A stretch of DNA of 64,000 bases from Sclerodactyla briareus (lineage: Eukaryota > Echinodermata > Holothuroidea > Dendrochirotida > Sclerodactylidae): positions 310,001 to 374,000 of the forward strand of contig JAODTK010005923.1 in assembly GCA_026419785.1 (NCBI GenBank), given 5' to 3'. Numbering within the stretch: the stretch's first letter is position 1; every line of letters starts with the position of its first letter. Position numbers and translations under genes: made by a program. Positions 1 to 64,000 of this stretch are shown here, in pieces. The notes under the pieces are model-generated. The model worked only from the letters and a program-made list of their open reading frames with translations, did not search any database and had not been told where the DNA came from.

Positions 1-1219
1 GAAAACAATACTCATGTAAGTTTCGCACGTTTTCAAGCGTGACGCTGAGCAATGTTACAACAATTATACTCGAGAGAAAACATTGTCATCGCATGAACAT
101 GATTTGTCGCTATTCGATTATAACGTTGAGTGAAAAGAAAAACGGTTACAATGGTGGAACGTTAGCCTAAAGAAGTGAACAAGGTAGAGTGTAAATGGAA
201 ATCAATTGAGATGTCGACATTTGATTAACTATCGTTTGAGACATTGATCCAGCTTGATATCAAAATATTTAACAGATGATTGATAACACGATTTCCAATT
301 GTCGTCATGGCTTATGTTAGACAAAACAATTACGAACCTCTTGTATTTTATACATAAATATGTCATCACTATACACAGTAACCAGGAAATGCGTTGTAAT
401 AGTGCATTGGAAGGTGGAATTAACCCCCTCCCCCTTCCAACTTATTATTATTATTAACTGTATTCGCACTGGCAATAAATTACCACGAGTTTCATATCAA
501 TATTACATTACCTTATTGTTTGCAGAGCTATTGTGCACAATTCCCCACAACCTAAAAAACAGAAGAAAAATATTTTAAAAAAATCGTGGATCCACAGGCA
601 CACAGATATGCCCACGTCCATGTAATAAACTGCCCCTACAACATAGTCACTAACCGGCTACTAGACATAATGTATCAGTTTTGTTGACTGTCTTCCCCAT
701 TAGAGCCATGTAAAAACACAGACTCTGATCAAGTAAACAAACATTGCCTTCAAGAAGACGCGCCATGATACTTCCAGAGACACAACATGGTACCCATTCA
801 ATTTCGAAAGGTTATAAGCCTAGCAAATCATATTCAAAGTCTCCGCCAAATGTTGTTTTGTGGGGGGTGAGTTTAGTGGCGCTGGTGCGAGTTAAAGTAC
901 CATTGGACCAAAGGCGAAGGAGGTCGAAGGCCCCCGCCTTCCATCCGCCCTATGGGAAACCCGGAAAATGTCACTGGTTAAAAAATAGTCATAGCTCAAA
1001 TAAAAAAAAAAAAAAAAAAATAACGAGTTGCTATTGGGCACCTTTCTTCCCACCCTGTAAAAATCAAGCGTAGATCAAATAGTCCTCCTTCATTCGTATA
1101 TACTAATTGCTAGTTGCCACCTTGGGTCTGGCGCCGTTGGCACTGGCCCCCTCATATGTCTATGCCCCCCCCCCCCCCCAGTGTTTTAATTTCTGGCTAC
1201 GCCCCCTGGTTGAGAATTA
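1..1219. other. No gene recognised; poly-A and poly-C tracts
   Basis: AT-rich flank with stops in all frames. A pure A tract lies near 1001-1020 and a C tract near 1166-1180. The stretch around 1140-1210 contains a motif (reverse complement GGCGTAGCCAGAAAT) that resembles ends of dispersed DNA elements, but no second end was seen. The open frame at 744-1073 runs into the A tract and has no protein-like features. Confidence 0.5.
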
Positions 1220-1505
1220 TGTCATTTCCCTCCTGATTTAGACCTCGCAGTCGGAAGTACGTGGAACATTTTGGGCTCTTTTTGTTAAGCGCGTGCGTAT
1301 TATTTTGATGTCTAATTGTACGATCGTAAATTCAAGTTCTGTATTTGTAAAATGGAGGACTCGGACCATGACTCGGACCGAGTCCCCCGATCCTTTGGTC
1401 GAGTCCGAGTCCGGGTCATTGAACTTTCAGTCCGAGTTCCGAGTCCCTGAAAAAGGACTCGAGACCGGTCCGAGACCGAGACCGGCCTCGAGTCCTTCAG
1501 CACTG
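1220..1505 (-). mobile_element. hAT-like non-autonomous element, left-end fragment (reverse orientation)
   Basis: Reading the minus strand from 1505, the sequence starts CAGTGCTGAAGGACTCG, then carries many GACTCGG-type hexamers down to about 1358. It continues into a body beginning near an ACGATCGTACAA motif that is also present in the copy at 31,347. It stays alignable to about 1220 and then stops, so the other end is missing. Opposite-strand open frames here are shadows of the hexamer array. Confidence 0.7.
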
Positions 1506-1947
1506 GGTCGTAGTTTTAATGTTCATTAATCGTAATCCTCTTATCCCTCATGGCTGTAGGAGTGGATTTAGCTTGCCTCAGACTCCTAATCCATGGTTGT
1601 GTCGCCTTACTCCTACAAAATCCTCCACAGAAATCATACACAGTCACAGTTCCGAGCTTCAAACCAACAAACAAAGTTTCATATCCGCTTCCGAAAGAGC
1701 GGAATCCCCCCCCCCCCTCCTCATAACAAGGTAACAGTGACTTCAGGTACTTACACGTGGTCCGAGGAATTGGCGTCCTTGAACATTATACACATGTATC
1801 ACGATAAATACAACCGTCTAGGAAAACATACGCGCCATGTGTTATCCACACCGCCCTGCCCATATGTAGCCGTGTCGCAGAGGGTATGAAATTAAGTTCG
1901 GTTGAATACAAACGAGAAGAAAAAACTGTGACTAAATTCTCAAGCAA

Positions 1948-1968
1948 TATATATATATATTATATATA

Positions 1969-2011
<43 letters not shown>

Positions 2012-2061
2012 AGATATATATATATTATATATTATATTAATAGATATATATATATATATAT
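1948..2061. repeat. (TA)n-rich microsatellite
   Basis: An almost uninterrupted alternation of T and A with occasional extra T, A or G. It is self-complementary and could form cruciforms. The 'protein' read across it is a run of Tyr and Ile and is not a gene. Confidence 0.95.
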
Positions 2062-2849
2062 CACCTGCTCGCTCCAAACCATACTGCACGCCTCACAGAG
2101 TACCAGGCTACAATTACGACATACCCAAGCATCAAAATTTGAATTCTGTCAACACTCACACCTTAAAATGGCTGAGTGTCCACTCAGCCAAGGGTGATGT
2201 TTCCCCGGCCTTACATACCACCATTATTTTTCAAGTTGATACATGAAAGTTACTCTTTCTAATTTTTTTTTTTTTTTTTTATGAGGACAATCAGTTTTAT
2301 GTCTATATGCACCTACCTTTTCTCTTACTGATTTCAAAAAATGTCGAAACATATTTCCTTTAACGGGTATTTTTGTTTTTGATCGATTTTAGCAATCCTG
2401 ATTTAGCCATGATGCCACTTTTCATTTTCGATTCTGTATCTTTTTAAAAAGGACATGTTTCTGCATACGAGGCAGTTACCACACCTATAGGCTAAATGCA
2501 TCACCTACACTGATCAACTCATTATCGTCCAAAATCGACAGTCATACTCCTTCAAGTCTTGCCTAGCTCGACCGTAGTAATCACTATCTATAGTCCGTTT
2601 TCTCACGTCATAGAGGACAGTCGGACTTACATTAGATGTAGTGTTGAGTCACTGTCATCCAAGTTGCGCAGGGAAAGACTTATTCAACTCATATTCATAG
2701 GGGAAAATAACCCAGAACAACAAGAAAAAAGAAAAAAAAACAAGCTTGATACTGACAACGTAATTCTCACATAATTGTGTATCCAGACGAACTCTCCAAA
2801 ACACATAGGCCTAGGACAGAGTATGTTATACCTCTCCCATGTAATGTCT
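2062..2849. other. No gene recognised
   Basis: AT-rich sequence with a T tract near 2263-2280 and an A-rich tract near 2730. I see no splice-bounded open frame or repeat family member. Confidence 0.4.
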
Positions 2850-3800
2850 GTAAACAGTGTGTGTTAATAATTCCTTTCCACGCGAATAGGCCATAGAACA
2901 GTGTGTTTAAGACTTTTCCACGCGAATAGTCTATAGAACTGTGTGTTAATAACTCCAACTGTGGATAGTCTATAGAACATTGTGTGTTAATAACCCTTCC
3001 ATGTCCATGAACACTAATGCCTAATAACCCTCCTATTGCATGTAGATAGTCCTATAGAACATGTGTGTTAAGATCTTTCCCACGTGAATATTCTATATAA
3101 CAGTGGTGTGTTATAAACTCTAACTGTTGTGTGATGTCCTATAACCAGCGTGTGTTATTCACCCTCCCATGAAAATGTCATAGAGCAGTGATTGCTATAA
3201 ACCCTTCTATATGCCATGTAGATAGTCCATAGAACATGGTTGTACAATAACCCTTCCCATGAAATATTCCATGGAACATGTAGTGCTGATACCCTCTATA
3301 TGCTGTAGTAGTCAATAGAACGTGTGTGTTAATACCCTCCCATGAAAATAGTCCATAGAACAGTGAGTGCTCATAACCCTTCTATATGACAAGTAGAGTC
3401 CATAGAACAGTGTGTGTTTTAATGAACCTCCCATGAAAATATAGTCCATAGAACCGTGGTGCTGATAACCCTTCTATAGCCAGTAGAATCCATAAAAAGT
3501 GTGTTTGTTTAATAACCCTCCATGAAAATAGTCCATGGAACAGTGAGTGCTGATAACGTAATTTCCTTGGCCAGAGGATTTAATAGTATATCATCTATCT
3601 ATCTATCTAGATAGTCCATAACATTGTGTGTCAATAGCCCTCCTATATGCCATGTAGATCGCCATAGAACAGTGTGTGCTAATGACCCTCCCCTGTAAAT
3701 AGTCTATAGAACAGTGAGTGCTAATAACCCTACCATGTGGATGGTCATGAACAGCGTGTGGTAATGCAAGTATATAGTCTTTGAACAGTGTGTTCAAAGT
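2850..3800. repeat. Minisatellite, unit about 40-45 bp
   Basis: Some twenty degenerate units share the core ATAGTC(C/T)ATAGAACAGTG followed by TGTGTGTTAATAACCCT and a variable CCATG spacer. Units differ by point changes and small indels. A short (ATCT)n run sits near 3594-3611. Reverse-strand open frames over the array are products of the repeat. Confidence 0.9.
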
Positions 3801-4966
3801 TCTTTTATGGCCTTCAACAGAGTACCGTAACTGTAACATTTGCTTCATGGGGGCCGATCGTGTGACCATCATTCCTCTCGGTCTCTCGCCGATCCGTGTG
3901 TGTATACTAAGTATACGATGAGGATGTAATCATTATTATCATGAGTACTGATAATATCATCTCGCAACAATTCGTAGTTCCGAACTTCGGAGTGTGGAGG
4001 AGTTTTTGCGCTCACGATTTCCGGAGACAGACTACGGGAGAAAATTTTTGTGTACTTGATTAGTGTCATGTACATCATTCTGGTAGTGCGTCACGGTTAG
4101 GGATATTTGGCACGCATTTAGGAAGTTTGTCACTCCGACATTGCATTTCACCCTATCAACATGGAAAAAGCAAACACAGATTGCTGTGTTTGCGTGTATA
4201 CCATTCATTATGAGCCCGAAGTAAGCTCAGGAGCCTCGGTCGAGATTATCGACCTGGCCCGGCCGATGACCCGGATATTGAGTCGCCTTCGCACGGAAGA
4301 AGAGGAGCAAGAGGGCTGATGTACTTCGTGGACCAAGAATTTTTACGAAAGCGGTAGTCTGGAGGGTCGGCGAGCTCGCAGCCGTCATCGACTGTTTGAA
4401 GCGACGTCTCATGTCCAAAAGGCCATTTCCAAATGGGCCTAGACGACCGCTACGTGTTTAATCAATTGTGGCGCAACCAACTAATGGGCTGTACATCTAA
4501 CACCACAATCACCACCACACCGCAGCGGTAAGAAGACAACATGGGACGGGTGGGGCTCCCGGAATAGATTCATGATGATTTCTCGTGCGCGAGATTGATC
4601 GGAATAATTTTAACCATCAGAACTTGTCCAGAGCCGACATAGCTCACCTCATTTGCATGCTACAAGCATTCAGTGTGAAATACTTCCGGAAAGTAAACCC
4701 GAAATTTGCACAATCACTAGATTAATTAACACCCAACTCAATATCACACAATCGGTCGAATGTCAATACTGACTAATACCATTGCATGATCATACGATCT
4801 ACAGGGCGCCGCCACGAACGGGGGGGGGGGGGGGGCGTGTGCTTTTCAGCCGCAAAACCTATTTTGTGATGAACATGCATTGCGAATGTTTGTTTGTAGG
4901 GGTCGGGGTGATGTTTCAATATTCGGTACGAAGTTAACCCCAGGGAGTGGATTTCCTGAAATAATA

Positions 4967-5018
<52 letters not shown>

Positions 5019-7029
5019 AAAAAAAAACGAACTGCATAACACTTTAATTTTTGAGGGTGTCCTTCCGCACTTTGCGTTATGAGTCCTGCAGATTTGCAAT
5101 ATGTAACATCCACACACGGTGTGCGACCGCCGATAATTCACGTGTTTTATAAAGGCCTCGCTCTCACCACTGCATCGACTTCGTCGACCTTACCCCATGT
5201 GCGCGAAGAAAGTGATGCAGGGTTTTAAATTAATCAGTCATAGGCTACTGTTTTGTGTATTGGGATTGAAACTCACCAGTTATACGTCAGACCCTCCAAC
5301 TTCACTACTCACTGCCCAATGTTCCAATTTCAACAATGCCTCTTACTTACGTTAGAGTTTTGTCATTGTGGATTATTAAAGATCGGGACCCATCTGTTGC
5401 TTTATCCAACGAACAACGACATGGCCCATCGCAACCAAAGATATCCCTATGTTTTAACGGTTGTTAGTGGGCGGCTTTATTACCTCAAACTAGGTCTCCG
5501 CAGTCCGCTGTGTAGATCAATGCACGTCAGTAACTAATTCCAGTTATGTGGAGGCATTCCATGTCGACAACATCAGTCAGCTTATGGTTCATTGTAAGCC
5601 AACTCGGGAAGATGGCCCGAATTAACGGCTTCAATAGCCTAGATCGCTTGTGAGCGTATTCACAGTCTTTAGGCCCAATTCATGCTGTTAAACAGGAGTA
5701 CAAGTATATCAAAGTGTAGGCTAATTTGAAACGGTTATCTTCCTTTTTTGGGTAGCTGGCTCCATAGTTTGACTCTCATTTCGCAAACTTACCAATACCA
5801 ATAGTGAGAAAATGTGACCATAAACCAAAATAGGCCCATATTGCACCTTAAACCATCAAAAAATTTCCATAAGGAGAGTGCACCCCTCCCTTAGACCCAT
5901 CCCCCATATCTGCCTCCAAAGACAGATTTTCAGAAACTCTATCCCCCCCCCCAATATCGACCCTTGCGCCGCCCCTGACGATCTATCCTATAGAGACTGC
6001 TTGACCATTCTAACCAAATTGCGAAAATTGAGTCATCGATCACACTTGCCTCTCTGAACAATTCTGTTTCCATACAATGTATTTTGTATACGTGAAGCTG
6101 CTCGACTGTTTTTAAAGATTCCACTGCACGCACCGTTTTTGGACAATGAAAATACTGACAACTGATCACTAATTTTGTATTTGATTCTTACAGATTCAGG
6201 AAGCTAGGGCTCATCTAGAATCCCTGGCATTTTGTTCGTGAATGAGACCGGCGACACTTGATTTCTCTTCTTGAATAGTGGCTAAGATGATATTCGGGAC
6301 GAGGGGTAACGAATCCAACCCCTTTCCTGAACTCCCTTTTTTAATGTCCCCATCTGACTGACGATCAGTAACTCCGAAACCGACCATTTCCCCTCGGAAT
6401 CCTAGAAGAGCTGAAGATTCATGACCACGTGACATTCATAACCACGTGTTCTTGGAGCCCATGAATCAGCATTCATTTGTCCATTAGTGTGAGGGCCACG
6501 CTATTTGATTGGCCCGACCTTCAAAGTATAACCCCCTGTCTTCCCACACATGTAACTTCTTATACACCCATGCTAATCGAGGACTACAGGCTAAGGTCTT
6601 TTCTTTCAGGAGGACAGTAATAATTGAGGGTACCCGTCCTTCATGCTAACCCCCTCCCCTTCCAAGGTAAACTCTTTTAGGGCCCCTTAAATGGGTGAAA
6701 TGGTCAATTCCAATATTTTATAACTGCTATGACCTAAACTAATGCTATTCTTGACCCTTCCAATGATGAGCCTTCGTAGTTCATTTTTATGGAAATGTAA
6801 TCTCTGACAGGAAGGGCAATACAGTGTGACGTGGGAAAGACCAATTTGGGCGAAATTATATTCGAAATCCGAAATCTCGCCCGGGAGAGCAAGGACCAGG
6901 GCAACTGCACAAGGCCTGCTGCATGCACCGCGCACCTCCGAGAAGGCTGGACAGACCGAAGGCCCGACGAAACCTGCAATGGCATATTGCATAGATCAAT
7001 ACCTCTAGTGATTCATTCAGCTTTTATCT
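3801..7029. other. Unassigned intergenic or intronic sequence; A tract 4967-5027
   Basis: No coding exon or known repeat recognised. A roughly 60-base A tract with a few G and C interruptions lies at 4967-5027 and a G tract near 4821-4836. Two CACGTG E-boxes lie 17 bp apart (6426-6431 and 6443-6448). Nothing nearby looks like a first exon, so a promoter role is not supported. Confidence 0.4.
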
Positions 7030-7770
7030 CCGGACCAAAGGCGTAACGACATCCAAATAAACCAACATGAAAAGTGGCAATGAAATTATGCAAGGGGACA
7101 CCTTTACTGACTCCTGTGACCCTAACTTAGGTAAAAAAAAATCCGATTGAAGTTCTGTAGAGTTCCGATGAATTGTCACATCAATTATGGCCAGAGTATC
7201 AATTTTTAATTCGTCCACATTCTACAAAGGAAGAATAATGCGAATCGCCCCCAGATGTCTCGCCTTTTTTGGGGTTTTAACGCGACCAGTGTTTCCATCT
7301 ATTAATCACCATGCAAACAATTACAAGGCCATTAATGAGTTGCTTTTATTAGATTTTGGTATAACCTTTGCCAGAACACCTACTATCAATGACAATTTCA
7401 AATTCTACTGACTGATGATTGACAATGTCTACTAAACCAGGACTAATTTTTGTGGAACCAGTTACTTAGATTGCCTAATTATGCAAATTAACCACTATTC
7501 AACTTTCTGTTGACACACTGTTCGCACTTCACTTATCTCAGGACTAATGTGACCCACACTTAGTACATTTCAATTCATCGGATTCAAAGAAATTACGCAA
7601 ATTAGACTACTCAATTAGCAAATATCATGCCAGGATTCTAATCAATTCGTGTACCCTCCATAGTTGTCATATACTCTGAACGGCACCAATGCATCTACCG
7701 ATCAAAGTATCTTGTACACACAAGCTCCCGTGCCAATTTCCCATTGGAATATGTAAATTATGCAAATGAG
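7030..7770. repeat. Interspersed repeat with ATGCAAAT octamers, copy 1
   Basis: Alignable by eye to 13,330-13,960: both carry an ACCATGCAAACAA segment, a GACAATTTCAAATTC-like segment and a CTTAxATTATGCAAATT segment in the same order with similar spacing. ATGCAAAT octamers lie at 7481-7488 and 7760-7767. Family identity is unknown; no coding capacity seen. Confidence 0.6.
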
Positions 7771-8479
7771 CATTCTTTCGCTTTCGGGACAAAATGTGGA
7801 TGCACATTGACAACTCTTCACTGCGCACCTCCACAAACCGTTTTCCAGCATGATGGCTTTTTGCACGTTTCAGGAGATATCGAACCGCACATAACTGACA
7901 ACAGGCATACACACACAAACACAAAGTGACCACTATGTCTCTCCTTGAACAAAGTTCAGGCGAGACAAAAGGAGAAGAAGGTATTAGTATTCTTCCCAAA
8001 TCTTTCTATTGTAAAAATTCACCTCCAGTATCACAACACTGGATATTTATCAGTACAAATGTTGTGCTTCGGGCGCAAGCATCACCTCCAATCAACTAGT
8101 GACACATCAAACACATTTTACACCCTCGCTATTCATTGCAACAGAGTTTCTCAGTGTTCACATGAAACCTTCTGGAGACTAGCCTCTACTACTAACAACA
8201 ATGTAAAAAAGCCCATCCATGGAAATTCAAACTTTTCATTCACCATTGATCTTAAATCCTTTGATCTCAACTGCAATGATATTGATAGTAACAACACCAG
8301 TATGAAGTTCCACTTATATCACTTTTCAGTTGGCTGCTTAAGTGATGTATAGCTGCCCTTTTTCCAGGGATGATTATCGCTGTTCATTATTTTGTTGTGT
8401 TTCTTTTTCTGTTTTGTTGCTGTCCCTATGCCATACATTCACGATAAATTATTGCAGCCGACGAATAGCGAATAGAAAG

Positions 8480-8815
8480 GGGTATGAGCTCATCAGGTAG
8501 AGCACAGATGTGAGATCAAAGAAATGCTATTTTTGAATCCTATTGAAAGCTGGAAGGCATTTGCCACAGTGCTGTCAGACATCCGCTCTTGAATGTCTCA
8601 CACTACTTACCTGTGAGGTAACAAAGGCGTTGACTGCCAGGGTTGTACCTACCTGTGAGGTAACAGGAGGCTTTGACTGCCAAGGTTGTAGTTAGTCTTG
8701 AGAAAACAAGCATCCTTGGTGGTGCAGGCAAGGTACTTCATCAGGTTACCAATACCCAGGGGATTAATTCGCTAGTCATGTGAAGAGGCCCTGCCTTGTA
8801 CAATATGATAAAAAT
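8480..8815 (+). mobile_element. tRNA-derived SINE, family A, copy 1
   Basis: A tRNA-like head is visible at about 8487-8556: an A-box-like GAGCTCATCAGGTAGAGC and a B-box-like TTTGAATCC. The body aligns to the reverse complements of the copies at 12.4, 12.9 and 14.1 kb, ending in a shared CGCTAGTC...GAGGC-CTGCCT stretch. A local ~53-bp duplication (ACCTGTGAGGTAACA twice, near 8609-8665) lies inside this copy only. Confidence 0.65.
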
Positions 8816-8839
8816 CCAAATCTTAAAATCATATTCTTA

Positions 8840-10100
8840 TATTTGTCACATCCCAAAACCCCTGTCAAGTTCACAAAACATTCAAAACCCGTTTGATACC
8901 TTGTGGTCTAAATGTGCCAGGCCAGCATCAGCGGTCATCACACTTTTTGTCTTGGGGAGAATGGTTATTCCTACTAGCCAGCTTATCCGCCCTTGCGGTC
9001 AACAGGTTTTATACAGTGTAAGGATTATTGGCCATATCCTTCTTCATTTCTTTTTTTCTTTCTGTCACAGTGCAGACATTCATGAACCTTTCAAGCTAAA
9101 TTGAGCCTTATCAATTTACTTCTACAACACGCTCTGAAATGACTCCGAAACGCGGACCTCAATCAAATGTTACGTTTTACCCGGGTTTTGTCTGTGCTGT
9201 ATTTTTCTTTTCTTTGTTGTGAACTGTTTCTCTCCTCCACTGTACACAATAATTAGTTTGCCAAGAGCTCCAACCTGTGACTCACACCCCGTCAAACTAT
9301 ATATGTATCCCTGGTTAAATTTCCACCAAAGTGTTTTGTCTATTTCTAGATGCAAGGGGTGTAGTCGAGGCTGCCAACCGAAGCCAGGCTCTTTTGTCGA
9401 TATGTATCACTGTAATGTACTGGTGGCCTCAAGGCTGAGGTGGGCAAATTCGTTGGCCTGAGGCCCTTAAATGAGTAATTGTCAAGAGTACAACAGGTCC
9501 TCAAACCCTGACGCGTAAATGATGTGCCTTGATGTTCAAACCAATTAGGTCACTGTGCTTTCTACTTGGCTGGTTCTGTGCCATGTCGCCGAATACTAAG
9601 TTGTCCTTCGCAGTGCGGATTGCATGCACTGAGCCATTTACCAATCGGTTATGACACGGTCACTGCAGATGGCCCCTCTCTTCATGAGTTAAACTAATTT
9701 AACTTTCTTTCTCATGCTGCAGGCTACGTGGGCTACTGTCCCCCACAGTGGTACCGCCACTGAATCGTTTAGCCACTCAGGTTGTGACCACTGTCACAGC
9801 AGAGGTTCCTCCTGTTTCATACTGCCCCTCTACTTTTTATTTTGCTGGTTCTGTGTTGTGTGCTGTTACTCTGTTGTTTTGTGATTGTTGCTGCCTGAAT
9901 CGCTGTCCTGTTCTTCAATAGCCTGAAAGAGACCTACCGCCTCCCTGATGTGGCCTGCAACTCGATGAACAATCCCTGCGGGGGAAAATGAGCAGTCGCT
10001 ACAACCATCATATGTAACAGGTGAGGGGCAATAGAATTCAAATCCCTGCCCCAAGAATAAGAGAATTCAATTCTTTAACAAAGATTGAGGATTTTGAGTA
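8840..10100. other. No gene recognised
   Basis: Moderately AT-rich sequence. Short open frames occur on both strands without splice signals or recognisable motifs. Confidence 0.4.
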
Positions 10101-10104
10101 GAAA

Positions 10105-10411
10105 AGTTTTTCCTCCCCATGCTTATAATATATTCTGACTAAAGTGAGGACAATGGGTGAGTGTGTGCAGATTGCTATGTGGTAGTAATCAACAGATTAG
10201 ACAGCTAGGTTCGGTTGGGCAGGGGGTCATGTGAACAACAGACAAGATTAGGATGGGAATGAAGTTTCCCTCCATGCTTAATAATAGACTTCCTGGCTGT
10301 GAAGTGGGGACAATGGGAGTGGGGGGATTGCATGTCTGTATGTAGTAGTAATCAGCAGAATGCCACTAAATAGGTCAGGGGGAGGGGGGCATCGTGAACA
10401 AAGACAGGTCA
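10105..10411. repeat. Tandem duplication, unit about 157 bp
   Basis: Two head-to-tail copies, 10,105-10,246 and 10,263-10,411. Each starts near TTTCCTCC(CC)ATGCTTA and contains GTGAGGACAATGGG or GTGGGGACAATGGG, a TAGTAGTAATCA segment, a GGTC(A/C)GG segment and a GTGAACAA end. They differ by point changes and indels. Confidence 0.75.
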
Positions 10412-12431
10412 CGCAGTGGAGTAGACGAAACAAGTCAGATGAGGGGCATAGGAAGCAATTTTGGCTGCAAAAATAAGACATACATAGTTCCGAAGAACCA
10501 TAATAATAAGATTCGTAGTCCCATCAAAGCAGCAAAGCATGATATCAGTATCGATGTCAAAGGGCATGTGAGAATATGTGTAGAAATATTTTGAGGTTGT
10601 CCTGAAGTAGCTGGTTGATACTTGCCAGACAAAAGACATCAAACCTATGCGAGCAGAGATGGAGGTGGATATTGTAATTTCAGCAACCTTTCAACCAGGA
10701 CACATATCACCTGTATTCACCAGAATCCCTCAATACGATTTTTTACCTTTTTTTTTACCAAGGCCATACTTCGATTCACACAGAAGCCAGTTAGGGAGAG
10801 TGAGCAAGGCACTTGCAACAATGTCCATCATGTTTCACACTGTTAGACGGGGCCATTGATGACAGCCTGTGGAAGGGCGTTCATTCAGCAACAACTAGAT
10901 TGTTTTTCTGTCTGACTCACGTCTAGATTAATGGTACAGAGCATCATAATTGTGGCCCCTGTGAACAAATGTCACTGGAGTGCAAACAGATTGTGCTCTT
11001 GACCTTGCAACCCTTTCAGGTTTGAAACCCTCAACTCAATCTTCTCTTATCCTTCCAGTGAGCAATGTTTGCAAGGTCAAATCGAACAAATCCAATTTAA
11101 ATCACTATTGGAATAATCCACGTGAAATGTCTCTTCTCCAACTATCATATCAATGTCACCACCTCTCGAATCTCGGTTCCAAGCCTGAACTGCAATACTC
11201 TTAGGTATGGCCTGACGGGAGGCCCGTACAAACTCTTCCCTATTGTTTGGCCGCCCCACTAAATGATTCCCCACAGGTACCACACAATCCGATAACCCAC
11301 AAAGCAATTATTTACCTTGACCTGATGATTTTATTTCTAATCATGGACTGCAAGGAACACACCAGCCTGTGGAGGAAATGCAACATCTAAAATGTGACAA
11401 TTTTCTTCCTTGCAAGCTGTATCAACTGATATAATTTTTCTACAGATAACCCTGAATAGGAATGGTTTGAGAAGGTCCAATATATACATATAATCCAAAC
11501 CATATTGTCAAAATATCTGCCCAACATGAACAACACTATAACCACAACCAGTTTTCAAAGCGACAGTTTGCGAGTTGTTTTTTTTCTTCCAATTCTTCTG
11601 AAATTGGGGTTAGGTAACTCACTGATCAGACACGAGAATTGGTACATAGGGGGAATCAATAGATATTTAGGCCTAGATACACCGGAAACAATTCCCTTAA
11701 CCTCCTGTTATGGCAAGTTTTAAGCAATATTACAGTTCACCACTACATCACAGATCACCTACAGCATCTACTAACTGCTGGGAACTGGCATATATTTCAG
11801 ACTAGGCCACTACATCATTCTATCCATGACAGATGGAAACAGAACGATAAGATAAGGAAAGAAAGTTGCCAGCCATCTCCCCTTTGCAACGTGAAGTGGA
11901 GGCTGGCATAAAGGAATGAGTGTGGCCAAGTCAGCTGAAGAATAGGCCAAGATGTGCCCAGCTAGTGTCCAGTAGGTGAAGTGAAAACCACAAATGTTAG
12001 TAGTAGAAGGTAAGTATATTTGTGCAAATACTTTGGTCGGTATAGAAATGTATGGTAAACCTCTCAATCGTTAAACCGTAGGGTCCAATGCTTATGATGG
12101 GATAGCATGAAAAACCACAGTAGCCCTGATGCATTGACAGTCATCACGCACAGCTGCGGTAAAGTCTGATGTGGATCAAATGATAAACTGCAGCATAGGT
12201 GAGGCATACTGCAAACTGCGAGTAGTGCTCGGTGCTTGGGTGACACCAGGGGGTTTAAAGCACAGACACCACATCAGGTGGGACCACATCAAAGAGATTG
12301 GGCCACTGCTACGATCATTGACGTAGTCAAGATAGTACGGTGCTCCACAGGACAGGACCTAATGCTGATTACAGTCACTCCCTAATATCTTTGATCATAA
12401 TCTGTGATTCTTCTCAGTCACGATATGAGTT
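10412..12431. other. No gene recognised
   Basis: Several open frames of 60-85 codons occur on both strands. None is flanked by convincing splice sites and none contains a motif I recognise. Confidence 0.4.
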
Positions 12432-12783
12432 CTATGCTGATGTGCTAATTTATATTGAGGTTAGGATCAGGGTTCATAATCTTGTACCGAGGCAGTGCCT
12501 CCTCAAAACGAGGTAGCGACCAAATGCCCTCCCTGGTCCCCTGTAACCTGTGAAGGTAATCCACACCCCACCCTGTCAGGATGTCTGTGTTCAAGGCCTA
12601 CTACACCCTGACAGCCAACGCGTAGTGTCACAGTAGGTACCCATGTGGTTGGCATGATTGCATTCCAGGAAATTCCTCGTTAACAGCATTGTGGATAACG
12701 ACACGGAAGCTTCAATTAGGATTTCAACTCACGATCTATTGAACTTAAGTCTGGCTAATCTACCGACTGAGCTATCCTCTTCC
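12432..12783 (-). mobile_element. tRNA-derived SINE, family A, copy 2
   Basis: On the minus strand the head (about 12,781-12,713) reads AGCTCAGTCGGTAGATTAGC, then a B-box-like GAGTTGAAATCC. The body continues to lower coordinates with blocks shared with copies 3 and 4: GGGTACC, GTAGTAAGGCCTGA-like, GTCGCTA and GAGGCACTGCCTCGG. Both pol III box positions are typical of a tRNA-derived SINE. Confidence 0.8.
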
Positions 12784-12899
12784 TTACATGTGTTTGCCTG
12801 TTAGTGCCATGATGAGTACTTAGGGCTCCAATGATGTAACTCTCAATGAAGAACTCATACAAGACTTATAGGACAAGCAGAGTCTGAAAGCAGAGCTAA

Positions 12900-13252
12900 A
12901 CACTCATTATGATATTGGGATTGGGTTTATAGTATGGTACCGAGGGGCAGCTGCCTTTTGCAGACTAGCGACTTAAGCCCTGGTCATGGGTAACTGGGTT
13001 TGGAGACCTTGCATGCCACCACCCAAAGATTGCACGTTCGGCTCACCACCTGCTACACCCCTAGCAGCCAGGCAGCAGCGTCTCCTTCCATTACCTTGCA
13101 GGGTACCAATCCACACGTAGGTGCATGAGACATTCGAAGAGACATCCTTTGGTTTAACAGCACTGCGGAAAAAGTCCTAAGGCTGTCAATTAGGATTGTA
13201 CTCACAATTTATTGATCTTAAGCCGGGCTCTACAGACTGAGCCAATCCGCCT
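12900..13252 (-). mobile_element. tRNA-derived SINE, family A, copy 3
   Basis: Minus-strand head at about 13,252-13,180 reads TTGGCTCAGTCTGTAGAGCC followed by GAGTACAATCC. The body aligns with copies 2 and 4, including the AGTCGCTAGTC-like block and the terminal GGTACCATACTATAAACCC region. It is more diverged in the middle than copies 2 and 4 are from each other. Confidence 0.75.
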
Positions 13253-13329
13253 CCTCTGCATACCTTCTACAAGGAAATGTACCACTTTATATACTTGCCT
13301 TACAAAATGAGCAAACAACATCTCCACTG

Positions 13330-13960
13330 GAAAACACGGGCAGGCAATCACTCCCAGGTCTCGCCTGGCTGCGTGATCAGCGGGACTCCTAAGTTCACCA
13401 TGCAAACAAAAATTACGAGGCATTCCATGTGTCGTTCAGTGATTTGGTATTAGCATTTAACGAAAACATCCTATAAACAGTGACAATCTCAAATTCATAA
13501 GCACTGATTATTGACTATGTCCTCCCAAGGAGTATAAGTTTTGTGGAAATGTTACTGAAATTACTTAAATTATGCAAATTGACCCATTTCTCACTGCAAT
13601 ATCTCAGGACTCATATCTACGAGTTTCATTAGAATCTGGCAGACTTTGGAATGCATCAATTATGCAAATTGGACACTTGAATGACCTTCAGTGACCCTGA
13701 TTCCATGATAAAACACGTTGGAACTGAGGTTCACCATACGCACCAGTTTCATTAAAAATCCACGCACTTCAAGAGTTCGCATAATTTATGTAAATTAGGT
13801 ACGTTGGAATGATCCCTTCCCCCCATTCTTTGTAAAACAAATTGGGACTAAAAGTAGACCCTATCCACCCAGTTCCATGAAAGCTGAGAACTTTGAAATT
13901 CTGCATAATTAATGCGAATTAGGTGCTTCATTATCAATATTTCATGCTGAGAATAGAATC
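13330..13960. repeat. Interspersed repeat with ATGCAAAT octamers, copy 2
   Basis: Second copy of the family at 7030-7770. It contains several ~110-120 bp sub-units ending in TTATGCAAATTGACC- or TTATGTAAATTAGGT-type motifs. Exact ATGCAAAT octamers are at 13,572-13,579 and 13,662-13,669, with decayed versions near 13,790 and 13,915. Confidence 0.6.
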
Positions 13961-14107
13961 AATTTATCTACCTTAGATCCGCATCTATGTGCCACCAAAA
14001 TAGCACTATGTTCATCCGTAATCTCCTAACAAGCCTAGAACATGAATTACATCAAATAGGCCGAATACCTTACTTCTGTATTCTCCTTCAATTCCCTGAC
14101 ATGAATC

Positions 14108-14443
14108 TATGGCTGATTTGCTAATTATATCAAGGTTAGGATTCAGTCATAGTCTTGTCCGAGGCAGTGCCTCTCACACGACTAGCGACTAAATGCCCTG
14201 TTTCCCAGAACCTGATAAAGACCGTCCACACCCCACATTATGTGTGCTCAGGCCTTACTACACCTTGAAAGCCAAATGCAGTACGTCTTTACCACGCCGG
14301 TACCCATTTATTGGATGAAATGAAAACATTCCAGGATACATACCTGTTAACGTATGATGTTAAGGTTAAAGAACAATAGGTTTCAGTTAGCTACAATCTA
14401 TTGATCTTAAGTCTGAGCGCTACCAACCGAGCTAATCCTCATC
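14108..14443 (-). mobile_element. tRNA-derived SINE, family A, copy 4
   Basis: Minus-strand head at about 14,443-14,370 reads TTAGCTCGGTTGGTAGCGCT, a good A-box match, followed by a decayed B box. The body matches copy 2 closely. Both share a 3' stretch that on the plus strand reads GCTGAT(G/T)TGCTAATT. Confidence 0.8.
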
Positions 14444-14459
14444 TTAAATGATGATGAAT

Positions 14460-16546
14460 ATAGTACCATAGATGAGTAATTAGGACTCTGATGATGCCAG
14501 ATAGGACAAAACCAGGGACCTATTATCTTCAAACCTTCTACAAAGAACTGTATTATTTTACTTGGCAGTTACAAATACAAATGAAGTTTTAAAATAACTA
14601 GAAAAAAGTGGCTCATGAGAAGCACCTACGATGACTCACCAGCTGAAGTCCCCCCTTTAGTTCTGCATGATGTCATCCATGGACTCACAGGTGGAAATAC
14701 AGTTGGATAAGTAGAGGTGAACAAACTCCTGGGGTAAATCAAACAGCCGTGAGGAAATATAGAATGGGCATTAAATGATGCCTGCAGAATCAATGAGGGA
14801 GGAGGTTTATACATTATAGCAAGAAACGTGAATGTGAATGAATACTTTACAAACCAAAATTTAACTCGTGCATTCTTGTTACAGAAGATATGTATTGGAT
14901 TGTGGCACTCTTTGTATCATATCACTTAATTATGCTTTTAGGTTTCACTCAGATATGTAATTAGACCAAGTCAATTTACAACCTAGCACCTACAGTAGTC
15001 TTATTGATGGTGGTTGCACCGGTTAGCTGAGCTGGAAATGCATGGTGTAAAATAAATACTGTGAATAAATAAATAGACTCATGTCCAAGTCGCTTGCGAT
15101 TGTTTCGGACGCGCCTCTAAGCCCAGCTCAAGGCTTGCTACTCCACTGTGCTACAAACATAGGAGTGATAGACAATCTGTGATTGAGGTCTATCAAATGG
15201 GACTTGTTGCACTCTCCTAGATCAGGTCATGAATATGATGATGAGTTACATATGAGGTCAGGGCCAATGCAAATGCACCATAGTGTGGCTTTACCCCAGC
15301 ACGGTCAAGACGATGGCCAGATTCAATGGAATAATCCCCAGTTCTGTGTTGTTCAGTGTGTATGTGGTTTGTTTGTAACGAATGCGGAGTTGCCATCAGG
15401 CATTGTTTAAGTCAGAATATTAAGCAGATGGTAGCAGATTGTATCCAAGTATTTGTTGGTAACCAACATATATGTTCATATAATTTGAAAAACGGTGAGG
15501 TGCAAAACATGGTGGCAATCTTGGGGGAATACATACAGAGAGGCGGGAAGGTTGGAAACTGGAAGTGTGAGAAAATGCCCATGACTACACCGGGATTTTC
15601 AAACGGTGCGCCTCTTGCATTAACGTGGAAGTGCCCTACCAAGTGAGCTGTGAAACCAAATGGTGGCCTCTAGAAACAAAGGAACATGCAGCTTTCCAAC
15701 AGGAATCCCAGCATCTACTTAAACAATGCATGCTAGTTAGAACTATTGGTTGATGCATTCATCGACAACGAAATGAAATTGATAACATTCCGGGTGAGAA
15801 AACGCTGGTACCCACTACAAGGAGAAGCAAGCTCCTAATTGTGAAAAAAAAGTAAATTGAGAGTGAGGTGGAGTACCATGTGAGTATATATGCTGATCCC
15901 CGGTGAAAGGGTATTTCTGTTCCTCTGGTTTTGAGACCACCAGTTGGCTATACAGCTCCAATTGGTAGGGCCGCACATATCCTGTGTGTTGAACAGTTAT
16001 CATGTATAGGAGGAGCATAACTGGCACCCCCACACACATAAACACACAGAAGGGCGTGTAGGGATTCCTTCTGTCCCAGACCTGTGGTACTTCTATTTAT
16101 TACATTATGACAGTGAACCCCAGACAAAACCTCTCACACTGAGTGTACCGATAAGGAACAAGTCAGCTATTGCCAGAAAAATTAATTTGTGAATAAGGGG
16201 GGGGACCTCAGGATTCCCTATGGACAACAAGTCAAGTGTAAGAAATGTACTTTTGACAGCCGCATGTAAACAAGGTGAACTATGGAGGGAGAATAGAAAG
16301 AATCTCATGATGTGTAAGCTCGACTCTTTCAAAGTTAGTCCAGACATTATAGTAGTAGTTATATGCTCTATAGTAGTAGTAGTTGGCTACAGTATGGCGG
16401 CATGGGATGGTTAAAGCAGTTACAACATCCACCAGAGTTTGCACGACATGAGAGGAAGTCTGGTAGGGCATTGGGGAAGTCTTGCCCACGGTTGACGACG
16501 TTGGATGTGAATCGAGGATGAGCAAGGAACTTACCCGGGTTCTCAA
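14460..16546. other. Unassigned; open but unrecognised stretch at 15,180-15,650
   Basis: Two plus-strand frames overlap end to end (15,183-15,410, then 15,356-15,646) and could be one frameshifted open region of about 150 codons with scattered Cys and His. I recognise no domain and see no clear splice pair. The rest shows nothing. Confidence 0.3.
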
Positions 16547-18316
16547 TAAGGATGGTCAATTCACCATCTTCACGCAAATTTGGCAAATTCCATTAATCCA
16601 CGCATAGTGACGGATGAGGCCAAGCCGAGGGCCACACACGGAATCTTACATTCCTCTTTGTTGGGCAAGCAAACAGGATTTTTTTAATTTGTCTTTATAC
16701 TTGAGAAAGATTTTGTGGTTGGTTTCCACCTTGTAGTTTTAGTTTTATCTTCGACGCTTATACAGCACATTTTGTAAGTTCATAACGTTTTACAACACAA
16801 TTACATGCATTTTCCACACAGAAGGTACTTTGTGTTCTTGCCAATCTGCTTGTGTTTGTATTTATGTTTTCTACATTCAATTGCCTATAATGTTTGTAAG
16901 TCATATATCTTATGCAAGCATGTAAGTTCAATTCTGGATGTAATATTCATTTCTAAAGTTGAAACTATTTCGTCTTCTGTTATCTTGTCACATAAATGCA
17001 GCTGTACTGCTCCATGAGAGGCTTTCAAGTTCGTGCCTTCCCGTGATGCCATAGATTCCACAAATTTATAAAAAAAAAGTATAGGAAATATCTAAAATTC
17101 TCTCAGGCAACTGCCAGAACCTCCAAATTTAGGGTGTGCATTTGGATCTGTCCCCTTTCACCTTGCTAGTTTGGAGCAAAATCTGGTACATAGAAAATGC
17201 TTGTATTTCTTTCACGAAGAGTTCCCAATAGCAGAGTCATCCCTCATTCGTTAGTAAAAATGCTGCCATTTTCCCAAATTGAAATATGCAAATTAATCTA
17301 TGGCAAGTTTAGGATATAGTTGGTTACACAGAACAAGCTGCTGAAACGAGTGCTAACAGCTTTCGACACCAATTGAACACATCAACATCTCAAACAAAGT
17401 CTTCTATCCAGGGTTCAAATCCCCCCCCCCCCCCAGAACATAATCCTGGATATTGTTCTTTCCAAGTTTTCAAGTTCTCCCTTACTGAGACATTTCAATG
17501 CACCTTGAAGGGTCTCCCCTGATTTCCAGACACACCAGTATAAGCTGGAGCGGTTGGTCGGGCAAGGATACTGCATTTTGAGGAGCTCCGTCGGCCATAA
17601 CTTACCGTTGTGAGTTTGTGGACGACCCATGAGCGGGATGCATGTCCTGTTGACCAGGACACTGAAAGATCTGTGATTGGTTAGACTGCATCTAGCTTCA
17701 GTAGTATCTCTATTGCTGGTATGGGTTATTCTCCACCAGACCTGGGAAAATGGGTGAAAGGAAGGGAATGACACTAGATGTATGCAGGCAGTTGAACTGC
17801 GGCGTGTGTATCCCAGCTTTCCTTTAAAGAAGAGTTCGTGGGAATTGAATATGACAAGGTAAATTAAAAAAAACATGGAATAAATTATCGGGAAATTCGA
17901 CCTCTGTGGGCCTTGATGATGGGTTGTTGTTCGGACTAAAAAAAAAAGGTCCACCATATACCAAGTTCAATTTTCAAACTTTCTGTAGAGAGTCAAAAAA
18001 GCGAGAAGAACCTTTGACCTCCAGTGAACTTTGAATTTTTTTGGGGATCCGAATCGGGAACCAACTTGGTCCCCACGCACAGGCAAGTTTTGTTGTGAAT
18101 CAGAATTAACTCGAGAATGTTGCGTGATCGGGTGGGATGAAATTGAGGGCAGCAGGATGCGAAGAATACCCACTTCAAATTCCACAGAGATTTTACTACA
18201 TGGCAGACATTGCGTGTACCAATACTGCTAGGTGGCAATGGGATCGACTTCTCGATACACAACAGAAAAAGCAGGGCAGAAGTGGGAAGGGGATGGGAAC
18301 ATCATTATTGTATTAC
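16547..18316. repeat. Large tandem duplication, copy 1 (unit about 1.77 kb)
   Basis: Aligns along its whole length with 18,317-20,030. Shared landmarks in order: CTTCACGCAAATTTG, GGATTTTTTTAATTTGTCTT, CTTATGCAAGCATGTAA, GTCACATAAATGCAGCTGTA, a poly-C run, GTAGTATCTCTATTGCTGGT and CTACATGGCAGA. Differences are dominated by one-base indels. The 180-codon minus-strand open frame at 17,415-17,957 is broken in copy 2, so I do not call a gene. It contains a splice-like island (CTTTCAG ... GGTAAGT). Confidence 0.9.
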
Positions 18317-20030
18317 AATTAGGATGTCACTCACCCTCTTCACGCAAATTTGACATTCCATTATTCCATTCAGTGGACGGATGAGGCCACCAGGGCACAC
18401 ACGACATCGTTATCCTTCCTCCTTTGTTGGCAAGCACTAGGATTTTTTTAATTTGTCTTATACTTGATAAATATTCTTGTGTTGGTTTCCACCTTGTCTA
18501 TTTAGTTTATCCTTCGACGTATACAGCACATTTTTGTAATTTCATACGTTTTACACACAATTTTACATGCATTTTACACCCATGGGGCTTGTGTCTCTTG
18601 CCATTCTCTTTGTGTTTGTTTTCATGTTTTCTACATTTTCAATTGCATATTTTGGTAAGGTCTTATATATCTTATGCAAGCATGTAATTCCAATCCTGAT
18701 TAATTTCCTTTCTAAAGTGAAATAACCTATTTCTGTCTTCTGTTATCTTGTCACATAAATGCAGCTGTACTGCTCCATGAGCGCTTCAGTTGTTCCTCCC
18801 GTGATGCCATAGATTCCCCAAATTTATAAAAAACAAGTATATGGAAATATCTCAATCTCTCAGGCAACTGCCTACCTCCAAATTTAGGGTGTGCAATTTT
18901 GGATATTCCCCTTTTCCACCTGTGCTAGTTTTGGAGCAAATCTGTTACATGAAAATGCTTGTTATTTCTTTCACGAAGAGGGTTTCCCATACAGATCATC
19001 CCCTCATCGTTATAAACTGCTGCCATTTTCCCAATTGAAATATGCAAAATCATCTATGGGAAGTTTTTTAGGATATATTTTGGTTCCCAACAAGCTCCTG
19101 AACAAGGTGCTAACACCGCTTCGACCCATTTGAACACATCAACATTCAAACAAAGTCTTCTATCCAGTGTTCAAATCCCCCCCCCACCCCCAGAAATAAT
19201 CCTGGATCATTTGTTCTCCAAGTTTTCAGTTATCCCTTATGAGAACATGTCAATGGCACCTTGACGGTTTCTCCCCTGATTTCCAGACATACCAGTAAAT
19301 CTTGGATCCGTGTCTGGCAAGGATACGCCATTTCGAGGAGCTCCTCAGGCCATACCTTACTTGTGGTCTGTTGACACCCATGTAGTGTAATGAATGTCCA
19401 GGTTGACAGGACACTGACGTATTCTGTGATTCTGGTTAACTGCATCAGCTGCAGTAGTATCTCTATTGCTGGTATTGGTTATTCTCCACCAACCTGGGAC
19501 TGGGTGTCAAGGAAGGGAAAATGAACTAGAGTAGGCAGGCAGTGAAACTGCTGGCGTGTGTATCCCAGCTTTCTCTTTAAATAAAGAGTTTCGTGAATCT
19601 GACAAGTTAAAAAAACATGGAATAATTATCGAAATTCGACTCTTGTGGCCTGAATGATTGTGTTGTTCATACTAACTAAAGTCCACATATACCAATTCAA
19701 ATTTCAAATCTGTAGAGATCAAAAAGTCCGCGAAGACCTTGACCTCCAGTGAACTTTGATGTTTTTTGGGACCGACTCGGGAACCACTTGTCCCCGACGC
19801 CCACAAGTTTTGTGTGAATCAGAATAACTCTTATTTTTGCGTGAATCGGTGAAATTGAGGGCAGCATGGCATGCATTAATACCCACTTTCAAATTCAACC
19901 GAGAGTTTAACTACATGGCAGAATGTGTACCAAACTGCCTAGCTGGCATGTGATCGACTCTCTATACACACACAGGAAAAGCTGGGCAGAAAGTGGCAGG
20001 GGGGATGGCACACATTGTATACAATTGTGC
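18317..20030. repeat. Large tandem duplication, copy 2
   Basis: Second copy of the unit at 16,547. Homology runs from AGGATGTCACTCACC- at the junction to ACACATTGTATACAATTG near 20,025, after which the sequences part. It is slightly shorter because of many small deletions. Confidence 0.9.
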
Positions 20031-20509
20031 CTAGGCCAATGGAACCAGTGGCAAATAAGGTGGGGGAAGGCCCCCTGCCACCCATTAGGCCCGCCCGCAG
20101 CCCACAACTCATTGTACTTGTTGACTCAGATGTGGGGATACTCAACTGGTATATCATACGTCTGCAATGGTAGCCCAGTAATGGTCCAGCCAGGCTTCCC
20201 TGACGTCATCTGTTACGGCAGACTGTGCCTGGCCTATCTGGAAGCAACTCCTTTTCTATCCCTGGGGTCTCTTTTGTTCCCATATAAGATTGTTTCACAC
20301 GTTATTAGCACACAACTGTCACATTTCCATTCATTGGTCCTGTAGTGGTAGTTTGAAGCATAGGGCATATCATGGTTGGGTTCTCAAGCTGATTTATTGC
20401 CAGTTTTGCGATCAATGTTTATTTCTGTTTATTAACCCCTGTCCACTCTGCCACACCGTACCCTTTCCCCCTCTAATGCCTTTAGTAAGTAATGTAATTG
20501 AACATAATG
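20031..20509. other. No gene recognised
   Basis: Spacer between the large duplication and the satellite-related array. A plus-strand open frame to 20,345 starts inside the duplication and has no recognisable content. Confidence 0.4.
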
Positions 20510-21545
20510 GTATCGCTCACAGGTATTCACACCTGCGAGTGAAGCAAGCGATACAACGGTTTCTAGCGTCCCGCTTGATGTAATGTTACCTATTCATTTG
20601 CTATAAGACCATCCCTGACTTCATCAGGAGAGACACAGAATGTCTCCAGGGTCGGATATGGATCTTGCGACAGACACATAATACTGCTAATGGTAAAAAG
20701 CAAATACCCACGCGTACATCTATACATACACACACTCAAGGTGATTTCAAGTTACACCCAGAATCGAGACAATGAAGGGTCGGACTATATAGTACACCAG
20801 CTTGGAGTCCCTATCATGTGATTTGGCCTCACCTAGGCTGGGATTGAACCCTATATGGTACATAAACTTGGGGTCCTCTATCACATGATTTGCTTCACCT
20901 TCACCGCGAGGGAGCAAGCGATACACGCGGTTTACTAGCGTCCCGCTTGATTTTGTATGTTGACCTATTTCATTTCTATAAGACCATCACTGAACTTCAG
21001 TCAGGAGAGACACAGAATGTCTTCCCAGGTTCTGAATATGGATCTTGCGACAGACCAAATCTTCTCATGGTAAAAAGCAATATCACACACGTGTACATCT
21101 ATACATACACACACAGCCAAGTGATTTCAGTTACACCCAGAAATCGAGACAATGAAGGGGGTCGGACCTATTAGTACACTAAGAAACCAGCTTTGAGTCC
21201 TCTATCATGTGCTTTTGCTCACATTATCTGGGACTAACCCTATATGGTACATAAACTTGAGGTCCTCTTCACATTCTTTGCTCACCTTACCGCGAGTGAG
21301 CAGCGATCAAGCGGTTTACTAGCATCCCGCTTGATGTAATGTTGACCTATTTCATTTCATAAGACCATCACTGAACTTCATTCAGGAGAGACCAAAGAAT
21401 GGTCCTCTCCAGGTTTCTGATAGGATCTTGCGACAGACACATAATACTGCTAATGGTAAAAAGCAATACACCACACGCGTACATCTAAACAGACACACAC
21501 ATTCCAGGTGATTTCAAAGTTACACCTGAACGAGACAATTAGTGG
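20510..21545. repeat. Composite tandem repeat, about 385-bp unit, nearly three copies
   Basis: Copies begin near 20,510, 20,891 and 21,276. Each has a GCGAGTGAGCAAGCGATAC- block, CTAGCGTCCCGCTTGAT, TATAAGACCATCACTGA, GGATCTTGCGACAGAC, a CACACACAC stretch and CGAGACAATGAAGGG. The first two also end in two satellite-type units (GTACACCAGCTTGGAGTCC and GGTACATAAACTTGGGGTCC). Thus each period joins about 250 bp of unrelated sequence to the neighbouring 64-bp satellite. Confidence 0.85.
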
Positions 21546-21654
21546 GCTCCCATGTTCAAATAGATCCCACCCATATCAACGAGCTCAGTCAACAGGTCAT
21601 TAATGGTAAATTTGGTCAGGAAAAAGTAGATTGTATCTGATAATCACTGTTATG

Positions 21655-23123
21655 TGAGCTGGGGACCTGCTTATCTACATGAATTTACTCACCTTAGGCG
21701 GAGTCAGGCCTTATATGTACACCAGCTTGGAGTCCTCTGTCATGTGATTGCTCACCTTAGCTGGGGTCAGAACTATATGGCACAACCAGCTTGTGTCCTC
21801 TGTCATGTGATTTGCTCACCTTAGCTTGAGTCATAACTAGATGGCACACCAGCGTGGAGTCCCTATCAGGTGATTTGCTCACCTTAGCTGGAGTCTATAT
21901 GATACACAAAAAAAGGCATCTTTGGGTCCTCTATCCTGTTATTTGCTCACCTTTAGCTGGGATCGAACCCATATGGTACATAACTTGGGGTCCTCTATCA
22001 CATTATTTACTCACCTTAGCTGGGGTGAGACCTATATGGTACACCACCCTTGCCCTTCCTATCATGTGGTTGCTCACCTTAGCTGGGGTCAACCTATATG
22101 GTACACCACTTGGGGTCCTCTATCAGGGAGTTTTGCTCACCGTAGCTGGGTCAGACCTCTATGTACACCAGCTTGGAGTCCCTCTATCATGTGATTTGCT
22201 CCCTTAGCTGGGGTCAGACCTATATGGTACACCAGTTTGGGGTCCTCTATCATTTGGATTTGCTCACCTTAGGCTGGGCTCGAACCCAATATGGTACCTA
22301 AGATTGGGGTCCTCTATCACATTAGTTACCACCGAGCTGGGGTGAGACTCTCTATGTTACACAGCCTTGCCTTCCTATCATGTGATTTCTCACCTTATCT
22401 GGGGTCAGACGATATGGTACACCAGCTGGTGTCCTCATCATGTGATTTGCTCACCCTTAGCTGGGGTCCAGACCTATATGTGTTACACAGCTTCGAGTCC
22501 CTTCTATCATGTGATTTGCTCACCTTAGCTGGGGTCGACGTATGGTACACCAGCTTGGGGTCCTCTATCATATGTTTGCTCCCTTAGCTGGGGTCAGACC
22601 TATATGGTACACCAGCTTTGGGTCCTCTTATCATGTGATTTGCTCACCTTAGCTGGAGTCGACCTAAATATGGTTTTTAAACACAGTCTGAGGTCCTCTA
22701 TCATGTGATTTGCTCACCTTAGCTGGAGTCAGACTATAATGGACACCAGCTTGTGTTCCTCTACATGTGATTTGGCTCACCTTAGCTATCAGACCTATAT
22801 GGTAACACCAGCTTTTGTCCCTCTATCATTGATTTGCTCACCTTAGCTGGGGTCAGACCTATTGGTACACCAGCTTGGGGTCCCTCTATCTGTGATTTGC
22901 TCATCTTAGCTGGAGTCAGACCTATATGGTACACAAGCTTGGGGTCCTCTATCATGTGATTTTGCTCACCTTTCTGGGGTCAGACCAATGGTACCCACTT
23001 GGGGTCCTCTATCATGTGATTTGCTCACCTTATCTGGGGTCAGACTATATGGTACAACCAGCTTGTGGTCCTCTACATACCTAGATTTGCTCACCTTAGC
23101 TGGGTCAGACCTATGGTATCCAG
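21655..23123. repeat. 64-bp satellite array, block 1
   Basis: Head-to-tail units of about 64 bp built from GGTACACCAGCTTGGGGTCC, TCTATCATGTGATTTGCTCA and CCTTAGCTGGGGTCAGACC. Variant units recur in fixed order: one with GGATCGAACCC and GGTACATAAGC, one with CACATTATTTACTC and GGGTGAGACC, one with CCTTGCCTTCC. Open frames here are by-products of the near-64 period and indels. Confidence 0.95.
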
Positions 23124-23615
23124 GTCTCATCATAAGAATGGGTAGAGTGGTATCAGTGACAATTTGACAAGAAAAGTTTCCGGTTCGAATTCCATCAGGC
23201 ACCCAGACGATTTTCTAGGTGGCTGTACTTGCAGTGCGACGGGCGAGTCTTGGACTTCATTCATTGTTCCGCTATGAGGCAGTGGATCTCTGGGTTTACT
23301 GGGATTTGTTACAGATATTTGCCATAAGTCTAGTCTGTCGATGTGAGCCGTCATGTTGAACTTGACTCCTGCTTCTCCAGGTTGCCAGAAAGTGGTCGGG
23401 TCCGGAGTTCACTGATAGTTCCTTTCGGATGGGTGCGTAAATGTTGTCCCTGGAGTCAGGTTTTGGATTGGTTTTACATCCCTGCTCGTTATCATCTGCT
23501 CACTAGTCGAGAAGAAGAAGGCGAGCTATCGCCATGCTCATCCACGAACAATACACCCAGGGTCACCAGATGAGCCGGAATTGCTTCCTGAAATCAAATA
23601 AATAAACATCAAAAC
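23124..23615 (+). mobile_element. SINE-like insert in satellite, family S, copy 1
   Basis: About 490 bp unrelated to the satellite. A B-box-like GGTTCGAATTCC lies near 23,181. The 3' end is A-rich (AAATCAAATAAATAAACATC). The insertion falls in the middle of a unit: left flank ends GGTATCCAG, right flank resumes ACCACTTGGGG. It aligns over its length with the inserts at 24,805 and 27,365. Confidence 0.7.
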
Positions 23616-24804
23616 AACCACTTGGGGTCCTCTATCATTATGATTTGCTCACCTTAGCTTGGCTGAACCCTATATGGTACATACGCTTGGGGTCCTCTTT
23701 CACATGATATACTCCTTAGCTGGGGTAAGACCTATAGGTACCAGCTTGGATCCTCTATCATATGATTTGCTCACCTATCTGGATCGAACCTATATGGTAG
23801 CATACGCTTGGGGTCCTCGTTCACAGATAACTCACTTTAAGCTGGGGTAAGACCTATATGGTACACCAGCCTTGAGTCCTCTTATCAGGTGATTTGCTCA
23901 CCTTAGCTGGAGTCTATATGATCCACCCGCTTGGGGTCCTCTATCATGTGATTTGCTCACCTTACTGGGATCGAACCCAATATGGTACATAAGCTTGGGG
24001 TTCATCTATCACTTATTTTACTCACCTAGCTGGGGTGAGACCTATATGGTAGCACCAGCCTTCCTTCCTATCCTGTGATTTTGCTCACCTAGCTGGGGTC
24101 AGACCTATATGGCACACCAAGCTTGGGGTCCTCTCTCATGTGATTTGCTCACCTATCTGGGGCAGACCATATGGTACACCTCTTGGAGTCCTCTATCAGT
24201 GATTTTGCTCACCCTTAGCTGGGGTCAGACCTATATGGGTACACATTGGGTCTCATCATGTGATTTGCTCACCTTAGGCTGGGGTCAACCTATATGGTAC
24301 ATCAGCTTGGGGTCCTCTTATCATGTGATTTGCTCACCTTAGCTGGAGTCAGCCCTATATGGTACCCCAGCTTGAGTCTCGATCATGTGATTTGCTCACC
24401 TTAGCTGGGAGTCCGACCTACATGGTAACACCACTTGTTTCCTCTATCATGTGATTTGCTCACCTTATCTGGAGCAGACCTATATGGTCCACCAGCTTGT
24501 GTCCTCTATCATGTTATTTGCTTCACCTAGCTGGGTCATACTATGGTACACCAGCTTGGGCCTCTATCATGTGTTTTCTCACCTTAGCTGGGGTCAGACT
24601 ATATGGTACACCAGCTTGGGGGCCTCTATCATGTGGTTGCTCACCTTTAGCTTGGGGTCAACCTATATGGACACCAGCTTGGGGTCTCTATCATGTGATT
24701 TGCTCACCTTACTGGATTCATACCTATATGGTACACCACTTGGGGTCCTCTCTCATGTGAATTTTTGCCTCCCCTTAGCTTGGGTAAACCTATATGGTAT
24801 ACCA
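23616..24804. repeat. 64-bp satellite array, block 2
   Basis: About 18 units. The order of variant units just after the preceding insert (GAACCCTATATGG / TACGCTTGGGG / TTTCACATGA / GGGGTAAGACC) repeats after the inserts ending at 25,286 and 27,980. Confidence 0.95.
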
Positions 24805-25286
24805 GGGTCTCGCATAAGAATGGGTAGAGTGTATCAGTGACAAGTCAAGAAATTATTCCGGGTTCGAATTCAGCAGGACCAACAATTTTTCTAGGTGGCT
24901 GTACTTGTCATTTGCGACGGGCGAGGTCTTGGACTTCATTTCAGGTTCCCTAGATGCCGGGATTCTCTGGGGTACTGGTCTTGTTAAAGTCTATTTGCCA
25001 TAAGTCTAGTCTGTCGGCTGTGAGCAGTCATGTTGCACTTGAACTCCTGCTTCTCAGTTCCAAGAAGTTGTCGGGTCCTGGAATTTTCACTGATAGTCCT
25101 TTCGGATGGGGGCGTAAACTGTTGTCCCGGTAGCAGGTTGGATTGGTTACACCCTGCCTCCGTTATCATGCTGAGCACTAGTCGAGAAGAGAAGCCAAGT
25201 TATCACCAATGCTCATCCACATCATACAACCAGGGTAACAAGATGAGCGAATTGGCTTCCTGAAATCAAATCAAATCAATCAAAAC
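24805..25286 (+). mobile_element. SINE-like insert in satellite, family S, copy 2
   Basis: Same element as at 23,124: shared CATAAGAATGGGTAGAGTG head, GGGTTCGAATTC B-box-like site near 24,860, CTAGGTGGCTGTACTTG, GTCTAGTCTGTCG and an A-rich TCAAATCAAATCAATCAAAAC tail. Flanks are again mid-unit: TATGGTATACCAG before, ACACCAGCTGGGGG after. Confidence 0.7.
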
Positions 25287-27364
25287 ACACCAGCTGGGGG
25301 TCCTCTATCTATGATTTGCTACCTTCGCGGTATCGAACCCTATATGGAAATACGCTTGGGGTCATCTGGTCAATGAGATAGCTCACTTTAGCTGGTTAGA
25401 CCGATATGGTACCCAGCTTTGGAGCCTCTATCAGGGTAAGTTGCTCACCTTAGCTGGAGTCTATATTATACACCAGCTTTGGGGTCCTCTATCATGTGAA
25501 TTGCTCACCTTAGTCTTGGATCGAACCCATATTGACATAAGCTTTGGGTCCTCTATCACATTATTTACTCACCTTAGCTGGGTTGAGACCTATATGGTAC
25601 ACCAGCCTTGCCTTCCTATGCAGTGATTGCCTCACTTAGCTGGGGTCAGACGTATATGGGTACACAGCTTGGGTCCTCTTTCATGTGATTTGCTCACCTT
25701 AGCTGGGTCAGACCTATATGGTACACCAGTTTGTGTCCTCTATCATGTGATTGCTCACCTTAGCTGTGGTCAGACCTATATTGTACACCAGTGTGTCCTC
25801 TATCATGTGATTGCTCACCTTAGCTGTTCAGACCTATATGTACACCAGCTTGTGTCCTCTATCATTGATTTGGCTCACCTTATCTGGGGTCAGACCTATA
25901 TGGTAAACCAGCTTGGGGTCCTCTTTCATTCATTGCTCATCTTAGCTGGAGTCAGACCTATATGGTACACCTGCTTGGGGTCCTCTACATTGATGTGCTC
26001 ACCTTAGCTGGGGTCCAACCTATCTGGTACACCAGCTTGCTAACCTCTTCATGTTGATTTGCTCACCTTAGCTGGTCAACATATGGTACACCAGCTTGGG
26101 GTCCCTATCATTGATTTGCTCACCTTAAGCTGGGATCGAACCCATATGGTACATAAGCTTGGGGTCCTTATCACATTATTTACCACCTTAGCTGGGGTGA
26201 GACCTCTATGTACACCACCTTGCCTTCCTATCATTGGTTTTGCTCACCTTAGCGGGGTCCAACCTTATGGTCCCCAGCTTTGGGTCCTCTTATCATGTTG
26301 ATTTGCCTCAACCTTAGCGGGTCAGCCTATATGGTCACACCAGCTTGGAAGCCCTCTATCATGTTATTTGGCTCACCTTATCTGGGGTCGACCTATATGG
26401 TAACCCAGCTTGGGTCCTCTATCAGTATTGCCTCACCTTAGCTGTGTCAGACCTAATGGTACACCAGCTTTGGGTCCTCTTATCATGTGATTTGCTCACC
26501 TTAGCTGGAGTCAGACCGATATGTTACACGCAGCTTGAGGTCCTCTATCATGTGATTTGCTCACCTTGCTGGAGTCAGACCTATATGGTACACTAAAACA
26601 GCCTTGCTTCCTATCATGTGATTTGCTCACTTAGCTGTTTTCAGACTATATGGTACACCAGCTTGGGTCCTCTAGCATGTGATTTGCTCACCTTACGCTG
26701 AGGTCCGACCTATATGGGTAACACCAGCTTGTAGTCCTCTATCATGTTATTTGCTCACCTTAGCTGGGGGTCAGACCTATATGGTACACCACTTGGGTCC
26801 TCTATCATGTGATTTGCTCACTTAGCTGGGGTCAGACCTTATGGTAATCCGCTTTGGGACTCCTCTTATCATGTGATGTTGCTCACCTTATCTGGAGTCC
26901 AGCCTATAGGTACACCAGCTTGAGGTCCTCATCATGTGATGTGTTGCTCACCTTAGCTGGAGTCAACCTATATGGTACACCAGTTTGTGTTCTCTATCAT
27001 GTGAGTTGCTCACCTTAGCTGAGTCAGACCTATAATGTACACCAGCTTGTGTCCTCTACATGTGAATTTTTCTCACCTTAAGCTGGGGTCGACTATATGG
27101 TACACCAGCTTGGTGTCCTCTATCATGTGATTTGCTCACCTTAAGCTGAGTCAGACTATATGGTACACCAGCTTTGGGGCCCTATCATGTTGATTTGGCT
27201 CCCCTTACTGGTGGTCAGACCTATATGTTACACCAGCTTGGGGTCCTCTATCATGTGATTTGCCCCCCTTAAGGCTTGGGTCAGACTATATGGTACCCCA
27301 GCTTGGGGTCCTCTTTCATTTGATTTTGCTCACCTTAAGCTGGGTCAGCTATATGTAATACCAG
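25287..27364. repeat. 64-bp satellite array, block 3
   Basis: The longest block, about 32 units, with the same variant-unit order at its start as block 2. Units differ from consensus mainly by one-base deletions and duplications. Confidence 0.95.
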
Positions 27365-27579
27365 GGCCGGTGGTGTAGGGGGCATAAGAAGTGATGGTTC
27401 ATTGACAATTTACAAGAAATTATTCGGGTTCGAATTCAAAAAACAGCAGGCACCAGAAATTTTTCTAGGTGGCGTGTACTTGCAGTGCGACGGTCAGAGG
27501 TCTTGGACTTCATTTCATGGGTTCCGCTATTAGCAGTGGATTTTCTGGGGTTACTGGATTTGTTACAGGAATATTTTGC

Positions 27580-27664
<85 letters not shown>

Positions 27665-27980
27665 AAAAAAAAAAAAAAAATAAAAAAAATAAATAATCTA
27701 GTCTGTCAGCTGTGAGCAGTCATGTTGAACTTGACTCCTGCTTCTTCCAGTCCAAGAAAGTGGTCGGGTCCTGGAGTTTCAACTGATAGTCCCTTTCGGA
27801 TGGTGGCTAAAATGTGTCCGCGGGAGCAGGTTTGGATTGGTTACATCCCTGCCTCTTTATCATCCTGAGCACTATTGAGAAAGAAGGCGAGCTATGCAGT
27901 GCTCAGCCACGATCAATACAACCAGGGTCCACAAGATGAACCTGAATTGGCTTCCTGAATCAAATCAATGAAATCAAAAC
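27365..27980 (+). mobile_element. SINE-like insert in satellite, family S, copy 3, with a long A tract
   Basis: Best-preserved head of the family: GGCCGGTGGTGTAGGGGGCA resembles a tRNA A-box region and GGGTTCGAATTC near 27,426 a B box. Flanks are ATACCAG and ACAACCAGCG, the same satellite phase as the other copies. An A tract of about 113 bases (27,581-27,693, few interruptions) replaces the short ATAAG seen at this point in copies 1 and 2. Confidence 0.75.
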
Positions 27981-28410
27981 ACAACCAGCGTGGGGTCCTT
28001 CTATCATATGATTTGCTCACCTTAGCGTGGGATCGAACCCTATATGGTACATACGCTTGGGGTCCTCTTTCACATGAGATACCCACTTTAGCTGGGGTAA
28101 GACCTATATGGTACACCAGTTTGAGGTCCTCTATCATGTGATTTGCTCACCTTAGGCTGGGATCGACCCTAGATGGTACCAGCCTGCCTCCTATCATGTG
28201 ATTTCTCACCTTAGCTGGGGTCAGACCTATATGGTAACCAGCCTCGCCTTCCTATCATGTTATTTCTTACCTTGCTGGAGGCAGGCCTATATGGTCCCCC
28301 AGCTTGCAGTCCTTATCATGTGATTTGCGCACCTTAGCTGGGGTCCGACCTATATGGTACACCAGCTTGGGTCCTCTATCATGTGATTGGCTCCCCTTAG
28401 CTGGCGTCAA
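27981..28410. repeat. 64-bp satellite array, block 4
   Basis: Seven or so units in the same phase and order as after the other inserts, then an abrupt change to unrelated sequence after CTTAGCTGGCGTC. Confidence 0.95.
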
Positions 28411-29079
28411 AAATATTGTTTGCATTTCGTATCGATTTCCGGGGATTTCCCTGTATTCTTACCGGCTTGTAGCCAGATAGACTGCAGAGTAGAGAACAAT
28501 GTTTTATGTGTCAAATCATGTTCCAAGCAACACTCCCAACTGTTTCAACACTCGTAATGAGATCTTATACCCATTCTCTCCATTTTTAATGGCTGGACAC
28601 CTATTTGAACACATATTTTGCAATTTTTAAACCATTGATGTTTCATTTATGCTAATAAATCTCCAAAACCTGGCAAATTGAGAAATTTTTAATTGTCTTT
28701 TAGGCGCTATCGTTGACTTTAGAACAATGGTTCTAAGAAACTAAACACTGTTTTAGGTTTAAACAATAGTCGGCCTAGTATGCGTTCTGTGTTTGATAAA
28801 TAATTGATAATAATAATAATAATATAATAATACTCCTAATAATAATAATAATATAATAATATAATAATAATAATACTAATAATAATAATATAATAATAAT
28901 AATAATAATAAACTATGAAAAAACAAAAATCACAAGATATAGTAGGCTACCTTCTTATATACGAAATATACTCAGAAGTGCCTGATTTGAGAAACGCCCG
29001 CCCCGCCGCGTGCATGGAAACGGGTCACTTGGGTTGTCCGCGGCCTGCTCTCCCGCCCGCCCGCGTGCATGAAACACGG
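28411..29079. other. Non-satellite island with (TAA)n microsatellite
   Basis: Unique AT-rich sequence interrupting the satellite, with a TAA/TAATAA tract at about 28,806-28,912. A GC-rich patch near 28,995-29,075 holds two copies of CCGCGTGCATG(G)AAAC. No gene seen. Confidence 0.6.
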
Positions 29080-29410
29080 CTATCTGGTATTTGTTACAGG
29101 ATTTTGCAATGGAGGCTCGTCGGTCAGCTGTTGCGTCATGTTGAACTTGCTCTTGGCCGCTCCTCCGGTTCTGAGAAAGTGTAGGTCCTGGAGTTCACTG
29201 ATAGCACTTCCGGATGGGGATGTAAAATGGCCGTCCCGTGAGCATGTTGGGATTGGTACACCCTGCCTCGTCTATCATCTGAGCACTCGTCGATAAAGAA
29301 GGTGATTTATCGCCAGTGCTCATCCACATCAATACGGCCAGGGTCCTAGATGAGCCAGATATGGCTTCCGAACCCATAGAAATCACATTGAATCGAAATC
29401 AAAATCAAAA
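29080..29410 (+). mobile_element. SINE-like insert, family S, copy 4 (5'-truncated)
   Basis: Aligns with the second half of the family S inserts (TTTGTTACAGGA, GTCATGTTGAACTTG, GGTCCTGGAGTTCACTGATA, ATCATCTGAGCACTCGTCGA, GTGCTCATCCACATCAATAC) and again runs straight into the satellite phase CCAGCTTGGGG. The tRNA-like head is absent. Confidence 0.7.
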
Positions 29411-29542
29411 CCAGCTTGGGGACCACTATCATATTATTTGCTCACCTTCGCTGGGGTCGGCCATATTTCCCACCAGTTGAAGGTCCTCATCACATGATTT
29501 GCTCACCTCTCAGTTTCTGGGGTCAAAACTATAGGTACACCA
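29411..29542. repeat. 64-bp satellite, block 5 (left of hAT-like insertion)
   Basis: Two diverged units ending GGTACACCA, whose last eight bases recur right of the inserted element at 30,675. Confidence 0.85.
29535..29542. other. Target-site duplication, left copy (GTACACCA)
   Basis: Eight bases directly before the inverted end at 29,543, identical to 30,675-30,682. They belong to the satellite unit, so the pre-insertion sequence is predictable. Confidence 0.85.
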
Positions 29543-30674
29543 CATTGCTGGAGGACTTGAGTCGTGTACTCGACTCGGTCCGGACTCGAATCCCTTTTTT
29601 CAAGGCCTCGTGACTCGGACCGATTCAATGACGCGACTCGACCAGATGACTCTGGGACTCGAGTCTTATTTTTCAGAACAGGACTAATTTTTTATGATCG
29701 TCCAATCAAATATCTTTGGCATGCCCGCTTGCGCATGTAGCCAATCTTCCCCGTTGTATTTCCGACTGTCCCGATGTATAAATAGAAGCAACATTGCATC
29801 TTCCCACACACTCCGTTTCGCCTGTTAAAAGGTCGCCTGATTAATTACGTACTGAATATCGATACCAGATACATGCTAGCAACAGCAGAAGGATACATGT
29901 GCAGAAAAAGGTTTCTCCATTACCGGAACATAAGATTAATTAGCATGACGACAAAACCCATAAACATCTACCTGGAAATACCTCAATCCCATCGATCACG
30001 ATCTATTTTGGGGAGGATCATTTAGAGCCTGCTTGAAGCATGTATGCTGGCGTATATGTTTCTGGACCATGTGCTTTTCACAATTTGAGATCGAAAATAG
30101 CAGTGGCACTCCTCTTTAGTCTTTTCTGCATAAATGGTAATACAATGTGAATAGATCATGGAGAAGTTACCCCATCCTCACAACTTTTTAGGTTACATAT
30201 GTTTTAGTTATATATAAATTGACGTGATATTTTCCTTCATGAGGCTTGCAGTTACAATTCATCATGGTCATTGTCACATCCTAATGTATGGATTGGGTTG
30301 ACCACGGCCCATGGAAATTTCAGGCGTTCATTATCGCCATCACTCTCCAACACTTCCTATAAGCCTTTATCTATAGGTTTCGTGTAAATTCAGCCCATTC
30401 CTCTGTTTAAATGTCTTTGTTCATCACTATCAGTACAGTACATGGTTAATTGGTACAGCGGGCTGCATTTCAAACATTGCCTGGTACCAAGAAATCCTGT
30501 GTGCCAGGTGAAACTGCACTGCAATCTACAGTCACATTTTGGTAAGGACACAAGGACTCGTACTCGGACACTGTGACTCGGAACTCGGATTGGATCAGGA
30601 CCGACTCGGGACTCGGATACTGATGACACGGACTCGGACTCGGCTCGGATTGAGAGGATCGGACTCCAGCACTG
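29543..30674 (+). mobile_element. hAT-like non-autonomous DNA element, complete copy
   Basis: About 1,132 bp. The left end reads CATTGCTGGAGGACTTG. The right end read inward on the other strand is CAGTGCTGGAGTCCG. Eight-base duplications GTACACCA flank it. Eight-base target duplication and CAGTG-type ends are hallmarks of the hAT superfamily. Inside each end lies an array of GACTCG hexamers (about 29,555-29,660 and 30,548-30,665), both in the same orientation, as expected for subterminal transposase sites. No transposase frame exists, so it would need a partner in trans. A TATAAATAG motif lies at 29,777-29,785. Confidence 0.88.
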
Positions 30675-30815
30675 GTACACCAGCCGTTAGGTCCCTACAC
30701 ATGATTGGCTTACCTTAGATGGGGTACCAGCTTGGGTCCTCATCATGTATTCTGCTGACCTTACCCAGGTCAGACCTATAATGGTACCACCAGCTTTTGG
30801 GGTCCTCCTCTAGTT
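30675..30815. repeat. 64-bp satellite, block 6 (right of hAT-like insertion)
   Basis: Begins with the right target duplication GTACACCA (30,675-30,682) and holds two diverged units before the satellite ends near TTTGGGGTCCTCCTC. Confidence 0.85.
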
Positions 30816-31124
30816 TGCTGAGGGCTGCTGTTGTTTCGCAGCATCATGGTTTTCCTTGAAGGTCTTTGCCATCAGTGTCTTGACCTCCTGTAGACCCGCA
30901 CTGTTGTTGACCCTCAATAACATTATCCCAGGCGATCTGGTGGTCCCCTCTCCTGGGGTGGACCATCAACTGTTGGAAAGGAGTGCATGCGTATCATTAT
31001 TCCATGGTAACAGTGAGTGTGACTGGTTGGCTCCTGTTGGAACAGATCCCAACAGATCTTCAGCCTTCACCAGGCACACAGAAATGATACATTTCCTCTT
31101 CGGAGGACCTTTTGAGGCCAAGGT
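30813..31124 (-). CDS. Exon-like open region interrupted by one TGA, unknown protein
   Basis: The minus strand is open for 52 codons (31,124-30,969), meets TGA at 30,966-30,968, and is open for 51 more codons to a stop at 30,810-30,812. The translation looks protein-like: a basic KRKCIISVCLVKAEDLL stretch and, after the TGA, a helical LQEVKTLMAKTFKENHDAAK stretch. Just before the TGA the strand reads CACTCCTTTCCAACAG, a good 3' splice acceptor, so the second half could instead be an exon starting at 30,967 in another frame. It sits in a unique island between the satellite and the next hAT-like element. Family unknown; it may be a pseudogene. Confidence 0.22.
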
Positions 31125-31346
31125 TCATCAAGACTTTTTTTTTAACTATTTTAACGTGAAAGAGGTCAACAAACTTCACTTCCCAAAATTGGGCTTCTAG
31201 CATGCCGCCTTTGGAGTTATTTCACTTTATTTATGAGGAATTTTGAACTATGACATCACGGGGAATGGTTCACAGGCCTCTCATAGACTCTGCACAGTGC
31301 TCAGTATATGCTACATTTTTGTGCCATGATACAAAATATGGTCTAG

Positions 31347-32763
31347 CATTGCTGGAGGACTCAAATCGTGACGCTGATTCGAGTATCTATTTCAAGGACT
31401 CTTTCTCGGACCGAAGTTCAATGACTCGACTCAGCTCGATCCAAATGACTCGGGACTCGGTCGGCGTACTGTCCGAGTCCCTCTTATTTTTCCAATACAG
31501 AACTTGATTTTCACGATCGTACAAACGACTGAAATAATACGCACAACCCTTCCGAAAGGTGCCCTAACTTTTGCCACTTCTTCCGACTGCCCGTCTCTAA
31601 ATCCGAGGATGATTAATCCTTCCACAAGCACACATGTTTTACGGCCACAACATCAATTATTAGAATAACAATATACTTACTATTGCAAAACTATACATGT
31701 GCTGGAAGCTTACTAGTACGAACAAAATTGTTTGCATTATAAATCAGGCCTGGACAAATATATCCATATTTTTCTAAACCGATAATGTGATACCTACTAA
31801 GAAACGTTACAGCATTATCCTGTCTATATGATACTTGGGAGGTGGGGGGGGCTTAAAACATGGAAGCAACCTGAAATACTCAAATCGGTTTGGGAAGATT
31901 TATAGCCTAGATTCCATCTCACATGTGCCCACTGATGTTAGGAAACTTTCTTAACCATGTGCTTTTCTTATTTTGTCATCGTAACGGCAGGGGTATTGCC
32001 ACTCTTCCGCGTACATGGTTAATTTTCAATTTGTGGAATAGTTTCAGTGGTGGGAATCCGGCAGGCGGGTAATTCTTGGGGTGCAATTGCTTTTCGTCCC
32101 GCGAAGATTTGGCAGTAACACTTCACTATCTCTTGATTGTATGCCTCCGCTCATTTTATTCATGTGGCATAGTACAAAAAGTGGATAGTGTATAGAATCT
32201 GTGTGAATTAGAAGAAAGATCACAAGGGAGGAATGCGGTAAAAGAAAAAGGAAGAAGCTTCCTCGAAAAAAGGGGGGGGGGGGGGGGGGGGGGGGTGGGT
32301 GAAAATGTGGAATAGATCAATCTTCTTCTCTATAACTTTTCATGCTAGTTAATGCATGACATCATATGTTACAATTTTATTCTCAACTTTTCTACTATCT
32401 TTTAGTGGAAGTGCCCGTCACACTCCTGGGGTCCAGGCCTACATAGAACTCTACTTGTGTTGTACCCATAGTATAGTCATTATTGCCCTTTGCATCTCAG
32501 TAGGTAGTCAAATAAATTCATTAGCATGCACCTGTCATGAGTTATCACCAGCCAGTCTCTCGTCAAAATTCTTTTTATGTTGAAGTAATTAGTTAAGCAG
32601 TATCCGCTGCACTTAAAACATTGCCTGGTATATAGCGAACAATACAGCGGTTGTCAGTTATGCCTTTAAGTTTGTAAAATAGTAAATTTGCATAAGGACT
32701 CAAATATCATACTCGTCCTTGGACGCAGATACTGATGACTCGGAGGACTCAACTCCAGCACTG
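31347..32763 (+). mobile_element. hAT-like non-autonomous DNA element, second near-complete copy
   Basis: Starts CATTGCTGGAGGACTC and ends GACTCAACTCCAGCACTG, matching the ends of the 29,543 element. GACTCG-type arrays occupy about 31,357-31,480 and, weakly, 32,695-32,755. The body (about 1,417 bp) shares blocks with the copy at 53.0 kb, such as TGCATTATAAATCA, GGGAAGATTTA and CCATGTGCTTTTC, and with the right fragment at 57.65 kb. A clear 8-bp duplication was not found in the flanks (TGGTCTAG left, GGAAGACT right). A G tract fills about 32,272-32,295. Confidence 0.82.
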
Positions 32764-32967
32764 GGAAGACTTTAGTACCACCCGTACAATAGTAATAGAC
32801 GAAATTCTTCTCAATATTCGGGATTATTTTGTAGTTTCTATTCTCTACGTAGAGTTTATTGTTACCGTTTTTTCAAAAGTACAACTTTTACATTGACTTT
32901 GTATTACAGGGGCTCCCAGTGTTCCCATTGTGATGTCACGATGTGAGTTTTGCATCGGCACACTCGG

Positions 32968-33280
32968 ATAATAATACTAATCATTCTAGTGCTTATATAG
33001 CGCCTTTCCACCGGATGCTGCAAACCTCTTTACAGATATTACCCTGTTTATAGACTGTATGCACTCCACACCCTAGAGAGTATTTGGCAGCAGCTAACCC
33101 GCGCCGTTGTACTCCTTTTCCTCACAGGTCCCCAATTCGCACCTGGGTGTAGAGAGGAGTGGAGAGGGAGTTCCTTGCCCACGACCCACGAAAGCTGATC
33201 GGTCTGTTGGGTTCGACTCACAATCCTACGGTCACGTGTGAAAAGCTCTACCGACTCAGATGGAATTCGGTCTTGTGTTT
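32968..33280 (-). mobile_element. tRNA-derived SINE, family B, with LINE-like tail
   Basis: The minus strand reads a tRNA-like head (TCTGAGTCGGTAGAGC A box, GAGTCGAACCC B box), then a body, and finishes GGCGCTATATAAGCACTA followed by an ATTAGTATTATTATC repeat. A GCGCTATATAA tail plus short repeat is typical of SINEs that borrow the 3' end of an L2/CR1-like LINE. It is unrelated to families A and S. Confidence 0.78.
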
Positions 33281-33601
33281 TCTTTGTGGTCACTTGAATA
33301 GTGAATATTCATATATTGGTGCACTGACCCACTGTGCACGTAACAAGCATGCATGTGAGTGTTGCTATATTTTAGAATACTGTGGACTCCACTCTGAACA
33401 GAACGTGTTCGCCTCGTTACATTTTAGTTGTTTTAGGTTGTGTCATCCGACCCCATATTCATCTTAATCATGGACACAACAAGTGGCGACGGAGGTGGTA
33501 AACGATTTTAGCAGAATACTGGAACATTTGTGCCCTTCCGAACGTAATTCCGTCAGTATCAGAGGTTGTTAATGAGTCTGCAAAGGCTTTGCGTGTAACG
33601 C

Positions 33602-33883
33602 ATGGAACAGAACCACTCCTGTCCTGAAGGATTTGCCAACATGACTGTTCTGATTCTTGGAATGTCAATGTCGGATTCGTTATTGATTACCCCATGCAAA
33701 CCCACAATGCTGGAAAAATATAAGACTGGGTTTCCGTATTATTCATCTGGACATAGAGCCTATGACCCGTGTAATTATGGAATGATAATTAAAACAGAGC
33801 CCTATGACCCGGATGCGAACGTTGGGAGTCCTATGGAAGAAGTTCCCCCATTCTTCGTGGCTAATGACATACTCAGGAATTAG
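33602..33883 (+). CDS. Possible exon with IKTEP motif, unknown
   Basis: An open stretch of 93 codons whose last 40 look protein-like: acidic and proline-rich with MIIKTEPYDPDA, which contains a sumoylation-type (I-K-x-E) site, then GSPMEEVPPFF and a stop. The first third is less convincing and the start codon follows a stop by one codon, so if real this is more likely an exon than a complete gene. No family assigned. Confidence 0.2.
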   Translation: MEQNHSCPEGFANMTVLILGMSMSDSLLITPCKPTMLEKYKTGFPYYSSGHRAYDPCNYGMIIKTEPYDPDANVGSPMEEVPPFFVANDILRN

Positions 33884-34039
33884 CAAAGTAGCCGTCTTCT
33901 GTCTCAATGGGAGCCAAAGGATATGCGTGGTAACTTTTTTTATCGTCACACTCAAATCCGGCTTCTGTTAGCAAGTACCTAGGAATGGGAGAACCAATCA
34001 GGCCCAGACCTGGTCGCATGCCTGAAGGATTCTGAATAT

Positions 34040-34720
34040 TCAAAGCAACAGGTGAAAGTTGTGATAATTATAAGTCATGGATAATGTTGGGGATGACAAT
34101 TGCAATGGATGCTGATGGTTTTAGAAGTCTTATTAATTAGATGTAGGTCATGTGTTCATTTATTTAATTTCACATAACAGCATCAGAGGAACATTGCTTT
34201 CATTTAATATCCTCTATAGGCCTATTGTTGCCGGAACATTGACATTGTGGCTGTATTAACACTGCAAGGATCAATTAAGGGCACAGCTGTATCCAACTGT
34301 GAGCTATGGGATTACATATGTAGCCTACACACATGACTTTTCAGGAGCACGTTAAGGATGAGAAGATATAAACATCATCAGTTTTATCCAAATGTTTATG
34401 ATTTACCCTCAATTTTAGCCATTTTATGCTACCTGGCCATTTCCAAAACCTGATTTTATGATTTTATGCCACTCTGGGATGCCTGTCTAAGAGTATCATG
34501 GCGTTTGTGTGGGGACTCGCATGGAAGAAGATGATTAAGGTGATGATGATAATGGTACAGATAAGTCTATGACGAAGGCAACAATTATGAAGTTGACCTG
34601 GGGGTAGGAACATGTAATGATGAGGGATCATTGAATGGTGATGACAATAGAAGCTTACCCAGTAAACCAGCGGCTCTTGTAGCTCTCTTCTATCCACATC
34701 GTAGATGATATGTTTTACTG
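34040..34720. repeat. Segmental duplication, copy 1 (broken by ~350 bp insert)
   Basis: Blocks AAAGTTGTGATAATTATAAG, TGATGGTTTTAGAAGT, then after an unrelated stretch (about 34,130-34,480) AGTATCATGGCGTTTGTG, ATGGTACAGATAA and CTTACCCAGTAAACCAGCGG. The same blocks occur in this order at 37,130-37,513 and 40,580-40,911. Confidence 0.75.
34659..34717 (-). pseudogene. PAXIP1-like: BRCT5-like exon, duplicate copy 1 (3' half)
   Basis: On the minus strand, CATTACATCAG is followed by a 59-nt exon-like segment and then GTAAGC. It encodes, with a two-base deficit near the middle, a KHII segment and then MWIEESYKSRWF, the tryptophan-containing last helix of a BRCT fold. Known PTIP proteins have a similar KHI-x-x-P-x-W arrangement in BRCT5. 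The upstream half of the exon (CTHLV and RTVNFLC segments, present at 37.4 kb) is missing here. The net frame is disrupted, so I score it as a damaged duplicate, though the missing bases could be consensus errors. Confidence 0.55.
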
Positions 34721-34955
34721 ATGTAATGAATATATGGGTAGAAATAAGGTCCAGAACCCCAATTGTGGATTATCACAAAGTTATCAAACGAAATGTAAAC
34801 TACACGTGCTAGAGAATAAAACACTCCCATTTCTTCTATCAATTAAGTTACTTGTATAGTGGTAAAATGATACGTAAGCCACAGTATATCAGCGTACAGT
34901 GATTGCTAAAAAACTAGGGACTTCATTCCAGTGTTTGCTACGTGTATTATTTCAG

Positions 34956-35190
34956 GGCCTGTTCTCGCGCTGAATAGAACCATAACAATAGGTTTGACAT
35001 CGCTCAATACCAGCGGGCTAGAGCCGGGGCACTGGCAGATTATTTATGACCTATTTATTGTACACAATACAGGCCTGCTGAGGTGTGGGAGGCGTCCCCT
35101 GGAGCTTCCCTTTGCCATACTCTGCCAACAATGGGCCATTCATAGCAGCCACACTCATCCCTCCGAACGACCTGCGGTCACCAGCCAATA
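34956..35190 (+). CDS. Weak terminal-exon candidate, unknown protein
   Basis: GTGTATTATTTCAG, a good acceptor, precedes an open frame of about 77 codons ending in a TAA that overlaps AATAAA at 35,187. The encoded segment has no motif I recognise. It would be on the strand opposite the BRCT gene and inside its span. Chance occurrence is quite possible. Confidence 0.15.
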
Positions 35191-36189
35191 AAATGCTTTA
35201 GATAACATCCCATATCTCTCTACCGGATTAGTTATCTGTTACATTATCCATTTGGAGGTGGATCTGGTTAATGGATTGCAGGCTTTAGTTTGTAGTGTGG
35301 TCTATTTGGTTCGGAGTTATGCCAGCATCTGATCCATGATGTTTCTCAAATCCAGGGAGAGGCGTTGAGCATAGTACTTCTCCCAATGGCCCGTAATGAG
35401 CAGGTAATTGCCTTGGTCATTATCTGTTTTCACATTAAATCATGCCACTCAAGCACTGATATTTTGGTCCCAACAGAAGCACAGTCACATTGGCCTCCCA
35501 ACTATTTTGTTCTAAAATCTGTCGTCTTTTGACCATCAATCAAGATCAGTGCTGTATTATACGGATGTATTATTCATATGTCCTCAGAATCTATTTTTTG
35601 CTTCTATTAATCTGTTGTGGAACATATGCATATCACTTCATACATGTGGATAATTCCACCAAATCCACCACCAGACACCTGCTTCAATGAACGCACACCG
35701 CATACGTAAAGCGCATGCGTACGTACAAGTTGGCATCCTTGCAGTGACCTATTGTTAGAAACGAATACAGTAACGTGTATGAGAGGCATTTTGTTATTCT
35801 CACATAATGGCCTTCCATATGCCCTTCTAGGAATTTTGTTTTAGCTCCCTCTGTCGTGGTTGGAAGAGGTCAGGTCCCATGAAGATTGAATAGACAGATC
35901 GATCAGAATGATCAACCGAAAGATTTAGCTATAAGATAAATGGATAAAAGGACAAATCCAGTATACATATTTGCAGCATTTTCATTCATTACATTACCTA
36001 CCAGAAGTTTCTTTCTCCGGGCTATCTGCAAGGAATCTTCAAGCTTGAAAGTGAGAGGGACTCGACTCCGGGTCATGGAGGCCGGAAGTGTTGGGCCACC
36101 CCCCCCAACCCCCCCCCCCTCATCTAATGACTGTGGACAGAAAAAATGGAAATAATGACCAAGAAAAAAAAGGTGATGTAGAATGGATA
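35191..36189. other. No gene recognised
   Basis: AT-rich sequence with short open frames on both strands and a C tract near 36,108-36,118; no feature supported. Confidence 0.4.
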
Positions 36190-36574
36190 TTAAAGGTCAA
36201 GTCCAGCCAAAAATCTGTGAAAGTCCTATGATTGTGCATTGAAAATCATGCCAATCAAACATTTGTTTGCAGTTATAAAGCTGGTTCGGTTATAAAGTTA
36301 CCAATTTTTCAAAGATTATTCATTTATCACTGCAAGTTTCATTTTGCAAATTGGCAACATTTGATGACGTCATAGTCTACCAATTTTGAGACTTAAGGAA
36401 ATATGTCTTAACTTTTCCTCCCTTATAAGTGGTAGATATGACATGAAAAAGTTGCCAGCTTGCCCAAATCACCTAATTATATTGAAATTGAGGAAGCCCT
36501 ATCTTGTCACCCGAACGATGTTTATATAAACCTGGAACAAATGATATATCAAGTTTTTTTTATTCTCTCTTTAA
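36190..36574. mobile_element. Possible TTAA-flanked MITE
   Basis: Begins TTAAAGGTCAAGTCC and ends TCTCTTTAA. The outer six bases are inverted (TTAAAG / CTTTAA) and TTAA is the target type of piggyBac-like elements. The interior is AT-rich with a TGACGTCA palindrome at about 36,364. No coding capacity. The short inverted match makes this a candidate only. Confidence 0.4.
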
Positions 36575-37129
36575 CATTATAACCACAAAAAGAGTATTAA
36601 TTCGTACCTTCGCCTTTAATATTGATCAAACCTGATGTAGAATGAGCAATGACAATGATGTTGATGATGCGCATTGAACCGAAATCAACATTTTTCCCTA
36701 TGCACTCAAACAATGATAGAGCAGTGGTATTTCCGATGGTCGGATGGCCTTTGGGATGGCCAGGGATGCAGGAATGGTAGGGTAGGTAGGTCCAGTTGTC
36801 AGCTTTGTGATCGTCAGGTTCGCTTATTTGGCAAATGACACAATGTCCAGCAGACAAGTTGGGTGTGGGTCAGTGAAGTCCATACAAACATATTTGTTCA
36901 CAACAAACAGTTCCATCAATGATGCAGACCCATCTCACGATTTGTTCTGGACCCACTCCAACATCAACACCTGTGCTTGGGCCTTTGAATACTAGTAATG
37001 ATGTTTTTTAGGGTGTTGATAACAGTGTTAAGGATGAGGATGACCATGGAAAGGTAATTACCTTATACACGTAATATGAAGTAATGAAAAGATATTGCCC
37101 TGAGTGAGATGGGATTCTCATGAAGTTAT
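36575..37129. other. No gene recognised
   Basis: An 86-codon minus-strand open frame and a 62-codon plus-strand frame overlap here; neither shows a motif or clear splice pair. Confidence 0.35.
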
Positions 37130-37345
37130 ATAATGTAAGTTAGATAATGTTGGTGAGACAATTCAATTTATGATTTGGTTTTAGAAGTGAGTATCATGGC
37201 ATTTGTGGTGGGACTCCGACGCTAGAAGTGATTGATATGGGTACAGATAAAGGCGGATACAAGACAAGTTTATAAAAGTTTATGGGGGGGACATTGAAAA
37301 TGATGAGGATGATTGAAATGATGATGATACAAGCAATGAGCTCAC

Positions 37346-37513
37346 CCAGGAACCAGCGGCTCTTGCGCTCTTTCTTCGATCCACATCGGTGAGATGATTA
37401 TGCGACAGCAGCAGACACACAGAGGAAATTGACCGTACGGATAACCCTTAGTGGGCACCAGGTGAGTGCATTCTGAATATATGAAACCACCCGACCACAG
37501 CTTCTCAAAGTTT
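37346..37513 (-). CDS. PAXIP1-like: BRCT5-like exon, copy 2 (fullest copy)
   Basis: Minus strand. CTGTATTTGGTCCTCTAG is a strong acceptor, the exon is 168 nt, and GTGAGC follows as donor. Read across small frame changes it gives KTLRSCGRVVSYIQ (the Gly turn after helix 1), CTHLVPTK, VIRTVNFLC, HNHL/IIISP, then MWIEE, and in the neighbouring frame SRWFL. Gly-Gly turn, [C/T]THLV, R-T-x-[KN]-F-L-C and P-x-W-[IL]-E-[DE]-[SC] in this order define the PTIP/MDC1-type BRCT. It lies downstream of the other PTIP-like exons on the same strand. About four one-base changes are needed for one frame; these may be consensus errors or decay. Confidence 0.7.
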
Positions 37514-37552
37514 CTAGAGGACCAAATACAGAAGCTTTCTATCACTTGATTT

Positions 37553-37868
37553 GAACACACCTGGATACTGGCCCAGGCGGTGCAGACCTGGATACTGGGC
37601 CCAGCAAGGAAGCAGACCTGGATATTGCACCGAAGGAGCAGACCGGATTTACTGGGCCAGCAAGGGAGCAGACCTGTGGATATTGGGCCCAGCAAGGATG
37701 CAGACCTGGCATCTGGGCCCAGCAAGGATGAAGACATGGATATGGCCCAGCAAGGAAGCGAGACATGGATACTGGCCAGCAAGGAAGCAGAACTGGATAC
37801 TGGCACAGCATGAACAGACCTGGATAAATAAGGAAGCAGATCTGGGAAATGGCTCCAGCAAGGATGCA
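37553..37868. repeat. Minisatellite, unit about 30 bp (intron 5' of BRCT exon copy 2)
   Basis: About ten units of CAGACCTGGATACTGGGCCC plus AGCAAGGAAG. It shares its unit with the array at 41,010-41,645. The long open frames over it on both strands reflect a period divisible by three. Confidence 0.93.
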
Positions 37869-38164
37869 ATATAATCAATATCCCCCTTCCGCTTTCACGA
37901 TAGAAAAAAAAGCAGAAGGGGACCAAGATTATCCGAGTATTGTAATTCATTTGTAAACCCTACTAGGGGAAGTACCTGCTAACAAGATGGACATGTGACT
38001 GTACCCTGGGACAGGTCAGGATTGAACCACGGCGAAATCTATCCGGGTTGAACATGACCTTAGGTATCTTGTGTGGCTCCAACATCTGTACCGGGGGGGC
38101 TGGTGTCACAGAACATCAGTGTCAATCGCTTGAGCCGTCCTGAGGAAGGCAAAAAGTACACATT

Positions 38165-39160
38165 TATTGGATAGGTGTCCTTTCTGCAGGCTACAGGCTT
38201 GTATGTTGTTATTTTCTGGTATCCCATCTCACCAATGGTCATGAAGATTCTGGGCCAATCAATTTCCAGCCGTGCTCATGACTTTTCCGTGACCAAATAA
38301 AGGATTTGCATGACCTTCTCTATGGCATCTTGAACAGAATTCTCAATACGGAATGAAAAAAAAAAAAAACCCAACGCAACAACAGCAAAAAAGCTGTGAA
38401 AAAAGTGACACACATCCACTAAAATTCCTGACTTTTTCATGACTCAACAACTTTCACTGATTTCAAAAACTATCCAGGCCTGGATTTTCATGATGAAATT
38501 CCATGACTTACCAGATTTTCCAAAACTGCGGGAATCCAGCAGTCACCACATACCCCCACAGGACAGTTCAACGCACCTCCCTCAACCCCAATGCCCATAA
38601 TCTTTCGTACACCGCAACTCTCTGAGAAGCCACACACAGATGGGATGGGTGTCCTGGCAGGCTACACATGTTGTACTGTGGGTATTTTTCTGGTTATCAC
38701 AATCACCAATGGTTCCGGCAGATTGGGCATCACTTTCCAAGGCCTTTCTATGACTCTTCCCATTGACCAATCCAAGGCTTTGTTATGACCTTCTCTATGG
38801 CATCTTGCACAGAATTCTCATGACAAATGAAAAAAAAAAAACTCAAAGCAACACAGCAAACAGCTGTGAAAAAAGTGACAACTCACTAAATTCCTTGACT
38901 TGTCATGACTCTAAACAACTTTTAACTGAATTCAAAAATTATCAAGCGGCTGGCATGGTTCATATGAATTCCATGACTTTACCAGATTTTCCAAAACTGC
39001 GGGAACCCAGCAGTGAGTCACACATACCACACAGGACAGTGCTCACGCACCTCCCTCAACACCCCCAATGCCCAATTCCTCTTTCGTACCCCCGCAACTC
39101 TTATGAGGAAGCCACACAAGACTGGATGGGTGTCCTGGCAGGCTACAATCTGGCACTGTA
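38165..39160. repeat. Tandem duplication, unit about 475 bp, 2.1 copies
   Basis: Units start at about 38,165, 38,641 and 39,119 with GGATGGGTGTCCTGGCAGGC-type sequence. Shared internal marks: TATGGCATCTTG(A/C)ACAGAATT, an A tract, CAGCTGTGAAAAAAGTGACA, ACCAGATTTTCCAAAACTGC and CGCACCTCCCTCAAC. It lies within the inferred intron of the PTIP-like gene. Confidence 0.88.
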
Positions 39161-39354
39161 GTTACCTTCTAGCACACATGTATCTAGCACCCCTCACCCC
39201 CTCGACAGTTTACTACCCCCCCCCCCCCACACCCCAACACACCACAGGGGTTCTGGGATATATAGTCACAAATGCTAGAAGCAAAGGAAATGTCATAATT
39301 GATGTCTAACTAATTTCCAGAGATAAGATATTCAGGCTAAGTTGACATCATGAG

Positions 39355-39425
39355 TGTGTGGCCGGGCGGGGGGAGAGGAGGGGGGGGGGGGGAGAAAGAG
39401 GGGGAGGGGGCTGGGTGTGTGCCTG
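39355..39425 (+). other. G-rich stretch with G-quadruplex potential
   Basis: Many G runs of four or more on the plus strand (GGGCGGGG, GAGGAGGGG, AGAGGGGGAGGGGG, GGG) separated by one to eight bases. Similar runs occur near 40,744-40,775 and 45,957-45,981. Confidence 0.6.
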
Positions 39426-39839
39426 GGTAAAACTCACACTATGACTCTTGCTAGGATTGGGTGGGGCTGTCGGTTTCCTCTTGATGCTCATCTAGGCCAT
39501 GAATCTCTTACAGGAGGGGAAAAAAGGATTGTGATGAACCATTATCGCATCCAGGTGGGTGGGCAACAGATACAGAACTCTGCTCATCATTATTAACTGC
39601 CCCTGAAGGTGATGAGGCTAACATTGACAGATCAGCCGACGTTGATTAAGTAAGGCTAAGGATCAGTACTAGATGTAACCACAGGTTGGCAACACTGCCT
39701 AACATTGGCAAATCGAACACAGCCAACGTGCAGCAATTCAAGAATAATGTGTTACTAGGTTAAAAATTGGACAACAATTAATATAGAACATGTGCAGGGG
39801 GTGTAACCACCGAAAGTTATAACCCCGCAAAAACCTTTT

Positions 39840-40260
39840 GGACATTGTTTAAAGGAGCACATTCAAATTATTCCAATTAACGTCAGTGACTTCAAAATGT
39901 CCTACCAGCTGTTCAGGGTCTAATGTGGTCCTCATCCCCAAGTTTGGCTTTGAATAAAACAACGCTACTATCGCATGAGTGGTGCCACATTTTGACGTCC
40001 GGTGACATTGAAATGACCTTACATGTTGTTAAGGACTTTCAAAAACAGTTCACTCCAGGACATCAACCAAGGTTTTGTTCAAAAATCCGGCCCATGTTAG
40101 AAAAAACACAAATTTCACCTTGAAAATCACCTTGAAATCAACGTCATGTTTTTCGGGACCAACTTTGTCCCCACCCCCAAGGTTCGTGTAAATTGGATAA
40201 AACCCGTATTACTTGATCTTCGTCACGTCCAGTGTCCCGGGGATTATAATGAATTGAATT
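39840..40260. repeat. Dispersed repeat related to the GGGACCAAC family
   Basis: Contains CCTTGAAATCAACGTCATG, TTTTTCGGGACCAACTTTGT, CCCC and GTTCGTGTAAATTGGATAA. Matching segments occur near 18,030-18,110, 19,750-19,830 and 62,560-62,640. The core is a short inverted repeat (GGGACCAACTTNGTCCCC). No coding content. Confidence 0.45.
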
Positions 40261-40819
40261 TTTCCCCAATGAAAGTGTTCAGAGACTCGCCTTGCCTGAA
40301 CATGCTGTAGGTAACAAGCAGTGAGTAGCCGAAGTACATTTAATATGGTTGTTCACAGATCCCTCTAATTTATCCAGTTCTGTGTGATGCTTGGATTCCT
40401 AGCAGCATTAGGTTACATTATTTTAAGTCCCTGGAAGCCATATCAAGGCTCCAGGAACCCTGCAGTAGGATCATGGATTAGCACTGGCGATATCTCGCCT
40501 TCCCTTCTCAACTAGTGCACAGAAGATATAAGAAGTTGTTACCAATCTCAATATGCTCATGGGACTGATAGGTTTTCTATCTACCTGAAAGTTGTGATAA
40601 TGTTGGTAATGAAAGTTAAATGTATGATGATGGTTTAGAAGTGAGGTATCATGGGTTGTGGTGTGGGACTCAATGCAAGATTAAGGAATGATGGATAATG
40701 GTACATATAAAGGCAAATGACGAAGACAACAATTTATGAAGTTGAGGGGGGCGGGGGGGGAGGGGGGGGGGGGGAACATTGATAATTATGAGGATGATGA
40801 AGTGATGATACAAGCTTAC

Positions 40820-40911
40820 CCAGGAACCAGCGGCTCTTGTAGCTTTCTTCTATCCACTCGGTGAGATTATATGCGAAGCAGCAGACACCACAGAGGAAAT
40901 GACCGTAACCC
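40820..40911 (-). pseudogene. PAXIP1-like: BRCT5-like exon, duplicate copy 3 (3' part)
   Basis: Minus strand, donor GTAAGC at 40,819-40,814. The exon reads TVISSVVSAASHIISP in one frame and, one base shifted, EWIEESYKSRWFLG. Restoring one base (compare GATGTGG in the other copies with GAGTGG here) joins them into a normal BRCT end. Its 3' half is the cleanest of the three copies. The 5' half with the CTHLV segment is eroded or absent, and no clean acceptor is seen. It could be a usable alternative exon if the one-base gap is an error, otherwise a relic. Confidence 0.55.
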
Positions 40912-41009
40912 AAAAAGAATCTTTGTATTCACTTATTGAACTCAATAGGAATTTTGTGAGTATGAATGGAAGAACCTAATGGCAATGTTGAACCCACTCT
41001 ACGGGGCCA

Positions 41010-41645
41010 GCATGATGGGACATCTGGGGCCTGAATATCTGGGCCCTACAAGAATACAGGCCTTGATATTGTGCCAAGCAAAGTGCAGACCTAAATTTTC
41101 AAGGACCAGCATGGGTATCAGGCCTGGCCTATTGGATACCAGCAAGAGGCAGACCTGGATACCGACTCCAATAACGACGCAGAATTGGATACTGGGCCAG
41201 CAATGGTTGCAGAACTGTATTTAAGGGTCTAGTTGGGATGAGGACTGAACCACGGGTCCGCAAGGGTGGTTTGCAGACCGGAACTGGGCCAAGCAAGGAT
41301 GCAGACCGGGAAACTGGGCCAGCAGGACGAAGCCCTGGATACTGTGCCCAAACCAATGGTGCAGACCTGGAAAGGGTCTAGTTGCGGATGAGGACCTGAA
41401 CCACTGGGTCCAGCAAGGGTGGTTCAGACATGGATACTGGGCCAACAGGATGCAGACCTGGATACTGGGCCCAACAGTGGTGAAGACCTGGATCTAGTTG
41501 GGAGGAGGACTCTGAAACACGGGGTTCCAGCAAGGGTGGGGTGCAGACCTGCGATACTGCGGACCCCAGCAAGGATGCAGGACCTGAGATACGGGCCCAG
41601 CATTGCGATGACCCGGTATGAACTGGGCCCAGCAAGGCGTGCAAG
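41010..41645. repeat. Minisatellite, unit about 30 bp, second array
   Basis: Same GCAGACCTGGATACTGGGCC / CAGCAAGG unit as 37,553-37,868, here longer and mixed with a second motif (GTCTAGTTG.GGATGAGGAC, TGAACCACGGGTCC) repeated about three times. Confidence 0.9.
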
Positions 41646-41784
41646 ATATATTATCCCTTCTGGGCATTACTTTGGGGTGTGGGGTCAATAAGGGGTAAGT
41701 GGGTACGTAAGAAAGTTGGTGACATCAAATAGATTGACCCAACTCTGTATTAACAAGAATAGAATGTTGAAACAAAACCTGGTC

Positions 41785-41860
41785 TAGGGCCTGAGTGATT
41801 ACACTAGTAAACTCATAGGTTGTGGGTTCGTGATTCATGAAGAAGCATGCCTGTGTTCTT
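41785..41860 (+). mobile_element. tRNA-like SINE head, isolated
   Basis: GCCTGAGTGATTACACTAGT resembles an A-box region and GTGGGTTCGTGATTC a B box, about 45 bp apart. No body could be matched to families A, B or S. A reversed B-box-like GGACTCAAATC lies at 42,158-42,168. Confidence 0.35.
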
Positions 41861-43780
41861 ATCTAAGACCAGGAAGAATTTAATTGACTGCCCAGTAGTG
41901 GTAGTCTGAGTGATCAGGGAAAGTTTAGTGGGCGCGAGCTACCATCATCTACTATCATTGTTCCAGATAATTCGGCAAGCTAGGTTAAATCCCAGCCCAC
42001 TCAGCTTGTGAGGTAGTGGCTAGTGAAGGTAAACGATGGTGTGGAGGACCCAACCCCCATGAGGGGCCCAACGCCTCGTGCCGTAGGCTGGATGGTGGTC
42101 CTTGCATTATGTAAGGGTCTGACTTCTGCCTGGATGGTACAAGTACATACAGGACGACAGGACTCAAATCTCCGACATCGGCACCTAAGAACTTGGAAAT
42201 CCCCCAGAAAATTAGAAATTTTCAGTTGGATCTCCCGATTGGATGGAAGTTATCAATTCTGTTCCCTGGGAACCTTGTTGTATGAAGGTCACCAATACTC
42301 AAGGAGTGAGAACGACATGTGGAGAGGAGTGGTTGTTCATGCCACATTCGGTGGAAAATTCTCCTTAACGTCATAACATTGTAATTGGTATCACGGACTT
42401 GACATTTTTGTTCCACCATTTCATGACTAGGATGATGATGAACTCCTTCTTGTTTCCATGTACTTCCTTTAATAATCTAAACAAGGATAAGATGATACTA
42501 AAATGGACACAGTCACACAGCCATAGTATATATTCCTACTTCCCTGACTAAAATGGTACAAACATCGTGTGCTATATTCCTACTTCCATGATCTTTGATA
42601 CAGACCGTCCTTCTTTGCTTGAAGTAGACAGACAGAGAGACAGCGGCATGTGACCTTACATATTCCTTGCACATGGGGGATGAGAGGGAAATTGCAGGGG
42701 GAAGTGTAGTGCCCGCCAGGGGGTTTCATTGCCTGTTTGCCTATCAATGAGGAAAGTCGACATACCTGGCTGGTTCAGCTAAGTGAGGATATGGATATAC
42801 TAGACACATACCATACAAGCTGCACGTGCTCTTAATCACTTAGCAAACCTTACCTAAAATCACCAAGGATGGGAGTGCACAAACTCAAACTACAAATAAA
42901 TCATCTACAGAACAGTAGCACAACAAAACCATTACTCAAGAGATAAGTTTCAGTCTGGATTTGAGAGTATTCACATTGGATGACATGAGAAAAGCATTGG
43001 TACAGCGTTACACAATGAAGCAGGAACCGATGTTGCTGTAGCTCAAACCAAATAAATGTAGCAATGAGTCTTGTACATGCGAAAGTTTGAGCTGAAAACT
43101 GGTACACACCCGAGCACCATGTTTTAGCATTAACTGATCTGAAGAACACAGATTGAGTTACCAGATAATGAAGCAGCCTCGATAGATAGGAGCGAGACGT
43201 AACGAAAGGAGTAAAATCTGTTATGTTATGATTATCGTGCCACAGGAAGCAAGTGAAGGTCATGAATGAACGGAGTGGATATTGAATGCCAGCACCAGGA
43301 TAGTGACTATGAAGCGCCACCACCAACTATGTTCTCCAAATAGAGCCACAATGAAATCAGACTGAAAGTCTAAAACCAAATTTTGTTGGAGTCGTGACCT
43401 CTGACGATCAGGAACATCAGGGAATCCCACCTTATCCATTCTCATGTTTGTGTAGACTATTTCTGCTTGGATCATATGGTGGTTACATTGTTCTTGTGAT
43501 CAGGTGGGAAAACTAAGGGGAGGGAAAGAAAGGGATATCACTGCCTAATGCTGGAATCCCTAAAGGTAGGATGAGTCAGGAGGGACATTCCCTCCCAAAA
43601 AATTTGGGTTTTGGGGTTGTTAGCGTACTGCATATATGCAAGTCCCTCTTTTCACTTCCATAATCCTTCTTTAAAACTAATCAGGGGAGGGATTTCCCTC
43701 CTGAGATAAAAGATTATGCAGAAACAGCTTTTGTTATGTATGCACATAGTACTGGGAATCAATGTTCTAATTAAACACCA
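41861..43780. other. No firm gene; one membrane-type open frame
   Basis: The minus strand is open at 43,475-43,260 (71 codons) with a soluble first half (MDKVGFPDVPDRQRSRLQQN) and a hydrophobic WWWRFIVTILVLAF segment. An adjacent overlapping minus frame is open to 42,901. I recognise no family and see no donor, so it is noted rather than called. It falls in the inferred intron between PTIP-like exons. Confidence 0.2.
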
Positions 43781-44152
43781 GCTTGAATGGATAAGGAATC
43801 TGCGCATAAAACTGGTACTCAGTAATTATCCCCCCCCCCACCCCACCACAACCCCCATTCTTACTTCCCCAATAACCTCTGATTGGCTACCAGGGGAACA
43901 CCTCGTCTCTGGGTGTCGCAGAGTATGTGAGTGATCCTGTCAGAGTAACAATCACACCATGCTTGAATGGATATGATTAGCATACAACAGGTACTTCATA
44001 CTTATTACTTCCCCCCACCCCCCTCATTAACACACATTCCTTACTGATACCCCATAACCTCTGATTGGCTCACCAGTGGAACACCTTCAGTCCTTCGGTT
44101 TGTCGCAAAGAGTATGTGAGTGATCCGTCAGAGTAACATCATTCACAGGACC
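43781..44152. repeat. Tandem duplication, unit about 180 bp
   Basis: Two copies beginning GCTTGAATGGATA at 43,781 and 43,961. Each has a C-rich run, CCTCTGATTGGCT, GGAACACCT, GTCGCA and GAGTATGTGAGTGATC near the end. Confidence 0.85.
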
Positions 44153-44498
44153 GCCGTGTTGATGGAAACCTGTGGGAGAAAATATGCCAATACAGATAAT
44201 TTAACATCTGAAATGAAACTTCCATGGAGATTTCTTTCAAGAACGTGGCGTGGTTTCACTGCATGACTCACTACCAAAGGAGTATCTTTAGTAGGTTCCT
44301 ACTAAATGAAACAAGTTCTAGATTATGTTGAAGGCTCTGTATGAGTACACTTAGGGAATAATGAGCGAGATCGGCCAGTTGTTGACAGAATGAAGACCGC
44401 GGATGCGTCATAATCGGAGGTTAGAAAGACCCGAATGGTGGATTAAAAAATTAGTTCAACGTTTTGTTATGGAGTAGAAGGAATAATCCTTTCCTTAC

Positions 44499-44608
44499 CG
44501 CAACAGTTGTTGCATAAGTGGAGTGAGGAACAGCCCATGCCTTGATATGCACGATCTCAAGCGACAGCGTTCGACGGAGCGGGATGTAGCATCGCAGGAC
44601 CAGGAATG
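44499..44608 (-). CDS. PAXIP1-like: Putative PTIP-like exon, linker between BRCT4 and BRCT5
   Basis: Minus strand: CTTGCTCATTCATGAG then a 110-nt open segment, then GTAAGG. The open frame gives FLVLRCYIPLRRTLSLEI and continues LEIVHIKAWAVPHSTYA. PTIP proteins have a short helical stretch after BRCT4 with the pattern L-x-L-x-x-L-x-A-W-x-V-P; the LEIVHIKAWAVP segment fits it. The acceptor lacks a strong pyrimidine tract. Its position between the BRCT4 and BRCT5 candidates supports the call. A chance match over a dozen residues cannot be excluded. Confidence 0.4.
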
Positions 44609-44999
44609 CTCATGAATGAGCAAGATGACATTAGCAGTCAGTTGTACACACAAACACTAGGCAGGACGAAAGGCTTCCGACATTCCTACCCAAATGCTAC
44701 ACAAACTATCTGCACTATTTCAATGGCTGTCAGCCGAACAACAGAAATAAAGGCAAGGAATAGCAACATATGATGTTAGGTATGAGACGGTGCTAATAAG
44801 GTGCTAATAAGGTGGTGTGAAATGTTTTATGCCTAAATTCTCAGAAGAGGGCAATCAATAGATGAAAGCATTTCTAAAACCATGTGATCACAATACCTCC
44901 CAATAAAACCAGCAAGAGACGGTGGTGACTTTGGCAGGGAGCATTAGTATAAACAGGACAGGTATGGGCGGCTGATAAGCAAATCATGACCATCTCATT

Positions 45000-45149
45000 A
45001 GCCAAATCAAGAGGTTCAAAGGCTGTATAGGTCCAGGTATTTCAAGTTGTTCTGCTGCTAGAGCAACACACATACTGCAGAGGGGCAGTTTGTTCATAGC
45101 TGAGGCAAGTGATATGGCACGAGCACAGACTTGATCAAGGCGGTAATGC
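45000..45149 (-). CDS. Possible further exon of the same gene, not identified
   Basis: GTTAGGTTTTTCCAG is a very good acceptor at 45,150. The minus strand then stays open about 54 codons to a TGA near 44,988 (start HYRLDQVCARAISLASAMNK; later an alanine- and leucine-rich segment and LEIPGPIQP). It lies between the BRCT4 and linker candidates, but I cannot match it to PTIP. The lower boundary is a guess. Confidence 0.22.
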
Positions 45150-45183
45150 CTGGAAAAACCTAATGACTAAGAATCAAAAATTA

Positions 45184-45373
45184 AATGAATAAATTATCCC
45201 AACAGGACAATATAGGTGCAAAGTTATGAAACCATTCCAGATCTATTGGTGTTTTTGTTTTTTGAATATAGGAGCAAAAATAGTTTGACGCACAATCAAC
45301 AATAACATGCGCACTTGACAGGGGAATATAACCTTGATGGTATTCGAGAAAAACAGCCATAACAGTGTAGTGG
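45184..45373 (-). CDS. PAXIP1-like: Putative PTIP-like exon, BRCT4
   Basis: Minus strand, acceptor-like AATTACCTAG at 45,374, open for 63 codons to TAA at 45,181-45,183. It carries MAVFLEYHQGYIPLSSAHVI, resembling the M-A-x-x-x-x-x-x-Y-x-G-Y-[LI] plus hydrophobic beta strand of PTIP BRCT4, and 20-odd residues later TPIDLEWFHNF, resembling the conserved [IV]-P-x-x-x-x-W-[LF] helix. The donor is not clear, so the lower end is uncertain. The exon follows the BRCT3/4 segment at 45.6 kb directly, as expected. Confidence 0.42.
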
Positions 45374-45518
45374 CTAGGTAATTATCATATTAGGAAGTGA
45401 GAGCTCTCTGACAAGGGTACCCTGAGTTCACATTATTTAATTAGCCTTTACTTAAGATATTCATCCATGACGCCAACTCATCCGATTCACTCTGTTGGGC
45501 CAGAGAAATGAGCCTTCA

Positions 45519-45666
45519 AAGCTCGATCTGGCCGCGTGCCTTAAGGCTGTCCCTCTGACTGAACCCTGACAACATGATGCTGTAACCACATGGTGTATAA
45601 CATGCCCTGTCATCAGAACGGAGTGGAAGAATCAAGCCCTCGTCAGGACGACTGATCCAGTGCTTG
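45519..45666 (-). CDS. PAXIP1-like: Putative PTIP-like exon, end of BRCT3 to start of BRCT4
   Basis: Minus strand, acceptor CCCTGCTCTCAG at 45,667. The frame gives KHWISRPDEGLILPL, a short linker, then TPCGYSIMLSGFSQRDSLK. PTIP has a tryptophan, a short P-rich linker ending in P-C, then I-x-x-x-G-F-x-x-x-x-R-D-x-L-K as the first strand and helix of BRCT4; the second part fits well, the linker less so. The frame meets TGA at 45,516-45,518. The true donor was not found, so the lower limit is the stop, not a splice site. Confidence 0.42.
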
Positions 45667-45788
45667 CTGAGAGCAGGGTTACTAACGTTCAAGCAGCAGA
45701 AAGAGGGATCCCAAAAGGTATGTCATTATGGCTTCGATACAGCCATCATCTCAGGGGAAAAAAAGAGTTATTAAGAGAGATCACTAAC

Positions 45789-45882
45789 CCTGGCCAGGAA
45801 CGGATGGATTCCAATACTGACCAGCGTTGAGGGTTACTCAATGATCAGGAAAAAACAGCCCAACATACACTGCGTTGGTTCA
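45789..45882 (-). CDS. PAXIP1-like: Putative PTIP-like exon, start of BRCT3
   Basis: Minus strand: AACTTTATTTTCAG is a strong acceptor. The 94-nt segment encodes EPTQCMLGCFFLIIE, then a TAA that becomes a Tyr codon if one base is restored (giving E-Y-P), then PSTLVSIGIHPFLA. The L-G-C-x-F-x-I-x-x-Y-P signature is characteristic of the first strand of PTIP BRCT3. A weak donor GTTAGT follows. Confidence 0.5.
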
Positions 45883-45899
45883 CTGAAAATAAAGTTCAA

Positions 45900-47755
45900 A
45901 ACATGGAATTTAGCCCCACAACATACTCACGTTATGGGTTTGAGTTGTCTTGTTGGAGGAGGGGGGGTGGGGGGTGGGGGTCGATTATGAATATTGTTAA
46001 ATTTTCTCACTGTTCTCTAAGGGTGTCATTCCTCGAAAAGCCTCAGATTTTCAACTAAACTGAAAGTAATGAAACTGTTGATTTGGATCAGATTCACAAT
46101 GTGGTAGCATGAGAAAATTATTGTGAGGCTTTTTGTTCCGGAAGCCGTTATGGTGTAGCTCCGATGGTAGGGTTCATCTATCTTGTTTGTGGACTCATAT
46201 GAGCTAAGTTCAGTAGTTAACTATCTTTCCTTTTTCAATCCCACTGTTCACTACTTCCTCCTAAACATCAATTTCCATTCTCTCAACATCATTTTGCATA
46301 ATGGGATGCTCACCTGAATTATGCACAATAACATGCACAAATCCAAAGGCCTTTAATGCTGTGTACAAAAAGTATCAACATTCAGGATAGGTTTACTCCC
46401 AGTATCAAATTAGCCTCTTTATAACTGATCATGCAGTGTTTATTCATGCTTGAGCCCCATAGGTCACATACTGATGAAATAGGTCCAGTACTCTCTCACA
46501 TAGACATTCAGTTGTAACATACTCGGATGCAGCAAGAAATCATCCAGATATCAATTCAAATCGATGAAATCAATTTTGCTTTCTTTTTCTGCAAAATTAA
46601 GAATAATTGTAGCTAACAGAAACAGATGATGCACCTTGTGGCAGAAATATGTTTAATTCTTCCCATTGATAACCATATAAATGGGGAGGACATTTGCATT
46701 GGGATCATTATTCCTTTTTTTTTTCCACTCTACAAGAACTGTACTCACAGTTGGCTTGCTTGGTCGTACCATAATACTGGACAGTCGGGATGCTAGGTAT
46801 AACCCCAAAAGGTGGTGCTACAGTCCTCCTTTGGGAGAGTGGCAGGCCTTTCCACCAGCGATTGCGTTGAGTACCTGGAAATTTGCCGATGCATGCCGAT
46901 CCCCGGCACGCCGAGCCAGCCTTATGTTCCATTTGTAATGTTCCTGAGAGTGGATCGTGGCGCACTTCTCTTTGCCCCACTCTGCCGGACCGCTGGCATC
47001 CGAGCGGGAGAGTGGGAGTGGGTGGCCAGAAGTCTTTGCCCTTCTTCTTCCCTTCTGTCGCTCTCGTTCTTCTTATGCTTTTCTGTTTCTTCTGCTTCTT
47101 GTGCTTCTTGTCTTTCTTTAGTGGCGACCAGCCTATTGCACCCTCACGCCGGGGCGTGTCAGAGCGTGGAGGGTGAGTGGGATGGGGGGCGTGGAAGATA
47201 TCTGATGCGGGATGTCCGGGGGGGGGGGGGGTGGCGACCCGGTGGGGAGGACACTCCTCAGGGGTAGGTGGGTAGATCAGGCATTGGTGTGATCCTTAAG
47301 CACAGAGGTAAATTCACGGTGTATGGGACTTTGGGGCACGCTTTCCACCTCCCAAAAGAATAAAACAAGCTTTCTTTTGTATTTGATTATATAAAGTAGC
47401 TGGTTTTCTTCACGACAGTGGCAGTGCGTGTCCGTACGACAAAAGTTTTTAAATCAAGAACCCATGACTAGTTATCAGGAGGGCAATATAGAACGAAAAC
47501 AGCATTATATATATATAGGGTACATAGTTAATAGGGTAAGGAGATTAACATGCACGAATGTTTGATTATGGCCATCAGGCATGTTATGAGACAATGCTAT
47601 TTGTTTCCTCGTCCCATCAGAAGGGGAAATCAAGCACCTGATAGTGATCACTCTACAGCTTTTGTCTTTGAGGTATATTCTTTTTTTCTTTATGCCATCC
47701 GTAAGCGAGTTGAGCAGCCTGGGTTGGATTTTGCGCTATAAACGACGTATATTAT
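45900..47755. other. No firm gene; GC-rich block 46,680-47,280
   Basis: Includes a G-rich run at 45,957-45,981. The block at 46,680-47,280 is GC-rich and open in several frames, with a pyrimidine-rich strip (47,040-47,120) and two GTGGCGACC motifs (47,123 and 47,232). A TTTGCGCTATAAACG motif at 47,728-47,742 followed by AT-rich sequence resembles a LINE/SINE 3' tail. No protein domain recognised. Confidence 0.35.
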
Positions 47756-48058
47756 TTATAATATTATAAAAGAGGAATGTACACCAATTTTATGAGGACT
47801 GAAATGGGCTGGACGCACAAGACTTTTTGAGAACCATTTTTTCATCTGTATCTCAGTATCTCTCCCCAACTTTTTTTCAGCCACCCGGAAGTAAGACCGC
47901 GACAAAGGAGGTTGAGAGGCACATTTCATCTGTCGCGCTAAGTGGAGGTCTTCAGATGCAGTTCCACCTGTTGTTGCCTCACCTTCCATGATCTGACTCA
48001 AACTGCTCAGACTCAGGACCGATTTGTGAGATCAACAGCGTCCACCCCCTCTACCCAT
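47756..48058 (-). CDS. Possible exon, PTIP-like inter-BRCT linker (unproven)
   Basis: Minus-strand open region of about 90 codons with ordinary protein composition: SVLSLSSLSQIMEGEATTGG, then charged and Ser-rich sequence including LARQMKCASQPPLSRSYFRV and EKKLGRDTEIQ. It lies between the BRCT2 and BRCT3 candidates, where PTIP proteins have a long, poorly conserved Gln/Ser/Pro-rich linker, so position is the only argument. CTGAGCAG could be an acceptor and GGAAG/GTGAGG a donor inside it, in which case only part would be exon. Confidence 0.25.
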
Positions 48059-48059
48059 T

Positions 48060-50098
48060 CCTGCTGTTCATGACCCTGATGATAAGAACATCAATGTATC
48101 AACTTTCAATGAATCAGTTAATGGAAATAGGATCAGTGAGCTGGCCTTCTACTCGTGGGGTGGGTGATAATTGTTCTATTACTGAAATAGGGACAAATCA
48201 CGAATGGGCAGGCTGAATAGAGAAAGAAGAAAATCGATTGGAATCACTGATTCCACAGGATTTCATGTCAGATTATTGTCGATTCAAAGGTACAGGATTA
48301 ATTTTTGAGAGGAAAGAAAATTACAAGGAAATAATAATTTTAAAGGTATTTTAGAATTAAGGGGGGGGGGGGGGGAATTTGCTTTTGCAATTTTTTCCGC
48401 AGTGAAGTTTCGCAGAACGAAGTTGGCCAATGGGAACGGATTGGGAAACTTAGTCATTAACACCCACCCCGTATTACCACTCCGCCATGCAAAACTATAC
48501 GATCAGTGTATACATTGGGTGAGTCATTCAAAATGAAACTCAAATATCTGTCCTTTGAACCTACAGCGCACGTTTGGAAAGTACTTTTTCTTTTTTTGAT
48601 CCAACGAACAGCACTGACTTCTGCATCAAAATTTTGGGAGAAGACAATCTTTTTTTGTATAATTCTAATTCCAATATGTGTCATATGCATAGACTTAAGG
48701 GGCCCCACAGGAAACTCCCAGGCTGTGGATAATGTATTCCTTGAGATACTGAGCAATTTGGATATGAGATGATAACGTTTTTGACGGATCCCTGATGAAA
48801 GAAACCTCTGCTGGGGAACCATTTTTTTTTCACTATAGATGTAATGTAACGAGAACAAATTTATGAAATCAAATGTTGCTTCTACTACAGATATGAATAA
48901 GTCAGAAGTTTGAGGAATATATAATGTATATATTAATATTTTAACATATGAAAGACTGATTTGGCAGTTTAAGATAGCCCTCTGACCTCTCCCTTGTCTG
49001 TATCCTCCTCATTCTTCTGCCCCATGTCTCGCTCTGCCTGTTCTTGCCTCCCGCCTGTTGTCTGTCTAGGTCTCCGGAGGTCAGAACGGAGCGAGGGTGG
49101 TAGCGACCCTCTCTAGAGGGTTGTTAGCGACCCCCTCTAGAGGGGCTGTTCTTCCACAGCAGTCACGCACCCAGCCCGGTCAGGGTTCACCAGCTTAACC
49201 TTGTCTCATGGTGGCTACTGCCACATTTGCTTACTTAGCCTGCAATGATGTAGAGCCAAAAATATACGTATTGGTCAAAATCATATTAATCATGGGATTC
49301 TTTGATTTAAAAATATTTTGTCAAAAGAACACACACACACAAAAATTGTCTTGTAGAATACTGCTACCTTTTCGTGCCCTGATATTTGTCAGCATATGCT
49401 CTTCTAAAAACATGACTACCAAAAATGGTGACTGAATATGGATCTGGCCCCTCCCTTAGCCCTTAGTGATAGGTCATTCTATGCAAAGAGCACAGTAACT
49501 GAAGCATGCAAGAGATTGCCATATCTGCCCATACTACTCTGAAAGCAGAGTGTGCAATGATGAAGATTTCAGTGAGGAAGGGGAAATTAAACCCTATGAA
49601 TGTCACCTGCTGATTGGCGACCTTTAACAAAAATGAATTACCAGAATAACCCCCCTTCTTATGATACATGTAACCTATTAGCAGTTAGCTACCACCAATC
49701 CACCAGTGCCAGCTGGATTTCATGGGCCTGGCCTCGCCACGGTCATCTAGGTTTCAGCAGGCATATCTCGTCAAGTGTAGTTTCAAAAGGTAATCAAACG
49801 TCAGTGCTATAGACTGCGGATAATACGGGTGTTTTGCAAGCGCTTGAGGGCCAGCAGTTTTGAGAAATGAACCAGAAAGGCATGATGCCAAATGGAACCA
49901 TAGAAGAGTCCGGTGGAGGAGGATGTTTGAGGAAGAAGGGTGCATCAAAATGGTGCAAGATAAGAAGATGGTGACAGTAGAGTGATGACCTCCAAACAAA
50001 TTTGCAAGTTGAGTGAATCAATAAGACTAATTGTTCTCAAATATATAAAGAACATGATAACTGAAAAAGCATAGCTTGAAAAAGTATAGCTTACTCAC
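48060..50098. other. Unassigned, inferred intron of the PTIP-like gene
   Basis: Contains a G tract at 48,361-48,375 and an open 133-codon minus frame (48,457-48,858) with no motif. At 49,104-49,150 there is a short tandem duplication of TAGCGACCC(C/T)CTCTAGAGGG. A proline-rich minus-strand stretch near 49,800-49,990 could contain the missing second half of BRCT2, but I could not identify it. Confidence 0.35.
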
Positions 50099-50213
50099 CC
50101 CAATGGGTTTTCCAGCAATCAGGTGTGTGCAGCCGACTGGGAAAGTTTGTAACACACTGCCCACCATAAAACGTTATCATCGCCCAGAGGGCATTACGGT
50201 CCTTGGTCGAAAC
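50099..50213 (-). CDS. PAXIP1-like: PTIP-like exon, first half of BRCT2
   Basis: The clearest exon in the window. Minus strand: CTATGCTCTGTTTCAG (strong acceptor), 115 nt, then GTGAGTAAGC (near-perfect donor). The first frame reads VSTKDRNALWAMITFYGGQC, the helix and Gly-Gly turn typical of PTIP BRCT2 (S-x-x-D-R-x-A-L-W-A-x-[IV]-T-[FY]-Y-G-G). Beyond this the frame shifts by one base: the next frame reads VGCTHLIAGKPIG, the following BRCT strand. Removing one C from the CCC at about 50,135-50,137 joins the two. The rest of BRCT2 should lie in a following exon at lower coordinates. As a BRCT adaptor, PTIP binds phosphoproteins in DNA-damage and H3K4 methyltransferase complexes in the nucleus. 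Confidence 0.87.
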
Positions 50214-51350
50214 CTGAAACAGAGCATAGAGAATTATATATCTTGAGGTTAGACTGCACATCAGCCTGAAGTCCATTACAGTAGTCCTTCTAAATTTCAA
50301 CATATTTTTCATATTGCTCACCACGCTACTTTTCCAATAGTGGAAGCACTTGCAGTTTATACGTTCACTATGAAGGCACAGTGTACATTGACTACTCATG
50401 AAGCATTCCATTTACCGTATTCCTTCTAGATTGGCCATTTTCCCATAAATGCCTGATAACATTTTTGAGAGATGACTACGATCTAGCTATGCCATGATAC
50501 ACGACAACAGATAACCGACACAACCCCCACACTCTCGTTCAAAGCTGTTGTTAGGCCCGGCGATCGAATACAACTTTGAACAGTGGAAGGCGTTCCTCCC
50601 AGCTTCTGTTCTGAAAAGATTGCAGCCTACACATTGCACAGTAAAAACAACTACAATTTGTGGAAGCGGGATTGGGGACGACATACGGTGTGTCATCGCC
50701 CATGCAAAGGCTTCTCTTCAACTTCCCTATTACCTATGACGTAGCGGTGAGCTCTTCCCTGCCAGACTTGTCCCCAAGTCAGTACTTCAAGAGAACATCC
50801 AGAAAATTTGAGGAAGTTTCACAGACATTATGGCGGGGGAAGAGCTCTCTAGCTATCTTGCTCGCACGGGCCGCCTCTGACAGCCATATGAGGATACTCT
50901 GCTGGAGCTGCTGAGACAACGTGATCGACAAGGAATAAAAATTGTTGAAAATTGGCAGAACTTCTGAACCAATTGTTCAAAGTCTGGCTAGAATCAACGG
51001 CCTGTATGTAGGCAGAGGTCAATTTTTGGACTGTCTGGAACCATTTTTCGCCGAGATGTGGTAAAAAACCTGGTTTGAACCCGTTCAAACTGTATAAAAC
51101 TTTATAGAACTGGCAAGTAGTGGCAAGAACTCTGACAACATTCAATAAGGTGAACTTGCTGTCTTATTCTGTATGGTAAATAGCCTGCTGACTTTCTCAG
51201 GAGAGGCAACACAACCAAGAAATATACTTAGCTCTTGGGCTACAGTATGATCGATGCACTTCCCAGTCAGCATCGATTGAAAACTTTTGTCCAACTAGGG
51301 GGGACCAAGTTACCGGCCTTATTTATGACATCACTGAAGACATCACTCAC
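50214..51350 (-). other. Intron between two PTIP-like exons
   Basis: Bounded by GTGAGT after the 51.4-kb exon and TTTCAG before the 50.2-kb exon. A plus-strand open stretch (50,548-50,914) and several minus frames are unexplained; one plus frame reads LLELLRQRDRQGIKIVENWQ near 50,896-50,960, but it is short. Confidence 0.6.
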
Positions 51351-51455
51351 CTGTTACAGCAGGCTACAACCTTGTTGAAGAGTGCCGCTGATGTCGCATG
51401 AATGGGTTCGGGGGAAAAGCAACGTCCCCACCTCATGACATCTTTATCCCTTAGG
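51351..51455 (-). CDS. PAXIP1-like: PTIP-like exon, BRCT1 to BRCT2 junction
   Basis: Minus strand: ATTCTGTATTGCAG, 105 nt, GTGAGTG. One frame is open throughout: LRDKDVMRWGRCFSPEPIHA, then LFNKVVACCN and two bases. PTIP proteins have F-S-P-E a fixed distance after the BRCT1 tryptophan, then [IL]-F-x-x-[VI]-x-A-C leading into S-x-x-D-R-x-A-L-W of BRCT2, which is exactly what the next exon encodes. The phase is off by one G at the junction: the exon leaves two bases (AG) while the next exon starts in phase 0, so one G is probably missing from the consensus. Confidence 0.78.
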
Positions 51456-51588
51456 CTGCAATACAGAATGAAATGTGATAATGTAGGTTATTTTTCTTCT
51501 AGTATAGTTCTTTTGACTCCACACTTCACCTTGTCTTAGTGCTCTGATTGATCTGGGAATATTAATCATGGTTTCACCCAGTCCTTAC

Positions 51589-51658
51589 CTCCTCACCCAC
51601 ATGGGCATACCGCATACCTTCTTCCACCTCAAACTCTGGCTCTCAGATACGGCTGTGC
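51589..51658 (-). CDS. PAXIP1-like: Putative PTIP-like exon, end of BRCT1
   Basis: Minus strand, weak acceptor TTGAATTAG, 70 nt, then GTAAGG. In the frame that splices in phase into the 51.4-kb exon it ends GMPMWV plus R-S; the distance from this tryptophan to FSPE equals that in PTIP as I recall it. Upstream residues in that frame do not look like BRCT1. The overlapping frame reads PEFEVEEGMRYAHVGEE, which is also protein-like, so an indel may mix the two. The intron to the next exon is about 130 bp. Confidence 0.4.
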
Positions 51659-51659
51659 C

Positions 51660-52756
51660 TAATTCAAGATCAATCATTTCACAATCGATCAATTATTAGG
51701 GCACTCAGTTCCGATTAGACCAAGTTCAAACCATTCACTCCAGTTAACCCAATGCCCTCTTTCCCTTTCTAACCACATGTTCAACTGGAAAGCGAAGAAC
51801 TAATCCAGACAGCCAGCTGTACTCAATCATGTGCAGATACAGTAAATGTTATCAATGTTACGTCCATGTGAAATTTCATGACCGATTCAGCATTCTCGTT
51901 TTAGGACATGTATGACCGCATAACAGAGTCTACCAACTAGCTACTACAACAAGAGCCACGTGTCGGGGTTACAGTTTATTAGATTGATAATGATATTGTG
52001 TTCCAAAGGTCATAAGGGAACCCCAGCAGTTCGACGTTGATGTACGTGTGCAGATATCTCTCAAAAAGTCCCCTGCCAAAAATTATGAATCCCGTCTACA
52101 CAAAACTCACCGATTCCCCCCATAATTATCACATAAATGCACCGAAAACATGGGTGAATTGCTTTGTGTTTTCGAAAGTGGTGCCACTATAAAATAAAAT
52201 AAAATAAAATAAAAATAAAACGAACTGTAACGATATTGCTATGAGGGATCTCATCCATTCGCCAACTGTTCAATACTGACCATGCACACTTAACAACCAC
52301 AAACAGGCTTATTCTATTATGTATTTCCAATTGAATTATCAATTATATTATGGAATAATTGCAAGACCACACTTCCATGTATTCCTTCCAACCTCCCCCC
52401 CCCGCCCCGACGTCCCCTTGGCACCACAATCTCCACACCCCCCCCTCAATCCCCTGCACCAGGGGGCTCTTCTAATGCACTCATCAGAGACGACAGTGAG
52501 CTCAAAGATTTTCTCTATCTTCACTGATCTCGGTGATCATCCCTCCTCAATCAATTGATAATTTCAGTCAATTGAGCTGAGAATGTGAGCTTGATTAGTC
52601 TGCTCAGAACATACGGTAAAAATAATCCCTACGGCTCCACCTGTTTAGCCTTAAAAAAAAAAACCCTACTTCCTCACGATTTCTACAAGACATATTTTAA
52701 GTAGGTATAACGACATTCACCCCCCCCCCCTATAGCTTATTTCCGTAGCCTCTTCC
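51660..52756. other. No gene recognised; (AAAAT)n at about 52,190-52,221
   Basis: The first exon(s) of the PTIP-like gene should lie in this direction, but I could not find them. A short AAAAT repeat and C-rich tracts are present. Confidence 0.4.
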
Positions 52757-52985
52757 GTTTCTATTCCCGCCTCGTTCTTCTTCACAGAGGGTAAGGTGAA
52801 GTTTCCGTCAATACGTCGGCTGTAGATCGAGCCCCTCTGGAAATACCCTCCCAACCCTGTCCTCTAAAACAACCACAACCCCCCCCCCCCGGGCCCTCCA
52901 CGACCACGCATATTTCCTGCTTTGCATGTCACATGATACTTCGTGGGGCCCGCGCAACATGACCCTCCCTATTACCTCGATCACT
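52757..52985. repeat. Dispersed repeat, copy 1 (related to 61,590-61,860)
   Basis: Shares in order AATACGTC(G/A)G, GT(A/G)GATCG, CCCT, CCTCTAAAAC, CACAACCCCCCC, CACATGATACT and GCGCAACAT with 61,590-61,860, same orientation. Function unknown. Confidence 0.6.
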
Positions 52986-52997
52986 GTCATTTACTAT

Positions 52998-54914
52998 CGT
53001 TAGGGAACTCTGACTCGAAAGTTCAAGGTCCTCGGCCTCGACGAAAAGGACTTGAGGACTCGTCTGAGTCTTGTCCTCAACGTCTGAGTCCTTGTCCCCA
53101 ATTACAAGATAAAAAATACATGCACGAAAAACAAAGCCACCTTGTGCTGAAAAAGTCCGGTCAGTACATATCTTTGCATTATAAATCACATCTAAATATA
53201 TCCATGTGATCTTGATATCTACAATGAAATGGCATAATTCCTGTTTGTGATACTGTTCCTAATCACAAACATTAACACAACCTGGAAATACCCAATCTTT
53301 GTTGAATTACGATCTATATTGGGGAAGATTTAAATCCTAGATTTCATTTCATGTGTGCCATTGTATGTTAGGATACTTAATCATGTGCTTTTCATAATTA
53401 TAACCCAACTCGGGGGGATATTATGGTTTTGGCTTCGCCGTCTCCGCCGCGGCCGCATCCGCATCCGCCGCCGCATTTCTTGTTAGCGCAATAACTCTCC
53501 AACACTTTGTCGTTTGAGCCGTTAAAACTTGGCATGGCACACACTGTCCGCTTAGTGAATCTTGGATGAGTTCGAAACGTGGGGGTCGCAATTAACGGGG
53601 TACGCCTAATTTGCATAATTTCCACGATTGGAAGATTTCCCGTTAGCGCAATAACTCTTTAACGCTTTATCCGATTGATCTGACACTTGGTCATGTCCGC
53701 CCTAGTGAAAAATCTCGGATGAGTTCGATTGGCATCGCTTGCAATGCGGGGGCCGATAATTTGCATAATTTTCGCAAATTTTCAGTTAGTCGGATTTGAA
53801 CGAAACTTGGTGGGTAGGGACTATAGTTGATCCCGAAAAATGTGGAGGTCATTCAAGGTCTTAAAGGTCAAATTTTGATGATTTTTGCGATTTTTCAAAC
53901 TTCAGATTTGAACGAACTTGGTGGGTAGGGACTATAGTTGATCCCGAAAAATGTGGAGGTCATTTCCAGGTCATCGGAGGTCCAAACTTGCAAAATTTAT
54001 GCGATTTCCAAACTTTGTCAGAGTTGAACTAAACTTGGTGGGGGAACGAACTATTGTTTAATCCGAAAAATGTGGAGGTCTTTCAAGGTCATCGGAGGAC
54101 AAACTTGCAAAATTTATGCGATTTTCCAAACTTTGTCAGATTTGAACGAAATTGGTGGATAGGAGCTACAATTTCTTCCTCACAAAGTAGAAGTCATTTC
54201 AAAGCCCTCATGTGTCAAATTTGCATAATTCATGTGCCTATCAACATCCATGGATACAACAAAACTTGGTGGATGAAGTTTGTCTTGGTTTCTGACCAAA
54301 ATGGGGGTCTTTATGGGGTGGTTTTAGATACTTCTTCTCAACGATTGCTCAAAAGTGGGGATATACAAGTGAGGCGGTACCGCCTAAACATGTCTAGTTT
54401 ATTCGACATGTCATAACTGGACAGTGGGGACCTACTCCACTCTTTGGTACATGGTTAAATTGATGTGAATAGATTGTTGGGGAAGTTTTGGCAGGGGTGT
54501 AATTCTCTGGGATTTATTGGGGGTGCAATTGCTTTTACCTTGTGTCCTGCTAACATTTACAGTAACACACTTTCTGACACTGCAGATTTACTGAAAATAT
54601 CCAGAGAATCGATGTACCGCAAGTCATTAATGCCCTTTGCATCTATCAGGGTGTAATCAGTAGGCCCAGACCTCTGACATTTTGCACTAGTCATGAGGTA
54701 GGACCAGCCTGGTCCTCTATTCAGTTCTTCGTATATAGTAGCCGGTCCATCTACAACATTGCCTGGTAGCAAGCACTGCGCGGTTTTAATATTTAATTAA
54801 AATGCTAATAAATTTGTTAATTTTATATTACAGGTCAATTTGCATAAAGACTCGAGGACTCGGACACTGATGATTCGGGACTCGGATTGAGAGGACTCGA
54901 CTCTGGTGAACAGG
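52998..54914 (+). mobile_element. hAT-like element, degraded copy split by a nested insertion
   Basis: The left part has GACTCG-type hexamers (about 53,010-53,090) and body blocks shared with 31,347-32,763: TTTGCATTATAAATCACATC, GGGAAGATTTAAATCCTAGA and ATCATGTGCTTTTC. At 53,403 it stops and resumes at about 54,412 with GGTACATGGTTAAATTGATG and GGGGTGCAATTGCTTTTACC, ending in a second hexamer array and a decayed end (GAGGACTCGACTCTGGTGAA). Confidence 0.75.
53403..54411 (+). mobile_element. Nested insertion with ~117-bp internal tandem repeats
   Basis: Starts CTCGGGGGGATATTATGGTT, a GC-rich GCCGCGGCCGCATCCGC block and a TTAGCGCAATAACTC segment repeated about 180 bp later. Four ~117-bp units follow (about 53,795-54,220) with ATTTGAACGAAACTTGGTGG, GATCCCGAAAAATGTGGAGG and CATTTCAAGGTCATCGGAGG. 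The end is near GTACCGCCTAAACATG. A reverse-complement relative of the first part lies at 62,740-62,950. Confidence 0.7.
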
Positions 54915-57649
54915 GCTCGAGATAAGAATCAAAAGGGGGGCACGGCCAATGGGCATTGTTCCAGTGGATAATAAGGGGCATCACGGCCATTGGTCAGGGC
55001 ACCCAGCCAAAAATGAATTAAAAAGGGCACTACAGCCATTTTGGTATATTGGAGAACATTATGAAGAAAACAGTCATATAAAGAGTATTTCATTTCATCC
55101 TGTTTTTATTAAGAACAAAGAAAAATTATTTGAGGAATTCCCCTCATCAGCCCTGAGGATATCGCCAATTCAATTCAAATTGCCGTAAATACTCCTCCAA
55201 AATTTGAGGCAAACAAACAACGTGTATTTTTCCTATCACTCACATGGAATTTCTGAAAATATCATCAACGTTCAGCGCGTTTGACGCGTTGATGTTTCGG
55301 GCATGTAGCGCGAGGGTCCTTGAATAGTTTAAACAGTGATGCAATTACAGTGCTCTGATTAGTAGTTGGCAGTCATTTTTCTAGCGTCACAGTTGGTACC
55401 AACAACCTATACCGTTCCGCCGAAAAAAAGGCGTTTTCATACAGACCATGCAAGCACGTGGTAATTGCATTGTGTATATAAGAGTGTGGTCGAGGGCTGT
55501 GCGGAAACAGAGTACATTATTATTCCACTGCTCTGTGAACAACTGTAAAATGAAGACGGACTATTTTTATATAGCTGCAAAAGAACAAGGGGGAGGTATA
55601 CAAGGAAAGCTTGAAGTTGAATTGACCTGTGTGATACACAGCTGTGTGTTTTGTACATTTATAACAAGTAACAATCTATCCTGATGTTTTTCTAGACTAC
55701 GTAATACCGTTACCAGCACCGATAACCGTTCCGCAAATCATCAGTACCACGCAACCCTAGTATTGTACGGTACGCAATGATCGCGATGACGCCAATTGTT
55801 CGTGTCAGCGCTCCGCCTACAGTGCATTGTATATAATTTGTATATAATCGTTGTTTCGGCAGAGCGTCTAGCTGTTTCAAAGCTCACTTTGGACTTGTTA
55901 GTCAGATTCTTTAAAAATTTTTTGGGGAACTTTTTCAAGACATACTTTCTGTACGAACATTTATTTTTGGCAGGGGCATGGGCGGCCTTAGACCCAGGCC
56001 TACCCATGATTTTGAGGGGTCAATGGCTGCGGCAAATCATGTAAGGCACCGACGGCCATTGCCGTCAGTTATTTTGAGCCCCGGGAGAATACCCTACACA
56101 ATTGTACGGCGCAGAATGAACAGGCTTGGGCGGGACACTACACGTTTCGGAAACCTCACCATGTAGCTAAAATTACCACCAGACGCACACTGGTTTTTCC
56201 TGTCTCTATGATAAGCAGTGAAGACTAGGCCTCTATGGAAAATATATTGAGCCCAACAACCGAATGCTTGCTTGATCTGAGTGGAGAACAAGTTTTTATG
56301 TGAAGTAGCCTAGGCCTAGATTAACGAAGACAAAATATCAGGATTTGTTTGGCGACACCCACAAATAGTGACACGTTGTGAATTCCTGGCTTGGCCGCCT
56401 GTGACCTAGCTAACACAAACAAGTGCCCATATGAATTAGTTTCTCCCGTTGCCTACTGTACTTAAACTTGTGAAGTTGTTGTAATCCCAAACTTGCTTCT
56501 CACCTCTGCTTCGTTCCTACTTTCCAACACCTCAACCTTACCCAAGGCCAAGCAGAGAATATAACCCCAGGACTTGAGTTACTGTATGCTGGCCCGGTCC
56601 TAACCTAGTCCTTAACATTCTCATACATCCAGGTAAACATGGTCTAATGGCACGACCTCAGTCGGTCACCTAACCGTCACGTGATTCTCTTCCTTTATAA
56701 TGCCATTAGGCCTATGTATGGCAGTGACCGACCATCTTGACGCGACTTATGATACCACTCACTAAGCCCTAGGCCTATACTTTTCCTCGTACGAACGGAT
56801 CAAGTGGCACCTGGTGGTGGAAGTTACCCAGTACTGTAGCAATTGCTACTTACGTTAAGCTACTGTAGGCCTAGGTTAGTTGAATATTTATTCTCACTTC
56901 ATCTGAAATAGTCCCGATCAGGTAATAATGGACATCTTCAAACAGTTTTAGACTGGTTTGACTCTAATTTAGAATCATGGCCCGGAAGTGACGTACTGAT
57001 ACGGCCGCCCATCATCCCCGGTCACCTACCTGTCACGTGACTTCTCAGCGTTTTCAATCATATGTATGGGGGCAAAAAAATTTGAAAAAAAACCGCGCAG
57101 ATACTGACCGACTTAGGAAAATACCCTCACTATACCACATAGGCTACAGTGTTTTACATGTTGGACGTTTCTAGTACTAGGCCTAGGCCCTAGTTAGGGT
57201 CAGTTGAACACCTCTTACTTCCGTGCCTGATTCTAATTTGAACCGACGGTTTCTCACAATTATCAGCATCACCACTTCAGCTTCCATCTCGATTGTGTAA
57301 TTATATTTTACAAATTTAATTTTCAATTAAATATTGGCATATTTCCTATTGGAACATTCCTGTACCTCTCCAGGAAGTCCTGGCCTACAAGATAACCTTG
57401 CACCCAAATTACTGAGGAATAGTTTATTATGGCCCTGTACATATCTCAGCTACCAAAGTAAAATCATTGGACCTATGATAGTCGGCAACTTTTCATGAGT
57501 CATGAGCTTCACCGGCACCACCCTCTCGAAAGTGTGAGGGTGGGGGGATATGGCCACATTAAAAAAAATTACTGGGTGAAAATGTAAAAGTCAATGGTGA
57601 GCATAGTAAAAAAGTTGGGGGGGGCCATGTCCCCCCCCCCGTCTCCCAC
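54915..57649. other. No firm gene; TATA-like site and paired E-boxes
   Basis: TATATAAG at 55,475-55,482 lies downstream of CACGTG (55,455-55,460) and about 70 bp before an ATG with a 44-codon frame (55,550-55,684). Two related segments near 56,660-56,720 and 57,020-57,065 share GGTCACCTA(A/C)C(C/T)GTCACGTGA, each with a CACGTG core (56,678-56,683; 57,034-57,039). They could mark a promoter, possibly of the minus-strand gene, but no first exon was seen. Confidence 0.35.
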
Positions 57650-57977
57650 CTGTCAACGCCCATGCATGAGGTATGACACCCCGTACTCTAGTTAAAGTTC
57701 TCGTTATGTCATGTATATTGGCGATCAGTAAGCCGCTGCATTCATAACATTGCCCGGTATATAGCAAACAAATACAGCGGTTGTAAGTTTGCCCTAAATT
57801 TGTAAAATGTACAGGCAAATTTGTATAAGACTCAAGGACTCGGACTCGGACTCGGACACTGTGACTCGGATTCGGACTCGGACTCGGAAGCCGAGACTCG
57901 GACTCGGACTCGGACTCGACACTGTGACTCGGACTCGGACTCGGACTCGGATTGGAGGGACTTCGACTCCAGCCTTT
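57650..57977 (+). mobile_element. hAT-like element, right-end fragment with expanded GACTCG array
   Basis: Aligns with 32,540-32,763: ACATTGCCCGGTATATAGCA, AATACAGCGGTTGT and TTTGTAAAATGTACAGGC. It ends GACTTCGACTCCAGC. Between 57,834 and 57,955 the GGACTC hexamer is reiterated nearly perfectly. The frame reading D-S-D-S and R-T-R-T is an artefact of the array. Confidence 0.8.
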
Positions 57978-58604
57978 TTTTACTCTAGTTTGAAGTCATG
58001 TTTTAGGCCCAAATTCCGGAATTTGGCCGCAAAAAAGGCCAGTTGGCAACCCTGATACGGTACAACTTATAACCTATTTGGAGTGCCATGGTTTAGATAT
58101 AATTTTCAAGAAGTGAAAGCATATTAAGAATGTTTCATTCTTACTGTCACGCTTTGAACTAGCGGGTCCATCTCATTTTCCCTCTAGGTCAAAATGGAAA
58201 ATTTGGCCCTGATATATATCATGTTCAGCACAGGAAAAAGGGAAAGGGAAGCGATGGGTGCACTTCAAAAAGATTTGCTATAACATTGTCATTCCAGCAC
58301 CCTATAGTTGAATTGTTCATCTGTTGCTGAGAGGATATGAAGATAAGCCTACCCAGCAAGCACAGCAGTACGTGAATAAACAAACGGGTTTCGGGAGTCA
58401 AATTAAGACCTCGAATTTTGCGGCAAAGTTTTCAGTTCGTAGAGCCAAACCATAGTTTTCATATACGAATTGATGAGTACGAGATATTTGACGAGGGGGC
58501 GGGCCCTGGAGGTCGGTACCCAAGGGAAATGCGCCCTGATTTATAGTTTCACCCGACCCCCTTTAAATTGGCAAAAGTAATGCAATTTGTGAGTACAGGC
58601 TCTA

Positions 58605-59636
58605 GGGGGACCGTGGTTCCCAAACTCCCCCCCCATTTCCCCCTTTTCCACCCGCTGAGAGATGTTCCAGTGGGTGGGCGCCAGGATTTCCCCGACGGGG
58701 GGGGGGGGGATCCGAGTTCCCCGACCGGGGGGGCTCAAGTTGAAGTTCTCCGACAAGGCTCACCCTACCCCTAGGTCAAAACCTGCCATTTTGATTGTTT
58801 TCATTTTTTTTTACCATTTCTTGAGGAAAAAAAAACGAAAAATGAACTACACATTGTGGAGGGCAAATGTTTACTTTCAATAGCTTCCCACTCAATTAGG
58901 CACCCTTATTAGTAGAATAGGGTCGAGCATTCCCGTTAACTGCACAGATAACCTGGCCTGGGCATGCGTCGTGAAAGCACACACTCTACACAGAGGCAAA
59001 ACAGTGAGTAGAATAGACGGCAGAAGAAGGCATCCTCTACAAAAGAATGTAACCTTAATCTCTGCAGGGACAGGTCAGAGAATCCCAAGGCTTGTGTATC
59101 CCTATCATATATATTCCAACATTGTATAGGCTGTAGGAAGATGAGTACGCTGATCTTAACTCGAGTGAAAAAAACTGGCAATACTAGAGAAAGATATGGA
59201 GGCCGAGCGAAGCGCGCCGAAAGTTCAGCTTCGACTATAGTCATTTTCACATAAAGAAGTGGAAAATATATACTGTCGGGGGCAAAGAACCCTCGTCGGG
59301 GTGTGTACATTTCAGCGTACCCAATCGGCTCCCGACGAGATGGAAAAATTCCCCGACGGGGGGAGGGGGGGGGGACGGATTCCCCGACGGGGGGGGGGGC
59401 ATGGCCGCTGGCGCCACTCCTGAGCCGTTCCCCTTATGAAAACAACAGTATAATTGAAGGTTGACAGGTGGGAGGGATGCGGGAAGGTTTTAAACTTGAT
59501 ATGTAATTGTGTTTGGAAAACACGAGGAATTCCACTCGAAAAATCCAGAAAAAGTGATTACCTTTGTTAACATTTTTTCTCATCTAAAATATTGAATTTC
59601 GCCCCTGGGAAATTCCCCCTGGTTGGAAAACCACTG
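58605..59636. mobile_element. Possible second type of hAT-like TIR element
   Basis: The left end has CCGTGGTTCCCAAACTCCCC; the right end inverted reads CAGTGGTTTTCCAACCAGGG. CAGTGGTT(C/T)(C/T)CAA ends are common in hAT-type MITEs. Both arms carry TTCCCCGACGGGGGG motifs (near 58,690 and 59,350-59,395). Flanking GCTCTAGG and GCTCTGGA match at six of eight bases, so the target duplication is only suggestive. Confidence 0.4.
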
Positions 59637-59639
59637 CTC

Positions 59640-61589
59640 TGGACACACATCTTTGATGAACAACAGCCGTAAAACGTGAGTGGAAGGGTCGATTCTGCCT
59701 CCCCCCTTCCTCTGCGTACGCCCTTCAAAAACCCATGGGAGGGGATCACGGGGGGGGGCGTGGAACATGTCCCCCAAGATTTTTAGTGGGGGACATAACA
59801 TAACATGCCCCATATTTGCGGTAAGATGGAAATTTACAGTACAGCCTAACAAATGGGCCTATAAACACACATTTAGACTTTCTAATAAGATTACGTCAAT
59901 TCCCTGTTGCGGAGATAAAATGCGGAAAACTTTGCGCTGCGCGCGCTGTAATATAGCCTATCGTTTCTTTCCGTTACATGTATAATGAATGGGCACATGC
60001 ACAATAACTTGGTCAGATTCTGGAATATTGTTTTTTTTATTTTTCATTACGTGCATCTACAAGTGCGGTGGACATATGGAAGCGCCACAAGGATAATCTG
60101 GTTTGGGACACAAATCATGCCCCCCTCCCCACCATCAAACGGTGAATCCCAAACTTCATTCATCTAAACACTGCACATAAAATGGCTAGAGTTTAGTTAC
60201 CTCTAACCCTTATCGTTTATAAACAGACTGGCTTGCCGCCTAACGTGCTTCTCCTGGATAAAAGATGGAAGGGATGAAAACGAAAAAAGACAGGGCAAGG
60301 GATCGTGCAAATTAGGGTTTACGTAATTGCGTATGACACATATAGGCGCAGTAGCTAGGGGCAAAACAAGTAGAAGACATGAACATGTTGACAATTTTTT
60401 GAACGGGAACAATTAGGAAAAAGGACAAATTTTCTGCTGATGGCTCATTTTTTTTAAATCAAAGGCCGAGAAATGATTTTCCACGACAGTGATGTTCAGC
60501 AAAATTTTAGAGATGCGACAAACTTAATTGGACGGGTCCTCTATGGGCAGCGGAATATAAATTTCGGAAAATAATTGTCAATTTTAGAGAGGGTGCTGTA
60601 GCTACTGCCGTTACGGCCAGGGAGTGTAATTCCTGCATTCTGAGGGGTCTGTATTAACGCGACATTTTTATGGTGGGCCGACGCTACGCGTCAAACGAGG
60701 GTAGCATGAATCATTGAGGAATAAACATCGAAAATCGTTCAAGAACGTTCTTGAAATGAACATTTCAGAAATTTATTGCATTTTTAGGAGTGTTGTTACT
60801 GCCCTCTGGCCCGGATGTACCGTTCCCTGAAAATGCGGAGGGTCGTGAAAACGAATCGATGGTCCCAAATCGTATGCCCCCCCACCCTAATATTTAGCAC
60901 AGATCGCCGCCCTGAATTTAGTACCCGTGTTCGTTACACAGCTGCAGCATAATGCAAACCACGGAGTCTTATTGACTCGGATCGGGTGTCGCCATACCGG
61001 ATCTGCGCGGACTGAGACAAATGCCACATTATTACACGAAGCGACTTGCGCAATATGCAAACCACTACAAAACAAAACAACGCGGAGCTATGGTAAGCGC
61101 TGTTCACACTGAGTGACGATACGATACGATACGATAAATATCGGATGGAGTGTCAGAATACCGCGATGAAATGTTGTCGATATTTCATTTTTTTTTTTTG
61201 TCAGGACGTGTGGCGCCAACATTGCTACAGGGAATTGGTGGGAGTGAGTTGAGGAAGTACCAAGTTTTCCCCCTTTGCGAGATAGCTTGGTCGGCAGAGA
61301 TTCTTGAAATCAACAATTGTAATTTCAAAGCAATTCGAAGCCTCTGTCTTGCTCAGTACTGGTAGGAGTCGTAAAATAGAGCATAGGACATATAGGACTG
61401 GGAGCCCAATCGAGCCTGAGACACGCTGGGTTACGCTGACTCAAAACAAACATGTAAAAATAATACATAGGCCTCCACTGTGTACCCCTATACTTTCACT
61501 ACTACGAGAGATTCATAACTAAAGTTTTTAGATCGACCTTATATCCACAACCCCACCAACCCCCGAGCATTATTTCATAGTTGCCTCCT
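59640..61589. other. No gene recognised; (GATAC)n at 61,113-61,135
   Basis: Short open frames only. A GATAC pentamer is repeated about four times near 61,113-61,135 and a T tract lies at 61,190-61,199. Confidence 0.4.
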
Positions 61590-61860
61590 CTTCCTTTCCC
61601 GCCCCCATTCCTACAGGGAGGGTAGCTGGAGATGAAGGTCCAATCAATACGTCAGGCCGTGGATCGGACCGCTATTGGAGCCCCTAAACATCCCACGCAA
61701 GAAATTCTACCTCCTAAATTGCCCTCTAAAACTGCCACAACCCCCCCCCACCCCCCCCCCACTCGGCCAATCACTACCAATCGAAATCTCCTGCCTATAG
61801 AATGGCACATGATACTGCCTGGACGCTGCGCAACATTATCCTTCCCCATGCCCGCACTGG
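61590..61860. repeat. Dispersed repeat, copy 2 (related to 52,757-52,985)
   Basis: Same block order as copy 1, with AATACGTCAGGCCGTGGATC, GCCCTCTAAAACTGCCACAA and CACATGATACTGCC. The long C runs (61,741-61,759) inflate open frames on both strands. Confidence 0.6.
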
Positions 61861-62399
61861 TCAGACTAATATGTATATGGGGAGAGTTCCATGGATTCTG
61901 ACTAAAAAGTAATGATCCCAAAAGGTCCAATATATGGCGGGCAAATTAGGGCCGCAGCATGCTAAATCAGAGGCTAATGTTGCCCCGGATACGTCAATAC
62001 CCCCAATCCACACATTCATCAAAACCCTGATTTTATACTGAAACCCACTTGTCACGTTGCGAACCTCCCCCAATGCCAGTTTAGCGCCCTACTCTTTGTT
62101 TCAGAATTGCGCAAGTGTTATCACTGCGTGCGCAATTATCGCCATCCGATAAATGTATTGTATGATATAAGTTAAATCATTTTCAACTTCGACGGTAGAA
62201 TTATCGTATCGTTCTATGTGTAGGGTATGAAAGGAGTTCGGGATCAGAGAGGATCCCCTTCTCCACAACAGTAAAAAAAATAAAGGCTGTAGCCAAATGG
62301 AATAAGTTCCGTATCGCAGGATTTTTGAGCGAAGACATGTGCAGGCCGGGTAAACCGCCGAGGTAATTCCGCAGAAAAGGCTTTTGTTGACCTCGTTTG

Positions 62400-62950
62400 A
62401 AGAAATCACATGGAGTTATGGTCCATTTCGACCTCTGGTGACTTGAAAGCCCTACCTGTTGTCCAAGACCAACTGTATAGTTCACGTCTCCAAATTTGTT
62501 CAAATCAGACGAAATTAGAACAATCTCGAATAAAAACGTGAATTTGACCATCAGGTGACCTTGAAATAAACGACAGTTTTGGGGACCAACTATGTCCGCT
62601 CACCAGTTCATTGTAAATCAGACTAACGTATTTTACGCCAAAAAAAAAAAAAAAAACACGACTAAAATTTGATCTCGGTGCCCTTGACACAAGGTCTGTT
62701 TTTAGGACAATTTTGGTCCCAACTCACCACGGCCAAATAGTTGTCTTTTAGTTCAAAACGCAAAATAGGGGGAAACAGCAGACATGCAGTGACGACCACT
62801 TTCGAACTCACCGAGATTTTGCTAGGCGGACATAATTGTGTCCTAAGTTTCAGATCGATCGGATGCGCATTAAAGAGTTATTGCGCAACACCTAAGTTTC
62901 GCGCGGCGGCGGAGACGTCGGCTACCCCCCAAAACCATAAGTCCCGACAC
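62400..62950 (-). repeat. Reverse-strand relative of the nested repeat at 53.4 kb
   Basis: The minus strand from 62,950 reads TTATGGTTTTGGGGGGTAGC, a GC-rich CTCCGCCGCCGCGCG block, GTTGCGCAATAACTCTTTAA, ATCCGATCGATCTGAAACTT and GTCCGCCTAGCAAAATCTC, matching the start of the 53,403 insertion. It then passes into the GGGGACCAACTATGTCC type of segment. Confidence 0.6.
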
Positions 62951-64000
62951 TTACAGGGTTGCAGAAATATAAATAGCATGAGAGAGGTGTGCTTCAATAT
63001 CAACATGCGGTATTAGTGGAACCTATAAACAAATGATGCGCATGCGTAGAGAAAATGATTATAATACAGCACGAGTATTCTTTCATGATTAGTTGCGTTG
63101 TCTAGAGGCTGGTGCTCATAAAAAATGGCCAACTAGGTCTTACGAAGAAGAAAATATTGTTGTAGCATTCAGGCGATATTGGCGCGCTCGTAATGAAAGA
63201 CTCTAAGAGGAGGTGTGTATATGGAATATGTACAGTAGATTCCTTGGGATAAAATGCCCGAGCCTATCGCCGTATGCTCCTTCGTATCGCCCAAACACGA
63301 GAGGAATGGGGGGGGGGGGGGGCTCAGAATTGATACCTATAGATTGGATGTTCTCTCTACCATGCACTTACCATAGCCCCCTATTGGTGGCCGCCGAGGA
63401 AAATATAATCCGCAGTGTGGGTACGCTGGTATATCCTGCTGATGTCCGGGAGTGGGAGGGTCGTTATTGCACTGGTTGCACAAGGTTGCACTTTTGCTAG
63501 AGGGTAGCAGCTCTACAAGTCTTATGTCTCTCAGTCCGTTCGTTAGTTAGTTTATTCGTTAGTTCGGTGCGACTCGTATCGTCTGACCGTTCGTCAAGGC
63601 GTAAATGCGATCAGGTTGAAACTCGGCAGGTGGTAAGCTCGCAACTGGTCAGGGCGAGTGCCATATTGGGGCGAACTGTGATTAGATGTTAATTGAATCA
63701 TTGTAACTCCAATTAGTCTTCCACAGTAATTCCATAGAGCTCTTGTTTACGACAACAGTCTAGACCATTCCATTGGTCACACATCTCCGCTACAGTTTCT
63801 AGGGTATTGGTGACCTAGAAATGGATTTCTACCTTTTATTCCACGATGAAATGCATTGTCCAAATTCCTTTTGAGTGAGGAGGGGGGATGAATTGTCAGT
63901 CAACCATCACGCTCCGTTTCTGTTGCTATGAAAACCGGTAACGCCAAGAGAAGAGGTGTTTCCACATTTGGGTGCGGTCTATAATGATTGGTTGTTCGGT
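62951..64000. other. No gene recognised; repeat-like end near 63,540-63,700
   Basis: A stretch with GTTCGTTAGTTAGTTTATTC, GTTGAAACTCGGCAGGTGG and GCAACTGGTCAGGGCGAGTG resembles the phrasing of the 53.4-kb repeat (GAACTTGGTGGGTAGGG), but the match is loose. No splice-bounded frame seen. Confidence 0.35.

Follow-up and report, generated by a model that had tools for sequence, protein, structure and literature searches.

Short, frame-broken stretches resembling PAXIP1 (PTIP), a multi-BRCT protein of DNA repair and chromatin, lie on the minus strand of 64,000 nucleotides of Sclerodactyla briareus DNA, the whole of which we call the window. Do they make up one gene, is that gene PAXIP1, and does it still work? 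The earlier note had claimed a PAXIP1/PTIP-like multi-BRCT gene with frameshifted exons in order, and alignment largely bears this out. Frameshift-tolerant alignment of the window to human PAXIP1 gave a collinear chain on the minus strand with a score of 230; no shuffle exceeded 94 (n=80), and the plus strand and the reversed query scored 56 and 53. The BRCT5–6 part of the human query was checked against PDB 3sqd and is identical to it. The chain also holds 37864–37762 (in a minisatellite) and 32706–32568, neither of which is counted as an exon.

PAXIP1-like pieces run along the minus strand from 56.9 to 36.0 kb of the window, and their order in the chain is BRCT1, BRCT2, BRCT3, BRCT3–4 linker and BRCT5, as in PAXIP1. 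By identity, exon order and frameshifts, the locus is well supported as an ordinary animal PAXIP1, an expected member of an already known animal family. In all probability it is a real, working orthologue, likely intact, with frame breaks that are mostly insertion or deletion errors of the assembly. The protein presumably includes the missing BRCT4 and BRCT6, and the gene is presumably expressed.

The gene was noticed by a sequence reader although scanning all 319 Mb of the assembly for the Pfam BRCT domain returned no match. BRCT was also absent from a Pfam scan of six stop-free pieces of the window. The window contains no tRNA, and no Rfam family reaches its gathering score there. A COX1 search likewise gave no match.

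Exons and a second copy

Part of the gene recurs on a second contig, C911; three long stretches there align collinearly with window positions 64000 down to 45885, at 78.5–80.2% identity. C911 repeats the BRCT1–2 exons, with indels at other places than in the window. The pieces are:

56895..56948, minus strand: start of BRCT1, KLFEDVHYYLIGTISDEV; score 44 to human PAXIP1 q11–28; coordinates are those of the matched piece
52486..52576, minus strand: second exon of BRCT1, C911 reading TQLIEEDESPEISEARGIFELPVVS; score 40 in the window, 60 on C911
51351..51455, minus strand: exon of BRCT1 end and BRCT2 start, VGTLLPPNPF..SSALFNKVVACC; AG and GT borders, stretch repeated on C911
50099..50213, minus strand: BRCT2 core exon, VSTKDRNALWAMITFYGGQC...CTHLIAGKPIG; AG and GT borders, one-base frame break
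49100..49239 (end approximate), minus strand: second part of BRCT2, C911 reading KYKCAV..MRTSVKLVTPDWVRACVDE..RYHPRYV; collinear in the pairwise alignment
45782..45882, minus strand: start of BRCT3, MLGCFFLIIE/(N)PQRWSVLESIRSW; score 45, AG acceptor before 45882
44089..44169 (end approximate), minus strand: middle of BRCT3, HQHGGPVNDVTLTD..THxLCD; score 39, AG acceptor
43909..43947, minus strand: partial tandem copy adjoining the BRCT3 exon, YSDRITHILCDTQ; score 44, 4/300 shuffles
42660..42732, minus strand: BRCT3–4 linker exon, AMKPPWRALHFPLQFPSHPPCARN; AG acceptor, GTAAGG donor
40820..40907, minus strand: BRCT5 exon copy 1, ..FLCGV..EWIEESYKSRWFLG, then gtaagc; score 59
37346..37496, minus strand: BRCT5 exon copy 2, ECTHLVPTK/VIRTVNFLCVSAAV..IISPMWIEE; frame broken two or three times
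36002..36130, minus strand: exon after BRCT5, LHDPES..PLTFKLEDSLQIARRKKLL, then gtaggt; AG and GT borders
34659..34712, minus strand: BRCT5 exon copy 3, 3' half only, MWIEESYKSRWFTG, then gtaagc; score 44, out of order

The 50.2 kb exon, which the earlier note had recognized by CTHLIAGK, matches human PAXIP1 in tblastn as two pieces (50234–50154 and 50170–50099; E 3e-7). The better piece reaches 43.9 bits; of 61 control queries, 60 of them shuffled and one reversed, none exceeded 26.9. Its frame-tolerant score is 129 (shuffle maximum 70, n=100), with 25 of 45 aligned residues identical. A phmmer search of this piece against PDB returned three matches, all with E 0.53 or worse and none a BRCT protein; the piece is short and frame-broken. 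The neighbouring 51.4 kb exon had been called solid. Its splice borders and its C911 counterpart hold, but alone it is weak, being equalled by 17 of 300 shuffles in its own interval (C911 copy, 7/300), and the FSPE motif once read there lies in the wrong frame, the PAXIP1-like reading being the one listed. Read by eye, the frames of these two exons fail to join in the window: the 51.4 kb donor falls after the second codon base and the 50.2 kb exon opens at a codon start, so one more break has to be assumed.

The BRCT1 start at 56.9 kb is equalled by 1/300 shuffles in the interval 53–64 kb, and its surrounding DNA is on C911 too (77% identity). The 52.5 kb exon is equalled by 2/300 shuffles in the window copy and 0/300 in the C911 copy; both copies have the AG acceptor, and the GT donor is whole on C911 and interrupted in the window. 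At 49.2 kb, where both copies again have AG, the C911 copy scores 69 (0/300 shuffles), the window copy by itself being non-significant (79/300). The motifs DRNALWA(L/M)xTFYGG and CTHLI of the N-terminal BRCT1–2 pair, taken from human PAXIP1, are present.

For BRCT3, the proposed start MLGCFFLIIE(Y)P at 45.8 kb is upheld in its local interval, where 1/300 shuffles equals its score; on the whole strand it scores 42, under the shuffle maximum of 52 (n=60). This exon has no second copy because C911 ends before it. The BRCT3 middle likewise falls below the whole-strand shuffle maximum (51, n=60), and the tandem stretches 43775–43950 and 43954–44138 are 77% identical. The linker exon scores 70 (0/300 shuffles), although in plain tblastn its 26.6 bits do not exceed the control maximum of 26.9. 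BRCT3 and the linker motif RALHFPxxFPxxxPC, ahead of BRCT4 in human PAXIP1, are thus present.

BRCT4 itself had been assigned to SGFSQRDSLK (45.6 kb), EYHQGYI/LEWF (45.3 kb) and LEIVHIKAWAVP (44.5 kb). None of these stands: a BRCT4 query scores 29 in 44.2–45.75 kb, equalled by 206/300 shuffles, and the segments are not among the human PAXIP1 tblastn matches listed. Moreover, BRCT3 sequence and the BRCT3–4 linker lie further downstream, at 44.2, 43.9 and 42.7 kb. Of the seven places first listed, those at 51.4, 50.2, 45.8 and 37.4 kb therefore remain. Pieces beyond that list are those at 56.9 and 52.5 kb (BRCT1), 49.2 kb (BRCT2), 44.2 and 43.9 kb (BRCT3), 42.7 kb (linker) and 36.1 kb. BRCT4 was not found in 37.5–42.65 kb (92/300 shuffles as high), nor did BRCT6 match above shuffles in 20–35.9 kb (184/300 and 297/300 as high).

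Diverged copies of the BRCT5 exon

The reading CTHLV/RTVNFLC/WIEESYK at 37.4 kb is borne out. In its own interval it scores 81 with two frame breaks (0/300 shuffles), and on the whole strand 84 with three (shuffle maximum 70, n=100), with 20 of 42 residues identical to human PAXIP1. The BRCT5 motif CTHL..KVxRTVxFL..P.W(L/I)EE, its human letters checked in 3sqd, is present there. The exon that follows, at 36.1 kb, scores 33 to PAXIP1 (15/300 shuffles) and 51 to MDC1.

The single odd feature of the gene is that the BRCT5 exon occurs as three diverged tandem copies. Copy 1 (40.9 kb) does not reach the best whole-query shuffle score, 70, and is 74% identical in DNA to copy 2. Copy 3 (34.7 kb), also below the shuffle maximum, is 75% identical to copy 1 and sits downstream of the 36.1 kb exon, which should follow BRCT5; at 34659, once given as the end of the range, lies this third, partial and out-of-order BRCT5 exon copy. 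Among the copies, exon identity is 84–88% and that of the following intron 69–70% (Fisher p 0.055, 0.011 and 0.0002 for three mutually dependent copy pairs). In contrast, differences between the window and C911 fall equally on exon and non-exon sequence. The copies at 40.9, 37.4 and perhaps 34.7 kb may have been kept as alternative exons, giving this animal PTIP forms that differ in the phosphopeptide-binding half of BRCT5, but we regard this as unlikely. If true, it would be a modest new point on PTIP. Literature searches returned nothing on PAXIP1 BRCT exon duplication or mutually exclusive exons, and nothing on PTIP BRCT domains in invertebrates or sea urchin.

Origin of the frame breaks

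Other genes of the assembly served as a yardstick. Four actin genes, read on both strands, carry 5 frame breaks in about 1.18 kb (C1260), 1 in about 1.04 kb (C2792, 242–249 kb), 7 in about 1.0 kb (C2792, 267–270 kb) and 19 in 826 bases (C2088). HSP70 pieces of 96–357 bases have 0 to 8, and PAXIP1 pieces of 39–136 bases 0 to 3. Since actin and HSP70 exons are also frameshifted, to very unequal degrees, decay of the PAXIP1 locus is unlikely. As a counterpoint, the actin gene with one break in about 1 kb is cleaner than the PAXIP1 pieces.

Between the window and C911 there are 1232 gap openings and 1713 substitutions outside exons (0.72), and 25 and 41 in four exons, exon and non-exon divergence being equal. 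The equality and the gap ratio fit sequencing error. Equal divergence is likewise expected of two unconstrained copies. Gap openings next to the same base number 648 of 1257, little over the roughly 44% that we estimate for random neighbours, so the gaps do not show a homopolymer bias.

A decayed pseudogene, with both copies dead, real frameshifts and relics of duplicated exons, would account for the breaks at 52.5, 51.4, 50.2, 42.7, 40.9, 37.4 and 36.1 kb, for the partly incomplete copies at 43.9, 40.9 and 34.7 kb and for the equal divergence of the two contigs; the nearly unbroken actin gene also speaks for it. We nonetheless consider it very unlikely. Three of the four actin genes and many HSP70 pieces break alike, and 0.72 gap openings per substitution is far above the roughly 0.1–0.2 of neutral decay. 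Amino-acid similarity persists once frames are followed, as at 50.2 kb. Splice borders, judged by eye, show AG at 8 exons and GT at 7 of 8. Finally, a search of the assembly with the 50.2 kb exon returned the window, C911 and one weak match, and no further PAXIP1 place. Assembly insertion and deletion errors are thus the most likely source of the broken frames. The case is a caution that gene decay can hardly be judged from the frameshifts of this assembly.

That the pieces come from another multi-BRCT gene, MDC1-like or TopBP1-like, with common BRCT motifs is more improbable still. MDC1 outscores PAXIP1 at 36.1 kb and reaches 61 at 37.4 kb, where PAXIP1 scores 84; at 50.2 kb PAXIP1 scores 129 against 48 and 45 for TopBP1, and the domain pieces follow PAXIP1 order. 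Chance matches picked by a reader expecting PAXIP1 might explain why three of seven places failed, but the shuffled chains, the tblastn E value and the second copy on C911 refute this reading.

The preferred reading is then a PAXIP1 orthologue spanning the minus strand from near 57 kb down to 36 kb or further, probably with at least 10 short exons broken mostly by indel errors of a long-read-like assembly. Its product would carry BRCT1, BRCT2, BRCT3 and BRCT5, presumably with BRCT4 and BRCT6. Judging from the PTIP family, it would bind phosphorylated partners through BRCT pairs, and would anchor to chromatin the MLL3/4 (KMT2C/D) H3K4 methyltransferase as well as DNA-damage factors, 53BP1 among them.

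Comparison with known BRCT proteins

TopBP1 BRCT1/2 (3olc) resembles the 50.2 kb exon in its BRCT2, with CTHLI (score 48; BRCT1, 45). Membership in TopBP1 does not follow, with PAXIP1 ahead by 129 to 48 and 69 to 29. The tandem BRCT of MDC1 (2etx) resembles the window gene around the RTVKFLC motif and in the exon that follows. MDC1 is known for a single BRCT pair at its C-terminus and is not known to have BRCT1–4; here BRCT1–3 pieces are present and the 37.4 kb exon favours PAXIP1, whereas the 36.1 kb exon favours MDC1. From human PAXIP1 the window gene differs in its extra diverged BRCT5 and BRCT3 exon copies, in BRCT4 and BRCT6, not found in the window intervals searched, and in an Asn replacing the Lys of RTVKFL at the 37.4 kb copy, a change that is uncertain in so noisy an assembly. 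With it the gene shares BRCT1, BRCT2, BRCT3, the BRCT3–4 linker and BRCT5, in the same order.

Identity of the minus-strand gene

The PAXIP1 query was a human sequence (657 aa, linker left out; BRCT5–6 part identical to PDB 3sqd). By tblastn against the window it matched the 50.2 kb exon across two reading frames (best piece E 3e-7, 43.9 bits); the highest score among 61 control queries (60 shuffled, one reversed) was 26.9 bits. Next came 37.4 kb (28.1 bits), while 42.7 kb, at 26.6 bits, did not exceed the controls. Because reading frames break within exons, we used a frame-change-tolerant local aligner written for this analysis. PAXIP1 scored 129 at 50.2 kb, 84 at 37.4 kb, 72 at 42.7 kb and 59 at 40.9 kb; the maximum for 100 shuffled queries on the minus strand was 70. 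On the minus strand the ordered hits form a chain scoring 230; 80 shuffles gave no more than 94, the plus strand gave 56 and the reversed query 53. Of the eight pieces in the chain, two (37.8 kb, inside a minisatellite, and 32.7 kb) were regarded as chance.

PAXIP1 was preferred to TopBP1 BRCT2 at 50.2 kb (129 versus 48), to TopBP1 at the BRCT2 exon of C911, another contig of the assembly (69 versus 29), and to MDC1 at 37.4 kb (84 versus 61); the 36.1 kb exon favours MDC1 (51 versus 33). With BRCT1–3, the linker and BRCT5 in order, PAXIP1 is the best fit, and the gene reads as an ordinary PAXIP1 orthologue. The earlier note's identification holds, with some exons wrongly assigned.

Exon pieces

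Each piece was compared with 300 shuffles inside an interval that we set from exon order.

Exon pieces, with shuffles scoring as high
56.9 kb, minus: BRCT1 start, 1/300
52.5 kb, minus: BRCT1 second part, 2/300
51.4 kb, minus: BRCT1/2, 17/300
49.2 kb, minus: BRCT2 second part (window copy), 79/300
45.8 kb, minus: BRCT3 start, 1/300
43.9 kb, minus: BRCT3 middle, 4/300
42.7 kb, minus: BRCT3–4 linker, 0/300
37.4 kb, minus: BRCT5, 0/300
36.1 kb, minus: exon after BRCT5, 15/300

With single-domain queries over the whole strand, most weaker pieces were not above 60 shuffles, so their weight rests on position. BRCT4 was not found in 37.5–42.65 kb (92/300 shuffles equal), nor BRCT6 in its expected intervals (184/300 and 297/300). 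BRCT4 had previously been placed at 45.6, 45.3 and 44.5 kb, where 206/300 shuffles do equally well and where it would precede parts of BRCT3. The FSPE motif read at 51.4 kb belongs to a shifted frame; the window/C911 pair gives the exon as VGTLLPPNPF..SSALFNKVVACC. Long G runs within the 36.1 kb exon (36096–36119, minus) are probably an assembly error.

A second copy and the cause of the frame breaks

A genome search with the 50.2 kb exon returned the window, C911:42201–42296 and one weak match. Three long pieces of C911 (46,388 bases), at 78.5–80.2% identity and with introns included, follow the window collinearly between positions 64000 and 45885; C911 is therefore a second haplotype or recent duplicate. 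It is clearer where the window is garbled: BRCT1 reads TQLIEEDESPEISEARGIFELPVVS (score 60) and BRCT2 reads KYKCAV..MRTSVKLVTPDWVRACVDE..RYHPRYV (score 69), each with 0/300 shuffles. Elsewhere in the window, a tandem duplication of about 1.75 kb (16544–20008; 81.6% identity, near that between C911 and the window) may represent two haplotypes placed one after the other in the assembly. A long 62–63-base minisatellite array lies in blocks at 21683–28409, with more pieces at 29.4 and 30.7 kb, and a 111-base unit is repeated 3.3 times at 53758–54234.

The window is positions 310001–374000 of contig C3166. The assembly (319,486,128 bases, 3171 contigs) contains actin and HSP70 close to human, and introns split coding pieces, both of which point to an animal genome; a search for COX1 found no match. 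Four actin genes served as a yardstick for frame breaks.

Frame breaks in actin genes
C1260: 5 in about 1.18 kb
C2792, 242–249 kb: 1 in about 1.04 kb
C2792, 267–270 kb: 7 in about 1.0 kb
C2088, 15017–15181 region: 19 in 826 bases

The last, far above the other three, reflects either a contig with much noise or an actin copy that is dead. HSP70 pieces on C2424 (41/82 to 80/89 residues identical to human HSPA8) carry 0 to 8 breaks per 96 to 357 bases. In the comparison of window and C911, the four exons (449 columns) show 9.1% substitutions and 5.6% gap openings, and the remainder 9.2% and 6.6%; of 1257 gap openings, 648 have an identical base as neighbour, which we estimate to be only slightly more than chance would give. 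Outside exons there are 0.72 gap openings per substitution, whereas neutral decay leaves far fewer indels per substitution. Since this ratio is so high and actin and HSP70 are also broken, to varying degree, we infer that the frame breaks are assembly noise, varying from place to place. That the PAXIP1 copies have decayed and the breaks are real is very unlikely; it keeps a small share because one actin gene is almost free of breaks, the 51.4 and 50.2 kb exons as they stand have no in-frame join, and dead copies would likewise give equal exon and non-exon divergence.

BRCT5 exon copies

A genome DNA search with 37100–37500 found three places only, diverged tandem copies of the BRCT5 exon with flanking intron.

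40586–40907, minus: copy 1 (40.9 kb)
37134–37496, minus: copy 2 (37.4 kb)
34491–34712, minus: copy 3 (34.7 kb)

The copies are more alike in exon (84–88% identity, 55 to 93 columns) than in intron (69–70%), which hints that more than one of them may be under constraint. Being a 3' half only and placed past the 36.1 kb exon, copy 3 is probably a relic. Copies 2 and 1 are each closely preceded, on the minus strand, by a 28–30-base minisatellite (37559–37826 and 41272–41599, respectively), and the two minisatellites are related. In copy 2 (37425–37439, minus) the RTVKFL lysine, which contacts phosphoserine, reads Asn, a reading not safe given assembly noise; a genuine change would alter the phosphoserine pocket.

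Relation to known PTIP

PTIP is described as carrying six BRCT repeats in tandem (PMC12842040), as a KMT2C/D complex cofactor required for complex formation, recruitment and H3K4 methylation (PMC12386242, a study in Drosophila), and as binding 53BP1 (PMC9509598). By analogy, the sea cucumber product would have the same roles, as KMT2C/D cofactor and 53BP1 binder.
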